Assembly (NCBI GenBank): GCA_018402455.1
Contig: JAGYIG010000004.1
Span: 62,001-126,000, forward strand
Reading direction: 5' to 3'
Length of the DNA: 64,000 bases
Source: Opitutaceae bacterium
GTDB taxonomy: Bacteria; Verrucomicrobiota; Verrucomicrobiia; Opitutales; Opitutaceae
Shown here: piece by piece, positions 1 to 64,000 of the stretch
Position numbering within the stretch: the stretch's first letter is position 1
Layout of the letters: each line of letters opens with the position of its first letter
Notes under the pieces: generated by a model
The model's database searches: none
The model's input: the letters and a program-made list of their open reading frames with translations, nothing else
Told to the model about the DNA's origin: nothing
Made by a program: the position numbers and the translations under genes

Positions 1-61
1 CCGTCGCCATCGTAAGCGTCCGTCGTAGCGCGTATTGACGATCAGGCGGCGGGCTTCCAAT

Positions 62-112
62 GGTTCGAACCGGAGAGATAGGTAACACTTGAACCGGAGA
101 GATAGGTTACAG
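62..112. repeat. 51-bp IS481-type end sequence, copy 1
   Basis: This 51-bp block consists of two near-identical tandem units, each built on 'gaaccggagagataggt'. An identical 51-bp copy lies at 1715-1765, directly before an IS481-type transposase start. The location next to the transposase stub suggests both are insertion-sequence ends. No transposase follows this copy, so it looks like a solo end. The first 61 bases of the window contain nothing I recognise. Confidence 0.6.
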
Positions 113-150
113 CAATCCGACGGGGTCAAACTTTTATTCTTGCAGTAGGG
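112..150 (+). repeat. dispersed 'ccgacggggtcaaac' repeat, copy 1
   Basis: This copy reads gcaatccgacggggtcaaac and then a T-rich part ending near 'cttgcagtaggggtg'. Related copies lie at 949-991, three in tandem at 1621-1713, and one on the opposite strand at 12572-12607. The function is unknown. It resembles extragenic repeats associated with REP-type transposases, but none is visible here. Confidence 0.65.
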
Positions 151-186
151 GTGTCTGGTAGAGGCCTGTCCCTCCTGTTTGAGCCT

Positions 187-285
187 AGGATCCGGAGCGC
201 CGGTTGCACCGCATCGAAGCTGTCGTCGTATCGGGCAATGGTGGAACCTCGTTTTTAAACGAAGTGCCTTTAAAAAACCGATCTA
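187..285. repeat. about 100-bp dispersed repeat, copy A
   Basis: The block starts 'aggatccggagcgcc', includes 'catcgaagctgtcgtcgta', and ends 'gtgcctttaaaaaaccg'. Copies B (1019-1125) and C (60042-60136) are clearly related. Copies A and B both end at the stop codon of a decayed ParE-type toxin read on the minus strand, so the unit appears to travel with toxin genes. Confidence 0.7.
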
Positions 286-579
286 GTCGAGGCGCTCGTG
301 CCAGTAACCCGGTTCGCGGCACGCAGGTGCATCACCGCCACGATCCAGATCCGATCCGGTTCGTCGGGTAGACCACCGCATAAGGAAAGTCGCGCGCCAG
401 ATTGCGCCGAGCCGGCAGGTCGTAGGCGCGGAAGCGTTCAGGGCGGCTTTGATCTTAGCGATTACCCGCTCGATTTCGTCATTAGAAGCGTCCGCCCAGT
501 TCCTCGCCGCGCTCGGCATAATGGGGGCCGCCTCGGCGTATTCGGCGTCGGCCTCAGGATGGAAGATATGCGGTTTCAC
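283..579 (-). pseudogene. ParE/RelE-family toxin relic A
   Basis: The start MKPHIFHPEADAEYAEAA and the end REPGYWHERLD are typical of ParE/RelE-superfamily toxins, which are usually 90-100 residues. Between them the frame shifts more than once. Reading across frames recovers YAERGEELGGRFY, DEIERVIAKIKAA, FRAYDLPARRNLARDFPYA and DRIWIVAVMHLR, which is the complete family pattern. The gene is therefore an inactivated toxin. Its decayed antitoxin lies directly upstream on the same strand (590-830), and repeat copy A covers its stop codon. What is seen is the pattern in three frames; loss of function is inferred. Confidence 0.75.
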
Positions 580-589
580 CGGCCCACGA

Positions 590-830
590 TACGCCGGATC
601 TTCGCTTCGCAGTTTCCTCGCCGGGAACGCCCTGCGCAGCCCCGCTACGGATTCTCATCGATGCGACGGTGTACCGTCTGCGACCAATCCCCGCGCCTGC
701 GCCGGATCACCCGCCGTGTGATTCAAACATCACCCGGTCCACCACATCGGCAACGACATCGTGGGGCAGTGATCCGGATCTCGGTCACCAGTTGGTCAAC
801 GCGGTCATACTCATGGCATCAGCTTAGTAA
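590..830 (-). pseudogene. addiction-module antitoxin relic
   Basis: Minus-strand frames contain MSMTALTNW, then SLPHDVVADVVDRVMFESHG, then DPAQARG and RSGAAQGVPGEETA. In order these match small antitoxins of the 'putative addiction module component' type (about 75 residues), but at least two frameshifts and a stop interrupt them. The position immediately upstream of toxin relic A supports a former antitoxin-toxin pair. Family assignment rests on pattern recognition only. Confidence 0.5.
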
Positions 831-948
831 GCATTTGGCGGCTAAAGGAAAGACTGCGCTGACGCTTCTTTGGTGAGCTATCCGTGCGGTTGGCAAAGGA
901 TCAAATGAAGCCATGGGAACGTTGTCCAGAACCCTGCCTTCCGGGCGC

Positions 949-991
949 GATCCGACGGGATCAAACTTTTAATCTTGTAGTTGGGGTGTCT
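949..991 (+). repeat. dispersed 'ccgacggg(g)tcaaac' repeat, copy 2
   Basis: The copy reads gatccgacgggatcaaac, then 'ttttaatcttgtagttgg' and 'ggtgtctg'. It precedes repeat copy B with the same spacing seen between the copies at 112 and 187. The two blocks, with their toxin relics, therefore look like duplicated units. Confidence 0.6.
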
Positions 992-1018
992 GCCCAGAAC
1001 CTGCCCCGTCACAGGCCC

Positions 1019-1125
1019 AGGATCCGGAGCGCCAGGCTGCACCGCATCGAAGCTGTCGTCGTATCAGGCAATGGTGGAACTCGTTTTAAACAGTGCCTTT
1101 AAAAACCCTTTTAAAACCCGATCTA
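1019..1125. repeat. about 100-bp dispersed repeat, copy B
   Basis: This is related to copies A (187-285) and C (60042-60136) and shares 'catcgaagctgtcgtcgta'. It carries an extra 'ttttaaaacc' segment near its end. Its right edge coincides with the stop codon of toxin relic B. Confidence 0.7.
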
Positions 1126-1416
1126 CCCGATTCGCTCTCGCCAGTAACCAGTTCACAGCGCAGGTGCATGACAGCCACGATCCAAACGCGTTGATCGGAT
1201 TCAACCAAGTAGACGACGCCATACGGGAAGCGGCCGTGCAAAGAGTGCCGGCGGGCCGGAGGATCAAACTGGCGAGTCTGCGGATGCCGACACACCTCGG
1301 CGATGAGCTCCTCCATTTCGAGGTAAAAAACGCGCCCCCAGCTCCGGACTGATCTGGGTGTAATCGACTCCTGCGAGCAACTCCCGCCGGGCCTCCGCGT
1401 GGATGAGTCGCTTCAC
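1123..1416 (-). pseudogene. ParE/RelE-family toxin relic B
   Basis: A GTG at 1416 opens a frame reading VKRLIHAEARRELLAG. Shifted frames continue with ISPELGARF, LEMEELIAEVCRHPQT, FDPPARRH, FPYGVVYLVES and VWIVAVMHLR. This is the ParE/RelE pattern seen in relic A but from a different paralogue. Restoring one base near 1147 would give the usual end GYWRERIG and a TAG stop at 1123-1125. No antitoxin is visible upstream, where a DUF3806 fragment begins instead. The gene is inactivated by at least two frameshifts. Confidence 0.7.
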
Positions 1417-1417
1417 A

Positions 1418-1623
1418 AGAAAGCCGGCCCGCTGGCGGAAGCTTCAGTCGCTTGGCATCGTATTCGGCGATACGTTGGCCGCTACGATTGATGGATTGGC
1501 GTGGTGGGAGGTGACGGACGAGTATGGCACCGATCCCACCCTGCGGTATCGCTCGACTACACTACAGTTGAATGCCCTCACGATGATTTCGAAGCGCGTC
1601 GAAGAAGAAAGAGAGATTGAGGC
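1418..1623 (+). pseudogene. DUF3806-like C-terminal fragment
   Basis: The plus-strand frame reads KPARWRKLQSLGIVFGDTLA, then DGLAWWEVTDEYGTDPTLRY and LNALTMISKRVEE. This matches the C-terminal half of DUF3806 proteins, which have no assigned function. The N-terminal half is missing, the left edge abuts toxin relic B, and the right edge runs into the tandem repeats at 1621. It is a truncated gene remnant. Confidence 0.5.
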
Positions 1624-1713
1624 AATCCGACGGGGTCAAACTTTGAATCTTGCAGTTGGTGGCAATCCGACGGGGTCAAACTTTGGCAATCCGACGGGGT
1701 CAAACTTTGAATC
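1621..1713 (+). repeat. three tandem copies of the 'ccgacggggtcaaac' repeat
   Basis: Units begin at 1621, 1661 and 1685, each with ggcaatccgacggggtcaaa followed by 'cttt'. The first continues through 'gaatcttgcagttgg', the second is cut after 'cttt', and the third ends at 'gaatct' where the IS481-type end begins. The nesting suggests successive insertions. Unit lengths of 24-40 bp with no spacer argue against CRISPR. Confidence 0.7.
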
Positions 1714-1714
1714 T

Positions 1715-1765
1715 GGTTCGAACCGGAGAGATAGGTAACACTTGAACCGGAGAGATAGGTTACAG
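1715..1765. repeat. 51-bp IS481-type end sequence, copy 2
   Basis: Identical to 62-112 over 51 bp, with two tandem units containing 'accggagagataggt'. It lies 11 bp before the ATG of the transposase stub at 1777, as expected for an insertion-sequence left end. Confidence 0.6.
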
Positions 1766-1776
1766 ATTGGGGCACA

Positions 1777-1917
1777 ATGCCCTGGTCAAAAGTAACCCCC
1801 ATGGAAGAGATGATTCGTTTTGTGATGCTCGCGCGCAGCGGGCGATTTACTCACACCGACCTGTGTGAACAGTTCGGGATCAGTCGGAAGACCGGCTACA
1901 AGCATTTGGCGCGATAG
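1777..1917 (+). pseudogene. IS481-family transposase N-terminal stub
   Basis: The 46-residue frame begins MPWSKVTPMEEMIRFVMLA and includes LCEQFGISRKTGYKHLAR before a TAG stop. This is the N-terminal helix-turn-helix of IS481-type transposases, which normally run to 300 residues or more with a DDE catalytic core. The core is absent, and the next 180 bp carry nothing transposase-like. The element is dead. It lies just upstream of the xylan locus. Confidence 0.7.
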
Positions 1918-1980
1918 AAACGATGAGGCAAATCCTGCCGGATGAAACCAGCGGCCTCGCGTGCCCGCCATCGCCATGGC

Positions 1981-2008
1981 GGAGGTGGGGCGAGGCCGCC
2001 CTACCTCC
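1981..2008. repeat. REP-like palindrome
   Basis: The arms 'ggaggtggggc' and 'gccctacctcc' can pair with one mismatch around the loop 'gaggcc'. It lies about 90 bp upstream of the first xylan-locus gene. Such hairpins are common intergenic repeats, and no regulatory role can be read from the sequence. Confidence 0.45.
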
Positions 2009-2098
2009 TACCATCCGCCATTCATCCGCCGTAGTCTATTGATTGCACCAGCGGGGCAGTTGCGACCTGACCTGCTTTCAATCTGGGTGTAGCGGTAG

Positions 2099-5000
2099 AT
2101 GATGCGCCCCACCCCCACCTGCCTCGCCCTGGCAACGCTGAGCTTAGTCGCGGCGGCCGTGGCCACGGAACCCACCGCCGGAGCAATGCCCTCCACCTGG
2201 GTCGCTGACAACGGCGACGGTTCCTACACCAACCCGCTGTTCTACGACGAGTTTTCCGACCCCGATCTGATCCGGGTGGGTGACGACTACTACCTGACCG
2301 GCACCACGATGCATTCCATGCCGGGCCTGCCCGTGCTGCACTCCCGCGACCTGGTCAACTGGGAGCTGAAAAGCTATGCGCTCAACGAACTGAATCTGGG
2401 CCCGGCATTTCGTCTCGAGGACGGGCAGACGATCTACGGGCAGGGCATCTGGGCCCCGTCCTTTCGCTACCACAACGGCACCTTTCACATCTTCGCCAAC
2501 GTCAACGGCCAGACCACGCAACACTTCACCGCGACCGATCCCGCCGGGCCGTGGGAGCACCGGGCGATGAAGCGTTCCCTGCACGACCTGTCGGTGCTCT
2601 TCGAGGAAGACGGACGGGCCTTTGTGGTCTGGGGCTATCGCGAGATTCGCCTCGCCCAGTTGAATGACGCCCTCGACGACATTGTGCCGGGCACCGAGCG
2701 AATTGTCATCCCGGCCGATGCCGGCTTCGGCGAAGGCGCCCACTTCTACAAGTTCAAGGGCCGCTACTACATCACGTGCTCCAACTACGATCCCATCGGC
2801 TACATGGCCTGCGCCCGGGCGGATCGGATCGAAGGCCCTTACGAGATCACCACCATCAGCGCGGAGGAGACCTTTGGGGTGGGCAATGGCTGGCGGCTTG
2901 AGGGCATGGGCTGGGGCGAATTCGGCGCGTTCAACCTGCAACCCCCGCAGCCCCACCAAATGGGCGCCATCCCCCTGCACCAAGGCGGCATCGTCGACAC
3001 CCCTGCCGGCGAATGGTGGGCGGTATCGATGACGGACCAAAACTCCCTGGGCCGGCTCACCGCCCTGTCGCCCATCACGTGGCAGGACGGCTGGCCCTAC
3101 TTTGGGTTGCCCGGAAACCTGCTGCGCACGCCGCGCACGTGGACCAAGCCCACCACGTCCGAATCCAGCCCCATCCGGGCGCCCTACCAGCGTAACGACA
3201 CCTTCGACGGCCCCGACCTCGCCAACGTCTGGCAATGGAATCATGTGCCCGTCCCCGAGGCCTGGTCCCTCACGGCCCGGCCCGGCTTCCTCCGCCTTCA
3301 GTCGCTGCCGGCCACCGACTTTTGGTTCGCCCGCAACACGCTCACCCAGCGGGCAGTCGGACCCGAATCCATCGCCACCGTGATCGTCGATCCCGCGGGG
3401 CTGCAGCCCGGCGACCACGGGGGACTGGCCTTGGTCAACTACCCCTACGCCACCCTCGGCATCAGTCGTGACGTCGACGGCCATCTGACCGTGGTCCGCC
3501 GCGATCAAAACCGGGACGACCCCGTCCGACTTTCCCTGCCCGCCGACACCCCGCGCATCTGGCTGCGCGCCCACTGCAACTTCGATACCGAGCAGGCCGT
3601 CCTGAGCACCAGCACCGATGGCGAAGCGTTCACCCCCGTGGGCAAGCCCTTCACCACCGTGTTCCAACTCCAGACCTTTCAGGGCGTGCGGTATGGACTC
3701 TTCAACTACCACACCGCAGGCCAGACCGGCGGGCACCTCGATTTCGAAAGCTTCACGCTCAATGAGCCTCGCGCCAAACGGTCCATTCCCTTTGGCCGGG
3801 AAATCACCCTCACCAGCCGGGCGGAGGACGCAGTGCTTGGCGTCTGGCGCGGGCGTCTCCGGCTCTACCCAGCCGATGCTCCCGAGGCCCAGTCCGATGT
3901 TGCGCGATTCCGCGTCATTGATCGAGGCCAGGGTCGCGTGGCGCTGCAGTCGGTCTCCACCTCGGGCTACGTCACCGTGACCGGACTCGGGGGCCCGGCC
4001 GACGTGAAGGTCCTGCCCCACCTCGACGAGACGCGTGCGGTCTTCCAGTGGAACCACATGATGCAGGGAGACGTCCTGTTGATGTCGTTGGTCACGAACC
4101 GCTACCTGACCGCATCCTCCCATGTCGGCGGTTTGGCCTCCGCCGATTCCCCAGGGGCCGATCCCGACCGCCGGGGCGGGGCCACCTTTTTCTACAACGT
4201 GCACGAACCAGCGCCGGTCACGACCACCACGGCTTTGTTCGACCTGGAGGATGTCACGCTCTTGGAGGGGCCGTTCAAACATGCCCAAAACCTGAACGAA
4301 TCCTATTTGCTCGCACTGGAGGCCGACCGATTGCTGGCCGGGTTCCGGCTGGAAGCCGGACTCGAGCCGCGGGCGCCCAAGTATCCCAATTGGGAGAGTT
4401 CCGGACTCGATGGACACACCCTCGGGCATTACTTGACAGCGCTGTCGCAAACTTGGATTGCGACGGGCAACGATGAACTGAAGCGACGGCTCGCTACGCC
4501 GTGGCCAGAACTGGCCGCCTGCCAGACCGCCAACGGCAACGGCTACGTCGGGGCCGTGCCGGGTTCCCGGGAGCTCTGGGCCACCATCGCCGCCGGCCAG
4601 TTCGGCGCCCAGGGCTTCAGCCTCGGCGGCGCCTGGGTGCCCTGGTATAACGTGCACAAGACCTTCGCCGGACTGCGGGACGCGTGGGAGATCGCGGGGA
4701 ACGCGCAGGCCCGGGACGTGTTGATCGGATTGGCCGACTGGTGCGGCGCCCTGCTGGACGGCCTGACCGACGAACAAGTTGAAGCCATGATGCAGGCCGA
4801 ACACGGCGGCATGGCGGAGGTGTTGGCCGACGTTGCCGCCATCACCGGCGACCAGCGTTACCTGCGGCACGCCCAGCGATTCTCCCACCGCGCCCTGCTG
4901 GATCCGCTGCTCCAGCGCCGGGACCCGTTGACCGGTCAACACGCCAACACCCAGATTCCCAAGGTGATCGGATTCGCCCGCATCGCGGAACTCGGGGGCG

Positions 5001-6538
5001 ACCCCACCTGGGACGAAGCGGCCCGCCATTTCTGGGACCTGGTGGTCGATACCCGCAGCGTGGCCTTCGGCGGCAACAGCATGCGCGAACACTTCAATGC
5101 GCCGGACGACTTCGGCGAGATGATGCACTCCCGTGAAGGGCCGGAGTCCTGCAACACCTACAACATGCTGCGCCTGACGGAAGCGCTGTATCGACGAAAG
5201 GGTGACGCTAAATTTGCCGACTACTACGAACGAGCGCTGTTCAACCACATTCTGTCGACCCAACACCCGGAGCATGGGGGATTCGTCTACTTCACGCCCC
5301 TGCGGCCCCGCCACTACCGGGTCTACTCCCAGCCGAGTCAGGGCTTCTGGTGCTGCGTCGGATCGGGCATCGAAAACCACGGCAAATATGGCCGGTTCAT
5401 CTACGCGGCGGATGCCGAGGGCGGACTGCGCGTCAATTTGTTCATCGCCTCCGAGTTGGATTGGTCGGAGCGCGGCATCACGGTGGAGCAGCAAACCCGC
5501 TTCCCTGATGAGGCCGGCACCACGCTCACCCTGCGGATGGAGTCTCCCCAAACCTTCGCCCTGCGGATGCGCCACCCCGCCTGGGTGGCGCCGGGAAGCC
5601 TGCGGATTCGCGTCAACGGCGAGCCCGTCGAGACGACGTCCACACCCTCCTCCTACGCGACCGTCAACCGCGCGTGGCAAGACGGCGACACAGTCGAAGT
5701 CGACCTGCCCATGCGCACGGTATTGGAACGGCTGCCCGACGGCTCGGATTACGCAGCCTTCCTGCACGGACCCATCCTGCTCGCGGCCCGCACCGGCACC
5801 GAGGACTTGGATGGTTTGATCGCCGATGACGCCCGCATGGCCCACGTCGCGCCGGGGCCCTTCCGGCCGCTCAACGCCGCGCCGATGCTGGTCGGAGACT
5901 CCGCCACGATGCCCGCCGCACTGGAGCCCGTGCCCGATCGCCCCCTGCATTTCACCGCCCCGAGCCTCATTCGGCCCCATGGTTTCGATTCGCTCGAACT
6001 GGAGCCCTTTTTTCGCATCCACGACGCCCGCTATGTGATGTATTGGCGCCTCGTCTCGCCGGACGGATACGATGAGGTGATCGCCGAGTTGCGCGAGGAC
6101 GAACAGGCCCGGCTGGCGCTGGAGGCAAGGACAGTGGACCTCATCACTCCCGGCGAACAGCAACCCGAAGTGGAGCACGCCTTCCGCGGCGAGAACACCT
6201 ACACCGGCTACGAATTTGGCCGGGCCTGGCGGGCCGCCCACGATTGGTTCGGCTATGAATTAAACGGCCGCGGGGAACGCTCGCTCCAACTGCGTCTCAC
6301 GCATTGGGGACAAGCCTGGCAGCCGCGCACCTATGCCGTAGAAATCAACGGAAAAGAAGTCGGTGTCGTGACGGTTTCCGGTCGGGAAGGCGAAGACTTT
6401 GTCGACTACCACCTCAAACTTCCGCCGGACATCTCAACCGATCACCCCCTGCAGGTGATTTTCCGCGCTTCGCCGGATTCATCCGTGCCCCCGCTTTACG
6501 AGGTCAGACTCATCCGGTCGCCGAACTCGTCAGACTAA
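2099..6538 (+). CDS. GH43-GH127/146 fusion, exported arabinoxylan debranching enzyme
   Basis: This 1479-residue protein starts with a signal peptide (about residues 1-23). Residues 40-320 form a GH43 propeller with the expected catalytic carboxylates: D54 in SDPDLIRV, D163 in LHDLSV and E212 in GEGAHFYK. A beta-sandwich of the type that follows many GH43 domains covers about 360-560, then a possible trefoil or fascin-like segment to about 700. From about 715 to the end is a GH127/GH146 beta-L-arabinofuranosidase domain. Its zinc/nucleophile set matches the family: E1016 and C1018 in ESCNTYNM, and C1085-C1086 in WCCVGSG. Known members remove arabinofuranose from plant polysaccharides. The fusion should let one secreted polypeptide act on two linkages. 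It leads a plus-strand group, with GH115 starting 16 bp downstream. Confidence 0.9.
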   Translation: MMRPTPTCLALATLSLVAAAVATEPTAGAMPSTWVADNGDGSYTNPLFYDEFSDPDLIRVGDDYYLTGTTMHSMPGLPVLHSRDLVNWELKSYALNELNLGPAFRLEDGQTIYGQGIWAPSFRYHNGTFHIFANVNGQTTQHFTATDPAGPWEHRAMKRSLHDLSVLFEEDGRAFVVWGYREIRLAQLNDALDDIVPGTERIVIPADAGFGEGAHFYKFKGRYYITCSNYDPIGYMACARADRIEGPYEITTISAEETFGVGNGWRLEGMGWGEFGAFNLQPPQPHQMGAIPLHQGGIVDTPAGEWWAVSMTDQNSLGRLTALSPITWQDGWPYFGLPGNLLRTPRTWTKPTTSESSPIRAPYQRNDTFDGPDLANVWQWNHVPVPEAWSLTARPGFLRLQSLPATDFWFARNTLTQRAVGPESIATVIVDPAGLQPGDHGGLALVNYPYATLGISRDVDGHLTVVRRDQNRDDPVRLSLPADTPRIWLRAHCNFDTEQAVLSTSTDGEAFTPVGKPFTTVFQLQTFQGVRYGLFNYHTAGQTGGHLDFESFTLNEPRAKRSIPFGREITLTSRAEDAVLGVWRGRLRLYPADAPEAQSDVARFRVIDRGQGRVALQSVSTSGYVTVTGLGGPADVKVLPHLDETRAVFQWNHMMQGDVLLMSLVTNRYLTASSHVGGLASADSPGADPDRRGGATFFYNVHEPAPVTTTTALFDLEDVTLLEGPFKHAQNLNESYLLALEADRLLAGFRLEAGLEPRAPKYPNWESSGLDGHTLGHYLTALSQTWIATGNDELKRRLATPWPELAACQTANGNGYVGAVPGSRELWATIAAGQFGAQGFSLGGAWVPWYNVHKTFAGLRDAWEIAGNAQARDVLIGLADWCGALLDGLTDEQVEAMMQAEHGGMAEVLADVAAITGDQRYLRHAQRFSHRALLDPLLQRRDPLTGQHANTQIPKVIGFARIAELGGDPTWDEAARHFWDLVVDTRSVAFGGNSMREHFNAPDDFGEMMHSREGPESCNTYNMLRLTEALYRRKGDAKFADYYERALFNHILSTQHPEHGGFVYFTPLRPRHYRVYSQPSQGFWCCVGSGIENHGKYGRFIYAADAEGGLRVNLFIASELDWSERGITVEQQTRFPDEAGTTLTLRMESPQTFALRMRHPAWVAPGSLRIRVNGEPVETTSTPSSYATVNRAWQDGDTVEVDLPMRTVLERLPDGSDYAAFLHGPILLAARTGTEDLDGLIADDARMAHVAPGPFRPLNAAPMLVGDSATMPAALEPVPDRPLHFTAPSLIRPHGFDSLELEPFFRIHDARYVMYWRLVSPDGYDEVIAELREDEQARLALEARTVDLITPGEQQPEVEHAFRGENTYTGYEFGRAWRAAHDWFGYELNGRGERSLQLRLTHWGQAWQPRTYAVEINGKEVGVVTVSGREGEDFVDYHLKLPPDISTDHPLQVIFRASPDSSVPPLYEVRLIRSPNSSD

Positions 6539-6554
6539 CCCCCTTTCATTTCAC

Positions 6555-9497
6555 ATGATCGTAGACTCCCCCCTGTTTCGCTTGCCCCGTTTCTTTGGCC
6601 TCGCCGTTCTGGCGCTGGGCTGCGCGCTCTCCACCCCCGCCAGCCTCGTTTCTCATCAGGCTGCCGCCGGCGCCTTTCCTTTGGTTGCCGGCGAGCGGGC
6701 CGCGCCGCTCGCTGTCGACGCCCACGACCACCGGGGGGTGCACCATGCGGCCGCCGACCTGCAAGCAGACATCGAGCGGGTTACCGGGTTGACTCCGCCA
6801 ATGAGCGATAGAGCGGCAACCGCCGGGAGGCAGGTGATCATCGGCACGCTGGGGCACAGTGCGTTGGTGGACGAGCTGGTGGCTGCACACGGCATCGACA
6901 CCTCCGCCCTCGCGGGGAACTGGGAGGCCTTTATGATCAAACGCGTGGGCGACGACCTGTTGATTGCGGGTTCCGACATGCGCGGCACGATTTTTGGCGT
7001 CTACACCTTGTCTGAACAAATCGGGGTTTCGCCGTGGTTTTGGTGGGCCGACGTGCCGGTGAAAACAGCCGAAGAACTGCACATCACCAGCGACCTCGTG
7101 GATGACGGCCCCACCGTGCAATACCGCGGGATCTTCATCAACGACGAGGCCCCGGCGTTGACCGGCTGGGTGCACGAAAAATTCGGCGCCTTTGACCACA
7201 CCTTCTACACGCACGTGTTCGAGCTGATCCTGCGCTTGCGGGCCAACTACCTCTGGCCGGCCATGTGGCAGCCCCGGGCGTTCTCGGCGGACGATCCGCT
7301 CAACCCGAAACTCGCTGACGAATACGGCGTGGTCATCGGCACGACCCATCACGAGCCCATGATGCGCTACCACGACGAATGGAGCCGGGAACCCCGCGGC
7401 CCGTGGGACTATACCAAGAACGACGCGGCGCTGCGCGAGTTCTGGCGGGAAGGCGTCGAGCGGGCCCAACCCTACGAATCCATTTACACGCTCGGCATGC
7501 GCGGTGACGGCGACCACGCCATGACCGCCGACACCAACACCGCACTGCTCGAGCGCATCGTGGCGGACCAGCGTGAAATTCTGGCTGACGTGCTGGCGAA
7601 ACCCCAGGCCGAGATCCCGCAGGTGTGGGCGCTCTACAAGGAGGTCCAGTATTACTACGAAGCCGGTATGCGCGTCCCCGATGACGTCATTCTGCTGTGG
7701 TGTGATGACAATTGGGGCAACATCCGCCGCCTCCCCACCCCGGAGGAAATGGAGCGCTCCGGCGGGGCGGGCGTGTATTATCATTTCGACTACGTCGGCG
7801 GCCCCCGCAACTACAAGTGGATCAATGTCCAGCCCATCTCCAAGGTTTGGGAACAGATGCATCTGGCCTGGCAGCATGAGGCCAACCGGATCTGGATCGT
7901 CAATGTGGGGGACATCAAACCGATGGAGTTCCCCATCGAATTCTTCCTCACTATGGCCTGGGACCCGGCGGCGATGACCCTCGACGCGATGCAGGCCTAC
8001 ACCGAGCGATGGGCGGCCGCGGAGTTTGGTCCCGATCAGGCCGCCGAGATCGCGGCCCTGATCGACGGCTACACCAAGCTCAACCGCCACCGCACCCCGG
8101 AGATGATGGCCCCCGACACCTATCATCAGGTGCACTATGACGAAGCCGCCCGCATTCGCGCGGCCTGGGAGGATCTCGTCTCCCGTTCGGAAGTGGTGCA
8201 GGCCGCGCTGCCGGAGGAGGCCCGGGCGGCCTACTTCCAACTCGTGCACTATCCAGTCGCAGCGAGCGCAGCAGTGCGGGCGGTCCACCTCGCCGCAGGG
8301 CAAAACGTTCTCTACGCCGAACAGGGCCGCGCCCTCGCCGCCAATACCGCGGCCCGGGAGTCCCGGGCCATGGCCGCCCGGGAGGCGGAGTTGTCCGAAC
8401 AGTATCACTCCCTGCTTGATGGGAAGTGGAACCATATGATGTCGGAAAAGAAGTTTGGTCACACCTACTGGAACAGCCCGGCAACGGAAGTCCTCCCGCC
8501 CCTGGTCGAAGCGCGACCGGAAGCGGGACCCGTTGTGGGGTTGGCCCTGGCCAACCACCCGATCGCCTACCCGCGATGGGGCATGCCTCCTCCCCGCACA
8601 CCCGAGATCGACGTTTACAGTGAGTCCTCCACCTGGGTGGAACTTTTCAACCGGGGAGACACCCCCTTTCACTTTAAGGTCGAAACGGACGAACCCTGGC
8701 TGCAGGTCACGCCCCAAAGCGGCAAGGTGGAGTCCACCCGGCGCCTCGTGATCTCGGTCGACTGGTCGGAGATGCCGCCGCAATCAACCGAGGCCAAACT
8801 CGAAATATCCGCCGGCGGCGGCTGGGGACACCATCCCTACGATCCGGTGACGCGCGAATTTAACATCGCCACCGATCAGGGACAGCGCTTCACCGTCACC
8901 GTGCCGATCGTGAACCCGGCCGACCTCCGTCCCGGGGAATTTGCCGGCCACATCGAGGTCAACGGCCACGTGGCCATGGAAGCGCCCCACTACAGCCGCG
9001 CCATAGCCGACAGTGGTATCACTTGGGAAACTCTCGAGGACTACGGTCGCACCCTCGGCGCCGTGGCGGCCTACCCTGTGCGGGCCGCGTCCGAGACCCC
9101 CGGCGGCCCCAGCTCCCGATTGGAATACGACTTCTTTTCCCGTCGGACTGGTGAGATTGACCTGGAAATCCACACCGCCCCCTCCCTCGACTACCAGAGC
9201 GGCGACGGCCTGCAATTCGCCGTGTCCCTCAACGACGGGGAGCCGCGTATTCTAAACGTCGATACATGGAAAACCCTGCCGACCTGGGAAAAGGCCGTGG
9301 GCGAAGGCGTCACCCGCATCGCAACCACGGTGACCATTGACCAAGCCGGTCCCCAGACGTTGAAGGTCTGGCGGGTGACCCCGGGCGTGGTGTTTCAGCG
9401 CTTCATCCTCGGCCCCGAGACCTCGTGGCGCAACCACGGCCAAGGCGTGCTTCCCAGTTACCTCGGGCCGCCGGAAAGTCCCCGCGGCGCGAAGTAG
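6555..9497 (+). CDS. GH115 xylan alpha-1,2-glucuronidase
   Basis: The 980-residue protein begins with a signal peptide (about 1-35). It has the layout of GH115: an N-terminal domain (about 35-180, with GTIFGVYTLSEQ), then the catalytic barrel opening with YRGIFINDEAP, ANYLWPAMWQPRAF and VVIGTTHHEPM. The C-terminal beta-rich part (about 680-980) includes the segment after PRWGMPPPRTPEIDVYSE. GH115 enzymes release (4-O-methyl)glucuronic acid from internal xylan residues, whereas the GH67 at 22036 acts on chain-end residues of oligosaccharides. The length is normal for the family. Translation is probably coupled to the preceding gene (16-bp gap). Confidence 0.92.
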   Translation: MIVDSPLFRLPRFFGLAVLALGCALSTPASLVSHQAAAGAFPLVAGERAAPLAVDAHDHRGVHHAAADLQADIERVTGLTPPMSDRAATAGRQVIIGTLGHSALVDELVAAHGIDTSALAGNWEAFMIKRVGDDLLIAGSDMRGTIFGVYTLSEQIGVSPWFWWADVPVKTAEELHITSDLVDDGPTVQYRGIFINDEAPALTGWVHEKFGAFDHTFYTHVFELILRLRANYLWPAMWQPRAFSADDPLNPKLADEYGVVIGTTHHEPMMRYHDEWSREPRGPWDYTKNDAALREFWREGVERAQPYESIYTLGMRGDGDHAMTADTNTALLERIVADQREILADVLAKPQAEIPQVWALYKEVQYYYEAGMRVPDDVILLWCDDNWGNIRRLPTPEEMERSGGAGVYYHFDYVGGPRNYKWINVQPISKVWEQMHLAWQHEANRIWIVNVGDIKPMEFPIEFFLTMAWDPAAMTLDAMQAYTERWAAAEFGPDQAAEIAALIDGYTKLNRHRTPEMMAPDTYHQVHYDEAARIRAAWEDLVSRSEVVQAALPEEARAAYFQLVHYPVAASAAVRAVHLAAGQNVLYAEQGRALAANTAARESRAMAAREAELSEQYHSLLDGKWNHMMSEKKFGHTYWNSPATEVLPPLVEARPEAGPVVGLALANHPIAYPRWGMPPPRTPEIDVYSESSTWVELFNRGDTPFHFKVETDEPWLQVTPQSGKVESTRRLVISVDWSEMPPQSTEAKLEISAGGGWGHHPYDPVTREFNIATDQGQRFTVTVPIVNPADLRPGEFAGHIEVNGHVAMEAPHYSRAIADSGITWETLEDYGRTLGAVAAYPVRAASETPGGPSSRLEYDFFSRRTGEIDLEIHTAPSLDYQSGDGLQFAVSLNDGEPRILNVDTWKTLPTWEKAVGEGVTRIATTVTIDQAGPQTLKVWRVTPGVVFQRFILGPETSWRNHGQGVLPSYLGPPESPRGAK

Positions 9498-9680
9498 CCC
9501 GGGGCATCGCATCCGCCCGCCGATTTCGTCCCGAGTGTCCACGCTCGGCCATCAGCTGGGCTGGATCGGGAGCGGCTTGCCACCGCCCCCCCAACGAGAG
9601 AGGATTTTCCGGCAGACCGCCTGCGACGAGCAATGCTCCACCACGCGGCTGGCGCCCCCATCCACCCGCTGCCCCGCCCC

Positions 9681-12542
9681 ATGAAATCCCTCAGCCTGCC
9701 CCTCTTGTTTATCCTCAGCAGCCTGCTCAGCCCGGCCTCGACCGATCCGCACGATTCGATGTACCAAACCCGGCCTTCGGACCCGGCGGCAGTCTATCTG
9801 ACCTCGGACGACTTCCCGGTGACCGGCGATGGGATCGCCAATGACGCCCCGGCCCTGCAGGCCGCCATCGACCGGGTCGCCGCCAGTGGCCACGCGGGCG
9901 TGCTGTTCATCCCCGCCGGAACCTACCGACTGGACGAAACGGTCTACGTCTGGTCCGGCGTTCGGCTCATGGGCTACGGCGCGGAACGCCCCGTTTTCCT
10001 CCTCGCCGAAGCCACCCCGGGCTTCCAGGGCGAAGACGACGCCTACCTGCTGCACTTTTCCGGCAACCGCCAACCGCCCGAGCCCGGCGAACGCCCCCGC
10101 GATGCCAACCCGGGCACCTTTTACGGTGCCTTGAGCAACCTCAATTTTGTAATCGAGCCCGGGAACCCGGCGGCCATCGCCATCCGGTTCCGGGTCGCCC
10201 AGCACTCCTTCATCTCCCATTGCCATTTCGATCTGGGCGATGCCCGGGCGGGCTTGCGCGACATCGGCAATGAAGTGGAAAACCTCACCTTCTCGGGCGG
10301 CGACTACGGGATCATGACCCAGCGCTCCTCCCCCGGTTGGCCCATCCTCGTCATTGACTGCCGCTTCGAGGGTCAACGCGTCGCCGCCATCCAGACCCGG
10401 GAAGCCGGCCTGGTGGTGGTGCGCCCGCAGATCAAAAACACCCCGACCGCCATCACCATGACCCCGGGCATCCCGGATCAACTTTCCGTCTCCGATGCCC
10501 TCCTTGAAAACATCTCCGGCCCGGCATTCTCCATCAGTCAGGAGCACAAGGCCCGCACCCAAGTTCACCTCGAAAACATCGGCTGCATCAACGTGCCCGT
10601 GCTCGCGCGGTTCAAGGAAAGTGGGCGGACGATCACGATGCCGGACACCCCCTACCGCGTTGAGGAGTGGACCCATGGCCAGCACCTGGACCGCAGCGGG
10701 AGAGGCATCAAGACGGCTTCGAGCCTGAGGCCCCTTTCCCGCGCTCCCCAAGCCGTCGGAACCGACCTCCCCCGGATTCCGCCCTCCCCCTCCTGGACCA
10801 ACGTCCACGACCTCGGCATCATGGGCGATGGGGAAACCGATGTGACGGAGGCGCTCCAGCACGCCATCTTGAACCACCAGGTCCTCTATTTCCCGATTGG
10901 AGTCTACCGGGTGAGCGACACCCTGAAACTGCAGCCGGACACCGTCCTCCTGGGATTCACTCCCGGGTCCACGGCCATTTATCTGGCCCCCCATACCCCG
11001 ACCTTTCAGGACGCCACGCGACCGAAGGCCGTGATTGAGGCTCCCGCCGGCGGAACCAACATCCTCCACAGCATCGGCGTCTACGCCAGCCCCTTCAATC
11101 CGGCTGCCTGCGCCATCCTCTGGAAAGCCGGTCCCCGTTCGCTCCTCAACGATGTCCGCCTCCACGGAGGCCACGGCACCTACCTGCCCGGGGGGATCAA
11201 TGACTCCCGGGGCAAAGACCACCGGGACCAATGGGACACCCTCCCCCCCAGCCTTTGGGTGACCGACGGCGGCGGCGGCATGCTCAAAAACATCTGGAGC
11301 CCCAGCCCCTATGCCAAAGCCGGCCTCGAGATTTCCGACACCGCTACGCGCGGCCGCCTCTATGCGATGTCCGTTGAACACCACGTCAGCCATGAAGTCA
11401 TCCTGCGGAACATGTCCCAGTGGCGGTTTTTCGGCCTGCAATTCGAAGCCGAGCGGGAGGAAAGCCCGCGAGCGCTTCCGCTGCTGATTCAAAACAGCCG
11501 GGACCTGCTCTTCGCGAACACCTTCTTCTACCGCGTCGTCAGCAGTTTTATCCCCTTCTCTGACGCCATCCGGGTTGAGGATTCCCACCATGTCCGGCTG
11601 CGGAACACGCACGTCTACAGCAATTCCAAGGTTTCCTACGACAACAGCGTGTTCCTCGCGGACGCCGGCAACGCCATCCGCGATTCCGAGATCGCCGTAG
11701 TGGATATACCACTACCACCGGCCGCCTTGCCATCGACCCACCGGCAGGCGGATAAAATCGCCGACGGTTTCCTCAATATTTCCGGCTTCGCCACCGCCCC
11801 CAACGGGGATGTCTATTTTGCCGATCCCCGGGAAGCGCAGATCCACCGCTGGTCAGTCGCGGACCAGCAGGTTCACCGGGTGCTGCACCTGGAGGCCCGG
11901 CCGGAACAACTCGCGTTCGACTCGTCCGGCAACCTCCTCATCGTCGCTTATGAAGGCGACGGAACCGTGCTCGCCTACCATGCGGAATCCGGGATAACCC
12001 CCCTCGCGGCCCAACCCAACCGGGCCCGTCCCGGTGCCACCCCCATCCTGCCGGTCAACCGCTGGACCGGCACCGCCGCCTTCCTGCAACAGAGCACAAC
12101 CTCCCCACCCGTTCACTACGTATCCCCCGACGGCACCGCCTTCATTCCCGCCAGCCGGGAATTCCATGCCGGCGCGACCCGATGGGGGACCAAACTGTCG
12201 GACTTGCTGCGGGCCTTTGGCATCGCCCCGGCTCAGCCGGGCCAGCGCTTCTATGTGTCCAATGAAATGGAACTCACCACCTGGTCCTTTCGGGTCGAGC
12301 CGGATGGCACCCTGACGGATCCCGCACTATTCGTGAATGAAGGAGGCGAAGCCGTGGCGGTGGATTCGGCTGGCAAGGTCTATATCGCCGCCGGCCAAAT
12401 CCAAATCTTCGCTCCCGATGGCACCCGCCAGGGAGAGATAACTGTGGCCCAACGCCCCACCAGCCTGACCTTTGGCGGACCCAACGGCGACACCCTCTTC
12501 ATCGGAGCGCGCTCCGCCCTTTACCGGATAAAAATCCCCTGA
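9681..12542 (+). CDS. pectate-lyase-like beta-helix protein with C-terminal propeller
   Basis: The ATG at 9681 gives a signal peptide (MKSLSLPLLFILSSLL) and 953 residues; an upstream in-frame start at 9633 adds a tail that fits no export signal. Two right-handed beta-helix segments each open with a pectate_lyase_3/GH55-like motif: VTGDGIANDAPALQAAID near residue 35 and IMGDGETDVTEALQHAI near 390. From about 690 the sequence changes to propeller-like repeats (ISGFATAPNGDVYFADP, LAFDSSGNLLIVAYEGDG) like those of SMP-30/NHL proteins. The substrate is unknown. The context suggests a plant polysaccharide side chain or a sugar lactone. The 183-bp gap before the start shows nothing notable. Confidence 0.7.
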   Translation: MKSLSLPLLFILSSLLSPASTDPHDSMYQTRPSDPAAVYLTSDDFPVTGDGIANDAPALQAAIDRVAASGHAGVLFIPAGTYRLDETVYVWSGVRLMGYGAERPVFLLAEATPGFQGEDDAYLLHFSGNRQPPEPGERPRDANPGTFYGALSNLNFVIEPGNPAAIAIRFRVAQHSFISHCHFDLGDARAGLRDIGNEVENLTFSGGDYGIMTQRSSPGWPILVIDCRFEGQRVAAIQTREAGLVVVRPQIKNTPTAITMTPGIPDQLSVSDALLENISGPAFSISQEHKARTQVHLENIGCINVPVLARFKESGRTITMPDTPYRVEEWTHGQHLDRSGRGIKTASSLRPLSRAPQAVGTDLPRIPPSPSWTNVHDLGIMGDGETDVTEALQHAILNHQVLYFPIGVYRVSDTLKLQPDTVLLGFTPGSTAIYLAPHTPTFQDATRPKAVIEAPAGGTNILHSIGVYASPFNPAACAILWKAGPRSLLNDVRLHGGHGTYLPGGINDSRGKDHRDQWDTLPPSLWVTDGGGGMLKNIWSPSPYAKAGLEISDTATRGRLYAMSVEHHVSHEVILRNMSQWRFFGLQFEAEREESPRALPLLIQNSRDLLFANTFFYRVVSSFIPFSDAIRVEDSHHVRLRNTHVYSNSKVSYDNSVFLADAGNAIRDSEIAVVDIPLPPAALPSTHRQADKIADGFLNISGFATAPNGDVYFADPREAQIHRWSVADQQVHRVLHLEARPEQLAFDSSGNLLIVAYEGDGTVLAYHAESGITPLAAQPNRARPGATPILPVNRWTGTAAFLQQSTTSPPVHYVSPDGTAFIPASREFHAGATRWGTKLSDLLRAFGIAPAQPGQRFYVSNEMELTTWSFRVEPDGTLTDPALFVNEGGEAVAVDSAGKVYIAAGQIQIFAPDGTRQGEITVAQRPTSLTFGGPNGDTLFIGARSALYRIKIP

Positions 12543-12571
12543 AGCCGGCGGCGGCTGGGGATTTGAAGCCT

Positions 12572-12607
12572 CAACTGCAAGATTCAAAGTTTGACCCCGT
12601 TGGATCG
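12572..12607 (-). repeat. dispersed 'ccgacggggtcaaac' repeat, inverted copy
   Basis: The plus strand reads caactgcaagattcaaag followed by 'tttgaccccgttgg', the reverse complement of the repeat at 1621-1660 with one change. It sits between the beta-helix gene and a PEP-CTERM gene and shows that the family spreads beyond the left-end graveyard. Confidence 0.7.
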
Positions 12608-12724
12608 GCGACTCCGTTGGATCGGCGTTGGGGCCTTATTGGGCTTATGGGGAAATCTGCTAAAACTTCCGAGGACAAGGAATGCGTAGTTTTGTCAGCC
12701 GCCAAAATGAGATGATAGGCCGTT

Positions 12725-13528
12725 ATGAAGACCTATCCCGTTTGGCTAAGCGCGTTGGGGCTTATCTTGGTCCCCTCTTTGTCGGCTCAAGGTTTCAGTG
12801 GCAGTGATGATTTTTCCAACATCTCGAGTGGCCTGTGGTCCTCCACCAGCACCGGAAGCGCCGCCCTCCAGGTGGCCAGCGGCGTGCTTAACTTCACCGA
12901 CGGCAGCATCGACGTTGGCACCACCAACAACGCCTCCTACACGTGGGTGGCCAATGAGGGCACGCCGACCTCCGATTGGCACGTGCAGGTCGACTTCAGC
13001 TCGAACTTCACGCCGGTGCCGGGACACGTAGGGCTATGGGAGTTGATGGTGGCGAAGTCAGACTCACCCGGAGATCGTTTTACGGTGGCTCAGCAATGGA
13101 CCTACATGTTGGCGACAATGAGCGAGTCCGCCGCCTTGCAGGCCTACACGCATGTGGACGGCAGTCAGGCGAGTTTCGATTCAGTTGCCGGCACTTCCAA
13201 CACCGCGACCCTGCGGATTGATTTCCTCGCCGCCACGCAGACCATGGTGGCGTCATACGTGAACGGCTTCACCGTCACGCCTTTTCACAGTGTGGACATC
13301 GACAGTGGTTCCACCAATTGGAACATGGTCACGGGCGACACCTTTACGGTGACGCTGCAGGCTTGGAACAGCACCAACGCAAGCTCGACCATGCCCCTTT
13401 TTGAGGGGGCCTTCACCGCCGACAACTTCTTCGCCGCCACCGGCTCGGCCGTCCCGGAGCCCGCCACCGCCGCCCTACTTTCTGGCCTCGGTGTTTTTGT
13501 TTTGGCCCTCCAGCGCCGTCGGCGCTGA
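12725..13528 (+). CDS. PEP-CTERM sorting-domain protein 1
   Basis: The 267-residue protein has a signal peptide (cleavage likely after SLSAQ) and ends with AVPEPATAALLSGLG, a hydrophobic stretch and the basic tail QRRRR. This is the PEP-CTERM anchor that an exosortase recognises and cleaves. The middle (about 25-235) is rich in Ser, Thr and Asn and reads like a laminin-G/DUF1583-style beta-sandwich, with no catalytic motif I recognise. No exosortase gene is in the window. The gene converges with the oxidoreductase at 13565, 36 bp away. Confidence 0.8.
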   Translation: MKTYPVWLSALGLILVPSLSAQGFSGSDDFSNISSGLWSSTSTGSAALQVASGVLNFTDGSIDVGTTNNASYTWVANEGTPTSDWHVQVDFSSNFTPVPGHVGLWELMVAKSDSPGDRFTVAQQWTYMLATMSESAALQAYTHVDGSQASFDSVAGTSNTATLRIDFLAATQTMVASYVNGFTVTPFHSVDIDSGSTNWNMVTGDTFTVTLQAWNSTNASSTMPLFEGAFTADNFFAATGSAVPEPATAALLSGLGVFVLALQRRRR

Positions 13529-13564
13529 GCCGGGGTCGTTTGGTTGCCTCGCCGGGGTCGGTCG

Positions 13565-14989
13565 TCAGGCCTTGCGGACTGCCTGCGGCTGGAGATCGGT
13601 CAACTCGTCAATGCGAACCTTGCGGCCTTCTTCGATACTCTTGCGGGCGGCAATGCCGACCAGAATGGAAAAGGCGCCGTCGCGCGAACCCGCCGCGTGC
13701 TGCAAGGGGTCGGGCTCGTTGGCGTCCCGCAGCATTTGATTCTGCAGGCGCTTGTCGCCACCGCCATGGCCGCCGACTTCCCGGGGGACGCGGATCTGTT
13801 GGTAGTCCCCAAAGTTGTCCATGACGTAGATTTCCTCGAAATCCTTGATGTCGTCGGCGTCCTGCGACATCTCGATCGCGTGCAGCTCCGCCTGATTGAG
13901 GCGGTTGTCCTTTTGCCACGGGATGCCATCCCAGGCATCGATGCGCCCTTCCTCGCCATTAAAGGCGATGCGCATGCCCTCGTAGGGGGAGTAGGTGGTC
14001 AGCGAGTAGTTCACGACGATGCCATTGGCATAGACAATCTGGACCGACATCTTGTCGTAGATGTCGATTTCTTCGCGATAGACGCAACTATCCCGCAGGT
14101 AGCCATCGTGGTGCTCGTGATCCGCATAGAGCCGCATCGAGCTAGGGCTCTTGGTGATGTCCCAGTAGTAACGGCATTCCTGCTGGTGGGCACAACTCCG
14201 ACAGTTTTCGCCTCGGAAGGGTCCATTCTTGCCGTAGTGCTCGAGGGCGCCGTAGGCGAAAACTTCCACGGGATCCGAGTCGATCCACCAGTTGAGCAGG
14301 TCGAAGTGGTGGGTGGATTTGTGCACCAGCAGGGTGCCTCCCTGGTCCCGCAGGCCATGCCAACGACGGAAATAGGAGGCTCCGTGATAGACGTTGAGAT
14401 ACCAGTTGAAGTCCACCGAGGTGATGCGACCCACGCGATGGGTGGAGATCAGTTCCTTGATCTTGGTGTAGTGCGGGTTGTAGCGGTAGTTGAAGCCGAC
14501 GCGCAGGCTTTGGGCGGAGGCCCGCTCGGCATCGATGATTTGCTGGCACTTGTGTTCATCGGTGGTGAGCGGTTTTTCCGTGATGACCTCAATGTTCTGA
14601 CCCAAGGCCTTCACGATGAATTCGTGGTGGTTGGCGTCGACGGTGCAGACGATGACACGGTCGGGCTGGGTGTTGGCCAGCATCTCATCGAAATCGGAAA
14701 ACAACGGGCAGTCGGTGCCGATATAGTCGCGGGCATACTCCAGCCGACCGGGGTTGGTGTCGCAGAGCCCGACAAATTCAAGCACGTCAGCGTAGTTTTC
14801 CTGCAAATTCCGGCCCCAGAAGTTGATGCCGCGAATGCCTGTGCCCACGAGACAGACCTTGAGTTTTTTTCCGCTGGCCAACGCGCCACGCAACTCTTGC
14901 TGGTTCATGAGCAGCGCGCCCGCTGCGAGCATACCGCCGGATTTCAGGAACGACCGCCGGTCGATGGGGGGGAGCGAGGAGTCTTGCAT
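13565..14989 (-). CDS. Gfo/Idh/MocA-family oxidoreductase, Tat-exported
   Basis: This 474-residue protein starts with a twin-arginine signal (DRRSFLKSGGMLAAGALL), so export is folded and cofactor-bound. The Rossmann fold begins at KVCLVGTGIRGINFWGRN and includes the family's conserved EKPLTTDEHKC, whose Lys lies near the active site. The remainder matches the C-terminal alpha/beta domain. Members oxidise or reduce sugars and cyclitols, or cleave glycosidic bonds by an NAD-dependent route. The substrate here is not predictable. It is the last minus-strand gene of the xylan locus, about 200 bp downstream of the triple esterase. That gap (14990-15185) shows no clear terminator. Confidence 0.85.
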   Translation of the reverse strand: MQDSSLPPIDRRSFLKSGGMLAAGALLMNQQELRGALASGKKLKVCLVGTGIRGINFWGRNLQENYADVLEFVGLCDTNPGRLEYARDYIGTDCPLFSDFDEMLANTQPDRVIVCTVDANHHEFIVKALGQNIEVITEKPLTTDEHKCQQIIDAERASAQSLRVGFNYRYNPHYTKIKELISTHRVGRITSVDFNWYLNVYHGASYFRRWHGLRDQGGTLLVHKSTHHFDLLNWWIDSDPVEVFAYGALEHYGKNGPFRGENCRSCAHQQECRYYWDITKSPSSMRLYADHEHHDGYLRDSCVYREEIDIYDKMSVQIVYANGIVVNYSLTTYSPYEGMRIAFNGEEGRIDAWDGIPWQKDNRLNQAELHAIEMSQDADDIKDFEEIYVMDNFGDYQQIRVPREVGGHGGGDKRLQNQMLRDANEPDPLQHAAGSRDGAFSILVGIAARKSIEEGRKVRIDELTDLQPQAVRKA

Positions 14990-15185
14990 GGGGACGGGGT
15001 TGGGGTGACCGAGACGTTTTCGTAACCAGCTGATGCGAAAACCTTTTGGAATTTCTGAAACACTTTCTCCGAAAGTTCACGCCAAAAGATCGCTCGTTTA
15101 CACCGAGCGCACTCTGCAGGTCGCATCAATCGGGACCAGGGATTCGATCCAATGCGACCTTGGGAGATTTTGGGTCATTCTCCCG

Positions 15186-18100
15186 TTAGTCCGTGAACAG
15201 CCCGAGGTCGATCGACTCGGCGAGGGCGCGGAGGCCCGTTTGGTTGAGGTGCAACTTGTCGCCGGTGTCGTAGGCAGGGAGCAGTTGCCGGGGATTCGCG
15301 GGATCGCGCACCACTTGATCAAAATCCAATACGGCGTCGAACCGGCCGCTGCGGCGGATCCAATCGTTGATCAACGCCCGTTTCGCTTCGCCCTGCTCCG
15401 TCCAGTAAAAGCACTCGGCGTAGGGGGTGAGGGTGGCCCCGTAAACCTTGATGCCGTGATCGTGGGCGCGGGCGATGGTCTGATCGTAGGCCGCGATGAT
15501 TTCCGCCGCACTGGAATGGCCGCCGCCGAGGTCGTTGATGCCTTCGAGGATGATCAACCACTTGATCCCAGGCTGCGCGATCACGTCGCGGTCGAACCGG
15601 GAAACCATGTTGGGCCCGAGGCCGCCGACCAGAATCGTGTTGCCGCCGATGCCTTGGTTGAGCACCGCCACCTGAGCGGTCGCTTCGTGGGCCCGCAGGC
15701 GCGCCGACAACACGTCGGGCCAGCGGTCGTTGCCGTTGCTGGTGGAGCCGCGACCGTCGGTGATCGAGTCGCCCAGAATCGCCACCGCCGCCGCCTCGGG
15801 GGCATCGGTTAGCACCTCCACGCCCGTCAAAAAATACCAATGGTCGACCCGCCCGGAATCGGACAGGTCAGCTGCATCGACCGCCGCCCCGTCATAATTA
15901 AAATACGAAGTGGTGCGGGAGCCGGGATGACCGGTGAGGCCGTCGGGGGCGGTGGTGGTTTGAATGGTGACGGCTAGATGCGCCATCGGTTCGAGCGGCA
16001 TCTCCACCACGTCCGAGAGCCACAGGGCCCCCGGTTGAATCGTGATCGTTTCTTGGCCGCCACTGAAGGTCAGCGGGGTTGAAGTGTCCGTCTCAATGCG
16101 CCCTTCCCCCGCGGACAGTGCGACCGCCGCCGCGTCGATGGTCAGGGGCGCGTCGCCAAATGCGTTGGAAAACCGCACCCGGAAGGCATCACCACCAATG
16201 GAGGTCAAAAACTTTTGGCGCACCGTGGCGTTCTCAAACTGCGGGGCGGGCGGTTCGTTGCGATCCTCGGTCAACTGGGGGGCCGTGGTCCAGGCCGCGA
16301 CCCAGCGCTTATCCGTCGGGGTCGAGAGGTAGTGATCCGCCCAGGCGAGGAACATCGGCCAATTGGGCAACGTGGTGTGGCCGTCTTCGTGCTGTCGCCA
16401 CGCCAGCTCGCCCTCAACCAGCGCCGGTCCCGTGCCGGGGTATTCATCCGTGCCGAGCCCACGCCGGTCCAAAAATTCATAGACCGGGCTCGCCATCGCC
16501 GTCGCCTGGAAGGTGCCACGTTGGTCGATCCACTGGCCTTCGACGTCAGGTGATCCCACGCTGATGAAAGCCGGCCGCGGGGCAAACAAGGCGACCAGTT
16601 GATGCGCGTCCACGGGGAGGTCGTCCGGGGTCAGGGTGCTGCCATATTTGAGGTAGTTGCCCGCCATCCAGTGGTAGGCGTAGGTCCCGGTGAGGTTTTC
16701 CAACCGCTCGCCGAAATCGCGGCGGTGCAGCGCCAGCCCGCCCTTGCCCGAGGAACCGATGAACCCAATGGCAAACCGCGGTTCAAAGGCCATCGCCACG
16801 GCCGCGGCCTTGCCGTAGCGCGACAGGCCCTCAATGCCGACTTGGGTGGCGTCCACCGCAGGGTCGGTCTCAAAGTAATCCAACGCCCGACTCGCGCCCC
16901 AGGCCCAGGCGCGCAGGGCGCCCCACTGGTCGGGCGAGCGGGGCTGGCCCGCGTTGGTCAGGCCAATGATGCCGGCCGTCAGCCCCTCGCCATGGTCCGC
17001 CTGGAACGACGTGGGCACGAGGGTGGCCACCGCCCAGCCGTGTTGCAGCACCTGCTCCTCCCACGTGGGCCCCGGCGGTCGCGGAAACCGGGCCAGTATT
17101 TCCGGGGGCCAGCCAAAGTGCAGCATGACCGGTACCGGACCCGCCGCACCCGCCGGCACGGAAAGGGACAGGTCAAGGGTGACCTCCAAAAACGGATAGT
17201 CGGAATTGTCCACCTGGCCGGCGAGCTTCCTGGTGATGACCGACACCCCGCCCTTGGTCTCGGTGACCTCCGACTCCACCACCCATTCGACGGCGGGGAC
17301 TCCATCCGGAATGCGGCCGTAGATTTCCCGTTCGAAATGAGCGAGCAACTCCTCCCGGCGACGCGGCCAGTCGGCGGGGGCGACCACCGGGGTGCCATCA
17401 TCGAAAATCAACGCGTCGGGATAATCCGGATACGGCTCGGCCTTGGTCTCGTCGTAGTTGGGGGCGGACGCGGGATCATCGGCATTGGGATTGGCCTGGT
17501 GGGGCCGGCCACCCATGGCGGTGATGCGGAGGGCCTGCCGCAAGCGGGCATGGTCGGCATTGCGATCCAGCGGCCCGGGCGGCGTGAGCCCATCCCGCAG
17601 CGCGGGCAGCCAGGCTGCCTCCATCCGCTGCACGTAAGCATCCTGCGACCCCTCCTCATTCTGGTGGCCCGAATCGGGCAATATCACCCTCTCGTGGTAG
17701 GGCTCGAGTTGGTTCGCCGCGGCAAAGATGCCCGCCGGGGGGCAGGTCACGTCCTTCAGTCCGACGCCAATCAACATGGGCGCCCGAATGCGACGGGCAA
17801 AATTGACGATGTCGTAATAACCACCGGCCTCGGCAATCGCCGCCGGGTCCTTATCGGGTCCGCTGTTCGGCCAATACGGGAAGCCGACCGCGCGGCCGAC
17901 GGCTTCGCCGTTGAAATCGGCTCCGGCCGGTACCAACGCGAGCGCGGCGGTGACGTCGGGGTGCAGTCCAGCCGTCACAAACGCCTGCTGCCCGCCTTGG
18001 CTGGTGCCGGTGACAACCAGCACCTCTCCATTCCAGTCGGGCCGCGATTTGAGGTATTCGACCGCGCGGTAACACGAGAGATACATGCGCAGGAAGTAGC

Positions 18101-18866
18101 TGGTCTCCCGGTCTTCGTTGCCTTGCCGAAAGTAGTCATCGAGCGGGCCCTCCCGCTGCGCGGCGTAGAAAGCTTCGTCTTCGTCGATCGGCAGGTCGTG
18201 GGCCAGGATGTTCAGCGCGAGCCAGCCCTGCTCTGCCCGGTCGGTCACCCAGTCCGGCTCCAGCCCGTAGACCCCCGCCCATTGCACGCGGAGCAACGCC
18301 GGGAAAACCTGGCCGTCGGCGGGGCGCGCCAACTGACCCTGGATTTGGGAATCCCGAAAACCCGCCATGAACACGTGCCAGTAGTCCACACCGGCGCGGT
18401 TCGCGGGCTGCACCGTCAACCGCGGGTTGGCCGGGACGGATTCGAGTTCGGCGATCTTGGCTGCCCACCAGGCATCGAAGTCGGCGGGTTCTTCCACTGC
18501 CGCCTGGATTTGGTCCGGCGCCACCACCGCTCCGCCGCGACCCACGTGGGCGCCGGCTTCGTCGGACCAACGGACTTCCGCCAGGATCGTGCCCGGATCC
18601 CCCGCCGGTCGGGAAAGCACGGCCACGTCATCCGCCATCAACAGCGGTCCGGATTCGGTCTCGGTCAGCCCGCCGGACTTGAAGGCAAACGTGGGTGCGT
18701 CCGGCACCAGCTCCGGTCCGGTCCACGCAAAGGTCCACGCAATGGTGTCAGCGGGGGCGTAGACCCCGGACTCGCGGTCCGGGTTGACCACAAATTTCGC
18801 CGAAACCCCCACCGGCCCGAGGCCGAGGAGGAACAGCACGGGAAGGAGCCTGGCGGGGACACTCAT
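15186..18866 (-). CDS. three-domain exported esterase: CE7 + CE15 + SGNH hydrolase
   Basis: The 1226-residue protein has a signal peptide (about 1-23) and three complete alpha/beta-hydrolase-type catalytic domains. Residues 120-428 are a CE7 acetyl xylan esterase: S289 in GTSQGG, D372 in GLKDVTCPP, H401 in DSGHQNEEG. Residues 440-850 are a CE15 glucuronoyl esterase: S682 in GLSRYGKAA, the GSSGKGG motif, and a His at 826 or 830 in RQHEDGHTT. Residues 852-1226 are an SGNH/GDSL hydrolase: S1034 in GDSITDG, G1075-N1076, N1111 in GIND, and D1203/H1206 in DKLHLN. CE7 and SGNH enzymes commonly deacetylate xylan, and CE15 cuts lignin-glucuronate esters. All three active sites look intact. The gene ends up 11 bp from the upstream GH43 gene, so it is probably co-transcribed. 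Confidence 0.9.
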   Translation of the reverse strand: MSVPARLLPVLFLLGLGPVGVSAKFVVNPDRESGVYAPADTIAWTFAWTGPELVPDAPTFAFKSGGLTETESGPLLMADDVAVLSRPAGDPGTILAEVRWSDEAGAHVGRGGAVVAPDQIQAAVEEPADFDAWWAAKIAELESVPANPRLTVQPANRAGVDYWHVFMAGFRDSQIQGQLARPADGQVFPALLRVQWAGVYGLEPDWVTDRAEQGWLALNILAHDLPIDEDEAFYAAQREGPLDDYFRQGNEDRETSYFLRMYLSCYRAVEYLKSRPDWNGEVLVVTGTSQGGQQAFVTAGLHPDVTAALALVPAGADFNGEAVGRAVGFPYWPNSGPDKDPAAIAEAGGYYDIVNFARRIRAPMLIGVGLKDVTCPPAGIFAAANQLEPYHERVILPDSGHQNEEGSQDAYVQRMEAAWLPALRDGLTPPGPLDRNADHARLRQALRITAMGGRPHQANPNADDPASAPNYDETKAEPYPDYPDALIFDDGTPVVAPADWPRRREELLAHFEREIYGRIPDGVPAVEWVVESEVTETKGGVSVITRKLAGQVDNSDYPFLEVTLDLSLSVPAGAAGPVPVMLHFGWPPEILARFPRPPGPTWEEQVLQHGWAVATLVPTSFQADHGEGLTAGIIGLTNAGQPRSPDQWGALRAWAWGASRALDYFETDPAVDATQVGIEGLSRYGKAAAVAMAFEPRFAIGFIGSSGKGGLALHRRDFGERLENLTGTYAYHWMAGNYLKYGSTLTPDDLPVDAHQLVALFAPRPAFISVGSPDVEGQWIDQRGTFQATAMASPVYEFLDRRGLGTDEYPGTGPALVEGELAWRQHEDGHTTLPNWPMFLAWADHYLSTPTDKRWVAAWTTAPQLTEDRNEPPAPQFENATVRQKFLTSIGGDAFRVRFSNAFGDAPLTIDAAAVALSAGEGRIETDTSTPLTFSGGQETITIQPGALWLSDVVEMPLEPMAHLAVTIQTTTAPDGLTGHPGSRTTSYFNYDGAAVDAADLSDSGRVDHWYFLTGVEVLTDAPEAAAVAILGDSITDGRGSTSNGNDRWPDVLSARLRAHEATAQVAVLNQGIGGNTILVGGLGPNMVSRFDRDVIAQPGIKWLIILEGINDLGGGHSSAAEIIAAYDQTIARAHDHGIKVYGATLTPYAECFYWTEQGEAKRALINDWIRRSGRFDAVLDFDQVVRDPANPRQLLPAYDTGDKLHLNQTGLRALAESIDLGLFTD

Positions 18867-18877
18867 CAGTAACGGAG

Positions 18878-20542
18878 TCAGGGCTGACGGGCCATGGGCC
18901 CGAGCAGCACGCCGATAAAGTCGTAGCTGGTTTCGACGCTGAGATTGCGGGCATCCTGGATGCCGCCGATCTGGGTCCAGGTCGTCCCGTCATCCTGCGA
19001 GATTTCAAAAACGTAATCCACGTCATGGCCGGTGAGCCGCAGCACCACGGGATCCCCCGGCTGGGCGTCGATCATCGCCGTGGTCACCTGCGCCTCTTCG
19101 GCCGCTCCCTGCTGTTTTTCGAGGAAGACCCGGTAACCGCCCGCCGCCCGGTTCACGCCGAGAACGTAGTGGTGGGTTTCATTGTGGTAGGCGACCAGTC
19201 CGGCCTCGATCCCGGGGGTGGCGGGCAGCTCCAAGGCGGTCGCAACCTGAAAGCGATTATGCTGCAGCCGCCGACCGATGAACGAGGGGTTGTGGCGGCC
19301 GCGCAACGCATCCGATCGCGGCGCGATGGTGAGTCCGTCGCCAGTGGTCCACCATTGCTCCTGCGGGGCGCGCATGAAGAGCCAGGGATCACCCAACTCG
19401 GGCCGGTCGAAATCATCGCGCCAGCTGAAGTTGCCGGTCAGGGGAAAGCCGCCGGCCGCCGACTCCTGCAAGCCGATTCCATTGGGTCCCCGCCCGGTGA
19501 AGGGCACGGGCTTCCCGGGCGGCAGGATGAGGGGCCAGTCGTCCTTCCACGTCACGGGCAGCAGAAAGGTCTGGCGGCCGGTGTTGTAGTGGCCGCCTTC
19601 ATACGGCGTGCAGGCCAGAAAGACGGACCACCAGTTGCCATCGGGACCGATTTCAAAGTCGGCGTGGCCGGTGCAGGTGACCGGATGCGGGCGGTCGGGA
19701 TCGAGGTCGCGCTGGGTCAGCGTCGGATGGTCGGTGAACGGCACATAGGGCCCGTCGGGCGCCCGGCTGCGAAAGATCACCTGCGAATGGTTCACGCTGG
19801 TGCCCCCTTCCGCGCAGTTGAGATAATACCAATCCCCGCGGCGATAGATGTGCGGTCCCTCGATCCACACCGGCTGGGTGCTGAGGTCGACGCCGCCATT
19901 CACAATGATTTTCCGGGGGCCGATCAGCTGCCGGGCGGCGATGTCCCACTCCTGGATCCAGACGGCCCGATGCCCATCGTAGAGGGGGGCGTTTTCGGGC
20001 GGAGGTCCGTTGTTGAGCATCCAGGCGCGCCCGGTGGATTCGTCGAAATAGAGCGACGGATCGATGCCGTCGAAATCCAACCACAGGGGGTCCGACCACG
20101 GTCCGGCCGGATCCTCCGCCGTGATCAGAAAATTCCCCCCGGCGTCGATCATGGTGCAAACGAGGTAGAACAAGCCGTCATGGTAACTGATGGCGGGGGC
20201 GAACAGCGCCCGGCTGATGCCGGCGCCATCGTAGGGCAGCTGGTCGGGCCGGTCGATGGCGTTGCCGATCTGGGTCCAGTTGACCAAGTCCTGCGAGTGG
20301 AAGATCGGCAGGCCGGGGAAGTGAGCGAAGGTGGAGTTGGTCAGGTAGTAGTCCTCCCCCACCCGGCAGATGCTCGGATCCGGGTAGTAGCCGGCCAGAA
20401 TGGGGTTGCGGTATTCGTATTCAGATATCGGTGACGCGAAGATCTCGTCGTTGCCGGTGTAGGTGAAGGTGGTGAACCGCACGGGCGCGGCCATGACGGC
20501 GGCGGCGGTGAGACAAGAGGCAATTAACGTGGTTCTAATCAT
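18878..20542 (-). CDS. GH43 beta-xylosidase, exported
   Basis: The 554-residue protein has a signal peptide (about 1-19), a five-bladed GH43 domain (about 43-350) and a C-terminal beta-sandwich (about 370-554) with FSWRDDFDRPELGDPWLFMR. The catalytic residues are in place: D55 (YYPDPS), D161 (GIDPS) and E228 (IEGPHIY). The two-domain layout and length match xylan 1,4-beta-xylosidases that release xylose from xylo-oligosaccharides; an arabinofuranosidase activity is possible. The gene lies between the GH8 and triple-esterase genes in a minus-strand run with gaps of 45 and 11 bp. Confidence 0.9.
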   Translation of the reverse strand: MIRTTLIASCLTAAAVMAAPVRFTTFTYTGNDEIFASPISEYEYRNPILAGYYPDPSICRVGEDYYLTNSTFAHFPGLPIFHSQDLVNWTQIGNAIDRPDQLPYDGAGISRALFAPAISYHDGLFYLVCTMIDAGGNFLITAEDPAGPWSDPLWLDFDGIDPSLYFDESTGRAWMLNNGPPPENAPLYDGHRAVWIQEWDIAARQLIGPRKIIVNGGVDLSTQPVWIEGPHIYRRGDWYYLNCAEGGTSVNHSQVIFRSRAPDGPYVPFTDHPTLTQRDLDPDRPHPVTCTGHADFEIGPDGNWWSVFLACTPYEGGHYNTGRQTFLLPVTWKDDWPLILPPGKPVPFTGRGPNGIGLQESAAGGFPLTGNFSWRDDFDRPELGDPWLFMRAPQEQWWTTGDGLTIAPRSDALRGRHNPSFIGRRLQHNRFQVATALELPATPGIEAGLVAYHNETHHYVLGVNRAAGGYRVFLEKQQGAAEEAQVTTAMIDAQPGDPVVLRLTGHDVDYVFEISQDDGTTWTQIGGIQDARNLSVETSYDFIGVLLGPMARQP

Positions 20543-20587
20543 AAGGCAAAAGGGGGGAAGGTCACGGGGTCAGGGGAGGTCACGGGG

Positions 20588-21877
20588 TCAGGGCTTGACC
20601 GGGCCATAAATGCGAAATTCGCCGCTGGCGTGGAGCAGGCCGAACATCATGAGCAAGCCGCTGTAGTAACGGTGGCTGCGCAATTCGCCCTCGGCCATGA
20701 GGCCGTCGGTGTCGCGGCCCACGTCGTTGGGCAACTCCATGTTCCACAGGCGTCCCACCATGGGTTGGCCGATTTCCCGATCCGCGGCGAGGGCCGCGAT
20801 CGCGGCGGTGCCGGTGAGGCCGTGGGCCAGCCCGGCCCGGTCGCGGACCGTGCCGTCGAGCTCCAACTCGTCCGGCCAGTCATCGGCGGGCTGGGCCGCG
20901 AAGAACCGGAGGATGCGATTGGATTGTGCGATCATCCATTCGTCCTGCCCCCACCAGGACCAGTCCAGCGCGGGCCACGCCAGCGTGCGCCACGCGTCGG
21001 CCGCAAACATCCGCCCCCACCGTTCCAGCGGGGAGCCATCGAATTCGGAATAGTTGGGCATGATACCGGTCTCGGGGTGGGCGGCGCGGCGGAAAAATTC
21101 CCGGCTGGTTTGCGCCACCTCCGCCATGAAAGCCCGGTCCGCCGGATCCTCGGCCCAGCGCGCAAACAGCTCGGTGAAATGCGGGGTGTGGTAGGAGGGG
21201 TCGGTGAATTTTGGTCCCCACTCCCCGTCCGGCGTGAAGCGGATCTGCTTCTCCTCCGGGTGGAACATGCTGACGATGTCGCCGCGGTCCGGTTGATCGT
21301 CCTTGTGGATCATCATCTTGAGGAGATCCTGGGCCTCGCGGCCGTAATTGAAGATGCCCTCTCCGTCACCCCAACGGTGCGAGGCGAAGAACAGCGCCAT
21401 GACCATCCAGTTCTCCCCGTCGGGGGCGGGTCCGGCGCCCCGGATTTCGGAGCCGTCGGACCGGGTCATGTCGCCGTCGTAGTCGCGGTGCCACGCAAAA
21501 TAGCCGCGCAGCGGACCTTCCTCGTAATACATGTGGGTCTTGGCCCATTTCCACAGCGCGTTGAACTCCTGCTGTCGGTCCATCTGCACGGTGATCATCA
21601 TGCCGTAGGAAATGCCTTCCGATCGCACGTCGCGGCTGCCCACGTCGGCCAGGTAAGCCGTGTCCGGGCCGTCCGTGTAATAGATCCGCTCGGTGAACGG
21701 GTCGCCGTAGAATAGCTGATCAAAGGCATCGGCGAGCTTCGCCTGAATTTCCGCGTCGGTCTTGCCGAGGTAGGTATTGAACAGATTGGGATATTCGCCG
21801 GTCAAAGCCGCGCCCCCCGGCGGGGGTGCGGCCATGGCGAATGTGACGGAAAACAGGAGGGGCAGGATTCTCTTCAT
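20588..21877 (-). CDS. GH8 reducing-end xylose-releasing exo-oligoxylanase
   Basis: The 429 residues start with a signal peptide (MKRILPLLFSVTFAMAAP). The GH8 signature is DVRSEGISYGMMITVQMD, with the general acid at E87. AWHRDYDG, APDGENWMVMALFFASHRW and the later MPNYSEFDG match the rest of the (alpha/alpha)6 barrel. The length and sequence character agree with the 'Rex' group, which removes xylose from the reducing end of xylo-oligosaccharides, rather than with GH8 endoglucanases or chitosanases. The signal peptide suggests periplasmic action. A 158-bp gap, including a 'ggagcc'/'gggctcc' hairpin, separates it from the upstream GH67 gene. Confidence 0.88.
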   Translation of the reverse strand: MKRILPLLFSVTFAMAAPPPGGAALTGEYPNLFNTYLGKTDAEIQAKLADAFDQLFYGDPFTERIYYTDGPDTAYLADVGSRDVRSEGISYGMMITVQMDRQQEFNALWKWAKTHMYYEEGPLRGYFAWHRDYDGDMTRSDGSEIRGAGPAPDGENWMVMALFFASHRWGDGEGIFNYGREAQDLLKMMIHKDDQPDRGDIVSMFHPEEKQIRFTPDGEWGPKFTDPSYHTPHFTELFARWAEDPADRAFMAEVAQTSREFFRRAAHPETGIMPNYSEFDGSPLERWGRMFAADAWRTLAWPALDWSWWGQDEWMIAQSNRILRFFAAQPADDWPDELELDGTVRDRAGLAHGLTGTAAIAALAADREIGQPMVGRLWNMELPNDVGRDTDGLMAEGELRSHRYYSGLLMMFGLLHASGEFRIYGPVKP

Positions 21878-22035
21878 GACATTATTTTTTGAACCACGAT
21901 CGGGCCCGAATGGCTTCGGCTAACGCTTAAGCATTGAAACAACAGGGGATTTTGGCGGTTGGGTTTGAAGGCAGAAAGGTAGGGGAGCCCATTCGGCTCC
22001 ATTCGGGGTTGAACACCCACAGGTGGGCGGTGATT

Positions 22036-24153
22036 TCAGTAATCTCCCGGGTGACCCGGAAAGTAGCGGCGGTCGACATCGATATAGTGCTGCAAATCGT
22101 GCTCGGGCGGCTCGACGCCCTCGGGCAGGGGTCGCTGGGAAAACTGTTGAAAATAGAGCAGACACGCATCGCGCCATTCGCGGGCATCCTGCTCCTGCAC
22201 GACCAGGCGTTCACGGGTCGCCTGCCAACGTTCGCGATCGATTTGGTCCCGCAACCCGTCCCAACGCGTGATCATCGCGCGCACTTCGTCAACGCCCTGC
22301 TGGTAACGCAGCGCGAGTTCGTCCCACAGAATCCGGCCGGACTTCATTTCGTAATCCCACGGCACGTGGTGAAACCACAGCAGCAGTTCGTCCGGCACCG
22401 ACGCCAAACTGCCCCACTGCGCCTGCAATTCCGGCGCATACTGTTCGATCGCGTTGGAGCCGGAGGCGACCCGGTCCGCCCCGATGCCCTGCGCGTCGGC
22501 CTGGTGGTAATAGGGTGAGGTCCAATCGGCGCGACCGCCTTCCACCCACGGACCCGGGCCATAGTGATGACCGCGTTCCATGATGTGGTGAAGGCCCAGG
22601 GGCATCGAATAATTCACCACGGTTTCCCGGGAGCCCATCAACAGTTCCACGATGGAGGTCGTCGCCTCCGCATCGGCGTCAAACGTCAGTCGCGCCCATT
22701 CCTCCGCGATGGCCCGGGCCCCGAGGGTGTGGTCCCACGCCATGCGCCCGAAGGCATACCAGTTGGCCTGAGCGAGGGGGTGACCCGTCCAGTTGCGGTC
22801 GGATCCGGTGTTGGCTACGCCACAGATGGCGGAGAGTTCATGGCCATGGAGGGAGCCATCGGTGATGCGGCCGATGGTGCTGCCCTCGCCGCGCGCAAAC
22901 GTATCCTGTTGCAGGACCTCATCCCACATGGTGCCGAGGTAGGCCAGCTGCAGCGAGGCGCCCAAATACTCCTGCGTAATCTGCAGCTCCACCATCTGTT
23001 TGGTCTGCGGCGTCGCGCCGAACAACGGGCTGAAGGCCTCGCGGGGCATGAAGTCGAGCGGACCGTTTTTGATCTGGACCAGCACGTTGTCGGCAAACTT
23101 GCCGTCCAACGGCACAAACTGGTTGTAGGCCTGCTTCACCCGATCGGTGTCGTCTTCATAATCGTAGACGAACGCCCGCCACATCACGATACCGTCGCGC
23201 CCGTCGGCCGCCAGCGGCGCAGCCAGCAGGTTCGCGCCGACGGCGTGGTCCCGGCCGTAGTCATGCGGGCCCGGCTGCCCCTCCGAGTTGGCCTTCACCA
23301 CAAATCCCCCGAAGTCGGGGATGTGCTCATGGATCTCATCGATCTTGGCCTCCCACCATGCTTGCACGGTCGGGTCCAGCGGATCGGCCGTGTCGAGGCC
23401 GCCGATTTCGATCGGCGCACTGTAGCGGGCGGTCAGGTAGGTGCGGATGCCCCAGGCGCGGAAAATCTCGGCCAGCGCCGCCACCTTCTCGAGGTAGACC
23501 GGCGTCAGGATGAGCGCGTTGGCGTTGACGCTCGTCACCACCGTGCCGTTGAGGCCCAGCGAAGCGAGGGCCCGGGCGTAATCGGTGTAGCGTGGTGACA
23601 AAATGTGGGGCAGCTCATGCCAGCGCCACAGCGAGAACCCCGCGTAACCCCGCTCCACGAAACCATTCAAGTCGTCCCAGTGATTGAGGAGGCGGCGATC
23701 GATTTTGGGCACGGCCACGACGGCGAGCTCATGGACAGGTTCCCGCATTTGCACGCGCCGCAGTAGATCGAACACCCCATAGAGTGCACCGGCGTCGGAG
23801 TTGGCCCGGATGCGCACCGCCTTTTCCTCGTCCACGGTGACATTTTCCAACGCATACCCCTCGGCACCGAGGGCGGGGTCGGCCTCGCGGGCAACCACGT
23901 GCACCGTGGTGAGTTTGCGCCCCAGCATCGTATCGAGACCGCGAGCGATCTCCGCGCGGGCGGATTGGATGATCGCCGACTCCGCCCCGCTCGGGGTGGC
24001 GATGATGATGGACTGCATCGGCCGCCGGTAATCATTGCGATTCGAGGTTCCCTCGATGCGGTCGTAGCGGAGCCACAGCCGATAGCCGTCCTCCGCCGTC
24101 AGTTCGCCGGTGGCGAATATTCCCAGGATGAACGTGAGGAGGAGGCGAGCCAT
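22036..24153 (-). CDS. GH67 alpha-glucuronidase
   Basis: I take the ATG at 24153 because it yields a clean signal peptide (MARLLLTFILGIFATGELTA) and a 16-bp gap to the upstream transporter gene; the in-frame start at 24207 would overlap that gene. The 705-residue product matches GH67 across its length: N-terminal domain about 20-145, the barrel opening with RRLLNHWDDLNGFVERGYAG, and a helical C-terminal domain. The active site has E291 (KANSEGQPGP) as general acid, and D367 (KNGPLDFMPRE) and E395 (ELQITQEY), as in characterised members. It removes 4-O-methylglucuronate from the non-reducing end of xylo-oligosaccharides, complementing GH115. Confidence 0.93.
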   Translation of the reverse strand: MARLLLTFILGIFATGELTAEDGYRLWLRYDRIEGTSNRNDYRRPMQSIIIATPSGAESAIIQSARAEIARGLDTMLGRKLTTVHVVAREADPALGAEGYALENVTVDEEKAVRIRANSDAGALYGVFDLLRRVQMREPVHELAVVAVPKIDRRLLNHWDDLNGFVERGYAGFSLWRWHELPHILSPRYTDYARALASLGLNGTVVTSVNANALILTPVYLEKVAALAEIFRAWGIRTYLTARYSAPIEIGGLDTADPLDPTVQAWWEAKIDEIHEHIPDFGGFVVKANSEGQPGPHDYGRDHAVGANLLAAPLAADGRDGIVMWRAFVYDYEDDTDRVKQAYNQFVPLDGKFADNVLVQIKNGPLDFMPREAFSPLFGATPQTKQMVELQITQEYLGASLQLAYLGTMWDEVLQQDTFARGEGSTIGRITDGSLHGHELSAICGVANTGSDRNWTGHPLAQANWYAFGRMAWDHTLGARAIAEEWARLTFDADAEATTSIVELLMGSRETVVNYSMPLGLHHIMERGHHYGPGPWVEGGRADWTSPYYHQADAQGIGADRVASGSNAIEQYAPELQAQWGSLASVPDELLLWFHHVPWDYEMKSGRILWDELALRYQQGVDEVRAMITRWDGLRDQIDRERWQATRERLVVQEQDAREWRDACLLYFQQFSQRPLPEGVEPPEHDLQHYIDVDRRYFPGHPGDY

Positions 24154-24169
24154 GGAAAGAAGGTAAAGG

Positions 24170-25669
24170 TTAGCCTGCCGCGGACCGCCGCGCCGCGAGT
24201 TCGTCACTCATCTTGGTGGCGACCTCCTTGGTGATCGGATACCACAACATGAAGATCACGCCGATGAAGAAACAGCCCCCGGAGTGCAGACTCACCATCG
24301 TGCGCACCCCGGCCAACACCGCCGGATCATTGGCGGTCTCCGCGGTGTAGCCATACATCGAGAGCAATCCGCCCGCGATGGCGCCACCGAAGCCAAGCCC
24401 CGCTTTCAGCGCGAAGACCACGCCGGAAAACACAAAGCCTGTCGACCGCCGATGGTTCTTCCATTCACTGTAATCGGCCGTGTCCGCGATCATGGCCCAC
24501 AGCAGCGGAATCGTCGGGCCGTAGCTGAAACTCGTCAAAATGGTGAGGACCACCACCAGGTTCACGTCCTCCGGGGCCACGAAGTAGTTGAGCGCCTGGA
24601 ACAAGGCTGCTCCCGCCAACCCGACGGTGAACACCAGCTTCTTGCCGAACCGGTCGGCCAGGGGTTTGGCGCACAAGACGCCGATGATGGTGACAAAGGT
24701 GCCCATCATGCTCAGCACACTGAATCCCACCACCGACGGACTGGCTCCGGGTTTGACCACCATGCCAAACAAATCGAGGACCCGCAGTCCGAAGGAGGGG
24801 TTCAGCAGATCAGCCGCGGTCGCCGTGAACCCCAGGCCCTGGACAAACTCCAGCATCACCTCGGAATCCAAATAACGGGTCACAAACACGTAGTTGGCGT
24901 TACCGCGCAGGGCCAGGGTGATGAAGACAAACAACGTCATGCCAAACATGGCCAGCCACGGGCGATTCTTGAGCACCTCCTGGAAGTCTTTTTTGATGTC
25001 CGCCTTCTGTCCCGCCGGCGGCTGGACCCGCTCCTTGACCGAGAAAAACGTGATCACAAAACACCCCACGGAAACCAGCGCGTAAATGGCCACCGTGACC
25101 GACCACCCTTTCGGGTCCGTGACACTGCCGTCGCCAAATTTGGTGACCAACGGCAGGGTGAAGCCTTGCACGATGAAGGTGGCGGCCATGGCCGCCACAA
25201 AACGATAGGAGGACAAGGCGGTGCGCTCGCTGCTGTTGCTCGTCATCACCCCGTTCAAGGAAGCGTAGGGGACATTGTTCACCGTATACGCCATCATCAG
25301 CAGGGTGTAGGTGATGATGACATACCAGAGCTTGGTGGCATCACCGAGTCCGCTGGGCACCGAAAACGCCGCCCAAAACATCAGCCCGAAGGGAATGGCC
25401 GACCACAGCAGCCACGGCCGGAACTTGCCCCAACGGTGCGTGGTGCGATCCGCAATCACCCCCATGATCGGATCCGTGATCGCGTCACTCAACCGCACCC
25501 ACAGCAACATCGCCCCCATGGCTGCCGCGCTGATCCCGATCGAGTCCACGTAGAACGCCGTCGGGAAAAAGATGAACATCTGAAACACGAAGTTCGCCGA
25601 AGCATCACCGAAGCTGTAGCCGGACTTCTCCCGGAAGGAGAGTTTTACGTTGGTGGGGTCACTACTCAT
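24170..25669 (-). CDS. GPH-family xyloside/glycoside:cation symporter
   Basis: The 499-residue protein has about 12 hydrophobic segments. It carries the glycoside-pentoside-hexuronide (GPH) family signatures FVDSIG-like YVDSIGISAAAMGAMLLWVR, SDAITDPIMGVIADRT and HRWGKFRPWLL. Family members include the xyloside transporters XynB/XylP and melibiose permease, and use proton or sodium gradients in the inner membrane. It lies between xylA and the GH67 gene, which points to xylo-oligosaccharides, aldouronic acids or xylose as cargo. A terminator separates it from xylA, so it may have its own promoter or depend on readthrough. Confidence 0.88.
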   Translation of the reverse strand: MSSDPTNVKLSFREKSGYSFGDASANFVFQMFIFFPTAFYVDSIGISAAAMGAMLLWVRLSDAITDPIMGVIADRTTHRWGKFRPWLLWSAIPFGLMFWAAFSVPSGLGDATKLWYVIITYTLLMMAYTVNNVPYASLNGVMTSNSSERTALSSYRFVAAMAATFIVQGFTLPLVTKFGDGSVTDPKGWSVTVAIYALVSVGCFVITFFSVKERVQPPAGQKADIKKDFQEVLKNRPWLAMFGMTLFVFITLALRGNANYVFVTRYLDSEVMLEFVQGLGFTATAADLLNPSFGLRVLDLFGMVVKPGASPSVVGFSVLSMMGTFVTIIGVLCAKPLADRFGKKLVFTVGLAGAALFQALNYFVAPEDVNLVVVLTILTSFSYGPTIPLLWAMIADTADYSEWKNHRRSTGFVFSGVVFALKAGLGFGGAIAGGLLSMYGYTAETANDPAVLAGVRTMVSLHSGGCFFIGVIFMLWYPITKEVATKMSDELAARRSAAG

Positions 25670-25722
25670 AGGGGTGGGGGAAACTGGCGGCGGACGGTGC
25701 GTCCGCCAGGCTGACGGGTATG

Positions 25723-25750
25723 AAAAAAGGGCGTCCGATGTGGACGCCCC
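25723..25750 (-). terminator. intrinsic terminator after xylA
   Basis: Read on the minus strand, an 8-bp stem (gggcgtcc / ggacgccc, 5-base loop) is followed by six Ts. It begins about 20 bp after the xylA stop codon. A second GC-rich hairpin without a T tract lies at 25685-25710, just before the transporter start. Together they should reduce transcription from xylA into the downstream catabolic genes. Confidence 0.8.
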
Positions 25751-25768
25751 CGAAAGTCTAACAAGTGC

Positions 25769-27088
25769 TCAACCGTGCAGGTAGGTGTTGAGCAGTTTCT
25801 CCAGATACTCCTGGCGACCGGAGACCCGGGTGGGCTCGCCCAGCTTGAAGGCAATTTTTTCCAGCTCCTTGAAGCCGACCTTCTGCTTCTCGATCTGGCG
25901 GCCAAAACCGACGTTGAACGAGCTGTAACGGGCCTTGATGATCTCCTCGAATTTGCCTTCGGCGAGGATACGGCGGGCAATTTTGAAGGCCAGCGCATAG
26001 GCATCCATGCCACCGATGTGGGCGTGAAACAGGTCCGCGAGATCGATGGAGGGACGGCGCAGTTTGGCATCAAAATTGAAGCCGCCACTACCCAGCCCGC
26101 CGGCCCGCAGAATGGAGATCATGGCGAGGGTGAGCTCCTTGACGTCCGTATTGAACTGATCGGTGTCCCAGCCCAGCAACAGATCGCCGGAGTTGGCATC
26201 GATCGAGCCGAGCATGTTGTGCGCGGCCGCGACTTCGATCTCGTGGTTGAAGGTGTGGCCGGCGAGGGTGGCGTGGTTGGTCTCGATGTTAAACTTGAAG
26301 TGCTTGTCGAGCTTGTAGGTGCGCAGGAAGGCCACGCCGCTGGCGACATCGAAATCGTATTGATGCTTGGTGGGCTCCTTCGGCTTCGGCTCGATGAGGA
26401 ACTGGCCTTTGAACCCGATCTGCTTGGCGTAATCGACCGCCATGTGCAGGAACGCCGCGAGGTGGTCCTGCTCCCGCTTCATGTCGGTGTTGAGCAGGGT
26501 CTCGTAGCCCTCCCGACCACCCCAGAAAACATAGTTCTCCCCCCCGAGGGTGAGGGTGGTTTCCATCGCCTTCTTCACCTGCGCCGCCGCATACGCGAAA
26601 ACGTGGGCGTCCGGATTGGTGGCCCCGCCGTTCATGTAGCGGGGGTTGGTGAACAGGCTGGCCGTGCCCCAGAGAAGCTTCACGCCGGACGCCTTTTGGT
26701 GGGCCTTGGCGTGCTTCACGAGCACATCGAGATTCTTGTTCGACTCGCGCAGGGTTTTGCCTTCCGGCGCGATGTCCCGGTCGTGGTAGCACCAGAAGGG
26801 GGCTTGAATCTTTTGAAAAAACTCGAAGGCCGCATCCATGCGCTTCTTGGCGATGGACATCTCGTCCCGGCCTTTCTCCCACGGCCGCTCAATGGTGCCC
26901 GGCCCGAACGGATCCGCGCCCACCCCCCGGAAAGAGTGCCAGTAAGCGATGCCGAAACGCATGTGCTCCTTCATCGTCTTGCCGTCGATCACCTCGTCGG
27001 GGTTGTAATGGCGAAAGGCCAGCGGGTTGTCCGTGCCCGGACCTTCGTAGGGAATCTGCGGAAAATCCGCAAAATGTCGTGACTTCAT
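25769..27088 (-). CDS. xylA: xylose isomerase
   Basis: The 439-residue protein converts D-xylose to D-xylulose in the cytoplasm with two divalent metal ions. It is a full-length class II enzyme, close in size to E. coli XylA. Visible motifs include the catalytic H102 and D105 in [12 protein letters not shown], the metal-binding [16 protein letters not shown], and [18 protein letters not shown]. The long N-terminus ([17 protein letters not shown]) also marks class II. It has no signal peptide. It is the first gene of the minus-strand catabolic run and is divergent from the LacI regulator. Xylulokinase, the usual partner, is absent from the window. Confidence 0.97.
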
Positions 27089-27260
27089 AACGTGGGGGGT
27101 GAGTTGGGTGAGGATGGGTCTCCGGCGGGGGAAAAGATGAACCGGCGCGGGAGATTACCTCTCAATGCACCGACCATACTAACAATTGACTCCGACGGAA
27201 CAGCCCAGAATGTCTGAGGGCGACCCCCGCCGTCAACCCCACCCGCCTCCCTCCCCCGCC
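27089..27260. promoter_or_regulatory. divergent xylA/LacI-regulator control region
   Basis: This 172-bp gap separates divergently transcribed xylA and the LacI-type regulator, so it should hold both promoters and an operator. A short near-palindrome, gagattacctctc (27150-27162), is the only symmetric element I see. The minus strand around it reads ttgagaggtaatctc; a similar 'ttgagagg' lies upstream of the symporter at 33732. No convincing -35/-10 pair could be fixed by eye. Confidence 0.35.
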
Positions 27261-28427
27261 ATGTCTGCTTCCCGTCGAGTCACCCTCGCCGATATTGCCC
27301 TACGCGCCAAAGTCCACGTAACCACCGTGTCGCTGGCGTTGCGCAACCATCCCCGATTGCCGGAAAAGACCCGCAAACGCATTCAGGACCTCGCCCAGGA
27401 AATGGGCTATCAACCCGACCCGGTGTTGCAGGCGCTGGTGGCCTACCGCGGCAAGGTCATGGAACGGCGCAACCCGCCCACCCTCGCCTACATCACCAAC
27501 TGGGACACCAAGGATGGGTGGAAGGAAGTCACGGCCCACCCCCAGTTTTTTGCCGGTGCCTCCGCCAAAGCGCAGGAACTGGGCTTCAAGCTCGACCATT
27601 TCTGGATGGGGGAACCGGGCCTCTCCCACACCCGCATGAGCAAGATCCTGCAGGCCCGGGGGATCACCGGCGTCGTCATCGCTTCCCACCGCCGCGCCTC
27701 CGACGTGGACCTCCATTTCGACTGGAAGGGTTTCAGTGCCGTGAAAATCGATTACTTTCCCCACCAACCGGAGCTCCATCAGGTCAACAACGACCACTGC
27801 AGCATCATGCGCCTCGCCGTGCAGCGGGCCGAGGATCACGGCTACAAACGAATCGGAGCCGTGATGCACCGGGGGTGGGATCATGCCGTTGATCATCATT
27901 GGGAGGCCGGACTGCTGATTGCCCAGGCCTATCATCCCCCGGAGGAACGGATTCCGCTCCATCTCTTTCCGGCGGCCGAACAGGTCGATGACTGGATGAG
28001 TGAGACCAAACGCGACGTGGTCGCCGATACCGCCGCCTTCAAGGCCTGGTATGAGCAACACCGCCCCGAGGTCATTCTCAGCAAACGCTCCTTTATCCAA
28101 CCCTGTCTGGACGAGATGGAGCTCAAAATCCCCGACGATGTCGCCTTCATCGATCTGTTTCTGGAGGAGGAGGACCAGGACGGCGCGGTCGCCGGCGTGC
28201 GGCAGAATCACGAAGCGGTGGGCAAGCTGGCCCTCGAGATTCTCGCCGGCCAGCTCCACTACCACAAATTTGGCATCCCCGAGATCCCCACCCGCACCCA
28301 AGTCGAAGGCACGTGGTTTGACGGCGCCACCTGTCCGCCGGCCGAGACCCGGCGCCTGAAGCGCAAATCCCCCCGCGCCCCCAAAGCGGGTAAGAGCTCC
28401 GCGCGCAACCGGCGCAAGGCGCACTGA
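27261..28427 (+). CDS. LacI-family transcriptional regulator
   Basis: The ATG at 27261 puts the helix-turn-helix at residues 7-27 (VTLADIALRAKVHVTTVSLA), the usual place; upstream TTG/ATG starts would add an atypical proline-rich tail. The 388-residue product then has the hinge (about 45-60) and a periplasmic-binding-protein-like sensor domain (about 65-345). The C-terminus is a basic tail rich in Lys and Arg (RLKRKSPRAPKAGKSSARN). Position and orientation suggest it controls xylA and the xylan genes in response to a xylose-derived ligand; whether it represses or activates cannot be read. Confidence 0.88.
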   Translation: MSASRRVTLADIALRAKVHVTTVSLALRNHPRLPEKTRKRIQDLAQEMGYQPDPVLQALVAYRGKVMERRNPPTLAYITNWDTKDGWKEVTAHPQFFAGASAKAQELGFKLDHFWMGEPGLSHTRMSKILQARGITGVVIASHRRASDVDLHFDWKGFSAVKIDYFPHQPELHQVNNDHCSIMRLAVQRAEDHGYKRIGAVMHRGWDHAVDHHWEAGLLIAQAYHPPEERIPLHLFPAAEQVDDWMSETKRDVVADTAAFKAWYEQHRPEVILSKRSFIQPCLDEMELKIPDDVAFIDLFLEEEDQDGAVAGVRQNHEAVGKLALEILAGQLHYHKFGIPEIPTRTQVEGTWFDGATCPPAETRRLKRKSPRAPKAGKSSARNRRKAH

Positions 28428-28879
28428 CTCCGGGGTTGCCAACCCAACCCAAAACCCCTTTCAAATTCTTCCGGTTTTTTGGGACCGCCCCCTTGATTCG
28501 CCCATCGCGGTGGCCGTTCTCCCCCGAAACCCATGATTCAATAACCACTTCCACCCGCTTTTCCGATGACCTGCACCCTCCAGCACATGAAGCCTTTCGC
28601 GTCCCTCGCGAAGCCGTGCCCGCAGGCCATGCTTAAAACCGTGGTGGGGCTCGCCGGTATTCGACGCGACTGGCGCGTGGTGCGCGTAGGCCTCGTTGCC
28701 TCCCAGCACGATCGCGACAACCCGGGAAGTGGTGTAACTTAATTTAGCCGAATTTTTTTCGCCTACACCGCCCACTTCCCTCCCGGAAGTGGGTTATTTT
28801 TTGCCCGCGAATCCCACCTCCGGACGAGGTTCCCCCTCTGGAACCACGTAAAACCCAAACCTCCGGCGGGCGTTTCGCC
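28428..28879. other. 452-bp intergenic region without a supported gene
   Basis: The region lies between the LacI gene and a decayed sigma factor gene. A 58-codon plus-strand frame (28567-28743) and a 60-codon minus-strand frame exist, but neither resembles a protein I know. The part from about 28560 to 28745 ends in the terminator at 28771-28802, so it might be a small transcript. No riboswitch or known RNA fold was recognised. Confidence 0.4.
28771..28802 (+). terminator. intrinsic terminator
   Basis: A 9-bp perfect stem (cccacttcc / ggaagtggg, 5-base loop ctccc) is followed by 'ttattttttt'. It is strong and oriented to stop plus-strand transcripts. The LacI gene ends 340 bp upstream, so it may terminate either that transcript or an unrecognised small RNA. 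The upstream 'cgaatttttttcgcc' at 28749-28763 is another T-rich segment. Confidence 0.75.
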
Positions 28880-29540
28880 ATGATAGCACCCAATACCCTC
28901 TGCCCACCTTCTCCCGCTCCCGACCCCGTCGCGCTGCTGGACCTGGTGGACCGCGCCCTGGCCGGCATCGCGCCCCGCCTGCCCGCCCACGTCGATCGGG
29001 ACGATCTCGCCTCCGCCGGACGGGAAGCCTTGATGCACGCCACCCTGCGTTTCAGCGGCCCCACGGCCGACGCCCGGGCCTTCTGTTTTGTGCGGGTTCG
29101 CGGCGCCATGCTCGACGAACTCCGGCGGCTGGACCCCCTCGCCCGGCTGGCGGCGTGAGCGGGTGCAGCCGCTCGCGTCGAACACGAGCTCACCCACGAG
29201 CTGGGCCGCCCCCTCAACCGTCGAGATCGCCGAGGCCCCGATTTCCCCGTTTCGAGGTCCGCGCCGCCCAGGCCGATCTCGCCGCGGAGGAAACCGGCAC
29301 GCCGATCCTCGACGAGACCCGCCGACGAAGCCTCACCTGCCCGGCCAACTGGGCCCAGGGTGCCGATCTGATGGAACAGCTCACCACCGCCCTCGACAGG
29401 CTGCCCGAACGACAGGCCTACGTCATTCGTCGGTATCACCGAAGACGCGACCCTGACACCATCGGCGCTGGATGGGGTTTCCGCACGGGCGCGGCAACTG
29501 CGCACCGCTGGCGAAGCCTGCCGCGCGACGACCAGCGTTG
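28880..29540 (+). pseudogene. FliA-type sigma factor relic
   Basis: The first 92 codons are open and encode sigma-70 region 2 of the FliA/sigma-28 type: RLPAHVDRDDLASAGREAL, then RVRGAMLDELRRLDPLARL. After a stop at 29156-29158, other frames continue with RRERVQ, EHELTHELGRP, RAAQADLAAEETGTPILDE and region 4-like ALDRLPERQAYVIRRYH and TIGA. At least three frameshifts separate these pieces. A working protein would be about 230-240 residues. The 92-residue fragment could still be expressed but lacks regions 3 and 4. No flagellar genes are nearby. Confidence 0.7.
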
Positions 29541-29594
29541 CACCTCTGGGCCGTCCTCATCGCCTGACCTGCCCCCTGGCGCCAGTTGTGTCGG

Positions 29595-30070
29595 TTACGT
29601 TGTGACCACGGGGCGGGCGCCGGGGTGGGCGCGGGCGTCGGGGTGGGCGCGGGGCGGCGCAGGCGGCAACGCGGGGGCATACAAGTCGAACACGGTCTTG
29701 CTACCGACCACGGAATGGACCTCCACCCAACCTCCGTGCTGGCGAAAGGTCTCCATGACCGATGCCAGGCCCAGACCGGTGCCCCCTGAGGTTTGGTGGT
29801 AAAACGGTTCGAAGACTACTGATTCTGACGGGGCGATGCCGCGCTCCGTATTCCTGCGGTCGCGGATGATGCAATGAAATCACCCGGAGGTGGGCGAGGG
29901 TGAAAATGGACGTGTGCGGCGCAACTGACCAAGAGACCGCGATGCTCAGGTGTGGGGCGGGCTGGTCCTGCATGGCGTGGCGGGCATTGGACCACCAGAT
30001 TGAGCACCGCCTGTTCGAGGCCTCCGCGCGGCAGCCGGATGGCGGGTAGTTTTGCCGATCTGGAGCCTCA
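29595..30070 (-). pseudogene. histidine kinase ATPase-domain relic
   Basis: Minus-strand frames contain, in order, GLEQAVLNLVV and NARHAMQ (N box), PPPGDFIA, a shifted RGIAP/FEPFYH-like segment (F box), and GTGLGLASVMETFRQHGGWV (G box). The end is EVHSVVGSKTVFDLYAPALP and a Pro/Ala-rich tail. This is the C-terminal ATP-binding half of a sensor histidine kinase broken by several frameshifts. The N-terminal sensor and DHp parts are not visible, and 30071-30356 upstream shows nothing recognisable. It lies tail-to-tail with the decayed sigma factor, suggesting a decaying regulatory region. Confidence 0.7.
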
Positions 30071-30356
30071 ACCCACCTGGGAGGCGAGGCCTGCCGCAGC
30101 AGCTTGTTTCGGAGGTCGGCTGTGGGCTTGAGCTACGTCGACCGGCTGGAAAGCCTCTTCGGGTGCTTCTTTGTGCAGAAACGTCAGACATTTGTCGCAA
30201 CAGTGTCTTTGCGCGCGGTCCACCGCTTGTTCGATCCGCAGGTGCGATAGATTCCCAGCGGCGCCCCGTTACCTGCTTTGCGCGCTTGATCAACCCGTCA
30301 AGCTCTGAGCAGCGTCGCGATAGCAGCCATAGGGGCCGTTAAGGGCAAAAACTGCC

Positions 30357-31445
30357 TTACGACCCGAGTTTGCGCGAGACCGCCAACATCGCCTTGACCT
30401 GCTGGCTTGCGCTGCTGCAGCGCGTGGGCCCGCACGCACCACCCCATAAATCAAATCCCGTCATCAGAGGCGACGAAGCACGAGCCCTTGATGCTGGGGT
30501 ACCGCCAGGCCCAATAGATCCTCGCTGAAAGCCACGCCACCAGTTCATCCGAAACCACATCCACAAGGTTGCCGCTACGGCATAGCCGTGTTCCCCGGCA
30601 GCCTGCAGGGCAGGCGAATCCTTGAAACGTCGAAGCATCGAGATGGCAGATTGAATGTCATGGGGCCGAAAACGGCAAAATGAAAATACCTGCATTTTGG
30701 TGCCCTGCTGTCGTTTTAGGTCGCGTTGCAAGGGCGCCCACGCCGGCGTTAGCCGCCGTCCTCCGGTTGGGCGGGACTTTAAATCGCCGGTGGGCTTGGG
30801 GCGGCGGGGCCATGGGGCCGTCTTCCAATTGAAGACAATCGTGAGCACCTGAAGGATGAAGGTGACGATGATCACCGCCACGGCCGCCGCGGTGGGCTCC
30901 AGCCGCGTCTGGACCGTGAGCACGACAAACAACACTGAGGCGACCAGCGCGACCAGCGCGTAAAACTGGCCCGGTCGAAACACCAGCGGTTCCTCGTTGG
31001 TGATCACGTCTCGCAACAACCCGCCGCCCACTGCCGTGACCATGCCCACCAGAATGGCCGCCGCCACCGGCAGCCCGGCTCCGAGCGCTTTCTGAACCCC
31101 GAACGCGGCGTAGGCTCCGAGGGCCAGGGCATCCACCCCGGCGATGATCCGCCGAAACCGCTCCACCCGATCTCCCAGCAGCGAACCCAGGGCGGCGCCC
31201 AGCAATGCCGCTTGAATGTAGAGCGGATTGGTGACCACCCCGGGCGGACCCTGCTGCAAAAATATTCCGTCGCGGATGAGGCCGCCCCCCAACCCCACCA
31301 ACAGCGCCAAGGCCGCGATCCCCACCACGTCATAACCCCGCTTCATGGCCACGATGCCCGCGGTCATGGACAGCAGGATCACCGCCCCGATCTCGAACCA
31401 GATGGGGAGAAAAAAGGGATTCACCACCGCTTGGGCAGTTTGCAT
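30357..31445 (-). CDS. TRIC/UPF0126-type membrane protein with aberrant C-terminal tail
   Basis: The ATG at 31445 is used (a TTG at 31463 is also in frame). Residues about 10-215 form two TRIC-type repeats of three helices each, with the signature glycines in GLGGGLIRDGIF and AVGGGLLRDVI. Bacterial TRIC proteins are trimeric monovalent-cation channels of about 200-220 residues. Here the frame runs on for about 140 residues (PWPRRPKPTGDLKSRPTGG onward) with no family match and a Cys/Trp/Ser-rich composition. The tail may come from loss of the original stop in decayed DNA. The DUF protein gene at 31460 lies just upstream. Confidence 0.75.
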   Translation of the reverse strand: MQTAQAVVNPFFLPIWFEIGAVILLSMTAGIVAMKRGYDVVGIAALALLVGLGGGLIRDGIFLQQGPPGVVTNPLYIQAALLGAALGSLLGDRVERFRRIIAGVDALALGAYAAFGVQKALGAGLPVAAAILVGMVTAVGGGLLRDVITNEEPLVFRPGQFYALVALVASVLFVVLTVQTRLEPTAAAVAVIIVTFILQVLTIVFNWKTAPWPRRPKPTGDLKSRPTGGRRLTPAWAPLQRDLKRQQGTKMQVFSFCRFRPHDIQSAISMLRRFKDSPALQAAGEHGYAVAATLWMWFRMNWWRGFQRGSIGPGGTPASRARASSPLMTGFDLWGGACGPTRCSSASQQVKAMLAVSRKLGS

Positions 31446-31459
31446 GGCCGGCAACGCGT

Positions 31460-31921
31460 TCAACCCCGGCCGCCTCGCATCACGAGGACCCGGGCGAGGT
31501 CATGTTTTTGAAATTCCGCCCAGTAGGCATCCTCGAGCTCTTTGAGCCGACCGTCGGCGTTCAACGGCGGGCCCTCCTTGCCGTCCAGCGCCGCGGTGGT
31601 TTGCTCCACCCCCAGATCACGGTCGGCCAGACGGGCCACCAACTCGTGCCAGAAAATATCGTTGTCCGACTCGCCGACCATCTTCCGCAGCTCTTCATCC
31701 CCCTCCACTTTGGCCGAAGGGATCAGGCTGCCGTTACCGCTGACGTCGACCAGATCGCCGCAGCCATAACGTTCGGCCAGTTTGAGGATTTTTTGCTCCA
31801 CGTCGGCGTAGCGTTCAAAGTGCGGCGACGCTCCGCCTTGTCGGCCCATCACGGCTCGCATGCCGAGATGGACCAGCTCCAGCAGGCGGGCGAACTCTTG
31901 CGGTGAAAACGAATCCTTCAT
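31460..31921 (-). CDS. conserved-looking hypothetical protein
   Basis: The 153-residue acidic, largely helical protein begins MKDSFSPQEFARLLELVHLG and has no signal peptide or membrane segment. I recognise no family. The sequence is well-behaved, with normal codon use and a stop just before the TRIC gene start, so the two are probably co-transcribed. The motif DNDIFWHELVARLADRDLG may mark a conserved core. Function unknown. Confidence 0.6.
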   Translation of the reverse strand: MKDSFSPQEFARLLELVHLGMRAVMGRQGGASPHFERYADVEQKILKLAERYGCGDLVDVSGNGSLIPSAKVEGDEELRKMVGESDNDIFWHELVARLADRDLGVEQTTAALDGKEGPPLNADGRLKELEDAYWAEFQKHDLARVLVMRGGRG

Positions 31922-32001
31922 GACGGGGCGCGATCGGGCGACTCCCCACGCTCATTCAGCCGATGCCCCCGCGCAATGGTGGATTTAGGTCCGACCGGAG
32001 C

Positions 32002-33732
32002 TCAACGGTTTCGGTCCGCCCGGATACCGGCCCAACGCAACAGCACCCCGCAGGTCAGCACAAACGCCGCCAGACACGCAATGGCCACCCGATCACCCAA
32101 GGTATTGGGCACCAACAAAAATGCCGTCAGCAGTCCACCGGTCACGAGGATCAAATTACCCGTGATCTTCGCTTGCGCGCCATCCAGCGAACCGCCGATT
32201 TCCGTTTCGAAATCTATCGGCGTCTGGGTGCGCTCCCAAAACTCGGTCTCCCGGGTGAGGTCTGCCGCGCGGCGCCGCTGCCGGAAGGGCCAGGCCAGCA
32301 GGAGCGCCAGCAGCGCGCCCAACACGACGAGGAAGCTGCGCTCCTGCAGCGCCCACACGTTGCCGTTCATTTTCTCATCGATGACGGTGTAGAGGGACAT
32401 GATCAGGCCGCCGCCGAGCATCACAAAATAATACCAGCCCGGCATCTTGCGGATAAAAATTCCGGCCACCAGCGGCAGGGTGATCGGAATCGAGACCACC
32501 GAGGCGATGATCATGTAGGAATCAAACATGGCAAACCGGGTCTGCTGGGAGAGCCCGATCGACATGCTGATGATGAGAATCCCCAGCAGCACCGTGATGC
32601 TGCGGCAGAGTCGCAGTTGCACGAAATCGGACAGCGCCGCCTTCCCCATCCACTTGCGCAGGGGCAGCAGAAAATTGTTCACCAGCACCCCGGTCGTCGT
32701 GTTCAAGCCCCAGTCCATGCTACTCATGGTCGCCGAGAACATGGCCGCAATCATGACCCCCAACAGGCCGTTGGGCAGCACGTGCGCCGCGGTGATCGCA
32801 TAAGACGTCGTCGCCGGATCACCCACCGCCATCGCCATGACTTCGTCGGCGTAGAGGAACCGCGCGACCATGGGTGGGATAAACCAAACCGCCACCCCGA
32901 TGGCCATCAGCGCCATGCAGAACCAGCTCGCCCGCGACGCCTCCCGGCCGTCCTTGGCCGCCAGGAACTTGTTGGCCGCCCCGAGGTGAATCTGGGAAAT
33001 CATCTGCATCACGAACGCCATCACCATCCACAGCCCGGTGTAACGGTCATTGGGGAATTGGCCGGGCTCCTTCACAAAGGTGAAACTGCCCTCGGCCACC
33101 ATCTGCTGGTAGTTCTCGATAAACGCGCCCACGCCACCCACCTCCATGATGCAGAGCACGGCCATCAACAACGTCATGCCATACATGATCACGCCCTGGA
33201 CCACATCGGTCGCCATCACCCCCCACATGCCCCCCGTGGTGGAGTAGGCCAAAGTAATCACGCCGATGATGGTGATCATCCAAATCACCGGCAGGCCAAA
33301 CACCGCACTGACAAATACCGCCAAGGCCCACAGCTGAATCGCGGCACTCAGCGGATTCAAAATGATGCCGGTGATGACAAAGGTCTGCTCGGCCCCCAGC
33401 CCAAACCGCGCGCGCACCAAATCACCGGAGGTGTAGGCACGTGACTGACGCCACCAGCGGCCGAGAAACGTCGCCCCCAGAATAAACCCAGTGATGTTGG
33501 CCAGGTAGATGATGACAGCCGACGGGCCCGCCTCGAAAATCGCCGACGCATTGCCGGTGAAGGTGAACGCACTGATGCCCGCCATGAGCATGCTGGTGCC
33601 CACCATCCACCACGTGCCCCGACCACCTCCGCGCACAAAATCACTCAGGTTGTTGTTGAAACGGGCGAAGACGCCGCCGATGACGATCAACAGAATGAAA
33701 TAAGCACCGAGGGTGACGTATTCGAGATTCAT
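32002..33732 (-). CDS. sodium:solute symporter (SSS family)
   Basis: The 576-residue membrane protein has about 13-14 hydrophobic helices. It follows the SSS pattern: FVRGGGRGTWWMVGTSMLMA, GISAFTFTGNASAIFEAG near the N-terminus, and MFSATMSSMDWGLNTTTGVL in the helix corresponding to SGLT TM8, which binds sodium. Members import sugars, inositol, proline or sialic acid with Na+. The cargo here is unknown; its association with polysaccharide degraders makes a sugar plausible. The nearest genes are not catabolic. The C-terminal stretch (about 490-576) has two extra helices. Confidence 0.88.
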   Translation of the reverse strand: MNLEYVTLGAYFILLIVIGGVFARFNNNLSDFVRGGGRGTWWMVGTSMLMAGISAFTFTGNASAIFEAGPSAVIIYLANITGFILGATFLGRWWRQSRAYTSGDLVRARFGLGAEQTFVITGIILNPLSAAIQLWALAVFVSAVFGLPVIWMITIIGVITLAYSTTGGMWGVMATDVVQGVIMYGMTLLMAVLCIMEVGGVGAFIENYQQMVAEGSFTFVKEPGQFPNDRYTGLWMVMAFVMQMISQIHLGAANKFLAAKDGREASRASWFCMALMAIGVAVWFIPPMVARFLYADEVMAMAVGDPATTSYAITAAHVLPNGLLGVMIAAMFSATMSSMDWGLNTTTGVLVNNFLLPLRKWMGKAALSDFVQLRLCRSITVLLGILIISMSIGLSQQTRFAMFDSYMIIASVVSIPITLPLVAGIFIRKMPGWYYFVMLGGGLIMSLYTVIDEKMNGNVWALQERSFLVVLGALLALLLAWPFRQRRRAADLTRETEFWERTQTPIDFETEIGGSLDGAQAKITGNLILVTGGLLTAFLLVPNTLGDRVAIACLAAFVLTCGVLLRWAGIRADRNR

Positions 33733-34127
33733 GGGGCAGCGGGGTGGGGGCGGGGTGCGGGGAACCGCCTCTCAAATTAGGTAGGCCCTCCGTTCTGAAA
33801 CCTGCCTCCCAATCGGCAACGTAATAGTCCGAAAATTCAGACAATTATCCCTGAAATTTCATCTCTACCCTACCGCCATCTAGTAACCACATCTATGAAC
33901 GAAGTGAATGGCCTGACATGGACCCAAATAAGCACGAATGGCGTTCCGTCTACCGGCTTCACGTCGAGGAGGATAAAAAAAGGTTTCAGTGCGTAGCGGT
34001 AGCGAAGCCAATTCGGGTCCCTTCGTGGTTCAAATACCTCCCTGCCTCTCAGCGGCATTTCTTGATCCTCGATCCCTGATACTTGCGACTTGAGCGAACT
34101 GGCCGGAACCGGCTATTTTCGCTCCTT
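33733..34127. other. 395-bp intergenic region
   Basis: This gap separates the divergent symporter and glycyl-tRNA synthetase genes and should contain both promoters. A 62-codon minus-strand frame at 33870-34058 has no recognisable features. The minus strand near 33768 reads tttgagaggcggttcc, resembling the motif upstream of xylA. No RNA gene or T-box was recognised upstream of glyS. Confidence 0.4.
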
Positions 34128-35656
34128 ATGTCCAAGCCTGCCGAGTCTTCCGCCAACCTCATGGAGTCCATCGTTTCCCTCGCGAAACGGCGGGGCTTTG
34201 TTTTCCAGTCGTCCGAAATCTACGGCGGCTACAACGGCTTCTTCGACTTCGGCCCCCTTGGGATCGAGCTCAAAAAGAACATCCGCGACTGCTGGTGGGA
34301 CGATATGGTGCGCCGCCGCGACGACGTCGTGGGGGTGGAGACTTCCATCATCATGCACCCCAAGGTGTGGCAGGCCTCCGGCCACGTCGGGGGCTTCACC
34401 GATCCCCTCGTCGATTGCAAAGTGTCGAAGCAGCGCTTCCGCGCCGACCAACTTTTCTTCGCGGCCGTCACCGTTGACGGTGAGACCAAGGGCTACGTTT
34501 CCGCCCTCGAATCGGAAGACACCGCCGGCGAACTGCAGGCCGCCGCCGAGAAGCTCAAGCGCAAGCAAGCCCTCCAAGGCGAACTCGCGCCGATCGTGAT
34601 GCAGGAGTTCACCGCGGCCACGCCCGAACAGATCCCCCTCATCCCCTCGCCCGCCACGGGCGAGGCCGGCAGCCTCACCCCGCCCCGCGACTTCAACATG
34701 ATGTTCGAAACCCACGTCGGCGCCCTGCGCGACGGTTCCTCGGTTTCCTACCTGCGACCGGAAACGGCTCAGGGCATGTTCGTCGACTTCAAACCCATCG
34801 TCGACACCGGCCGGGTCAAGCTGCCCTTCGGCATCGCCCAAATCGGCAAATCGTTCCGCAACGAGATCACGCCGCGCAACTTCATCTTCCGCTCCCGCGA
34901 ATTCGAACAAATGGAGATGGAGTATTTCATCCACGAGGACGCCGATTGGGAAAAGGCGCACCGGGACTGGATCCAATGGTGCTGGGACTGGCTGCTCTCC
35001 ATCGGCCTGCCGGCCGAGATGCTGTCGCTCTACGACCACGAGAAGGCCAAGCTGGCGTTTTACTCCCGCGGCACGACCGACATCATGTTCCAGTATCCGT
35101 TCGGCGTGCAGGAGCTCTGGGGCATCGCCGCCCGCGGCAACTATGACCTGACCCAACACGCCGCCGCCTCCGGCAAGCCGCAGGAGATTTTCGACGAAGC
35201 GACCAAGAAGAAATTCATTCCGCACGTCATCGAGCCCGCGGTCGGCGTCGATCGTATCTTCCTCGCCGTGCTCTGTGCCGCCTACGCGGAGGAGGAGGTC
35301 ACCGACGACAAGGGCAAGACCGAGATCCGCACGGTGCTGCGCCTGAGCCCCCGAATCGCCCCCGTCAAAGTGGCCGTGCTGCCCTTGCTGAAAAACAAGG
35401 AGGCCCTGACCGACCGCGCCAAAGCCCTCTACCAAAAGCTGCAGCGCCGCTACGCCGCCTACTACGACGAGGCGGGGCCATCGGCCGCCGCTACCGCCGC
35501 CAGGACGAGATTGGGACGCCGTATTGTGTCACCATCGACTTCGAGACCATCGAAGGCGAAGGCGACACCTTCACCCTGCGCGAACGCGACTCGATGGCCC
35601 AAAAGCGCATCACCGAAGCCGAGCTCTTCGCCCTCTTGGACGAGCAGGTTTACTGA
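34128..35656 (+). CDS. glyS: glycyl-tRNA synthetase (alpha2 type), apparent frameshift near 35475
   Basis: The ATG at 34128 starts [20 protein letters not shown]. The enzyme charges tRNA-Gly. Class II motifs are visible: [34 protein letters not shown] (motif 2 region), [20 protein letters not shown], and [14 protein letters not shown] (motif 3). After YAAYYDEAG the frame breaks. One missing base in the G run at about 35473-35477 would restore [34 protein letters not shown] and a TGA at 35654-35656, giving the normal anticodon-binding end. As read, the frame continues to 35756 with an unrelated tail. An essential gene is unlikely to be broken, so a sequencing or assembly error is the first explanation. 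Confidence 0.9.
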
Positions 35657-35661
35657 GGCCG

Positions 35662-35850
35662 ATGAAAATCCGCGACGTCCTCAAGCAGCTGCAAAAGGAC
35701 GGATGGGTTCTTGTCAGGACCCGCGGGAGTCATCGTCAATTCCGTCACCCTGTTAAGTCCGGGACGGTGACGGTTGCCGGCCATCCATCCGTGGACTTGC
35801 CGCCGGGGACACTTCGTAGCATCTTCAAACAAGCCGACTTGGAATCATGA
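35662..35850 (+). CDS. hicA: HicA-type mRNA-interferase toxin
   Basis: The 62 residues are a complete HicA (YcfA-like) double-stranded-RNA-binding fold: [29 protein letters not shown] with the catalytic His, and [12 protein letters not shown]. HicA cleaves mRNA when its antitoxin is lost. Its stop codon overlaps the ATG of hicB (ATGA), so the pair is translationally coupled in the usual toxin-first order. It starts 5 bp after the restored glyS stop and may share that transcript. Confidence 0.9.
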
Positions 35851-36065
35851 ACCGCCGCTACACCGTAGTTATCGAAAAAGGAACCAACAGTTACGGCGCG
35901 TATGTGCCCGACTTGCCCGGCTGCGTCGCCGCGGCCCGCACCAAGGCCAGCGTGCTTAAGCTGATCCGTGAAGCTATCGAAATCCATGTCGAGGACCTAC
36001 GCGATACCGGAGCCAAAGTCCCTCGCGCCTCCGCCACCGCCATCCCGGTCGAAGTGACCATTTAA
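35847..36065 (+). CDS. hicB: HicB-type antitoxin
   Basis: The 72-residue protein has the HicB partial RNase H fold signature YTVVIEKGTNSYGAYVPDLP, GCVAAARTKASVLKLIREAI and EIHVEDLRDTG. It should bind and block HicA. It lacks the C-terminal DNA-binding domain found in longer HicB proteins, which matches the short 70-80 residue subgroup. It overlaps hicA by 4 bp. Confidence 0.9.
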   Translation: MNRRYTVVIEKGTNSYGAYVPDLPGCVAAARTKASVLKLIREAIEIHVEDLRDTGAKVPRASATAIPVEVTI

Positions 36066-36130
36066 TCAGCCAAATCGCTGCGGTTCCCGATCTTGCGCTG
36101 GGCCAGTTCCACTGTTTGGCGAATTCCCGT

Positions 36131-36477
36131 TTCCCGACGAGCTACTCGAAGCTCTCCTTTTCCCTGGACTCTCTCAGTCGCCAATCCGCAATCATTTGAT
36201 CGATCTGGCCGATGGTTCCCGCGCGGCTGAGTATCGGCTGCAGCGCATCGAGCCCGTTCTCGGGGTCTACGATTTGGTTATTCTCGATCTGGAAAATGTC
36301 CGCGGCATGAACAGCTCGTTCGCCCACGCGCTCCTCATGCCATTGATCGTCAATCACGGTCAAGAGGTCCTGCAAAAACTCCGATTCCGGCACGGCTACC
36401 CCGTAGTCAAACTCATGATTGAAGCGGCGCTGCCAAGGGGAGTCCGAAGCTCAGCCGCAAACGCGGCTCACGTTTGA
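36131..36477 (+). pseudogene. STAS-like (DUF4325-like) fragment
   Basis: The plus-strand frame reads FPDELLEALLFPGLSQSP, then YDLVILDLENVRGMNSSFAH and LMPLIVNHGQEVLQKLRF. The 'aspartate-phi-x-x-V-x-x-M-x-S-S-F-A' segment followed by a helix is the pattern of STAS-like DUF4325 domains, which often occur in anti-phage or regulatory modules. There is no clear ATG and the end passes into unrelated sequence, so it is probably a remnant. A minus-strand frame at 36142-36393 is its shadow. Confidence 0.35.
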
Positions 36478-36906
36478 GGGCTCGCCACTGAGAGCCACTG
36501 AGATCGTCTCCGGGCGGCCAATCGTTTGTCGTCAGCCAGAGGGGATCCAGCCGTCACTTGCCTTCCCAGAGGTTGGGAAGGAGGTAACATCCCTTCCCCG
36601 TCGGGCCCGCTTCGGCGTCACCGCCGACTGAATTTGCTCGATATGCTGGCGCGACGCCGTGAGCAGTCGCCACCGTGGCGATGAGCAGATCGGCCAGTCG
36701 CATTGAGGACTGCCGAACCCGGTCTTGGCCCCAAAGTCACCGATTTTGCCCGTAATCGCCGTCTCCAGCCTGCAATGTCTTGCGACTCACGTCTCGTTGT
36801 GACAGGCGGGAGGATTGCACATCCACCGCCCTCTTTTTCCGCCCCCTATCGCTGGCGTCCGCCTGCCAGCCTGCCGATTTGATTCGACATCAGGGACCTC
36901 CGCCTG
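36478..36906. other. 429-bp region without a supported gene
   Basis: Only short frames occur here, none with recognisable protein features. A palindromic 'cttcccagaggttgggaagg' lies near 36562-36581. The next gene starts at 36907. This may be decayed DNA between the STAS-like remnant and the helicase. Confidence 0.4.
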
Positions 36907-39900
36907 ATGCCCCCCCGCTACCGTCCCACCGCGATGCGCGCCGTGCGCACGCCCGAAGCCATCAAAGCGTTGATCGAACGGCTGGACGCCTTCGACGCGC
37001 GCGCCCGGGAGCGCGGCCGGGATTATCTGAAGGACGGAGCCGTCGCCGCCGTATGGTCGGAAGCGGATCACTTGGTCAAAGCCGAGGTGGTGGGCAACGC
37101 CCGCTACCAGCTCACGTGGTTCTTCACCCGCGGTAAGTGGACTTTCCAGTGCTCCTGCCCGGACAAACGTGACTGCAAGCACGCCTACGCCTCCGGTTAT
37201 GCTTGGATCACCGCGGTGGAAACCGGCGCCCCGGATGGCCGCCGCGATCCCCGGACCATTCCCCACCGCTTGGAGAGCACCTTCACCCAGGCCGTCACGT
37301 CCTCCGACGAACACGCCCTGGAGAAGGAGCTCGCCCGCTGGTTGCGGGTGCTGCCTTCACCCGAATCCACGGCCGCCGCGGCCGCTCCGCACCCCCTCTT
37401 CGAAGACATCGCGGGACTGCGGGTGCGACTGGATCACGCCGGCAATTGGCTGATCGAGGTGCAACGCCGCGGCCAAAAACCGTGGAAACCGCCCACCCAG
37501 CGTTGGTTCAACGACTTGGTCAAACTGCGTCCCGCGGACCTCGAAAAACTGCCCCCGGCCGAGGCCAGTCTCGTGGCCGCCCTCGCCGTCCTCGCCGACC
37601 CGCCTCCTGCCCACCGGTCTCACCGCCAGAAGCGCCGCTACCCGCCGAAGCCGTCGCGGAAGTCCTAGCACCGCGTCCGCCCGCCCCGCTCTGGCCATGC
37701 CCGACGGCCAGCCGCTGACGATTAGGCCGGATCCCGTTGGTGCCCAGGGGCCACCCTCGCCGCCGACGGCGACGACCGCCTGGATCTGCAAATGGTCACC
37801 CCGGATGGCCGCCCGGCCGAACGCCGTCCTCGTCGCCCCAAACCGCAGCCGCTCTATCTTTTCGAAAACCAACTTTGGCGAGGACCGCCGCCCTCGCCCA
37901 CCCCGCAGTTGCCGGTGGCGGCCCTCAGTGACGCCCGGCTGCTGCCCCGGCTGCGCGCCGTCGGCCTGCGTCTGCCCGCGGGCATGGCCGCCGAGCTGAA
38001 GGTGGTCACGTTGCAGCCCCGGCTGAAGTGTTGGCTCACGCCCGGGTTTGACGGGGCGGACCGGGAGATGCACGCCCAGTTGACCGCCGGGTCGATCCAC
38101 CCGCCTTGCGAGCAACAATGGACGGGCGACGCGGAGGGTTGGCAGTGGACCAAGGCGGGGGCGCCGCCGCCCCGCGAAGTGGGCAAACCCGCCCTGGAGT
38201 TCGATTTCGCCCGCGCCCGGGAGGCCAGCGACAGCTTCAACGGCTTCCGCTTGATGTGGGATGGCTGGGCTGGGGCCTGGATCCGGCCGGTGGACGAGGA
38301 CTTTGCCGACAGCTTCCTGCGCTGGCACGCCGGCCTCTCCCCGCAAATCGAAACCGACCTCTCACCCGAGCTCGCCAGCCTCCTGGCCGCCCCCTTGAGC
38401 GCTCGGGTGGAGTTGCGCCTCGATGCGGCGGCCGACTCCGACAAGGACTGGTTCGACCTGACCGTCGGGCTGCAGGTGGATGACACCCATTTGAACGCCG
38501 CTGAAATCAAGCTGCTGCTCAAAGCCCACGGCAAATGGGTGCACCTGCCCCGGCACGGCTGGCGGCGGGTCGAAGCCGAAGCGGCGGTCGACGAGGAGAC
38601 CAACGAAGCGCTGGAGCGGTTGGGGTTGGGCGTCGCGGATGTGTTGGAGAGCGGCGTACCCGCGAAGCACCGCTTTCATACCCTGCAACTCGCACTCGAG
38701 GCCAACCGGCTGGCCGCCCGCGACGAGCGCATGGTCGAGCGCCTGAAGCACCGGGCGGCCCAGATCGCCGCCATCCCTCCCCCCGATTTGCCTCTCGGCC
38801 TGAAAGCCGATTTGCGGCCCTACCAAAAGGAGGGGTTTCAATTTCTATGCCACCTCTCGCAACAGGGCTTCGGCGGGATTCTGGCCGACGACATGGGCTT
38901 GGGCAAAACCGTGCAGACGCTGGCTTGGATGCTGCACCTGCGCGGCACCGGGACCGCGGGGTTCCGGGCGCTGGTGGTGTGCCCCAAGAGCGTCACCCAT
39001 GGCTGGGAAACGGAGGCCGCCCGGTTCACGCCGGATCTGAGCACAGAGGTGTTTTCGACCGAAATCGGTCAACTCGACGGCTCGCCCCCGACTCCGGATG
39101 TCCTCGTGGCCAACTACACCCAACTGCGCCGACACGCGGACCAGTTTCGGAGCTTGAAATGGGACGTGGTGGTGCTCGACGAAGGGCAGTTCATCAAAAA
39201 CCCCAAGAGTCAGGTCGCGCTCGCCGCCCGCGCCTTGTCCGCGCGCCACCGGGTGGTGCTCACCGGCACGCCGATCGAGAATCGCCTCACCGACCTGTGG
39301 AGCCTGTTTGCCTTTGCGCAACCCGGGTTGCTGGGCGACCAGATCCATTTCCGCCGCCAATACGGCGAGGCGAGCTCCGCGGGGGTCGAGCGCCTGCACC
39401 GCCGGGTGAAACACTTTCTCCTGCGCCGCACCAAGGCTCAGGCCGCCCCGGATCTGCCGGCCCGCAGCGAGGACGACGTGATCATCGACCTCGAGGGCGA
39501 ACAACGCACCCTCTACGATGCCGAGCTGAAACGGGCGCGCGCCGCCCTGCTGGGCGTGGGGACCGCCCAAGAGCTCGGCAAGGTGCGCTTCCATGTCTTG
39601 GCCAGCCTGCTGCGGCTGCGTCAGATCTGTTGCCACCCCGCTCTGGTCGATCCCGCCCACGCCGATATGCCCAGTGCCAAACTGGACGCTCTGCTCGAAC
39701 GGGTGGAGGAGCTGGCCGATGAGGGGCACCAGGTCCTCGTCTTCAGCCAGTTCGTGCAGATGTTGAAACTGATCCGCGATCGGTTGGTGGAGCGCGATAT
39801 CGGCCACCTCATGCTGACGGGGGCGACCGAAAACCGGGCCGAGCTGGTGGACACGTTCCAATCTGATCCCAGCAAAACCGTGTTCCTGCTGTCGCTGAAG

Positions 39901-40176
39901 GCCGCGGGTTTTGGCCTCAACCTGACCGCGGCAAGTTACGCCATCCTCTACGATCCGTGGTGGAATCCCGCCGCCGAAGCTCAGGCCATCGACCGGATTC
40001 ACCGCATTGGCCAAACCAAACCCGTGATCGCCTACCGCTTCATCACCGCCGGGTCGGTGGAGGAAAAAATCCGCGCCCTGCAGCACGAAAAAGCGGCGCT
40101 CGCCGCCTCGGTGGTGCAGGAGGAAAGCCTCAGCCAGGTAATGGACCTGGACAGCCTCCGCGACATCCTGAGCTGA
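36907..40176 (+). pseudogene. SWIM-SNF2 helicase split by frameshifts
   Basis: Two frames encode one protein. 36907-37668 (253 residues) holds a SWIM zinc finger, CSCPDKRDCKHAYA (CxC...CxH), near residues 80-95. 37792-40176 (about 794 residues) carries the SNF2 ATPase: motif I DDMGLGKTVQTLAWML, DEGQ box LDEGQFIKNPKSQVALAA, GTPIENRLTDLWSLF, and C-terminal motifs FSQFVQMLKLIRD and IDRIHRIGQTKP. The break at about 37600-37790 contains AMPDGQPLTI and LDLQMVTPDGRPAE in other frames, so at least two indels interrupt it. SNF2/RapA-like ATPases remodel protein-nucleic acid complexes. The helicase half could still be made alone; the break may be a sequencing error. Confidence 0.8.
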
Positions 40177-40301
40177 CCGCGGTCCGCCGATTCAGCGGGC
40201 GGGGGCGCCCGGGGGTGGGTTTTACACGGGCATGGCTTGCGTTCGCCGAGGTAATCGGTAGGCACTTTCCCCCAAGCACGGTTGGCCGTGCCAGGCTTCC
40301 C

Positions 40302-41321
40302 ATGCGGGACTACTTTCTCAGACGCTTTCTTCTCATCCCCCCCACGTTGATCGGAATCACTCTAATCGTGTTCCTGATTACGCGGGTTGTGCCCGGTGGC
40401 CCCATCGAACGGGCGTTGATGGAAGCACAGATGTCCGGCGATGGCGGCTCCGCCCAAACCAGCAGTCCCGGCGGCGGGGCCATCTCCGAAGAGCAGATGC
40501 AACAGCTCAAGGAATACTACGGCTTCGATAAGCCCGCCCTGCAGGCGTATTTCATCTGGCTGGGCAATCTCGTGCGGGGCGACCTGGGCACCTCCTACCG
40601 CTACAACGAACCCGTCTCGACCATCATCGCCGAGCGGCTGCCCGTCTCGGTTTTCTACGGGGTCATCACCTCCATCTTGGTCTACGGCGTGTGCGTGCCG
40701 CTGGGCGTGCTCAAGGCCGTGCGGCATCGCACGTGGCTCGACAACGCCAGCTCCGCCCTCGTCTTCATCGGGTATGCCATCCCCGGATACGCCCTCGGCG
40801 CGCTGCTGGTGGTGTATTTTTCCGCCCGCCTCGGGTGGTTTCCGATGGGGGGCTTCCAGAGCCGCGACTTCGAAGACCTCACCCTCTGGGGCCAGATCCT
40901 CGATATCAGCCACCACGCCGTGCTGCCCCTGATCTGCTACACGATCGGGAGCTTCGCGTTCGTCACCCTGCTGATGAAGAACCACCTCATGGACAATCTG
41001 GCGGCCGACTTTGTGCGCACCGCCATGGCCAAGGGCGTTTCGTTCCGCCAGGCGGTGCTCAAACACGCCCTGCGCAATTCTCTGATCCCGCTGGCCACCA
41101 ATTTCGGTCAAAACCTCAGCGTACTCGTGACCGGCTCGTTCCTCATCGAGTTCATTTTCGACATCAACGGCATGGGCCTGCTCGGCTACACGTCCGTGGT
41201 GGACCGCGACTACCCCACCGTGATGGGGGTGCTCATCGTTTCCTCCATCCTCATTCTGTTGGGCAATATTCTCGCCGATATTCTGGTCGCGTTGGTCGAT
41301 CCCCGCGTGCGCTTCAAGTGA
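40302..41321 (+). CDS. peptide ABC transporter permease, YejB-like
   Basis: The ATG at 40302 gives 339 residues. The protein has the DppB/OppB permease layout: an N-terminal helix (LRRFLLIPPTLIGITLIVFL), an extracytoplasmic loop with the YejB-like AISEEQMQQLKEYYGFDKPA, and five more helices. The coupling-helix motif is YALGALLV... through FVRTAMAKGVSFRQAVLKHA. Insertion of a long loop with GPIERALMEAQMSGDG is typical of the YejB branch, which with YejA/E/F imports oligopeptides and microcin C-like compounds. It opens a six-gene operon. Confidence 0.88.
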   Translation: MRDYFLRRFLLIPPTLIGITLIVFLITRVVPGGPIERALMEAQMSGDGGSAQTSSPGGGAISEEQMQQLKEYYGFDKPALQAYFIWLGNLVRGDLGTSYRYNEPVSTIIAERLPVSVFYGVITSILVYGVCVPLGVLKAVRHRTWLDNASSALVFIGYAIPGYALGALLVVYFSARLGWFPMGGFQSRDFEDLTLWGQILDISHHAVLPLICYTIGSFAFVTLLMKNHLMDNLAADFVRTAMAKGVSFRQAVLKHALRNSLIPLATNFGQNLSVLVTGSFLIEFIFDINGMGLLGYTSVVDRDYPTVMGVLIVSSILILLGNILADILVALVDPRVRFK

Positions 41322-41334
41322 TCCGTCCCGTCCC

Positions 41335-42411
41335 ATGGCCCTGAAGTCACGCTTCCTCCTTGATCCGCTGACCCGCAAAAAGCTGCGGCGCTTTCGGTCG
41401 ATCCGGCGCGGCTACGTTTCGTTTCTATTGCTGACCACCGCCATCCTGCTGTCGATCATTGCGGAGCTGCTGGTGAATAGTCGGGCCCTGATCGTCCACT
41501 ACGAGGGGGAGACGTTTTTCCCCACCTATGGCGGAATTTCCACCGGCCGGGATTTCGGTCTGAACTACGACTACGAGGTCAACTACCGCGACCTCCAAGC
41601 CGCGTTTAAGGCCGACCCCGCCTCGGGTAACTGGGTGCTGATGCCCCCGGTGCCCTTCGATCCGCTGGAGAACTGCTACCCCGGCGAATCCTTCCGCCCC
41701 CGTCCACCGAGCTTCGCCGAGGGCCACTATCTTGGCACCGACCAGATTAACCGCGATATCCTCGCCCGGCTGGTCTACGGGTTTCGCAACGCCCTGATCT
41801 TCTCGGCCGCGTTTCTGGTTTTCACCTACCTCATCGGCATCACCCTCGGCTGCCTGATGGGTTACTTCGGCGGGTGGTTCGACTTGGGCGTACAGCGCCT
41901 GATCGAGATCTGGTCCAACATCCCGTTCCTGTTTGTCGTCATCATCGTGGCGTCCGTTATTCCCGCTGGTATCGGCATGAATCTCGGCGTGCTGCTGTTC
42001 ATCGTCGTGCTGTTTTCCTGGACGAGCATGACCTACTACATGCGCTCGGCGACGTATAAGGAGAAGACACGCGACTACGTGCATGCCGCCGAAGTGCTCG
42101 GAGCGAGCACCTCCCGGATCGTTTTTCGCCACATCCTGCCCAACGTGCTTTCGACCTTGGTGACGTTCATTCCTTTCACCATCGCGAGCTCGATCAGCGC
42201 GCTCACCGCACTCGATTTTCTCGGCTTCGGCCTGCCGCCCCCCACCCCGAGTTGGGGGGAACTTCTCCGCCAGGGCACCTCCAACCTACAGGCCCCTTGG
42301 ATCGTGGCCTCAGCCTTCTCCGCTCTGGTCCTCGTGCTGGTGCTGGTGACCTTTGTGGGCGAAGCGATCCGGGAGGCCTTCGATCCTAAAAAGTTCACCG
42401 TCTACCGCTGA
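41335..42411 (+). CDS. peptide ABC transporter permease, YejE-like
   Basis: The 358-residue permease starts 13 bp after the YejB-like gene. After one helix (about 25-45), it has a large periplasmic domain (about 50-140) with YEGETFFPTYGG, NYRDLQ and YLGTDQINRDILARLVYGFR, then five helices. The EAA-like coupling segment is YVHAAEVLGASTSRIVFRHI. The long periplasmic insertion is characteristic of YejE rather than DppC. It should pair with the YejB-like protein as the membrane channel. Confidence 0.88.
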   Translation: MALKSRFLLDPLTRKKLRRFRSIRRGYVSFLLLTTAILLSIIAELLVNSRALIVHYEGETFFPTYGGISTGRDFGLNYDYEVNYRDLQAAFKADPASGNWVLMPPVPFDPLENCYPGESFRPRPPSFAEGHYLGTDQINRDILARLVYGFRNALIFSAAFLVFTYLIGITLGCLMGYFGGWFDLGVQRLIEIWSNIPFLFVVIIVASVIPAGIGMNLGVLLFIVVLFSWTSMTYYMRSATYKEKTRDYVHAAEVLGASTSRIVFRHILPNVLSTLVTFIPFTIASSISALTALDFLGFGLPPPTPSWGELLRQGTSNLQAPWIVASAFSALVLVLVLVTFVGEAIREAFDPKKFTVYR

Positions 42412-42441
42412 TTCCGGTCCACGTTCTGCTTGCTCCAATTT

Positions 42442-44457
42442 ATGAAATCTTCCCCCCCCTCCCTTTCCGCGGTGCGCCGACTCTGGCCGTGCCTGTTCCT
42501 ACCTTTCCTGCTCCTCGGCTGCGGCAAAAAGGAAACGGCTACGGCAGCGGTCGATCCCAACGCGCCGAACATGGAGGCGGATCTCGCCGCCACCGTCGCT
42601 GAACAAAGCGACTTTTATCTGCGCAAGGACATCTCTGAGCTCCCCACCAACCTGGTGTGGCAGGACGGCGCCGACTTGCCCGAATTTGCTGATCCCAACG
42701 CCATCAAAGGCGGATCCTTCAACTACTACATCACGGACTTTCCCCGCACGCTGCGCACGTTGGGTCCGGACGCAACGGGCGGCATTCGCGCCTACCTGCT
42801 CGACTACGTGGAGCCCCGCTTCCTCCACCCCCACCCCTCCGTGCCCGGCGGCGTGTTTCCGGGTCTGGCCGAGAGCTGGGCGGAGGACCACGCGAACAAG
42901 ACCATCTACTACAAGATCGACCCCGAGGCCCGTTGGTCCGATGGCACGCCGCTCACCACCGCGGACGTCGAATTCACCTTCTACTTCATGCGTAGCCCGC
43001 ACCTGCGCGCGCCGTGGTATAACGATTTTTACACCAAAAACTTTGTAGCCCTCACCGTCTACGATGACCTGACCTTCGCCCTCACCCACCCGGTGGACAA
43101 ACCTGATCTGGCCAGCCGTTTCGGAGCCTTCGTGCCCTATCCCCGCCACGCCTTTCCGGATTTCGGATCCGACTGGATTGAGCGTTTTCAGTGGCGGGTC
43201 ATGCCCAAACTCGGTCCGTATAACCTGACCGAGGATGACATCAACAAGGGCCGCAGCATCACCCTGCGCCGGGACCAGGACTGGTGGGCGCAGGACAAAC
43301 GGTTCTTCCGCGGTCGCTTCAATCCCAACCGCTATCGCTTCGATGTCATTCGCGATCCGGACAAGGCAGTCGAGGCCTTTGCCCGCGGTGACATCGATAT
43401 GATGCCGCTCAACACCCCCAAGTTCTGGTATGAGAACCTGAACGAGGAGCACCCGGAAGTCGCCTCCGGTCGCATCCAACGTTACAAGTTCTTTAATCAA
43501 GTTCCGCGGCCGGGTTGGGGCTTGTGGATCAATACCGCGATGCCGCGGATGGACGATCGGAACATCCGCCTCGGCCTGCATCACGCCACGAACTTTGAAC
43601 TCGTCTGTAACCTATACTACCGGGGCGATGCCGTCATGTTGGAGACCCGGTCCGACGGCTACAGCTGGCGCGTCCATCCGACCATCACCCACCGCTCCTT
43701 CAACCCGGAGCAGGCCCGAGCCTACTTTGCGAAAGCCGGCTACGACCAACCCGGTCCTGATGGTGTGCTCCAAAACGCGGCGGGCGATCGTCTCTCCTTT
43801 ACCATCACCTCACCCGTCCAATCCCAGCGCGACCTGCTCGTCATCATCAAACAGGAAGCCCTCAAAGCGGGTCTCGAATACAACCTCGAAATCCTCGACA
43901 GCACGACCGGCTTTAAGAAGCTGCAGGAGAAAAATCACGAGATCGGTTACGTCGCCCTTTCGCGGTCCGTCGAGCTCTACCCGCGCTACTGGGAGATGTT
44001 CCACGGCAACAACGCCTACATCGACGCCTATCTTGGACCCGACGACCAACCCGTGGCCAGCTACGCCCTCGGCACGCCCAACCCGAATCCCCAACAAATC
44101 CGGGTTCAGACCAACAACATGACCTCCACGTTCGTCCCCGAGATGGACCGACTCATCGAGGCCTACGTCGCCGCCGAAACGTTGCCGGATATCAAAGCCC
44201 TCGCGGAGCAGATCGAGCAAATCATCTACGACGAAGCGTTTTGGATCAACGGCTGGAAGACCCCGTTTTATCGCGGTGGCTACTGGCGCTACGTGAAGTG
44301 GCCGGAAGGTTTCAACCCGGCCAATAGCCGCAACGCCGAGGAGTTCTTCGTGCATTGGGTCGACAGTGAGGAACGTGACGAAATCGAACGCGCCCGCCGC
44401 ACCGGCGAGACCTATCCGGCCGAACTTCAGATCTTTGATCAGTTCAAGAGCCCGTGA
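42442..44457 (+). CDS. peptide ABC transporter substrate-binding lipoprotein 1 (YejA-like)
   Basis: The ATG at 42442 gives a lipoprotein signal with lipobox LLLGCGKK. The mature part (about 650 residues) is a cluster C extracellular binding protein of the SBP_bac_5 type: YKIDPEARWSDGTPLTTADV, FTFYFMRSPHLRAPWYNDF and NTAMPRMDDRNIRLGLHHAT. It delivers oligopeptides or related solutes to the permeases. It is a close paralogue of the next gene, sharing for instance SPHLRAPWYNDFYT and the QDKRFFRGRFNP segment. The start is 30 bp after the YejE-like stop, and its stop overlaps the following GTG. Confidence 0.88.
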   Translation: MKSSPPSLSAVRRLWPCLFLPFLLLGCGKKETATAAVDPNAPNMEADLAATVAEQSDFYLRKDISELPTNLVWQDGADLPEFADPNAIKGGSFNYYITDFPRTLRTLGPDATGGIRAYLLDYVEPRFLHPHPSVPGGVFPGLAESWAEDHANKTIYYKIDPEARWSDGTPLTTADVEFTFYFMRSPHLRAPWYNDFYTKNFVALTVYDDLTFALTHPVDKPDLASRFGAFVPYPRHAFPDFGSDWIERFQWRVMPKLGPYNLTEDDINKGRSITLRRDQDWWAQDKRFFRGRFNPNRYRFDVIRDPDKAVEAFARGDIDMMPLNTPKFWYENLNEEHPEVASGRIQRYKFFNQVPRPGWGLWINTAMPRMDDRNIRLGLHHATNFELVCNLYYRGDAVMLETRSDGYSWRVHPTITHRSFNPEQARAYFAKAGYDQPGPDGVLQNAAGDRLSFTITSPVQSQRDLLVIIKQEALKAGLEYNLEILDSTTGFKKLQEKNHEIGYVALSRSVELYPRYWEMFHGNNAYIDAYLGPDDQPVASYALGTPNPNPQQIRVQTNNMTSTFVPEMDRLIEAYVAAETLPDIKALAEQIEQIIYDEAFWINGWKTPFYRGGYWRYVKWPEGFNPANSRNAEEFFVHWVDSEERDEIERARRTGETYPAELQIFDQFKSP

Positions 44458-46466
44458 GTCGAACCTCATCCAGTTCGACGCGATCGCGCCATCTCCTCTC
44501 CGGGGTGAGCTGGGCGATCGCGTTGGGTCTGGCCGGTTGTGGGGGATCAAACGAGAACCCCAGCGACCGAGGGCCTCCCGCCATGGAGACCGACCTCGCT
44601 CGCACCGTCGCGGAGCAAGCGGATTTTTATCAACGCAAACCCAGCGGCGAGCTGCCGGCCAACCTCCCTTGGCAGGACGGCTCCGACCTGCCGGAGTTTG
44701 CCGACCTCAACGCCAGCAAGGGCGGTGCCTTCTACACCTTCATCAGTGATTTCCCCCGCACCCTGCGCACCCTGGGACCCGACGCTTCCGGAGGGATTCG
44801 TCCCTACCTGCTTGACTGGGTCGAACCCCAGTGGGTGCACCCGCACCCCAACCACCCCGGCCGCTTTTATCCGGGACTCGCTTCGCGCTGGGCGATCGAC
44901 CACGCCAGCCACACCGCCTACGTCGAGATCGACCCTGCGGCCCGCTGGTCGGACGGAACCCCCGTCACCACTGCCGACGTCGAGTTTACCTTTTACTTCA
45001 TGCGCAGCCCGCATCTGCGCGCGCCTTGGTATAACGACTTTTACACCACCAAGTATACCCGCCTGACCATTTACGACGAACGCACGTTTGCGTTGGAATT
45101 TCCCGCCGACAAACCAGACCTCGAACGGTTTCTCACCCACTCTCCTTATCCCCGGCACGCTTACGGAGATTTCGGACCCGACTGGATCGAACATTTCCAG
45201 TGGCGCACCATGCCCATGCTCGGTCCCTACTCCGTCCGCGAGGAGGACATTAAAAAGGGCCGCAGCATCACCTTGCGGCGGGACCCCAACTGGTGGGCCC
45301 AAGACAAGCGTTTCTTTCGCGGACGCTTCAATCCCGACCGGATTGAGCTCAACGTGATTCGAGACGCCAACAAGGCGGCCGAAAGCTTCAGCCGAGGCGA
45401 CATCGACCTGATGGAGCTGTCTTCGCCGAAGTTCTGGTATGAGACGCTCAACGAAACTCAGCCCGATATCGCCGCCGGCCGCATCGTGCGCTACAAGTTC
45501 TACAATCGCATGCCCCGCCCGGAGTGGGGCCTCTGGATCAATACCGCCCGGTCCGGCCTCGATAACCACGATCTGCGACTCGGCCTGCACCATGCGACCC
45601 ACTTCGAACTCGTCTGCGAACTGTATTTCCGCGGAGACGCTGAAATGATGCACACCCGCTCGGACGGATACCCGTGGCGGGTGCACCCGACGACCACCTT
45701 TCGACCCTTTGATCCGGTCAAGGCCCGGGAGTATTTTGCGGCCGCCGGCTACGCTACCCAAGGGCCCGACGGCGTGCTCCAAAACGACGCGGGCGATCGC
45801 CTGGCCTTCACCATCACCACGTGGGGCGAACCGCGCCGCGATCTGCTCACCATCCTGAAACAGGAGGCGATCAAGGCCGGGGTGGAGTATCAACTCGAGG
45901 TCCTCGACGGAACCACGGCGTTCAAGAAGATGCAGGAGAAGAACCACGAACTCGCCCTGCTCGCCCTCGCGCCGGTCAACGAGCTTTACCCGCGCTACTG
46001 GGAAACCTTCCACGGCTCCAACGCCTACGAGGACGCCTACTTCAACGCCGCCGGGGAACCGGTCACCTCCTACTTCGCCGGCACCCCCAACCCCACCCCC
46101 CAAAAACTCCGGGTCCAGACCAACAACATGACTTCGACCTTCGTCCCCGAACTCGACCGGCTCATCGAGACCTACGATCAGGCCGCGACCATGGCCGAGG
46201 TCAAGGACCTGGCCGCGCAGATCGAGCAGATCATCCATGACGAGGGATTTTGGATCAACGGGTGGGCCCAACCGTTCTACCGCGGAGCGTTCTGGCGCTA
46301 CGTGAAATGGCCCGAGGGCTTCAACGGCGCGGCCACCGATCGGGCGGAGGAGTTGTTTGTCTTCTGGATCGATTCCGAGCAACGAGAGGAGATCGAGCAG
46401 GCCCGCCGCAGGGGCAAAACGTATCCCGCCGACCTCCTCGTCTACGATCAATTCAAGGACCAATGA
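44454..46466 (+). CDS. peptide ABC transporter substrate-binding lipoprotein 2 (YejA-like)
   Basis: A GTG start overlapping the previous stop (GTGA) gives 670 residues with lipobox GLAGCGGS. The protein is collinear with lipoprotein 1 throughout, and both share TTADVEFTFYFMRSPHLRAP and TNNMTSTFVPE. This indicates tandem duplication rather than separate acquisition. Differences cluster in the middle part (for example HTRSDGYPWRVHPTTTFRPF against ETRSDGYSWRVHPTITHRSF), which may change ligand range. Its stop overlaps the ATG of the first ATPase. Confidence 0.87.
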   Translation: MSRTSSSSTRSRHLLSGVSWAIALGLAGCGGSNENPSDRGPPAMETDLARTVAEQADFYQRKPSGELPANLPWQDGSDLPEFADLNASKGGAFYTFISDFPRTLRTLGPDASGGIRPYLLDWVEPQWVHPHPNHPGRFYPGLASRWAIDHASHTAYVEIDPAARWSDGTPVTTADVEFTFYFMRSPHLRAPWYNDFYTTKYTRLTIYDERTFALEFPADKPDLERFLTHSPYPRHAYGDFGPDWIEHFQWRTMPMLGPYSVREEDIKKGRSITLRRDPNWWAQDKRFFRGRFNPDRIELNVIRDANKAAESFSRGDIDLMELSSPKFWYETLNETQPDIAAGRIVRYKFYNRMPRPEWGLWINTARSGLDNHDLRLGLHHATHFELVCELYFRGDAEMMHTRSDGYPWRVHPTTTFRPFDPVKAREYFAAAGYATQGPDGVLQNDAGDRLAFTITTWGEPRRDLLTILKQEAIKAGVEYQLEVLDGTTAFKKMQEKNHELALLALAPVNELYPRYWETFHGSNAYEDAYFNAAGEPVTSYFAGTPNPTPQKLRVQTNNMTSTFVPELDRLIETYDQAATMAEVKDLAAQIEQIIHDEGFWINGWAQPFYRGAFWRYVKWPEGFNGAATDRAEELFVFWIDSEQREEIEQARRRGKTYPADLLVYDQFKDQ

Positions 46467-47470
46467 GCGACTCCTCCCCATCATCTCCCGTCCTCGAGGT
46501 CGAAAACCTCGTCACCACGTTCGACACCGACGCCGGCACCCTGACCGCGGTCGATGGCGTGAGCTTCACCGTCAAAGCCGGGCAAACCGTGGGCATCGTC
46601 GGCGAGTCCGGCTGCGGCAAAAGTGTCACCGCCCTCTCCATCATGCGCCTGCTCCCGCAACCCATGGGACAGATCGCCGGCGGCCAAATCCGACTGCAGG
46701 GCCGGGATCTCGTGGCCCTGCCCATCGACGAGATGCAGCAGATCCGCGGAGGCAAAATCGGGATGATTTTCCAAGAGCCCATGACCGCCCTCAACCCGGT
46801 GCACACCATCGGGCGGCAGCTCAGCGAGGTTTTTCTGCTCCACCTCACCAAGGACCCCAAGGACGCCTGGCAACGCGGAGTGACCATGCTGCAAAAGGTC
46901 GGTATTCCGGCGCCCGAGGAACGGATGCACGAATACCCCCACCAACTCTCCGGCGGGATGCGGCAGCGGGTCGTGATCGCCATGGCCCTCGCCTGTGAAC
47001 CCTCCGTGGTCATCGCCGACGAGCCGACCACCGCCCTCGACGTCACCATTCAGGCGCAGATTCTGGAATTGATGCAGCAACTCCAACGGGACCTCGGACT
47101 CGCCATCGTGCTCATCACCCATGACCTCGGGGTGGTGGCCGAGATGTGCGACGAGGTGGTCGTGATGTATGCCGGTCGCGTGGCCGAGAGTGGTCCCGTC
47201 GAAAGCATTTTCAACCACCCCACCCACCCCTACACCCGGGGACTGCTCGCCTCCATCCCGCGCCTGTCCACCCCGCGCAAGGCCAAGCTGCCCATCATCG
47301 AGGGCATGGTGCCGAGCCTCGCCGACCTGCCGGTGGGCTGTCGTTTCCAAAACCGCTGCCCCCACCGCGATGACCGTTGCGTCGAGCTGCCCCCTCTCGA
47401 GGCAGTCACGCCCGATCACCATTGCGCCTGCCACCGCTGGCGGGAAATCCCCGCCGCCAACGTCACCTAA
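46463..47470 (+). CDS. peptide ABC transporter ATPase, DppD/OppD-like
   Basis: The 335-residue ATPase begins at the ATG overlapping the upstream stop (ATGA). It has Walker A GESGCGKSV, Q-loop FQEPMTALNP, signature HQLSGGMRQRV, Walker B VVIADEPTTALDV and H-loop ITHDLG. The C-terminal oligopeptide-type extension has the cysteine-rich GCRFQNRCPHRDDRC, which can bind an Fe-S cluster in related ATPases. With the next gene it forms the ATPase pair; in E. coli yej both halves are fused in YejF. Confidence 0.9.
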   Translation: MSDSSPSSPVLEVENLVTTFDTDAGTLTAVDGVSFTVKAGQTVGIVGESGCGKSVTALSIMRLLPQPMGQIAGGQIRLQGRDLVALPIDEMQQIRGGKIGMIFQEPMTALNPVHTIGRQLSEVFLLHLTKDPKDAWQRGVTMLQKVGIPAPEERMHEYPHQLSGGMRQRVVIAMALACEPSVVIADEPTTALDVTIQAQILELMQQLQRDLGLAIVLITHDLGVVAEMCDEVVVMYAGRVAESGPVESIFNHPTHPYTRGLLASIPRLSTPRKAKLPIIEGMVPSLADLPVGCRFQNRCPHRDDRCVELPPLEAVTPDHHCACHRWREIPAANVT

Positions 47471-47472
47471 TC

Positions 47473-48477
47473 GTGGATACGCCAACCTCCTCTTCCGCCC
47501 CCCCCGCGCCCTTGCTGGAGCTGCGCGACCTGACCATGCACTTCCCGGTGCGCGAGGGGGTGTTCAATCGCGCCGCCAGATTCTGCAAGGCCGTCGACGG
47601 GGTCACCCTGAACCTCCACGCGGGCGAAACCCTCGGCTTGGTCGGTGAATCCGGCTGTGGCAAATCCACCCTCGGCAAGTGCGTGGTGCGACTCAATCAA
47701 CCCACGGCTGGCGAGATCCTCTTTGAAGGGACCGACTTGGCTCCGCTCAAGCGAGCCGCCCTCAAACCCTACCGCCGTCATTTGCAGATGGTGTTTCAGG
47801 ACCCCGTCGAATCGCTGAATGCCCGCCACACCATCGGCGAGATCCTCGCCGAACCGTTCATCATCCACGGCATCGGCGATCGCGCCGCCCGCGCCGCTTC
47901 GGTGGCGGGATTGTTGGATCGGGTCGGCCTGCCGGCCACCGCCGCCGACCGCTACCCCTTCGAATTTTCCGGCGGCCAACGCCAACGCATCGGCCTGGCC
48001 CGAGCCATCGCGCTCAATCCCCGGGTGCTGGTCTGCGACGAGCCGGTCTCCGCCCTCGATGTCTCCATCCAGAGTCAGGTGCTCAACCTCTTTCTCGAAC
48101 TCCAGCGCGAGATGGGCCTGAGCTACATCTTCATCGCCCACAATCTGGCGGTGGTGAAACACGTCTCTGACCGCATCGCCATCATGTATCTGGGCCGGGT
48201 CGTCGAACTCGCTCCCGCGGACGAGATTTACCACTCCGCCCGACACCCCTATACCCGCGCCCTCATTTCCGCGATTCCGCAGCCCGAGCCTCGCCGCAAG
48301 TCGGGACGCATCGTGATGACGGGCGACGTGCCCTCGCCCATCGATCCGCCCTCCGGCTGTCCGTTCCATCCGCGCTGCCCGCACGCCACCGATCGGTGTA
48401 AGGTCGAAGCGCCGGCCTTGCGCCCCGCCCCCAACGCCCCCGCCGGACACACCGTCTCGTGTCACTACGACCTCTGA
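47473..48477 (+). CDS. peptide ABC transporter ATPase, DppF/OppF-like
   Basis: A GTG start 2 bp after the previous stop gives 334 residues. Motifs are Walker A GESGCGKST, Q-loop FQDPVESLNARHT, signature FSGGQRQRIGLARA, Walker B LVCDEPVSALDVS and H-loop FIAHNLAVV. The end has the OppF-type cysteine motif GCPFHPRCPHATDRC. It completes the six-gene transporter. The TGA at 48475-48477 is followed by a small gene 14 bp downstream. Confidence 0.9.
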   Translation: MDTPTSSSAPPAPLLELRDLTMHFPVREGVFNRAARFCKAVDGVTLNLHAGETLGLVGESGCGKSTLGKCVVRLNQPTAGEILFEGTDLAPLKRAALKPYRRHLQMVFQDPVESLNARHTIGEILAEPFIIHGIGDRAARAASVAGLLDRVGLPATAADRYPFEFSGGQRQRIGLARAIALNPRVLVCDEPVSALDVSIQSQVLNLFLELQREMGLSYIFIAHNLAVVKHVSDRIAIMYLGRVVELAPADEIYHSARHPYTRALISAIPQPEPRRKSGRIVMTGDVPSPIDPPSGCPFHPRCPHATDRCKVEAPALRPAPNAPAGHTVSCHYDL

Positions 48478-48490
48478 ACCCCAGCCACCC

Positions 48491-48664
48491 ATGGGCATCA
48501 AATACCATTTCGAAGTTAAGGACCAAAAACTGGACCGGAGGTTCAAACGGCAGCACGCCGATGCCGCCCCCACCGCCACCACGCCCGGCCAGCGGGCCCC
48601 CAAGAAACTGACCAAAAAGCAGGCCGCTCGTCTGGCGTCCAACCCGCCCGCGTCAGCCGATTAA
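48491..48664 (+). CDS. small basic hypothetical protein
   Basis: The 57-residue frame begins at ATG 48491, 13 bp after the transporter ATPase stop. It is highly basic, with KDQKLDRRFKRQHADA and KKLTKKQAARLASN. I recognise no family. Placement at the end of the operon and normal codon use make it a plausible small gene. Confidence 0.4.
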   Translation: MGIKYHFEVKDQKLDRRFKRQHADAAPTATTPGQRAPKKLTKKQAARLASNPPASAD

Positions 48665-48849
48665 GCGATTTCCCGAAAACCCGGATCCGGGGGCGGGGAG
48701 AGCACCGGACCGATCGGGCGGGCCAGGATGCCGAGGCCGGCCTCGGGGGTTCGAACGTTGAGTCCCTGGGCGGACGGTCCTAGGTTTGGCCCCATGGTTG
48801 CAAATTTCGCCCACCGCCATGACGCCCGCCCGCGGCGAGAGGAGGCGGC

Positions 48850-49124
48850 GTGAACATCGGGATCGCCTTGCTCCTGCTGGCCTACCTCGCGACGTGGGCG
48901 CTGTTGCCGCAGGTGCTGCTCAGCCACAAGCGCCCTCCCTCCATGGTGGCATGGCTTGGCCGACCTGCAGCCCGACGTGCTGTGCCTGCAGGAGGCGAGC
49001 CCGACTTGACTATGTCCTGGCCGACCCCCGGCTGCGGTTGGGCAACTACACCGTGACCGACAACGCCACCGTCGGACGCATCCTGTCCGACCACAAACCC
49101 GTGACGGTCGACCTCATCGGCTGA
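48850..49124 (+). pseudogene. endonuclease/exonuclease/phosphatase-family relic
   Basis: One frame begins at a GTG with a membrane helix (IGIALLLLAYLATWALLPQ). Another contains DLQPDVLCLQEAS, the metal-binding Glu motif near the start of EEP-fold enzymes. A third ends with LDYVLADPRLRLGNYTVTD and ILSDHKPVTVDL, the catalytic SDH motif at the C-terminus. About 150 residues between the two motifs are missing, so an internal deletion plus frameshifts has destroyed the gene. Confidence 0.6.
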
Positions 49125-49224
49125 GACGCGACGAGATGGGGTCAACGCCGATCGCTCGCCGGGCCATCGCGGCACCGCGCCTGATTCCGTTTACTTCCGT
49201 CGACCAGCGGGACTATCCTCACCC

Positions 49225-49563
49225 GTGCCCGACTCGCTTCTCCCGGTGGACCCTGAATTCACGCCCCCGGAATGCCTCACCTGCGGGGCCTGTTGTTTCT
49301 CCGCGGCGGCAAACTATGTGGCCGTGAGTGGAGACGACTACAGTCGGCTGGGCGCGGAATCCGAAGGCTGGATCACCTGGCAGAACAATCGGGCCTTCAT
49401 GCGCATGACCGGTGGCCACTGCGCGGCGCTGGCCGTCCGGACCGGACCGACGGGGCCGCGGTTTTTCTGCTCGATCTACGATCGCCGCCCCCAGACCTGC
49501 CGCGACCTTGCCCGCGGATCCCCCCAATGCCACGCCGACTGGTCCACGAAGGCCCCGACTTGA
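49225..49563 (+). CDS. YkgJ-type cysteine-cluster protein
   Basis: A GTG at 49225 starts 112 residues with CLTCGACC near residue 17, GHCAAL in the middle and FCSIYDRRPQTCRDLARGSP near the end. This is the Cys-rich YkgJ/Fe-S or zinc-cluster arrangement, and the length fits. The biochemical function is not known. It stands alone, in the opposite orientation to the oxidoreductase gene 48 bp downstream. Confidence 0.8.
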   Translation: MPDSLLPVDPEFTPPECLTCGACCFSAAANYVAVSGDDYSRLGAESEGWITWQNNRAFMRMTGGHCAALAVRTGPTGPRFFCSIYDRRPQTCRDLARGSPQCHADWSTKAPT

Positions 49564-49610
49564 CCGATCTTGCCGAGCGGCAACCAGGCGCAGGGCTTCC
49601 CCATCTCGGG

Positions 49611-50963
49611 CTAAACGTTTGCCGGATCCGGACGTTCCCAGCCCGTGCGGTAGGGGCGGGCCAGCCGGGCCGTCGCTTCCGGATCACCCCGCACCACGCG
49701 ATCGACCGGGTCGTAACTTACCGGCCGTCCCAGCTCCAAGGCGACGTTGGCGAGCTGACAACTGGCGCTGGAGATGTGGCCCTCCTCGATGTCCGCGACC
49801 GGCCGCCCCCGGGAGGCCCGCGCCGCCATGAAGTCGCGCGCATGGTTTTCTTCCGCCGCGTCCTGCGGTAGGTAATCCTTACGTAGATCCGCGTTCGCTG
49901 GATCGCCATCCGGCGAGAGGACGTGAAATCTTTCGACGGGGCCACTGCCGGTCGGGGTGAAGGTGTAGTGCAGTTGGGTGACATCGATGGTGCCGGCCGT
50001 GCCGATCAGGCGCACCCCCCAGTTGTCCGACCAGTGGTGCGAGGGACGTGGCGGGGCGCCCCAAGTGCGGTGTTCCCACGTCATGGTCAGGTTGGGATAC
50101 TCGAAGACGCAGTGTTGGTGGTCGGTGGTCGTGGCATCAGAATCCTCCGGGAAACGGATGCCGCCCGTGGAGCTGATTCGCGTCGGCCAACCCAGGCCCA
50201 GCATCCACCGGGCGACGTCGACCTGGTGCACCGCCATGTCCCCCACGATGCCATTGCCGTAGGCTTGGTAACGCCGCCAGCCGCGATCCTCCTTGCGCGC
50301 CTTGAAAGGCAACAGCGGGGCCGGGCCGGTCCATTGATCGTAGTCCAGATGCGCCGGCACCGGCACCACCGCGGAAGAACCCCCGCGCCCCATGCCGATG
50401 AAACAATAGGTTTCGACCGTGCCGATGTCGCCCAAGCGCCCGGACTCGATGAACGCCTCCTTCACCTTGGCATAGATCGGCCAGCTGCGGCGCTGGGTGT
50501 TTACCTGCACCACGGAGCCGTATTTTCGGGCAGCGGCGACGAGGGCTTCACCTTCGAGGACATCGACCCCGATCGGTTTTTCCAAAAACACATCCGCCCC
50601 GGCCTGCATGGCCGCAATGGCCGGCAACGCGTGCCAATGGTCGGGCGTGGCCACGATAACGATGTCCGGCACCGCATCGGCCAGCATCGCGTCATAGTGG
50701 GAAAAGGTGCGAGGCACCTCGGTTTGCAGCCCCGCCACCAAGTCGAGCGACTTGGCGAGGTGCCTGGTATTGACGTCAACCAAAGCGGTCACGCGCGCCC
50801 CGGCATAGCGCACCAAGCTGCTCAGGTTCACGCCCCCATACCAGCCCGAGCCCACCACGCCGACGGTCGGCGACGGCGACGGGGAACGGCCAAACAAACG
50901 GGGGGCGGTGGCGGCGACTGCACCGGCGGTCGCGAGGGTGGAGACAAAGGAGCGACGATTCAT
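49611..50963 (-). CDS. Gfo/Idh/MocA-family oxidoreductase, Tat-exported
   Basis: The ATG at 50963 gives MNRRSFVSTLATAGAVAATA, a twin-arginine signal; an upstream start at 51017 would bury it. The 450-residue protein has Rossmann motif VGVVGSGWYGG, ATPDHWHALPAIAAMQAGAD and EKPIGVDVLEGEALV, followed by the C-terminal sheet domain (FIGMGRGG, DYDQWTGPAPLLPF, MAVHQVDVARWML). This subgroup is abundant in planctomycetes and verrucomicrobia and is thought to act on sugars outside the cytoplasm. It differs clearly from the paralogue at 13565, so it is not a recent duplicate. Confidence 0.87.
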   Translation of the reverse strand: MNRRSFVSTLATAGAVAATAPRLFGRSPSPSPTVGVVGSGWYGGVNLSSLVRYAGARVTALVDVNTRHLAKSLDLVAGLQTEVPRTFSHYDAMLADAVPDIVIVATPDHWHALPAIAAMQAGADVFLEKPIGVDVLEGEALVAAARKYGSVVQVNTQRRSWPIYAKVKEAFIESGRLGDIGTVETYCFIGMGRGGSSAVVPVPAHLDYDQWTGPAPLLPFKARKEDRGWRRYQAYGNGIVGDMAVHQVDVARWMLGLGWPTRISSTGGIRFPEDSDATTTDHQHCVFEYPNLTMTWEHRTWGAPPRPSHHWSDNWGVRLIGTAGTIDVTQLHYTFTPTGSGPVERFHVLSPDGDPANADLRKDYLPQDAAEENHARDFMAARASRGRPVADIEEGHISSASCQLANVALELGRPVSYDPVDRVVRGDPEATARLARPYRTGWERPDPANV

Positions 50964-51219
50964 GGGCAACAAAGGGGTGAACAGGATGCCACCACCCCAC
51001 CGCCTCCCCTGCCTCAAGTCGATCCCGCCTTTCGCCCAAGCCCCGACAGTTTCACCCCCTCCCCCAACCGTTCGCCGTCCCCGAGACGGAATTTTCTACC
51101 CGGCAGCAAACGGAGTTTGGCGGGCGGCGCCACGCTGACGCCTCTCCCCGCGGTTGGTTTCCCCACGGACCTCGCAGCGGCGGGCTTGCGCTGGGCCTCC
51201 GACTGGAAAGGTTGGAGTC

Positions 51220-52422
51220 ATGATTTACCAGCCCCCCGCCCCCCTCCTGGACAAATACGCCGACGTGCTGATCAACTTCGCGTTGAACAGCGGCGAAGGC
51301 GTGAAGCCCGGCGAGGTCGTGCAACTCCGCGTGCCGGAATGCGCCAAACCCCTGCTCGTCGCCCTGCGCCGCGCCGTCCTCCAGGCCGGCGCGCATCCGC
51401 TGGTGTTTTTTACCCCCGATGACTTTACCCGTGAGTTCTTTGAAATCGCCAACGATGACCAGCTCAACTTCTTCGCCGAGCACTACCACCGCGGCACGGT
51501 CGACCAAATCGACCACACCGTCGTCATCATTGCCGAGACCGACAAACAGGAGCTTAACGGCATCCCGACGAAAAAAATCATGGCCGCCCAAAAGGCGTTG
51601 AAACCCTACATGGACTGGCGTCGCGCCAAAGAGAGTGCGGGTAACTACACCTGGACGCTCGCCATGTATGGCACCCCCGCCATGGCCGATGAGGTGGGCC
51701 TGTCCCTCGAAGACTACTGGGGCGAAATCATCAAAGCCTGCTACCTCGACGAGGCCGATCCGGCCGGCAAGTGGCAGGCGCTCTACACCGAGCTCTACGC
51801 CACGCGCGACAAACTCGATGCCCTGCCCATCGAAAAGCTGCACATCGAAGCCGCCGACACCGATCTGTGGGTGAAGCTCGGCCCCGATCGCAAATGGCTG
51901 GGCGGCTCCGGCCGCAACATTCCGAGTTTTGAACTGTTCATCTCGCCCGACTGGCGGGGGACCGAAGGCCGGATCCAATTCACCGAACCGCTCTACCGCT
52001 ACGGCTCCCTCATCAAGGGGGCGTATTTGGAATTCAAGGACGGTCGCGTGACTCACGCCACCGCCACCGCCGGCGAGGAGCTGCTGCGCGAAATGATCGC
52101 CGTCGAGAACGCCGACAAGATCGGGGAGTTTTCCCTCACCGACCGCCGGTTCTCCCGCATCACCAAATTCATGGGCCTGACCCTCTACGACGAGAACGTC
52201 GGGGGCGAGTGGGGGAACACCCACGTCGCCGTGGGCTCCGCCTACCGGGATTCCTTCCCCGGCGATACCGCGGCGGTCGAGGAAGCTCAGTGGGCCGAGA
52301 TGGGCTACAACAACTCCGTCGTGCACACCGACATCGTCGCCACCTCCAACCGCGTGGTCACCGCCCACCTCAACGACGGCAGCACGAAGGTGATCTACCG
52401 CGACGGCGAGTTCCAAGTGTGA
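51220..52422 (+). CDS. M29-family aminopeptidase
   Basis: The ATG at 51220 starts MIYQPPAPLLDKYADVLINF, the usual N-terminus of thermophilic-type M29 metallo-aminopeptidases; in-frame sequence from 51154 upstream looks non-coding. The 400-residue protein contains the metal-binding regions of the family, including FTEPLYRYGSLIKG, RRFSRITKFMGLTLYDENVG, NTHVAVGSAYRDS and NNSVVHTDIV (His/Asp ligands). It has no signal peptide, so cytoplasmic. It probably trims N-terminal residues of peptides, which fits with the nearby peptide importer. Confidence 0.88.
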   Translation: MIYQPPAPLLDKYADVLINFALNSGEGVKPGEVVQLRVPECAKPLLVALRRAVLQAGAHPLVFFTPDDFTREFFEIANDDQLNFFAEHYHRGTVDQIDHTVVIIAETDKQELNGIPTKKIMAAQKALKPYMDWRRAKESAGNYTWTLAMYGTPAMADEVGLSLEDYWGEIIKACYLDEADPAGKWQALYTELYATRDKLDALPIEKLHIEAADTDLWVKLGPDRKWLGGSGRNIPSFELFISPDWRGTEGRIQFTEPLYRYGSLIKGAYLEFKDGRVTHATATAGEELLREMIAVENADKIGEFSLTDRRFSRITKFMGLTLYDENVGGEWGNTHVAVGSAYRDSFPGDTAAVEEAQWAEMGYNNSVVHTDIVATSNRVVTAHLNDGSTKVIYRDGEFQV

Positions 52423-52433
52423 CTGACTGAGTC

Positions 52434-53024
52434 ATGACTGACGGCGCCCAGTCGACCATCAGGCAAGCAGCCTCGATGCTTCATAGAGACTATCTGAAAT
52501 CTCAGGGATTTCGGAAAGCTGGCCTGAATTGGTCGACCCGGGGCAACTGGTCGCACCATATCGGTTTCAGTCTCAACCGGTGGAATACCCCCGAATTAGC
52601 CAAACTCAGAATCGAAGCCGGCATCTTCATTCCCGAGTTTCATGCCGCCCGTGAGAGCCCAGCCGTCAAAGGCACCCCAAAGTGCTACCAATGCGCTCCC
52701 CAGTTGAGCGGTTTTAACGGTCCTGCTCCGAGCTCCGAACTAAACTGGGAGGTGACGCTAACCCATTCGGCTGAGGCTTTGGCCAAGGCTTGGCGCGAAG
52801 TCGCCGAAGGCATCCTGCTGCCCTGGCTGCGCGAATTCAGCAGTTTCGAAACAGTGGCCGCCGAGTTTGAGCAGCAGCATAAGTTGCTGGATGCCGCAGT
52901 CGCCCATGCCCTCGCCGGGGATCACGCCGCCGCCGCTGGAACCATGAAGCAGGCATATCGGCAGATCCACCCCACCGCCGTGCCATTTGCTCAGCACATC
53001 GCGGAAAAGTTGCAGATCAACTAA
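52434..53024 (+). CDS. DUF4304-like protein
   Basis: The 196-residue protein starts at ATG 52434, 11 bp after the aminopeptidase stop. MLHRDYLKSQGFRKAGLNWS and NWSHHIGFSLNRW match the start of DUF4304 domains ('GF+K...W'), found in uncharacterised and immunity-like proteins. The C-terminal half is helical (FEQQHKLLDAAVAHALAGDH). It overlaps the convergent PEP-CTERM gene by 8 bp. Function unknown. Confidence 0.6.
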   Translation: MTDGAQSTIRQAASMLHRDYLKSQGFRKAGLNWSTRGNWSHHIGFSLNRWNTPELAKLRIEAGIFIPEFHAARESPAVKGTPKCYQCAPQLSGFNGPAPSSELNWEVTLTHSAEALAKAWREVAEGILLPWLREFSSFETVAAEFEQQHKLLDAAVAHALAGDHAAAAGTMKQAYRQIHPTAVPFAQHIAEKLQIN

Positions 53025-53988
53025 CCCGCCGACGGCGACGCGTCGCGCAAAACCCGACGCCCGCCAGCCCCATCAGTAACGCGTAGCTCGACGGTTCGGG
53101 CACGGCGCTGATGCCCGGAGCAAATCCCGAGGCGGCCAAAACCTCCAGGCCCTCGAATCCGAGCACTTCCTCAAGGTCCCAATTCACCTGCGCCGAGAAT
53201 TGGTTGCCGTAGTCGGCCTGCGAGTTGCCGATGTCCTGACGGGTCCCCGTGATAAAGTTATCGATCGTGTAGTCGTAGACGTTGGGGTTGAAGTCGCCAA
53301 ACATCATCCCGAGTTCCAACGTCTCGCCGACCACGCCGTTGAGCGTGATGTCGAATTGATAAACATCCGCTTCGTTGCCCTGCCCGTTCACGTAGGTCAC
53401 CGTGTTATCGAACTGAGTGACTCCATTGAGGATCGCCTTTTCCGTGAAGTCATAAACCCCCACTTGGTATTCGAGGGAAAGGAGCTCGTCGCTGTGGGTC
53501 GTCCCAAAAGAATCCGGCACGGGATCACGCTGCTGCACCGTGAACGTTAGCCAATTCCCGGCCGTCTGAGCGTTCAATCCATCGGTCTGGGCCGAGACCT
53601 GAATGGTCAAAGCTAGCGTCAGCTGCACGTTATCCCCGATCGAAAACCCGCTGTTACCCGCGTTGATGGTGAACGTGTCGAAAAGCCCGAGCGCATAACG
53701 GGTGTCGAGGGTCACGCCACTGCCCACCCACCCTTGGTAGCGGCTTTGACTCGAAACCTGCATGGAGCCGGCCGCGGGATTGAGGTCCCAACTCGTGGTG
53801 TTGGTGGCCTCCGCGATATTCCCGTTATGCTCCACGGAACGACTGAGGTTGTGGTTGGACTGATGCCGTCCCGTGGTATCCACCGAAAAGGGGGTGCCGT
53901 CGCCGGAGCTCGGGTTGATCAGCAAAACCTGTGTCGCGGTTTGCGCCGGCAGCAGGACCGCCGTGAGGCCGGCCGCTACCAGCAGCAT
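53017..53988 (-). CDS. PEP-CTERM sorting-domain protein 2
   Basis: ATG 53988 gives 323 residues starting MLLVAAGLTAVLLPAQTATQ; a GTG 45 bp upstream would add VFLFHPSALRFLSRS, also a plausible signal n-region. The end is ISAVPEPSSYALLMGLAGVG and RRRRR, the PEP-CTERM anchor. The body is a Thr/Asn/Gly-rich beta protein, with TLDTRYALGLFDTFTINAG and a choice-of-anchor-like domain. It would be exported and processed by an exosortase not present here. It is unrelated in its body to PEP-CTERM protein 1. Confidence 0.8.
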   Translation of the reverse strand: MLLVAAGLTAVLLPAQTATQVLLINPSSGDGTPFSVDTTGRHQSNHNLSRSVEHNGNIAEATNTTSWDLNPAAGSMQVSSQSRYQGWVGSGVTLDTRYALGLFDTFTINAGNSGFSIGDNVQLTLALTIQVSAQTDGLNAQTAGNWLTFTVQQRDPVPDSFGTTHSDELLSLEYQVGVYDFTEKAILNGVTQFDNTVTYVNGQGNEADVYQFDITLNGVVGETLELGMMFGDFNPNVYDYTIDNFITGTRQDIGNSQADYGNQFSAQVNWDLEEVLGFEGLEVLAASGFAPGISAVPEPSSYALLMGLAGVGFCATRRRRRVS

Positions 53989-54109
53989 CGACCGGGACAA
54001 AAAACGAAGGGCGGAGGGATGGAATAAAAACACGGGCGGGATGGAGCAATCGACGTGGGCCCAAACGTGGGTCCAACCGACGGCACCATAGCGCCAATAA
54101 CCTGCGCTG

Positions 54110-54155
54110 AACATCCTCCCCCTGGGGGAGGGCTCCTCCTCCCCTGGGAGGAGCC
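54110..54155. other. pair of adjacent GC-rich hairpins
   Basis: Two palindromes follow each other: 'cctcccc'/'ggggagg' (54115-54131) and 'ggctcctcc'/'ggaggagcc' (54130-54154). They lie between the response regulator stop and the PEP-CTERM gene start. There is no T tract on either strand, so they may stabilise RNA or be repeats instead of a classic terminator. Confidence 0.5.
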
Positions 54156-54171
54156 GGACGAGCCCAGCCCG

Positions 54172-54843
54172 TCAGACCGAGAGGCCCGACCCGATCGCGT
54201 AGCGCGCCAGGGCCACCCCGTCATGCAGGTCGAGTTTGCGCATGAGACTCTGGCGGTGGGTTTTGAGGGTGGTCTCGGCGATGCCCAGCCGCGCCGCCGC
54301 CTGCCGGACACTGAGGCCCTCGCCGGCCATCCTGAGCACATCCCGCTCGCGCGGGGTCAGTTGTTCGAGGCCGGGCGAACTCGCCGGTTGGTCCATCAAG
54401 AGTTTCAACGCGCCGACCGAGTAATATTGCCGACCCTCGCGCACCTCCCGCAGGGCCGCCAACAACACCTCGAACGGTTCGCTTTTGGTGACGTAACCGT
54501 GCACTCCCGCGTCGAGCGCCCGCCGCAGGTGGGCAGCCTCGGGCTGGCCGGTGACCACCAGCCAACGCGGAGCTGGCACGGCACCCGGCCATTGTTCGTA
54601 AAGCTGCCAGCCGTCCTCCGCCGCCGGTTCCTTGCCCAGCCGGAGGTCGAGTAGCACCAGTTCGGGTTGCGTCGCCGTGACGAGGGTCAGCGCGTCAGCG
54701 ATGTTGGCCGCCGCGCCCACCAGCACGAGGTCGTCCTCCCGCGCGATGGCCCGCGACAGCAGCGAGCTGAGCATGGCGTCGTCTTCCACAATCGCGATGC
54801 GCATCGGCCGGTCGGTAGGAGGCTCGAGTTGAGATGTTTCCAT
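54172..54843 (-). CDS. LuxR/NarL-family response regulator
   Basis: The ATG at 54843 has a good ribosome-binding site (ggagg, 7 bp upstream); a GTG at 54864 is in frame but lacks one. The 223 residues contain a receiver domain (about 14-135) with phosphoacceptor D66 in VLLDLRLG and the conserved Lys in GYVTKSEPFEVL. The LuxR-type HTH (about 155-215) reads LTPRERDVLRMAGEGLSVRQ and AETTLKTHRQSLMRKLDLHD. It lies directly downstream of the TPR kinase, its likely partner, with 17 bp between them. Confidence 0.92.
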   Translation of the reverse strand: METSQLEPPTDRPMRIAIVEDDAMLSSLLSRAIAREDDLVLVGAAANIADALTLVTATQPELVLLDLRLGKEPAAEDGWQLYEQWPGAVPAPRWLVVTGQPEAAHLRRALDAGVHGYVTKSEPFEVLLAALREVREGRQYYSVGALKLLMDQPASSPGLEQLTPRERDVLRMAGEGLSVRQAAARLGIAETTLKTHRQSLMRKLDLHDGVALARYAIGSGLSV

Positions 54844-54860
54844 GGGGTAGCCTCCAAGGT

Positions 54861-56918
54861 TCACGAAAGGGCGGGAACCGAGACGATAAAAATCGCTCCG
54901 CCGGTTGGTGCGTCGGCCACGGTGATGCTGCCGTCATGGGCATCGACGATGCGTTTCACCAGGTGCAACCCGAGGCCGGTCGACCCCTCTCCGTTGGTGG
55001 GCCGGGCGCTGAGTTGGGCGAAGGCGCCAAACAGGCGTTCGCGATCCTCCGGTGAGATCCCCGGGCCGGCGTCTGCCACGCGCAGCTCGCCGCGGCCGTC
55101 GACCAAGCGGGTTTCGACTTTGATCGCTCCGCCGGGCGGCGAAAATTTTATGGCGTTGGAAACCAGATTATCGACGACCTCGCGCCACCGCCACGGGTCA
55201 ACCGCGGCCTTGATCGCCTCCCCTTGGTGATAGGTTAACTCCAGGCGCTTGGCGCGGGCCGCCGCGCGATTGAGCGCGACCGCTTCCCTGGTCAATGCAC
55301 TGAGATCGGATGCCACGGGATGCAGCACGATCTCGGTCTGCTCCGCGCGTTCGGCTTCGAGCCACGCGTCGAGTTCCTCCCGCATCTTTTGGGCGGCCTG
55401 GCGAATCTCCTCCACCCCGGCGGCGGGGGGATCGAGCTGCCCCGCGGCGATCTCCCCACACACCGCATCGATGGCAAACAGCGGACTGCGCAAATCGTGC
55501 GCCGCAAACCCCAACCACTCACTCTTGCGATCGTAGAGCCGTTTGAGCTCCGCGTGGGCGGCGCGCAAACCGGCGAGGGCTTGTTCAACTTCCTGTTGCT
55601 GACGGGCGAGCCGGCGCTCGGACCGACGGCTCAGCCGGAACATGCCCGCCAGCACCGCGGCGGTGAGAATCGCCGCCAGCGCGAATACCAGAGTGGTGCG
55701 GCCCCGGGCTTCCTGAATCGTCTGGGCCTGCTCCGCGGCCAGCCGCGCCGATTCCTCCCGGGCCAGGGCCAACTCCCGTTCCACCGCCGTGCGCTGGAGC
55801 TGTTCAATTTCGCGTTGCTTTTCCGCCGTCTCGAATCGGGTCTGCAAGGCCAGCAAGGACTCCTCCCGCGCGGCCTCGAAGCGCTCCTGCCGCAGCGTCA
55901 TCACCTGCCGCAGATCCGCCAGGGCCCCGGCGAGATCGCCCCGGGCTTCCCGCACCGCCCCACGGACCTGGTAGGCATTTTGACGCCGCTCCGGGTTGGC
56001 CAATTCCTCGGCGGCGGTCACCGCCCGGTCCGCCCAAACCGCGGCCGTGGCAAGGTCACCCATCAGCTGATAGGTGAGCGCAAGATTATGCTTCAGGATC
56101 GTCTGACCATAGCGGTAACCGGTCGATTCGTCGAAACCGAGGGCTTCCTGGTAGGCCGCCAACGCCTTGGGGTAATCGCCCCCCGTGCGGGCCAGATTGC
56201 CCAGATTGGTCAGGATATCGGCCAGGCCCCCCGGATTCTCCAGTTCGCGGTAGATCGCCAGCGCCTCCTGCCAAGTCGTCTCCGCATCGGCGAGGCGACC
56301 GAGCTCCCGATAGTTGATGCCGAGGCCCAAAAGTCCGGCGGCCAAGTAGCCGGGCGACTCGATCTCGCGCCGCAACGCCACACTTCGCTGAAAATGCGGC
56401 AACGCCTCCTCGAATTGGCCCACCTCACCGTAGTAGTTGCCCAGCGAATTCGCCACCGCCGCCTGCCCCCGGGCCTCGCCCAAGCCCGCAAACAAATCAC
56501 GCGCCTGCAGCAGGGCCTCCAACCGCTGGGTTTGTTCGCCCCGCAGGCCGTGCAGATTGGCCAGGGAATTGAGCGTCGCGGCCACTTCCCGCTGGTTGTC
56601 CGCCGCCTGATGAATTTCGAGAGCCCCTCGATAGCGAACCAGCGCCTCGTCGAGGTCCCCCAACATCTCCTGACTCACGGCCGACCAATACCAAAGCGAA
56701 CCGAGCAAGGCAGGGGCATCCGTCGCCTCCCCCAGCTGGGCGATGCCCTGCTCCGCGGCTGCGGCCATCCCTGCCAAGTCATCGACTTCGTAAAGCGCCC
56801 GCACCTTTTCGAGCTGGGCCTGTGCCGCCGCCACCGCTGAATCCGCCGCCGGACCGGAGTCCTGAGCCACCACCGCCGCCCCCGACATCAGCACAAAAAT
56901 TAAACCCGCCCATCTCAT
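54861..56918 (-). CDS. TPR-containing sensor histidine kinase
   Basis: ATG 56918 starts MRWAGLIFVLMSGAAVVAQ, a signal peptide; the open frame upstream to 57086 is Arg/Pro-rich and unlikely to be translated. Residues about 40-370 are tetratricopeptide repeats (for example ALVRYRGALEIHQAADNQ, AETTWQEALAIYRELENP) outside the membrane. A coiled coil (370-430), one TM helix (VFALAAILTAAVLAGMFRL) and a cytoplasmic kinase follow. H474 (FAAHDLRSP) is the phosphoacceptor, the N box is DNLVSNAIKF, and the G boxes are DAGPGISPED and GSTGLGLHLVKRIV. All catalytic boxes are intact. The TPR sensor suggests protein or peptide detection in the periplasm. Confidence 0.93.
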   Translation of the reverse strand: MRWAGLIFVLMSGAAVVAQDSGPAADSAVAAAQAQLEKVRALYEVDDLAGMAAAAEQGIAQLGEATDAPALLGSLWYWSAVSQEMLGDLDEALVRYRGALEIHQAADNQREVAATLNSLANLHGLRGEQTQRLEALLQARDLFAGLGEARGQAAVANSLGNYYGEVGQFEEALPHFQRSVALRREIESPGYLAAGLLGLGINYRELGRLADAETTWQEALAIYRELENPGGLADILTNLGNLARTGGDYPKALAAYQEALGFDESTGYRYGQTILKHNLALTYQLMGDLATAAVWADRAVTAAEELANPERRQNAYQVRGAVREARGDLAGALADLRQVMTLRQERFEAAREESLLALQTRFETAEKQREIEQLQRTAVERELALAREESARLAAEQAQTIQEARGRTTLVFALAAILTAAVLAGMFRLSRRSERRLARQQQEVEQALAGLRAAHAELKRLYDRKSEWLGFAAHDLRSPLFAIDAVCGEIAAGQLDPPAAGVEEIRQAAQKMREELDAWLEAERAEQTEIVLHPVASDLSALTREAVALNRAAARAKRLELTYHQGEAIKAAVDPWRWREVVDNLVSNAIKFSPPGGAIKVETRLVDGRGELRVADAGPGISPEDRERLFGAFAQLSARPTNGEGSTGLGLHLVKRIVDAHDGSITVADAPTGGAIFIVSVPALS

Positions 56919-57075
56919 GAATCGCAGATCACGCGATTTGACCGATGATGACAAACCCTTGATTACCGCGTCGGACCGGCCCCTCCCCCGTCCCCGCGGC
57001 CGAGGCCAGTTTTGGCAAGCTTCACGCACTGTGCTGGATTGGCTGCCCAGTTGGTGATGGGGCAGCCGCCTCCCT

Positions 57076-57096
57076 GCCGGGCCCAACGTGCCCGGC
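57076..57096. repeat. REP-like palindrome, first copy
   Basis: The 7-bp arms gccgggc and gcccggc flank a 7-base loop. A near-inverted copy with context 'ttgtagccgggc' lies at 57246-57266. The two bracket the long inverted repeat at 57139-57200. Confidence 0.55.
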
Positions 57097-57138
57097 TACA
57101 AACACGGCTACCCATCCAATAACCCCCCGCAGCCCTAC

Positions 57139-57200
57139 GGGGTCATGTCGTAAAAACGCAAATGCAGCGCCAGCGGAATTGCGTTTTACGACGTGACCCC
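57139..57200. repeat. long imperfect inverted repeat
   Basis: The arms ggggtcatgtcgtaaaaacg (57139-57158) and cgttttacgacgtgacccc (57182-57200) pair almost completely around a short spacer. The stem is about 20 bp with one bulge and one mismatch. It lies about 110 bp beyond the integron integrase stop. The 'ggggtca' ends recall the 'ccgacggggtcaaac' repeat family, but the rest differs. No transposase is nearby; it could be a MITE or REP element. Confidence 0.65.
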
Positions 57201-57245
57201 TTACCCGCCTCCCCCAGCGCCTCCAAGCGCTCGGTTCAGGTTGTA

Positions 57246-57266
57246 GCCGGGCGCGGTGAGCCCGGT
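57246..57266. repeat. REP-like palindrome, second copy
   Basis: The arms gccgggc and gcccggt pair around 'gcggtga'. Its flanks 'ttgtagccgggc' match the reverse complement of the first copy, so the two are inverted relative to each other. Confidence 0.5.
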
Positions 57267-57307
57267 CCTCTGCCTCTCAGATCTCAGTTTTTCAGCTTTC
57301 AGCTGCC

Positions 57308-58549
57308 TCAGCCCACGTCCAAGGGACTGTGCACGCGCCGCGAGGCGGGCGAGGCCACATGGGTGTAGATCATCGTGGTCTCGATGCTCTTGTGACCCAG
57401 CAACTCCTGCACACTGCGCACATCCACCCCATCCTCCACCAAGTGCGTGGCGTAGCTGTGCCGCAACGTGTGGCAGGACACCGCCTTGTCGATTCTCGCC
57501 TCTCGAGCCGCGTTTTTCACCGCCGCCATGATCGTGTTCTTATGCACGTGGTGCCGCCGCCTTAAGCCCGAGCGCGGATCGTTGAGCAATGACTTGCTGG
57601 GAAAGAACCACTGCCAGGCAAACTCCACCCCGGCACGCGGATACTTCACCTCCAGCGCGTGGGGCAGATAGACCCCGGGCACACCCGCCGCCAAGTCCTT
57701 GCCGTGAAGTTCCCGCAGCCGCTCGCACTGCCATTGCAACCGCGCCGCCAGCGAGCGCGGCAGCGGCACACTGCGATCCTTGTCCCCCTTACCAGCCCGC
57801 ACGTAGACGAGCTCGCGCTCCAGATCGACATCCTTCACCCGCAACCGCAGGCACTCGGTCAACCGCAACCCGGCCCCATAAATCAACTTGAGCATCAACC
57901 CCGTCGTGCCCTCGGTCACCGCCAGGAAACGTCTGATTTCCTCGCGACTCATCACCACCGGCAGTTTGCGTCCCCGCTTGGCCCGGATGGTTTCATCCAA
58001 CTTGCCCAGCTCCCGCTCCAACACCTTGCCAAAGAAAAACAACAAGGCCGAGAACGCCTGATTTTGCGTCGCGGCCGCCACGTTGCGCCCCACCGCCAAA
58101 TGTTCGAGAAAGCGCTGCACATGCCTCTCGTCCAATTCCGCCAGGGGCACGGCGGCATGAAACTCCAAAAACTGCCTCACCCACTGCGAGTAGGTCTGTT
58201 CCGTGCGCAACGCATAATGCCGCACCCGCAACGCGGTCCGCAACGCCCGTTCCCAATCCGCCCGATCAAATTCAACCCGGGAGGGCCCCGATCCGCCTGA
58301 TCCGTTGTCCCCACCATGTGGGTCGGGCTTTACGCCCGACAACTCTTGTTCACCCCTGGATTGCTGAACCGGACCTTCGACTTTCGAATCGGTCGCCTCC
58401 ATCCGTGCCTTCAACCGAAACCGTGGCCGCCAGCCATAGCCTTCCTCCTCCTCCCAATGCCAATTCTCGATACCACGAATAAACGCGGTTAACGCCTGCT
58501 TGGTCTGATCCACGCGATACGACGCCTTGGGACCCTCTGACGCGGCCAA
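57308..58549 (-). CDS. intI: integron integrase (tyrosine recombinase)
   Basis: The C-terminal catalytic tetrad is complete: R229 (YGAGLRLTECLRLRVKDVD), H360 and R363 (CHTLRHSYATHL), H386 (LGHKSIETTM), and nucleophile Y395 (MIYTHV). The integron-specific extra domain, VKYPRAGVEFAWQWFFPSKS followed by DPRSGLRRRHHVHKNTI, separates IntI from other tyrosine recombinases. A core-binding SAM-like domain covers about 95-190. About 90 extra N-terminal residues, partly acidic and Gly/Ser-rich, precede it. The start is uncertain: TTG at 58549 is used, and the frame is open to about 58612. The enzyme recombines attC with attI. It is transcribed away from the cassette array, the standard layout. Confidence 0.93.
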   Translation of the reverse strand: MAASEGPKASYRVDQTKQALTAFIRGIENWHWEEEEGYGWRPRFRLKARMEATDSKVEGPVQQSRGEQELSGVKPDPHGGDNGSGGSGPSRVEFDRADWERALRTALRVRHYALRTEQTYSQWVRQFLEFHAAVPLAELDERHVQRFLEHLAVGRNVAAATQNQAFSALLFFFGKVLERELGKLDETIRAKRGRKLPVVMSREEIRRFLAVTEGTTGLMLKLIYGAGLRLTECLRLRVKDVDLERELVYVRAGKGDKDRSVPLPRSLAARLQWQCERLRELHGKDLAAGVPGVYLPHALEVKYPRAGVEFAWQWFFPSKSLLNDPRSGLRRRHHVHKNTIMAAVKNAAREARIDKAVSCHTLRHSYATHLVEDGVDVRSVQELLGHKSIETTMIYTHVASPASRRVHSPLDVG

Positions 58550-58819
58550 CGCATCAAAATATGAGCGGGCGAGTATTCTCGCCTCGACCTGTTCCCCTTG
58601 TTTGCGGCAGTATCACAAAAAGCTTTCGAGATGAAAGGACCACCACCCCAGCTGTTTTTCGGTCAGATTGAGGCCTGAGCAGCGACCAAACGCGCACGCA
58701 CGCCTTCGGCTCAGGATGTTTGGGCTAGACTGGCTGGACTCACCCGAATTCACGCGTCATAATGACGCTCCATTAAGAGCAAATCCCCTGCATCAAGTCC
58801 AGTTTTTTGGAATTTTATT

Positions 58820-58858
58820 TCATTAAGCACAATTTAATGTGCCTATACAACGTTAGGC
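58820..58858 (+). other. candidate attI insertion site
   Basis: The core-type site acaacgttaggc ends with GTTAGGC at 58852-58858, a perfect GTTRRRY consensus. It lies about 300 bp upstream of intI, facing the first cassette. Just left is the inverted repeat gcaca/tgtgc ('taagcacaatttaatgtgc'). Position and consensus support attI; the first cassette begins immediately after. The 58560-58820 stretch should contain the intI and cassette promoters, which I could not fix. Confidence 0.6.
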
Positions 58859-58893
58859 ACAAATTCCCTCAGTTAGGTTAACCAAATCCAGCT

Positions 58894-59330
58894 ATGACCA
58901 TCAAATGTATCGCACCCGTCGTATTAATCGGCATCTCGGCTCTCCTTCACGGCTGCGCCAGCGTGGACAAGTGGAAGCTCCCGAAAACTCATTATTCAGA
59001 GCACACCGTCCGCCGCTGAAGTCAGGTTATCGACAGGCCAGTCAGGCACTACACCTTTGAGGTGGAGGTTCCTCGAAAGGGCACGATCTTCGTTACGATC
59101 AAAAGGACGGCTACAAGCCGCTCGAGACCCTTCGGCCCATCTCCAGTATTGACGGCGGCTCCCTCATCGGAACAGCAGCGATTTAATATTCCTGCCGATC
59201 GTGAATGATATTGTCGATTACAAGACCGGCGCCAACTACTCTCATAAGCCAAACCCGCTCATTGTGACTTTGATTCCTGTCTCATCGCCGGAGTCCTACC
59301 AACGTGGCACCGCCGGCAGCGATCCCCACT
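58894..59330 (+). pseudogene. first cassette: decayed lipoprotein gene
   Basis: The ATG at 58894 opens a lipoprotein signal with lipobox LLHGCASV, ending at a TGA after 41 codons. Later frames continue YTFEVEVPRKGTIFVTI, KDGYKPLETLRPISSIDGGS, then NDIVDYKTGANYSHKPNP. This looks like a PEGA-type outer-surface lipoprotein of about 150 residues with several frameshifts. As a cassette, it lies first after attI. Confidence 0.6.
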
Positions 59331-59344
59331 GTAAAGAGCCGAAC

Positions 59345-59432
59345 AAGGCGCCAGAGTCAACGACCACGGCGTCACGCCTCCTGCTGCGCAGGAGTCGCGC
59401 CAGCAGTCGTGGCTCATCTTGGAGCGTTGATG
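59345..59432 (+). other. candidate attC site 1
   Basis: The segment starts near 'caaggcgccagag', ends with GTTGATG at 59426-59432, and folds around tcctgctgcgcagga (59379-59393). Its outer arms are imperfectly complementary ('gaccacg' against 'cgtggct'). Consensus and structure fit an attC that closes the lipoprotein cassette. Confidence 0.5.
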
Positions 59433-59549
59433 AATAAGCGCCGTAACAGCCTGAGAGAAATCAGCTTGGGAGCGCTTGGAGGTTCATGGGGCGGAGCGAA
59501 TCTTTGGAGGAAGGCTCTCCTACCCACGTTTCCATGCTAGCGGATCAAG

Positions 59550-59750
59550 GTGGCGGATGTTTTCCGAGAAGCTGAAGAGCATCAGGCGGTATGCGACCGA
59601 TGTGCGAAGAGAAATCCCTTCAGGTCCACCACAAGCGTTACATTAAGTGGCTTAGCACTATGGGAGTATGATGTGTCCGATTTGGAAGTGCTTGCGAAGA
59701 CTGCCACCGTGAGCAACATGGCCTACCTCCCCAGAAAGGCGTAGCACTTC
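59550..59750 (+). pseudogene. cassette relic: HNH nuclease-like
   Basis: One frame reads VADVFREAEEHQAVCDRCAK and WEYDVSDLEVL. Another reads LQVHHKRYIKWL and DCHREQHGLPP. In order they give CDRC, VHH, EYDVSDLEVL(CE)DCH, the zinc-ribbon HNH pattern of small HNH proteins. Frameshifts and a stop interrupt it. The active His-His pair is preserved in one frame only. The 59430-59550 stretch before it has only a short frame beginning MNKRRNSLREISLG. Confidence 0.5.
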
Positions 59751-59858
59751 GCACAAAGGAGGAGGTCGAAGCCGAAAGGCAGGTCGTCATGAGTTCTTAC
59801 TTCGACACGATCCTTATGGTTCTTACGCCCATATTCACGGAAAAGGCTAATCGGGTAG

Positions 59859-59881
59859 GCGGAGGTAATTAGCCTCCGCCC
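59859..59881. repeat. palindrome ggcggagg...cctccgcc, copy 1
   Basis: The 8-bp arms ggcggagg and cctccgcc flank 'taattag'. A second copy at 60952-60973 has the spacer 'taattg'. The two enclose a block of decayed toxin genes. The flanking 'taatcgggtaggcggagg' and 'caggtaaggcggagg' also share similarity. Possibly ends of one element or two copies of a REP-like hairpin. Confidence 0.55.
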
Positions 59882-60041
59882 CCTACCGGCATGCGGGTCC
59901 ACGCCGAGCGGTTCGAAGGTTATCGGACCGTAGTTGGATAATGGATATGCGCCCACCTTTCGGTGAGCGAAGGCAGTCCCTGCCACTGTAGCCAGTCGTT
60001 GTGGAGGGCTTGGTTGAGGGTCGGGGATTTGGACATCGCCC

Positions 60042-60136
60042 AGGATCCGGGCGCCGGTTCATCACATCGAAGCTGTCGTCTTATCGGGCAATGGCGGAAC
60101 CTCGATTTTTAAACGAAGTGCCTCTAAAAAACCGCT
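60042..60136. repeat. about 100-bp dispersed repeat, copy C
   Basis: Related to copies A and B at the left end of the window, with 'aggatccgggcgccggttc', 'catcgaagctgtcgtctta' and 'cgaagtgcctctaaaaaacc'. Here it precedes a decayed RelE toxin gene on the plus strand rather than following a ParE stop. Presence in both places links the left-end toxin graveyard with the integron array. Confidence 0.7.
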
Positions 60137-60139
60137 GGG

Positions 60140-60431
60140 CAAAAATCCGCAGCGCACAACGTGATAGGTGACGGCCTGGCCCCTTTGGACTCCCCTCGAC
60201 CAAGAAGGACCTGAGAAAGGGTGAAACCCGGGACCGGCTGCGTATTATCACCACCATTGAAGCGTTGAGTCTGATCCGTTTCCGCCGGGTTGCACAAAAC
60301 AAGGGGCAGCAAGCAAAGCTACCGCATTCGCACCGGTAACTATCCGGATCCTGTATGATGTCCATTCCGGACACCTCGTAATTGAGGTCATCAAGGTTGG
60401 TCACCGAAGGGATGTCTACAGAACCTAACAA
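60140..60431 (+). pseudogene. RelE-type toxin relic
   Basis: Plus-strand frames read TKKDLRKG, DRLRIITTIEALS, then YRIRTGNY, ILYDVHSGHLVIEVIKVGHR and RDVYRT with a TAA. This is the standard RelE/ParE core and C-terminus, broken by at least three frameshifts. It has no recognisable antitoxin. It resembles the intact RelE at 61272 in its end (HRKDVYR against HRRDVYR) but is a separate copy. Confidence 0.7.
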
Positions 60432-60500
60432 ACCCACCAGTCAGTCAGAGAACTCCGTGCCGCGCAGCTATACCTCTGATCTGAATCGTTCCAGAAGTGA
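60423..60500 (+). other. degenerate candidate attC site 2
   Basis: The left core acctaac overlaps the RelE relic stop, as attC sites usually follow a cassette stop codon. Central 'gtgccgcgcagc' can fold. The right core 'atcgttccag' has lost the GTTRRRY consensus, so the site is probably inactive. Confidence 0.3.
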
Positions 60501-60734
60501 AATTGACCTTTCGATTCACCGCCCTACTTTGCGACCATGAACTTGGGGGGCGATGATCACACCGATCCAGAGGGAGGCTTTTGGGCCAAGTGCCTTCCCT
60601 CCCCGGTTGCATTACCCAAGGTGAGACGTGGAAGAGCTGACAGCCAATCTCGGGAGGCCATTTCCCTTTGGCTCGAAGCGGGGAGAGCCCGATGCATCCG
60701 AGAACAAACAGATTCTGGGATTGCGCTGTGGAAG

Positions 60735-60945
60735 CAGGTCACAGGATCACCCAGCTAGCGAAAGCGTCGAAGCCCACCCCGGCTGGGTGCTAAAACGGTC
60801 CAAGGGAAGTCACCACATCTATCTCAAAACAGGGCATCGAGGCAGATTGTCATACCGATGCATGGCGATGTCCACTGAAAATTGGGCTTCTTCGCGCCCA
60901 GATGAAGATCGCGGATCTGAAGGAGGGGACCTATAAACTCGAATC
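60735..60945 (+). pseudogene. HicA-type toxin relic
   Basis: One frame has GWVLKRSKGSHHIYLKTGHR and GRLSY; another continues IGLLRAQMKIADLKEGTYKL. Together they give the HicA core with the active-site His (GSHHIY) and C-terminal helix. A frameshift near 60860 separates them, and the start region (TQLAKASKPTPAG in a third frame) is also broken. No HicB follows. Repeat copy 2 of the ggcggagg palindrome begins just downstream. Confidence 0.65.
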
Positions 60946-60951
60946 AGGTAA

Positions 60952-60973
60952 GGCGGAGGTAATTGCCTCCGCC
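60952..60973. repeat. palindrome ggcggagg...cctccgcc, copy 2
   Basis: The arms match copy 1 (59859-59881) exactly, with a 6-base spacer taattg. It lies between the HicA relic and the intact antitoxin-toxin cassette. Confidence 0.55.
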
Positions 60974-61102
60974 TACCCGATCTTGCTCTGTATGGGCATA
61001 CACCAACCCAGGTAATTTTTGAAAGAGCGACGCGGCTTTTCTGACCTCTGGTGTTCGGTGAAGAAAGTTGCGTATCCAACCCCAATCTGAAATCTGTCCC
61101 CA

Positions 61103-61291
61103 ATGAGCGCCCAGTTTATCACCGACGAAAATGGCCAGCGCGTGGCGGTCGTGTTGCCGGTCGCTGACTACGAGGAGCTATTGGAAGATGTCGCCGACCT
61201 CGCCGCCGTGGCCGAGCGCCGGGAGGAGGAACGGATCAGTCTAGCCGAAGTAAAGCAGCGCCTGATTGCCGATGGGCTCTTACCGAGTTGA
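61103..61291 (+). CDS. Phd/YefM- or RelB-like antitoxin
   Basis: The 62-residue protein reads MSAQFITDENGQRVAVVLPV, ADYEELLEDVADLAAVAERR and ends SLAEVKQRLIADGLLPS. The 'ITDENGQ...VLPVADYEELLED' start is the common Phd/YefM-like antitoxin N-terminus, and the acidic helix binds the toxin. It overlaps the toxin gene by 20 bp. It is probably a cassette gene and acts as autorepressor with its toxin. Confidence 0.82.
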   Translation: MSAQFITDENGQRVAVVLPVADYEELLEDVADLAAVAERREEERISLAEVKQRLIADGLLPS

Positions 61292-61532
61292 GCTGACACG
61301 CTCAGCGGAAAAGGACCTGAGGTGCATCGATCGATCCCAGACGGCGACGATTTACTCAGCCCTTGAGCGCTTGGAACAGGAGCCTCGTCCTCAGGGCACC
61401 AAAAAGTTGGCCGGAGCCAATCGGACCTATCGCATTCGGGTTGGCGACTACCGGGTAGTATATGAAATCGAAGACGACGTGTTGGTCGTTCTCGTGATTC
61501 GAATCGCCCACCGCAAAGACGTCTACCGATGA
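61272..61532 (+). CDS. RelE-type mRNA-interferase toxin
   Basis: ATG 61272 gives MGSYRVELTRSAEKDLRCID and 86 residues; a TTG at 61266 is also in frame but less likely. The RelE fold is complete: ALERLEQEPRPQGTKKLAG, TYRIRVGDYRVVYEIEDDVL and RIAHRKDVYR. Conserved Lys, Arg and Tyr positions used for mRNA cleavage are present. It overlaps the antitoxin gene and precedes an attC-like site, as typical of integron toxin-antitoxin cassettes. Confidence 0.9.
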   Translation: MGSYRVELTRSAEKDLRCIDRSQTATIYSALERLEQEPRPQGTKKLAGANRTYRIRVGDYRVVYEIEDDVLVVLVIRIAHRKDVYR

Positions 61533-61536
61533 AATT

Positions 61537-61596
61537 ACCGAACCAATCGGCGCAGAAACGGCCACAAGTGGTCCCGTCTGAGCTGTATCGTTAGGC
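61537..61596 (+). other. candidate attC site 3
   Basis: It begins just after the RelE stop with 'taccgaaccaatcggcg' and ends with GTTAGGC at 61590-61596. The inner stem agaaacgg/cccgtct, with 'ccac'/'gtgg', is imperfect and long enough for a folded single-strand attC. Size (about 60 bp) fits short attC sites. The next cassette ATG is 9 bp downstream. Confidence 0.65.
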
Positions 61597-61604
61597 GAAC
61601 AAAG

Positions 61605-62060
61605 ATGAAGCAGAGCATCGGATGCGTATCGGTTTTGGTGAAAGACTACGACGAGGCCATCGCCTACTACACCGGCGTGCTTGGCTTTCGGCTCGTGCGA
61701 GACGACGCTCTAGCAAAAGGGAAGCGTTGGGTTGTGGTGGCGCCGACGGGCGCGTCCGAATGCGGCTTGCTACTGGCGAGAGCGAAGAACGAAGCGGAGT
61801 TGAGCGCCGTCGGACGGCAGACTGGCGGACGCGTTTTTCTCTTCCTGCACACGGACGATTTCTGGCGAGACTATCGCGGGCTTTCGGAACGCGGCGTGCG
61901 CTTTTGCGAGGAACCGCGGGAAGAAATTTACGGCACGGTTGTGGTTTTTGAGGACGTCTACGGGAATCGCTGGGATTTGCTGCAACTCAAAACCGAGCCG
62001 AACCAGCCGACCGAGCCAACGAGTGCCAGCGCCTCGCACAGCCACTCGCGACTCATCTGA
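61605..62060 (+). CDS. VOC-family (glyoxalase-like) protein
   Basis: The 151-residue protein has the vicinal-oxygen-chelate fold in two beta-alpha-beta-beta-beta units: GCVSVLVKDYDEAIAYYTGV, LGFRLVRDDALAKGKRWVVV and FLFLHTDDFWRDY, FEDVYGNRWDLLQL. Similar cassette proteins confer resistance or detoxify small molecules, but the substrate is unknown. The C-terminal tail (TEPNQPTEPTSASASHSHSR) appears to be translated from the attC site, a common feature of cassette genes. Confidence 0.85.
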   Translation: MKQSIGCVSVLVKDYDEAIAYYTGVLGFRLVRDDALAKGKRWVVVAPTGASECGLLLARAKNEAELSAVGRQTGGRVFLFLHTDDFWRDYRGLSERGVRFCEEPREEIYGTVVVFEDVYGNRWDLLQLKTEPNQPTEPTSASASHSHSRLI

Positions 62061-62070
62061 AACGTTAGCC
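62013..62070 (+). other. candidate attC site 4
   Basis: The segment overlaps the VOC tail and runs from 'gagccaacgagtgccag' to GTTAGCC (62064-62070). 'gtgccagcg' and 'cgactcatctgaaacgtt' form imperfect complementary arms. The right core deviates from GTTRRRY at one position. A second core-like GTTGCAT lies at 62111. Confidence 0.5.
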
Positions 62071-62120
62071 GAGAAAATCGCTGACTTGCGGTTGCTTCGC
62101 TTATTCGCACGTTGCATACC

Positions 62121-62336
62121 ATGAGCATAGCTGAACTCCGTAAGTTACCACCAAACGAGAAATTGAAGATTCTCGAAGTGCTGTGGGGAGATTTGGCCGC
62201 CGACGAGGCATCTTTCGAGAGCCCCGCTTGGCACGAGGAGGAGTTACGCCGGACAGAACAAGATTTCAAGGCCGGAAAGGTCCCCGTCTTGGACTGGGAA
62301 GATGCGAAAAAAGAGCTCCGGTCCCAGTTCGAATGA
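62121..62336 (+). CDS. addiction-module antitoxin
   Basis: ATG 62121 gives 71 residues beginning MSIAELRKLPPNEKLKILEV, with LWGDLAADEASFESPAWHEE and VLDWEDAKKELRSQFE. The 'LP..EKL.I.E.LW..L' start and W-x-D/E-x-x-x-x-x-L end are typical of small putative addiction-module antitoxins paired with ParE/RelE toxins. Its stop overlaps the toxin ATG (ATGA). It is the intact counterpart of the antitoxin relic at 590-830. Confidence 0.85.
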   Translation: MSIAELRKLPPNEKLKILEVLWGDLAADEASFESPAWHEEELRRTEQDFKAGKVPVLDWEDAKKELRSQFE

Positions 62337-62632
62337 AGGTCCGGATTCTGCGGTCCGGGTTGGAAGACCTCGCAGTCGGCCGCCGTTTCTACGACCAAAG
62401 GGCTGGAGGGATTGGCGGCTACTTCTTCGACAGTCTATTTTCCGAGATCGACTCACTTTCATTGTTCGCCGGCATTCATCGCGTTCAGTTCGGATTTCAC
62501 CGCCTACTGGCGAGGCGATTTCCATTCGCGATCTATTACCGAATTCTCGACGGTGAAGCCGTGGTATTCCGCGTCCTTGATTGCCGTCGCGACCCCAACT
62601 GGATTCAAAATGCACTGCGAAAAGCAGGCTAA
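62333..62632 (+). CDS. ParE/RelE-type toxin
   Basis: The 99-residue protein starts MKVRILRSGLEDLAVGRRFY and contains GIGGYFFDSLFSEIDSLSLF, HRLLARRFPFAIYYRI, then VFRVLDCRRDPNWIQNAL. This is the ParE/RelE pattern with the late '(D/H)xRRxPxW' segment. It is translationally coupled to the antitoxin. Its TAA stop overlaps the left core of the following attC, showing cassette organisation. Confidence 0.88.
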   Translation: MKVRILRSGLEDLAVGRRFYDQRAGGIGGYFFDSLFSEIDSLSLFAGIHRVQFGFHRLLARRFPFAIYYRILDGEAVVFRVLDCRRDPNWIQNALRKAG

Positions 62633-62687
62633 CCAATCCCTAGATACAACGCAGCTATCGCGCCGCGGCTCATCTCAAACGTTGATC
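62627..62687 (+). other. candidate attC site 5
   Basis: A 61-bp site runs from ggctaac (62627-62633) to GTTGATC (62681-62687). The inner part gcagctatcgcgccgcggct folds with 'gccgcggc'. It is the best-formed attC in the array, with the left core overlapping the toxin stop codon, exactly as in known cassettes. Confidence 0.65.
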
Positions 62688-62737
62688 TAGCTGAAAGAAT
62701 TTGCGCGGGGAACACCCTCTCACCCGACTCAGAGACC

Positions 62738-63127
62738 ATGGACGCTGAGGAGGTCGATGGCGTTGCATCCACGCTCGAAACTTCGATGGGCTCGGGTGGT
62801 TCCGACGCGACCGAGCGGATCGACCAGAAGAAGTGCCCGGTAGGCGGTTCAATTTGGATAGTAGCTGGATCCGACGGCCGAAAGAAGCGATTCATGACCC
62901 GAGCTCACGCACCATGGTCTCCGACCCCTCTGGCTCGGCTCGAGTTTGTTTCGACCCTACTCGGCGTGAAGGAGGGGCCGCGCGTTCTGGGCGACTACGT
63001 GCTCAGCCAGGACGACTCGCTCGGCGAGGCCCGTTTTGACGGTATGGTCGCCGCCTGCGCCTACGGGATCGACATCCACGATCCCGACGGCGGCGAAGCC
63101 CGCGGCGGCGGGGCCGTGAGGCAATAG
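62738..63127 (+). pseudogene. FAD-dependent oxidoreductase C-terminal fragment
   Basis: The 129-codon frame has two parts. Residues about 75-122 (VKEGPRVLGDYVLSQDDSLG, then ARFDGMVAACAYGIDIHDPD) match the segment near the C-terminus of FAD_oxidored/GidA-like dehydrogenases, normally 500 residues or more. The first 70 residues (MDAEEVDGVASTLETSMGSG) do not match anything. The fragment adjoins the last attC-like site, so cassette insertion or deletion may have removed the rest. It converges with the pyrophosphatase gene 33 bp away. Confidence 0.55.
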
Positions 63128-63160
63128 TCGGCTCGCTCCCGCTCGCCGCTACGTTTCCGC

Positions 63161-64000
63161 TTACAGCAGCGGCGCGATGACCAGGGCCACGATCGACATC
63201 ACGTTGATCAGGATGTTCATCGACGGACCGGAGGTGTCCTTGAGGGGGTCACCCACGGTGTCACCGACCACGCAGGCGCGGTGGGCGTCGGAGTTTTTCC
63301 CGCCGTGGTGACCTTGCTCGACATATTTCTTGGCGTTGTCCCAGGCCCCACCGGAGTTGGCCATAAAGAGCGCGAGCAGCACACAGCCGAGCAACGCCCC
63401 CACCAACATGCCGCCGAGGGTGGCCGCACCGAACCCAAAGCCCACCGCCACCGGCGTGAGGATGGCAATCGCCGCTGGCGCAATCATGCGCTGCAGGGCC
63501 GAGTCGGTGGCGATGCGGATGCAGGTTTCCGAATCCGGCTTGCCGGTGCCTTCGAGCAGACCCGGGATCTCGCGGAACTGCCGCCGGATTTCTTCCACCA
63601 TGGCCTGCGCCGCCTCGCCCACCGCCGTCATGGTCAACGCACTCACCAAAAAGGGCACGAAGCCCCCGATGAACACGCCGGTCAGCACGCGCGGATCCGA
63701 GAGCAGGAGCTGGAAGTCCGCGTTGTGCAGCTTCACCACGTTGATGAAGGCTGCGATGATCGCGAGGGACGCCAAGGACGCGGCGCCGATGGCGAAGCCC
63801 TTGCCGATCGCCGCCGTGGTGTTGCCCACCTCGTCCAAGGCATCGGTGATCGCCCGGGTCTTTTTGCCGAGACCCGCCATTTCGGCGATGCCCCCGGCGT
63901 TGTCCGCGATGGGACCGTAGGCATCGATACTCATCGTGATTCCGATGGTGGCCAACATGCCCACCGCCGCGATCCCCACGCCATAAAGTCCGGCGAAGTG
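63161..64000 (-). CDS. hppA: membrane-bound pyrophosphatase, C-terminal part
   Basis: The gene runs off the right edge; 280 C-terminal residues are visible. They contain [40 protein letters not shown], and the late motif [20 protein letters not shown], all diagnostic of membrane pyrophosphatases that couple PPi hydrolysis to H+ or Na+ pumping. The [14 protein letters not shown] segment has Ala where K+-independent enzymes have Lys, so this is predicted to be K+-dependent; which ion it pumps cannot be decided from this part. At least six transmembrane helices are visible. Confidence 0.95.

Follow-up and report, generated by a model that had tools for sequence, protein, structure and literature searches.

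A single reading frame joining CE7-like, CE15 and FjoAcXE-like esterase domains in a xylan locus of an Opitutaceae bacterium

Esters at the 4-O-methylglucuronic acid (MeGlcA) branch are a main barrier to full xylan conversion; a neighbouring acetyl hinders alpha-glucuronidases, and lignin holds the MeGlcA branch through an ester. CesA of Ruminococcus flavefaciens (CE3-CE15) is described as two esterases in one chain, an N-terminal CE3 acetyl xylan esterase and a non-canonical CE15 without Reg2, with no FjoAcXE-like head; its authors suggest that the two work together on acetylated xylan that is linked to lignin (PMC11345330). Fll4 of Flavimarina sp. Hel_I_48, encoded in a xylan locus and presented in PMC12247016 as the first enzyme with three esterase domains, carries a CE6 and two CE1-like domains (acetyl/feruloyl esterase activity) and an extra central domain, without CE15; Fll1, from the same source, joins GH43-CBM91 to an esterase close to PDB 7TOG. 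CE15 domains fused to a glycoside hydrolase are described for BeCE15A-Rex8A (CE15-GH8; PMC8417218) and OtCE15C (CE15-GH106; PMC10807430). FjoAcXE and its homologues, including PbeAcXE, are reported as stand-alone enzymes with a CBM-like and an SGNH domain that belong to a xylan context with alpha-glucuronidases and deacetylate the xylose that bears the MeGlcA branch (PMC9105624, PMC5863359). FjoAcXE boosts GH67 activity five-fold and GH115 activity nine-fold (PMC5863359), and the CBM-like domain contributes active-site residues in a homologue (PMC9105624); that 2022 paper treats the type as an unclassified CE and proposes GNSI as its signature.

The window, the whole 64,000-nucleotide stretch of Opitutaceae DNA that was analysed, contains a gene at 15186..18866 (-) that encodes 1226 amino acids from an ATG start with no internal stop codon. 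An initial annotation had read it as an exported polypeptide carrying CE7, CE15 and SGNH esterases, each with its nucleophile and histidine, and had proposed a domain search as the check. Pfam returned all three domains in that order, each above its curated cut-off: AXE1 (residues 123-409, E 2.6e-33), GCE_fung/CE15 (residues 646-799, E 2.5e-27) and Lipase_GDSL_2 (residues 1030-1213, E 1.2e-26). The expected pairs are present in alignments (S289/H401, S682/H830 and S1034/H1206), and export agrees with a signal-peptide-like stretch, judged by eye, at residues 1-24 (18795..18866 (-)). The Pfam domains thus place three catalytic esterase domains on one chain, as in Fll4, with predicted activities. 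To the annotation, in which CE15 usually occurs singly or with one partner, two precedents must be added: Fll4 for a three-esterase protein (PMC12247016) and CesA, where a CE15 is already paired with an acetyl xylan esterase (PMC11345330). Ahead of the first esterase lies an N-terminal domain of unassigned type (residues 25-122, 18501..18794 (-)), a fast-evolving stretch in which the Pfam search of the protein gave no match. An AlphaFold2 model of residues 27-1226, built from 12 alignment rows, was poor (mean pLDDT 44.9, pTM 0.32) and was used solely for the strands it predicts at the N-terminus.

The first head (residues 123-430, 17577..18500 (-)) was assigned to CE7 in the initial annotation, and this holds in part. 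It scores 115.6 bits against the AXE1 cut-off of 21, has a GTSQGG motif (GxSQG) containing S289 together with D372 and H401, and matches PDB 1vlq by sequence at E 1e-22; the PDB entries that it matches best are acetyl xylan esterases/cephalosporin C deacetylases of family CE7, with weak secondary matches to cinnamoyl esterases. Alignment shows that this head retains the Ser, Gln, Asp and His, and across CE7-like rows the catalytic residues are nearly invariant (S in 35/35, D and H in 34/35 each). Rows covering less than 85% of a domain were removed before residue counts and trees. The RGQ motif that defines CE7 in PMC9606172, however, reads HDL at the aligned site, where H is found in 34 and D in 33 of the 35 rows, and the HE motif at the catalytic histidine reads HQ, with E in none of the 35. 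By its motifs the head is off-type and only loosely CE7.

The second head (residues 437-848, 16323..17558 (-)) matches TtCE15A (PDB 6hsw) over residues 437-844 at E 4.2e-99 and scores 96.7 bits against the GCE_fung cut-off of 27, with the nucleophile motif GLSRYGK (GxSRxGK). Residue roles were taken from PMC6484129 and PMC11345330. The Ser, Arg, Lys, Trp and His are kept in 119/119 CE15 rows, and an acid stands two or three residues ahead of the conserved Trp in every one of them; in the window protein this is E776, three residues ahead of W779, whose position suggests that it is the catalytic acid. The canonical acid site is S705, and TtCE15A likewise has Ser at that site and an acid ahead of the Trp (PMC6484129), so the head is predicted to be a non-canonical (CE15-A) glucuronoyl esterase. 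Differences from TtCE15A, of which the solved construct is a single CE15, are a Trp (W586) at the site of its Phe174, where 63 of 119 rows have F and 17 have W, and a Reg2 about 10 residues shorter in the alignment with 6hsw; the CE15 of CesA, without Reg2, was counted as a likeness here.

The remainder of the protein, residues 849-1225, aligns to residues 5-385 of PDB 7tog across both domains at E 1.5e-112. A CBM-like domain (residues 849-1018, 15813..16322 (-)), of the kind described in PMC9105624, is followed tightly by the SGNH catalytic domain (residues 1019-1226, 15189..15812 (-)), which is the FjoAcXE-type layout. Since this enzyme type carries its own CBM-like domain, the earlier remark that no binding module is obvious was wrong. 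The nucleophile, acid and histidine are S1034, D1203 and H1206, and the SGNH Ser, Gly (G1074), Asn (N1111), Asp and His are kept in 24/24 rows. All four MeGlcA-binding residues assigned to PbeAcXE in PMC9105624 (R25, N26, R139 and R193) are present as R869, N870, R984 and R1039, although two of these positions vary across the family, only 10/24 rows having N where N870 stands and only 14/24 having R where R1039 stands. Unlike the described enzymes, this head is joined behind a CE15 and has GDSI in place of GNSI (all 24 Opitutaceae rows share the D) and DKLHL in place of DXLHP (of the 24 rows, 15 have P at the last position and 9 have L); because of these departures and the variable N870 and R1039 sites, the substrate may vary. 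A generic GDSL lipase is ruled out by the match to 7tog over both domains. CE20 was likewise rejected: as described, its SGNH fold is interrupted by an ancillary domain, whereas in the alignment a beta domain precedes an uninterrupted SGNH. The third head is therefore best regarded as a predicted xylan deacetylase of the FjoAcXE-like type; Fll1 offers a likeness, in that an FjoAcXE-like esterase is joined to another xylan enzyme, there a glycoside hydrolase (PMC12247016).

The gene lies in what had been called a glucuronoxylan locus, and its neighbours bear this out. Eleven bases upstream is a GH43 gene with GH43_C2 (18878..20542 (-)), followed by GH8 (20588..21877 (-)), a GH67 alpha-glucuronidase (22036..24207 (-)), a GPH-family sugar symporter (24170..25669 (-)) and the xylose isomerase XylA (25769..27088 (-)). 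A Gfo/Idh/MocA oxidoreductase with a TAT signal is encoded at 13565..14989 (-), and a GH115 alpha-glucuronidase at 6555..9497 (+). The bacterium feeds on plant cell-wall xylan, and it probably exports the protein.

We favour, with a probability of roughly two in three, the reading that the triple esterase clears the esters around one MeGlcA branch for the nearby GH67 and GH115 alpha-glucuronidases. The CE15 head would cut the ester joining MeGlcA to lignin, the CBM-like and SGNH head would strip acetyl from the MeGlcA-bearing xylose, and the CE7-like head would strip other acetyls. This would expose the branch to the GH67 and GH115 enzymes and let xylanases, GH43 and GH8 reach the chain, with the products taken up by the GPH symporter and delivered to XylA. 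The activity of each head is predicted from characterised relatives; what the CE7-like head acts on, and whether the heads cooperate, are put forward by inference only. The initial proposal that acetyl groups and the lignin-glucuronate ester are removed together is strengthened by the type of the SGNH head, which is one that deacetylates MeGlcA-bearing xylose. The reported boost of GH67 and GH115 by FjoAcXE, with genes for both families in this window, also speaks for the favoured reading, and so does a comparison of fetched flanks: 8/22 loci with stand-alone FjoAcXE-like genes of the family have a GH67 or GH115 homologue there, against 0/20 CE7-like loci (Fisher p 0.0038, for a comparison picked post hoc in which a single genus supplies several of the loci: L176, L177 and L181; L048 and L049).

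Several relatives bear on whether and how the parts belong together. A second species (G007) has the complete fusion (1222 aa, 77% identity), and in a third (G004) it is kept across both seams and 71 aa into the SGNH region, where the contig ends. Within the same genus, G001 and G002 have a CE7-CE15 fusion without the SGNH part (one contig each) and G005 and G006 the CE7-like part alone, and stand-alone versions of every part exist in relatives. In rough pairwise comparison (G000 versus G007), dN and dS were 0.145 and 1.02 for the CE7-like part, 0.076 and 0.99 for the CE15 part and 0.162 and 0.77 for the SGNH catalytic part, indicating purifying selection on each, with dS close to saturation; the stretch at about residues 25-122 evolves faster (dN 0.597, dS 1.24). 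A stepwise ladder from CE7 to CE7-CE15 to the triple form is not upheld by the CE7 trees, in which G005 and G006 sit between the two-domain and three-domain rows and a grouping of the five fused rows is disfavoured (AU p 0.0157; the group was defined once the first tree had been seen, and the second tree was built without the long row L045). CE15 may instead have been lost repeatedly or joined repeatedly, or genes may have been exchanged.

That an assembly or sequencing error joined separate genes is very improbable, even though the window genome consists of 100 contigs at 91.1% completeness and each part is known by itself. Identical seams occur in separate genomes (the whole fusion in G007, both seams in G004, the CE7-CE15 seam in G001 and G002), the 1226 codons are free of stops and every catalytic part is constrained; the sharing with G007, and with G004 up to its contig end, excludes the merged-gene artefact named beforehand as a refutation, and the three-esterase frame is confirmed as real. 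A less easily dismissed but still unlikely alternative is co-packaging, in which one chain fixes stoichiometry and export while each of three active esterases works by itself, with no gain over a mixture. Intact BeCE15A-Rex8A is reported to perform no better than an equimolar mix of its domains (PMC8417218), and the seams vary in evolution, as G005 and G006 on the one hand and G001 and G002 on the other illustrate. Against this, the two heads predicted to act on the same MeGlcA-xylose are direct neighbours, separated by no more than a very short seam, in G000, G007 and G004, and the CesA authors suggest, as a hypothesis from an AlphaFold model, that the CE3 and CE15 active sites face each other (PMC11345330).

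It is rather improbable that the CE7-like head cuts another ester, such as a phenolic ester or another sugar acetate, which would leave the protein with two xylan esterases and a third, different activity. The missing RGQ and HE signatures and the weak cinnamoyl esterase matches would fit such a role, as would the surroundings of related genes: an alpha-glucuronidase homologue was found in the fetched flanks of 0/20 CE7-like loci, and in G001 and G002 the CE7-CE15 gene has housekeeping neighbours, with no CAZyme among the nine neighbours scanned. The best PDB matches and the kept Ser, Gln, Asp and His nevertheless point to an acetyl esterase of the CE7 kind, and in this window the head belongs to a xylan operon.

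Among the genomes searched, the CE7-CE15-FjoAcXE-type combination was seen only in three species, all from a single Opitutaceae genus. Searches with the whole protein scored no more than two candidates for each genome among the matches listed; a scan of 84,980 species used six exact 8-residue patterns and, out of 213 relatives, covered the best 80; 131 loci supplied the architectures (L150-L165 were read a second time), and the Pfam check for further fusions took in 15 long frames only. The apparent rarity describes what these searches saw, which falls short of proving absence. In the open-access literature (CAZy, dbCAN and subscription papers lay outside this scope) no CE7-CE15-SGNH or GH115-CE15 protein was recognised among the papers listed, and Fll4 was the sole protein found with three esterase domains. 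CE15-acetyl esterase fusions and three-esterase proteins are thus already known, and what appears new, in the genomes searched, is this particular combination. Other CE15 fusions were encountered in the order: GH115-CE15-SGNH proteins in three further Opitutaceae genera and CE15-GH43 in another family of Opitutales. It is a tentative proposal, with the odds somewhat against it, that Opitutales built CE15-centred multienzymes for the MeGlcA branch several times independently and that the three sites of the triple esterase act in concert on one decorated xylose. If true, the lignin ester and the adjacent acetyls would be attacked in a coupled way, which is unreported for any enzyme in the literature searched. 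The natural link between a lignin-ester cutter and a branch-adjacent deacetylase, together with the CE7 and CE7-CE15 relatives, makes the value of linking directly testable. A CE15-SGNH protein in G145 has an SGNH domain that is PAF-acetylhydrolase-like, unlike that of the window protein.

The triple-esterase frame (15186-18866, minus strand) encodes 1226 residues with zero internal stops, and Pfam matches to AXE1 (residues 123-409), GCE_fung (646-799) and Lipase_GDSL_2 (1030-1213) bear out the three esterase domains, in the order CE7-CE15-SGNH, of the initial annotation. A PDB sequence search aligned residues 437-844 with 6hsw (TtCE15A; E 4.2e-99) and residues 849-1225 with 7tog (E 1.5e-112), and gave the first head a weaker match to CE7 enzymes (1vlq, 1e-22). 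The seams between heads are short in an alignment of the window's genus, and the protein is probably exported, as judged from a signal read by eye.

The entry 7tog, with 7toh and 7toi, is an SGNH hydrolase of 386 residues. We take it for PbeAcXE, since the numbered residues reported for that enzyme (R25, N26, R139, S188, R193, G228, N265, D363 and H366; PMC9105624) match the letters counted by hand along the alignment; 7TOG is also cited for the same unclassified esterase family in PMC12247016. The catalytic, oxyanion and MeGlcA-binding residues of PbeAcXE are all present in the window protein when aligned to 7tog. The window head has GDSI and DKLHL where characterised FjoAcXE-type enzymes have GNSI and DXLHP. 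Asp occupies the GNSI-Asn site in 24/24 aligned Opitutaceae SGNH homologues (24 loci), and on these 24 sequences the proposed GNSI signature does not hold for the group. Arg984 is invariant in the same set; the Asn870 and Arg1039 sites are variable (Asn in 10/24 and Arg in 14/24, respectively), and the SGNH family is therefore not uniform. We call the third head FjoAcXE-like, and not a strict member. The earlier statement that no CBM is obvious does not stand, as a CBM-like domain at residues 849-1018 forms part of this head; the CBM-like domain of PbeAcXE supplies ligand residues, and a separate binding pocket was not seen in it (PMC9105624). Enzymes of this type remove the 3-O-acetyl group from xylose bearing 2-O-MeGlcA and raise MeGlcA release approximately ten-fold (PMC9105624), with FjoAcXE increasing GH67 activity 5-fold and GH115 activity 9-fold (PMC5863359).

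In the CE15 head, Ser682, Arg683, Lys686, Trp779 and His830 are invariant in 119/119 aligned homologues. Ser705 occupies the canonical acid site (Ser in 108/119), and an acid lies two or three residues before the conserved Trp in all 119 (Glu776 in the window protein). This is the arrangement of TtCE15A, which holds Ser304 and Glu374 at the two places (PMC6484129), and is named CE15-A in PMC11345330, whose text uses its two letters inconsistently. The window head differs from TtCE15A in having Trp586 at the site of the lignin-facing Phe174 (F in 63/119, W in 17/119) and a Reg2 insertion about ten residues shorter in the PDB search alignment. The CE7-like head retains Ser289, Asp372 and His401, with the CE7 signatures RGQ and HE (PMC9606172) replaced by HDL and HQ; this departure is common to nearly all 35 related sequences, which places the head, by sequence, in a separate subfamily.

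The triple gene lies 11 bases after GH43 in a minus-strand series transcribed in the order XylA, GPH symporter, GH67, GH8, GH43, triple gene and Gfo/Idh oxidoreductase. The opposite strand carries GH115 beside a 1479-aa GH43-GH127 fusion with DUF4986 and DUF6805 (2099-6538, plus strand), and a 969-aa protein in which an SMP-30/gluconolactonase-like region comes after a pectate-lyase/epimerase-like domain (9633-12542, plus strand); four GH10 matches occur elsewhere in the genome. A GH67/GH115 homologue was found in the fetched flanks of 8/22 stand-alone FjoAcXE-like loci (L048, L049, L166-L185) versus 0/20 CE7-like loci (L186-L205), a comparison picked post hoc (Fisher p 0.0038) in which flank lengths were unequal and some loci came from one genus. 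At L048 and L049, stand-alone CE7-like and FjoAcXE-like genes lie side by side on opposite strands, and a GH115 homologue is close by.

Domain identity, catalytic residues, their conservation and the gene context are direct results of the analysis, and the activity of each head follows from its characterised relatives: the CE15 head would cut the lignin-MeGlcA ester, the SGNH head would take the acetyl off MeGlcA-bearing xylose and the CE7-like head would take off other acetyls, so that GH67/GH115 could reach the branch and xylanases the chain. This is the most likely working of the protein as a whole, with the substrate of the CE7-like head its least certain point. We infer cooperation among the three heads; the same logic was proposed for CE3-CE15 by the CesA authors (PMC11345330), whereas fusion brought BeCE15A-Rex8A no gain (PMC8417218). 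Both a three-esterase protein (Fll4, 2025; PMC12247016) and an acetyl xylan esterase-CE15 fusion (CesA; PMC11345330) are already published. As far as searches of the open-access literature show, the CE7-CE15-SGNH combination is new, its chief new element being a CE15 joined to a deacetylase type that acts on xylose bearing the sugar of CE15.

In a survey of 252 family genomes, scoring at most two candidates per genome, 228 had some match to the triple esterase, and among the matches listed only the window genome and G007 matched through all three heads. Both belong to the window's genus of eight genomes (G000-G007), in which the G004 match runs as far as its contig end, G001 and G002 have CE7-CE15 without SGNH, only the CE7-like part is present in G005 and G006, and the 69% complete G003 has no match. 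The FjoAcXE-like head occurs in 3/8 of these genomes, only inside the triple protein. The CE7-CE15 pair of G001 and G002 is surrounded by housekeeping genes (nine neighbours scanned), which counts against a xylan reading for that pair. No further triple was present among the matches listed for the order (372 genomes) and phylum (337 genomes) samples, or in the best 80 of 213 relatives from a scan of 84,980 species with six exact 8-residue patterns.

A clade of five rows (100/99) unites the SGNH parts of the window protein and G007 with stand-alone genes from G132, G133 and G148, and the G133 gene adjoins GH8, GH67 and GH43 homologues of the window operon (57-60% identity). In a quick CE15 tree with long branches, the five fused CE15 rows lie apart from the Opitutaceae GH115-CE15 rows, grouping first with a CE15-GH43 fusion of G387 (L152:5838-9263; SH-aLRT 99), their nearest relative, and then with two Phycisphaerae rows (89). 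CE7 trees gave no clean ladder from CE7 through CE7-CE15 to the triple. Upstream of the esterase gene, a seven-frame run is shared by G004 (L034) and G006 (L036) at 84-95% identity, whereas the gene itself is longer in G004 (CE15-SGNH present) and CE7 alone in G006; one chromosomal site therefore holds both forms. Their CE7 parts are only 64% identical, and the site hints at exchange, or at a fast-evolving esterase gene.

Other CE15 multidomain proteins were found. GH115-CE15-SGNH proteins occur in three genera of the family (L039:1-4713 in G246; L040:4115-9265 in G151; L165 and L020 in G051, cut at a contig start and showing only the end of GH115) and are predicted to carry alpha-glucuronidase, glucuronoyl esterase and SGNH esterase on one chain. 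GH115-CE15 occurs without SGNH in G133 (L041:8194-12384), and CE15-SGNH with a PAF-acetylhydrolase-like SGNH part in G145 (L157:4391-6655). GH106-CE15 fusions, of the OtCE15C kind, and a CE15 with a weak AXE1-like domain behind it were located at L159:2300-7036 (G173) and at L160:5004-9659 and 2583-4922 (G002), the latter domain order being opposite to that of the window triple esterase.
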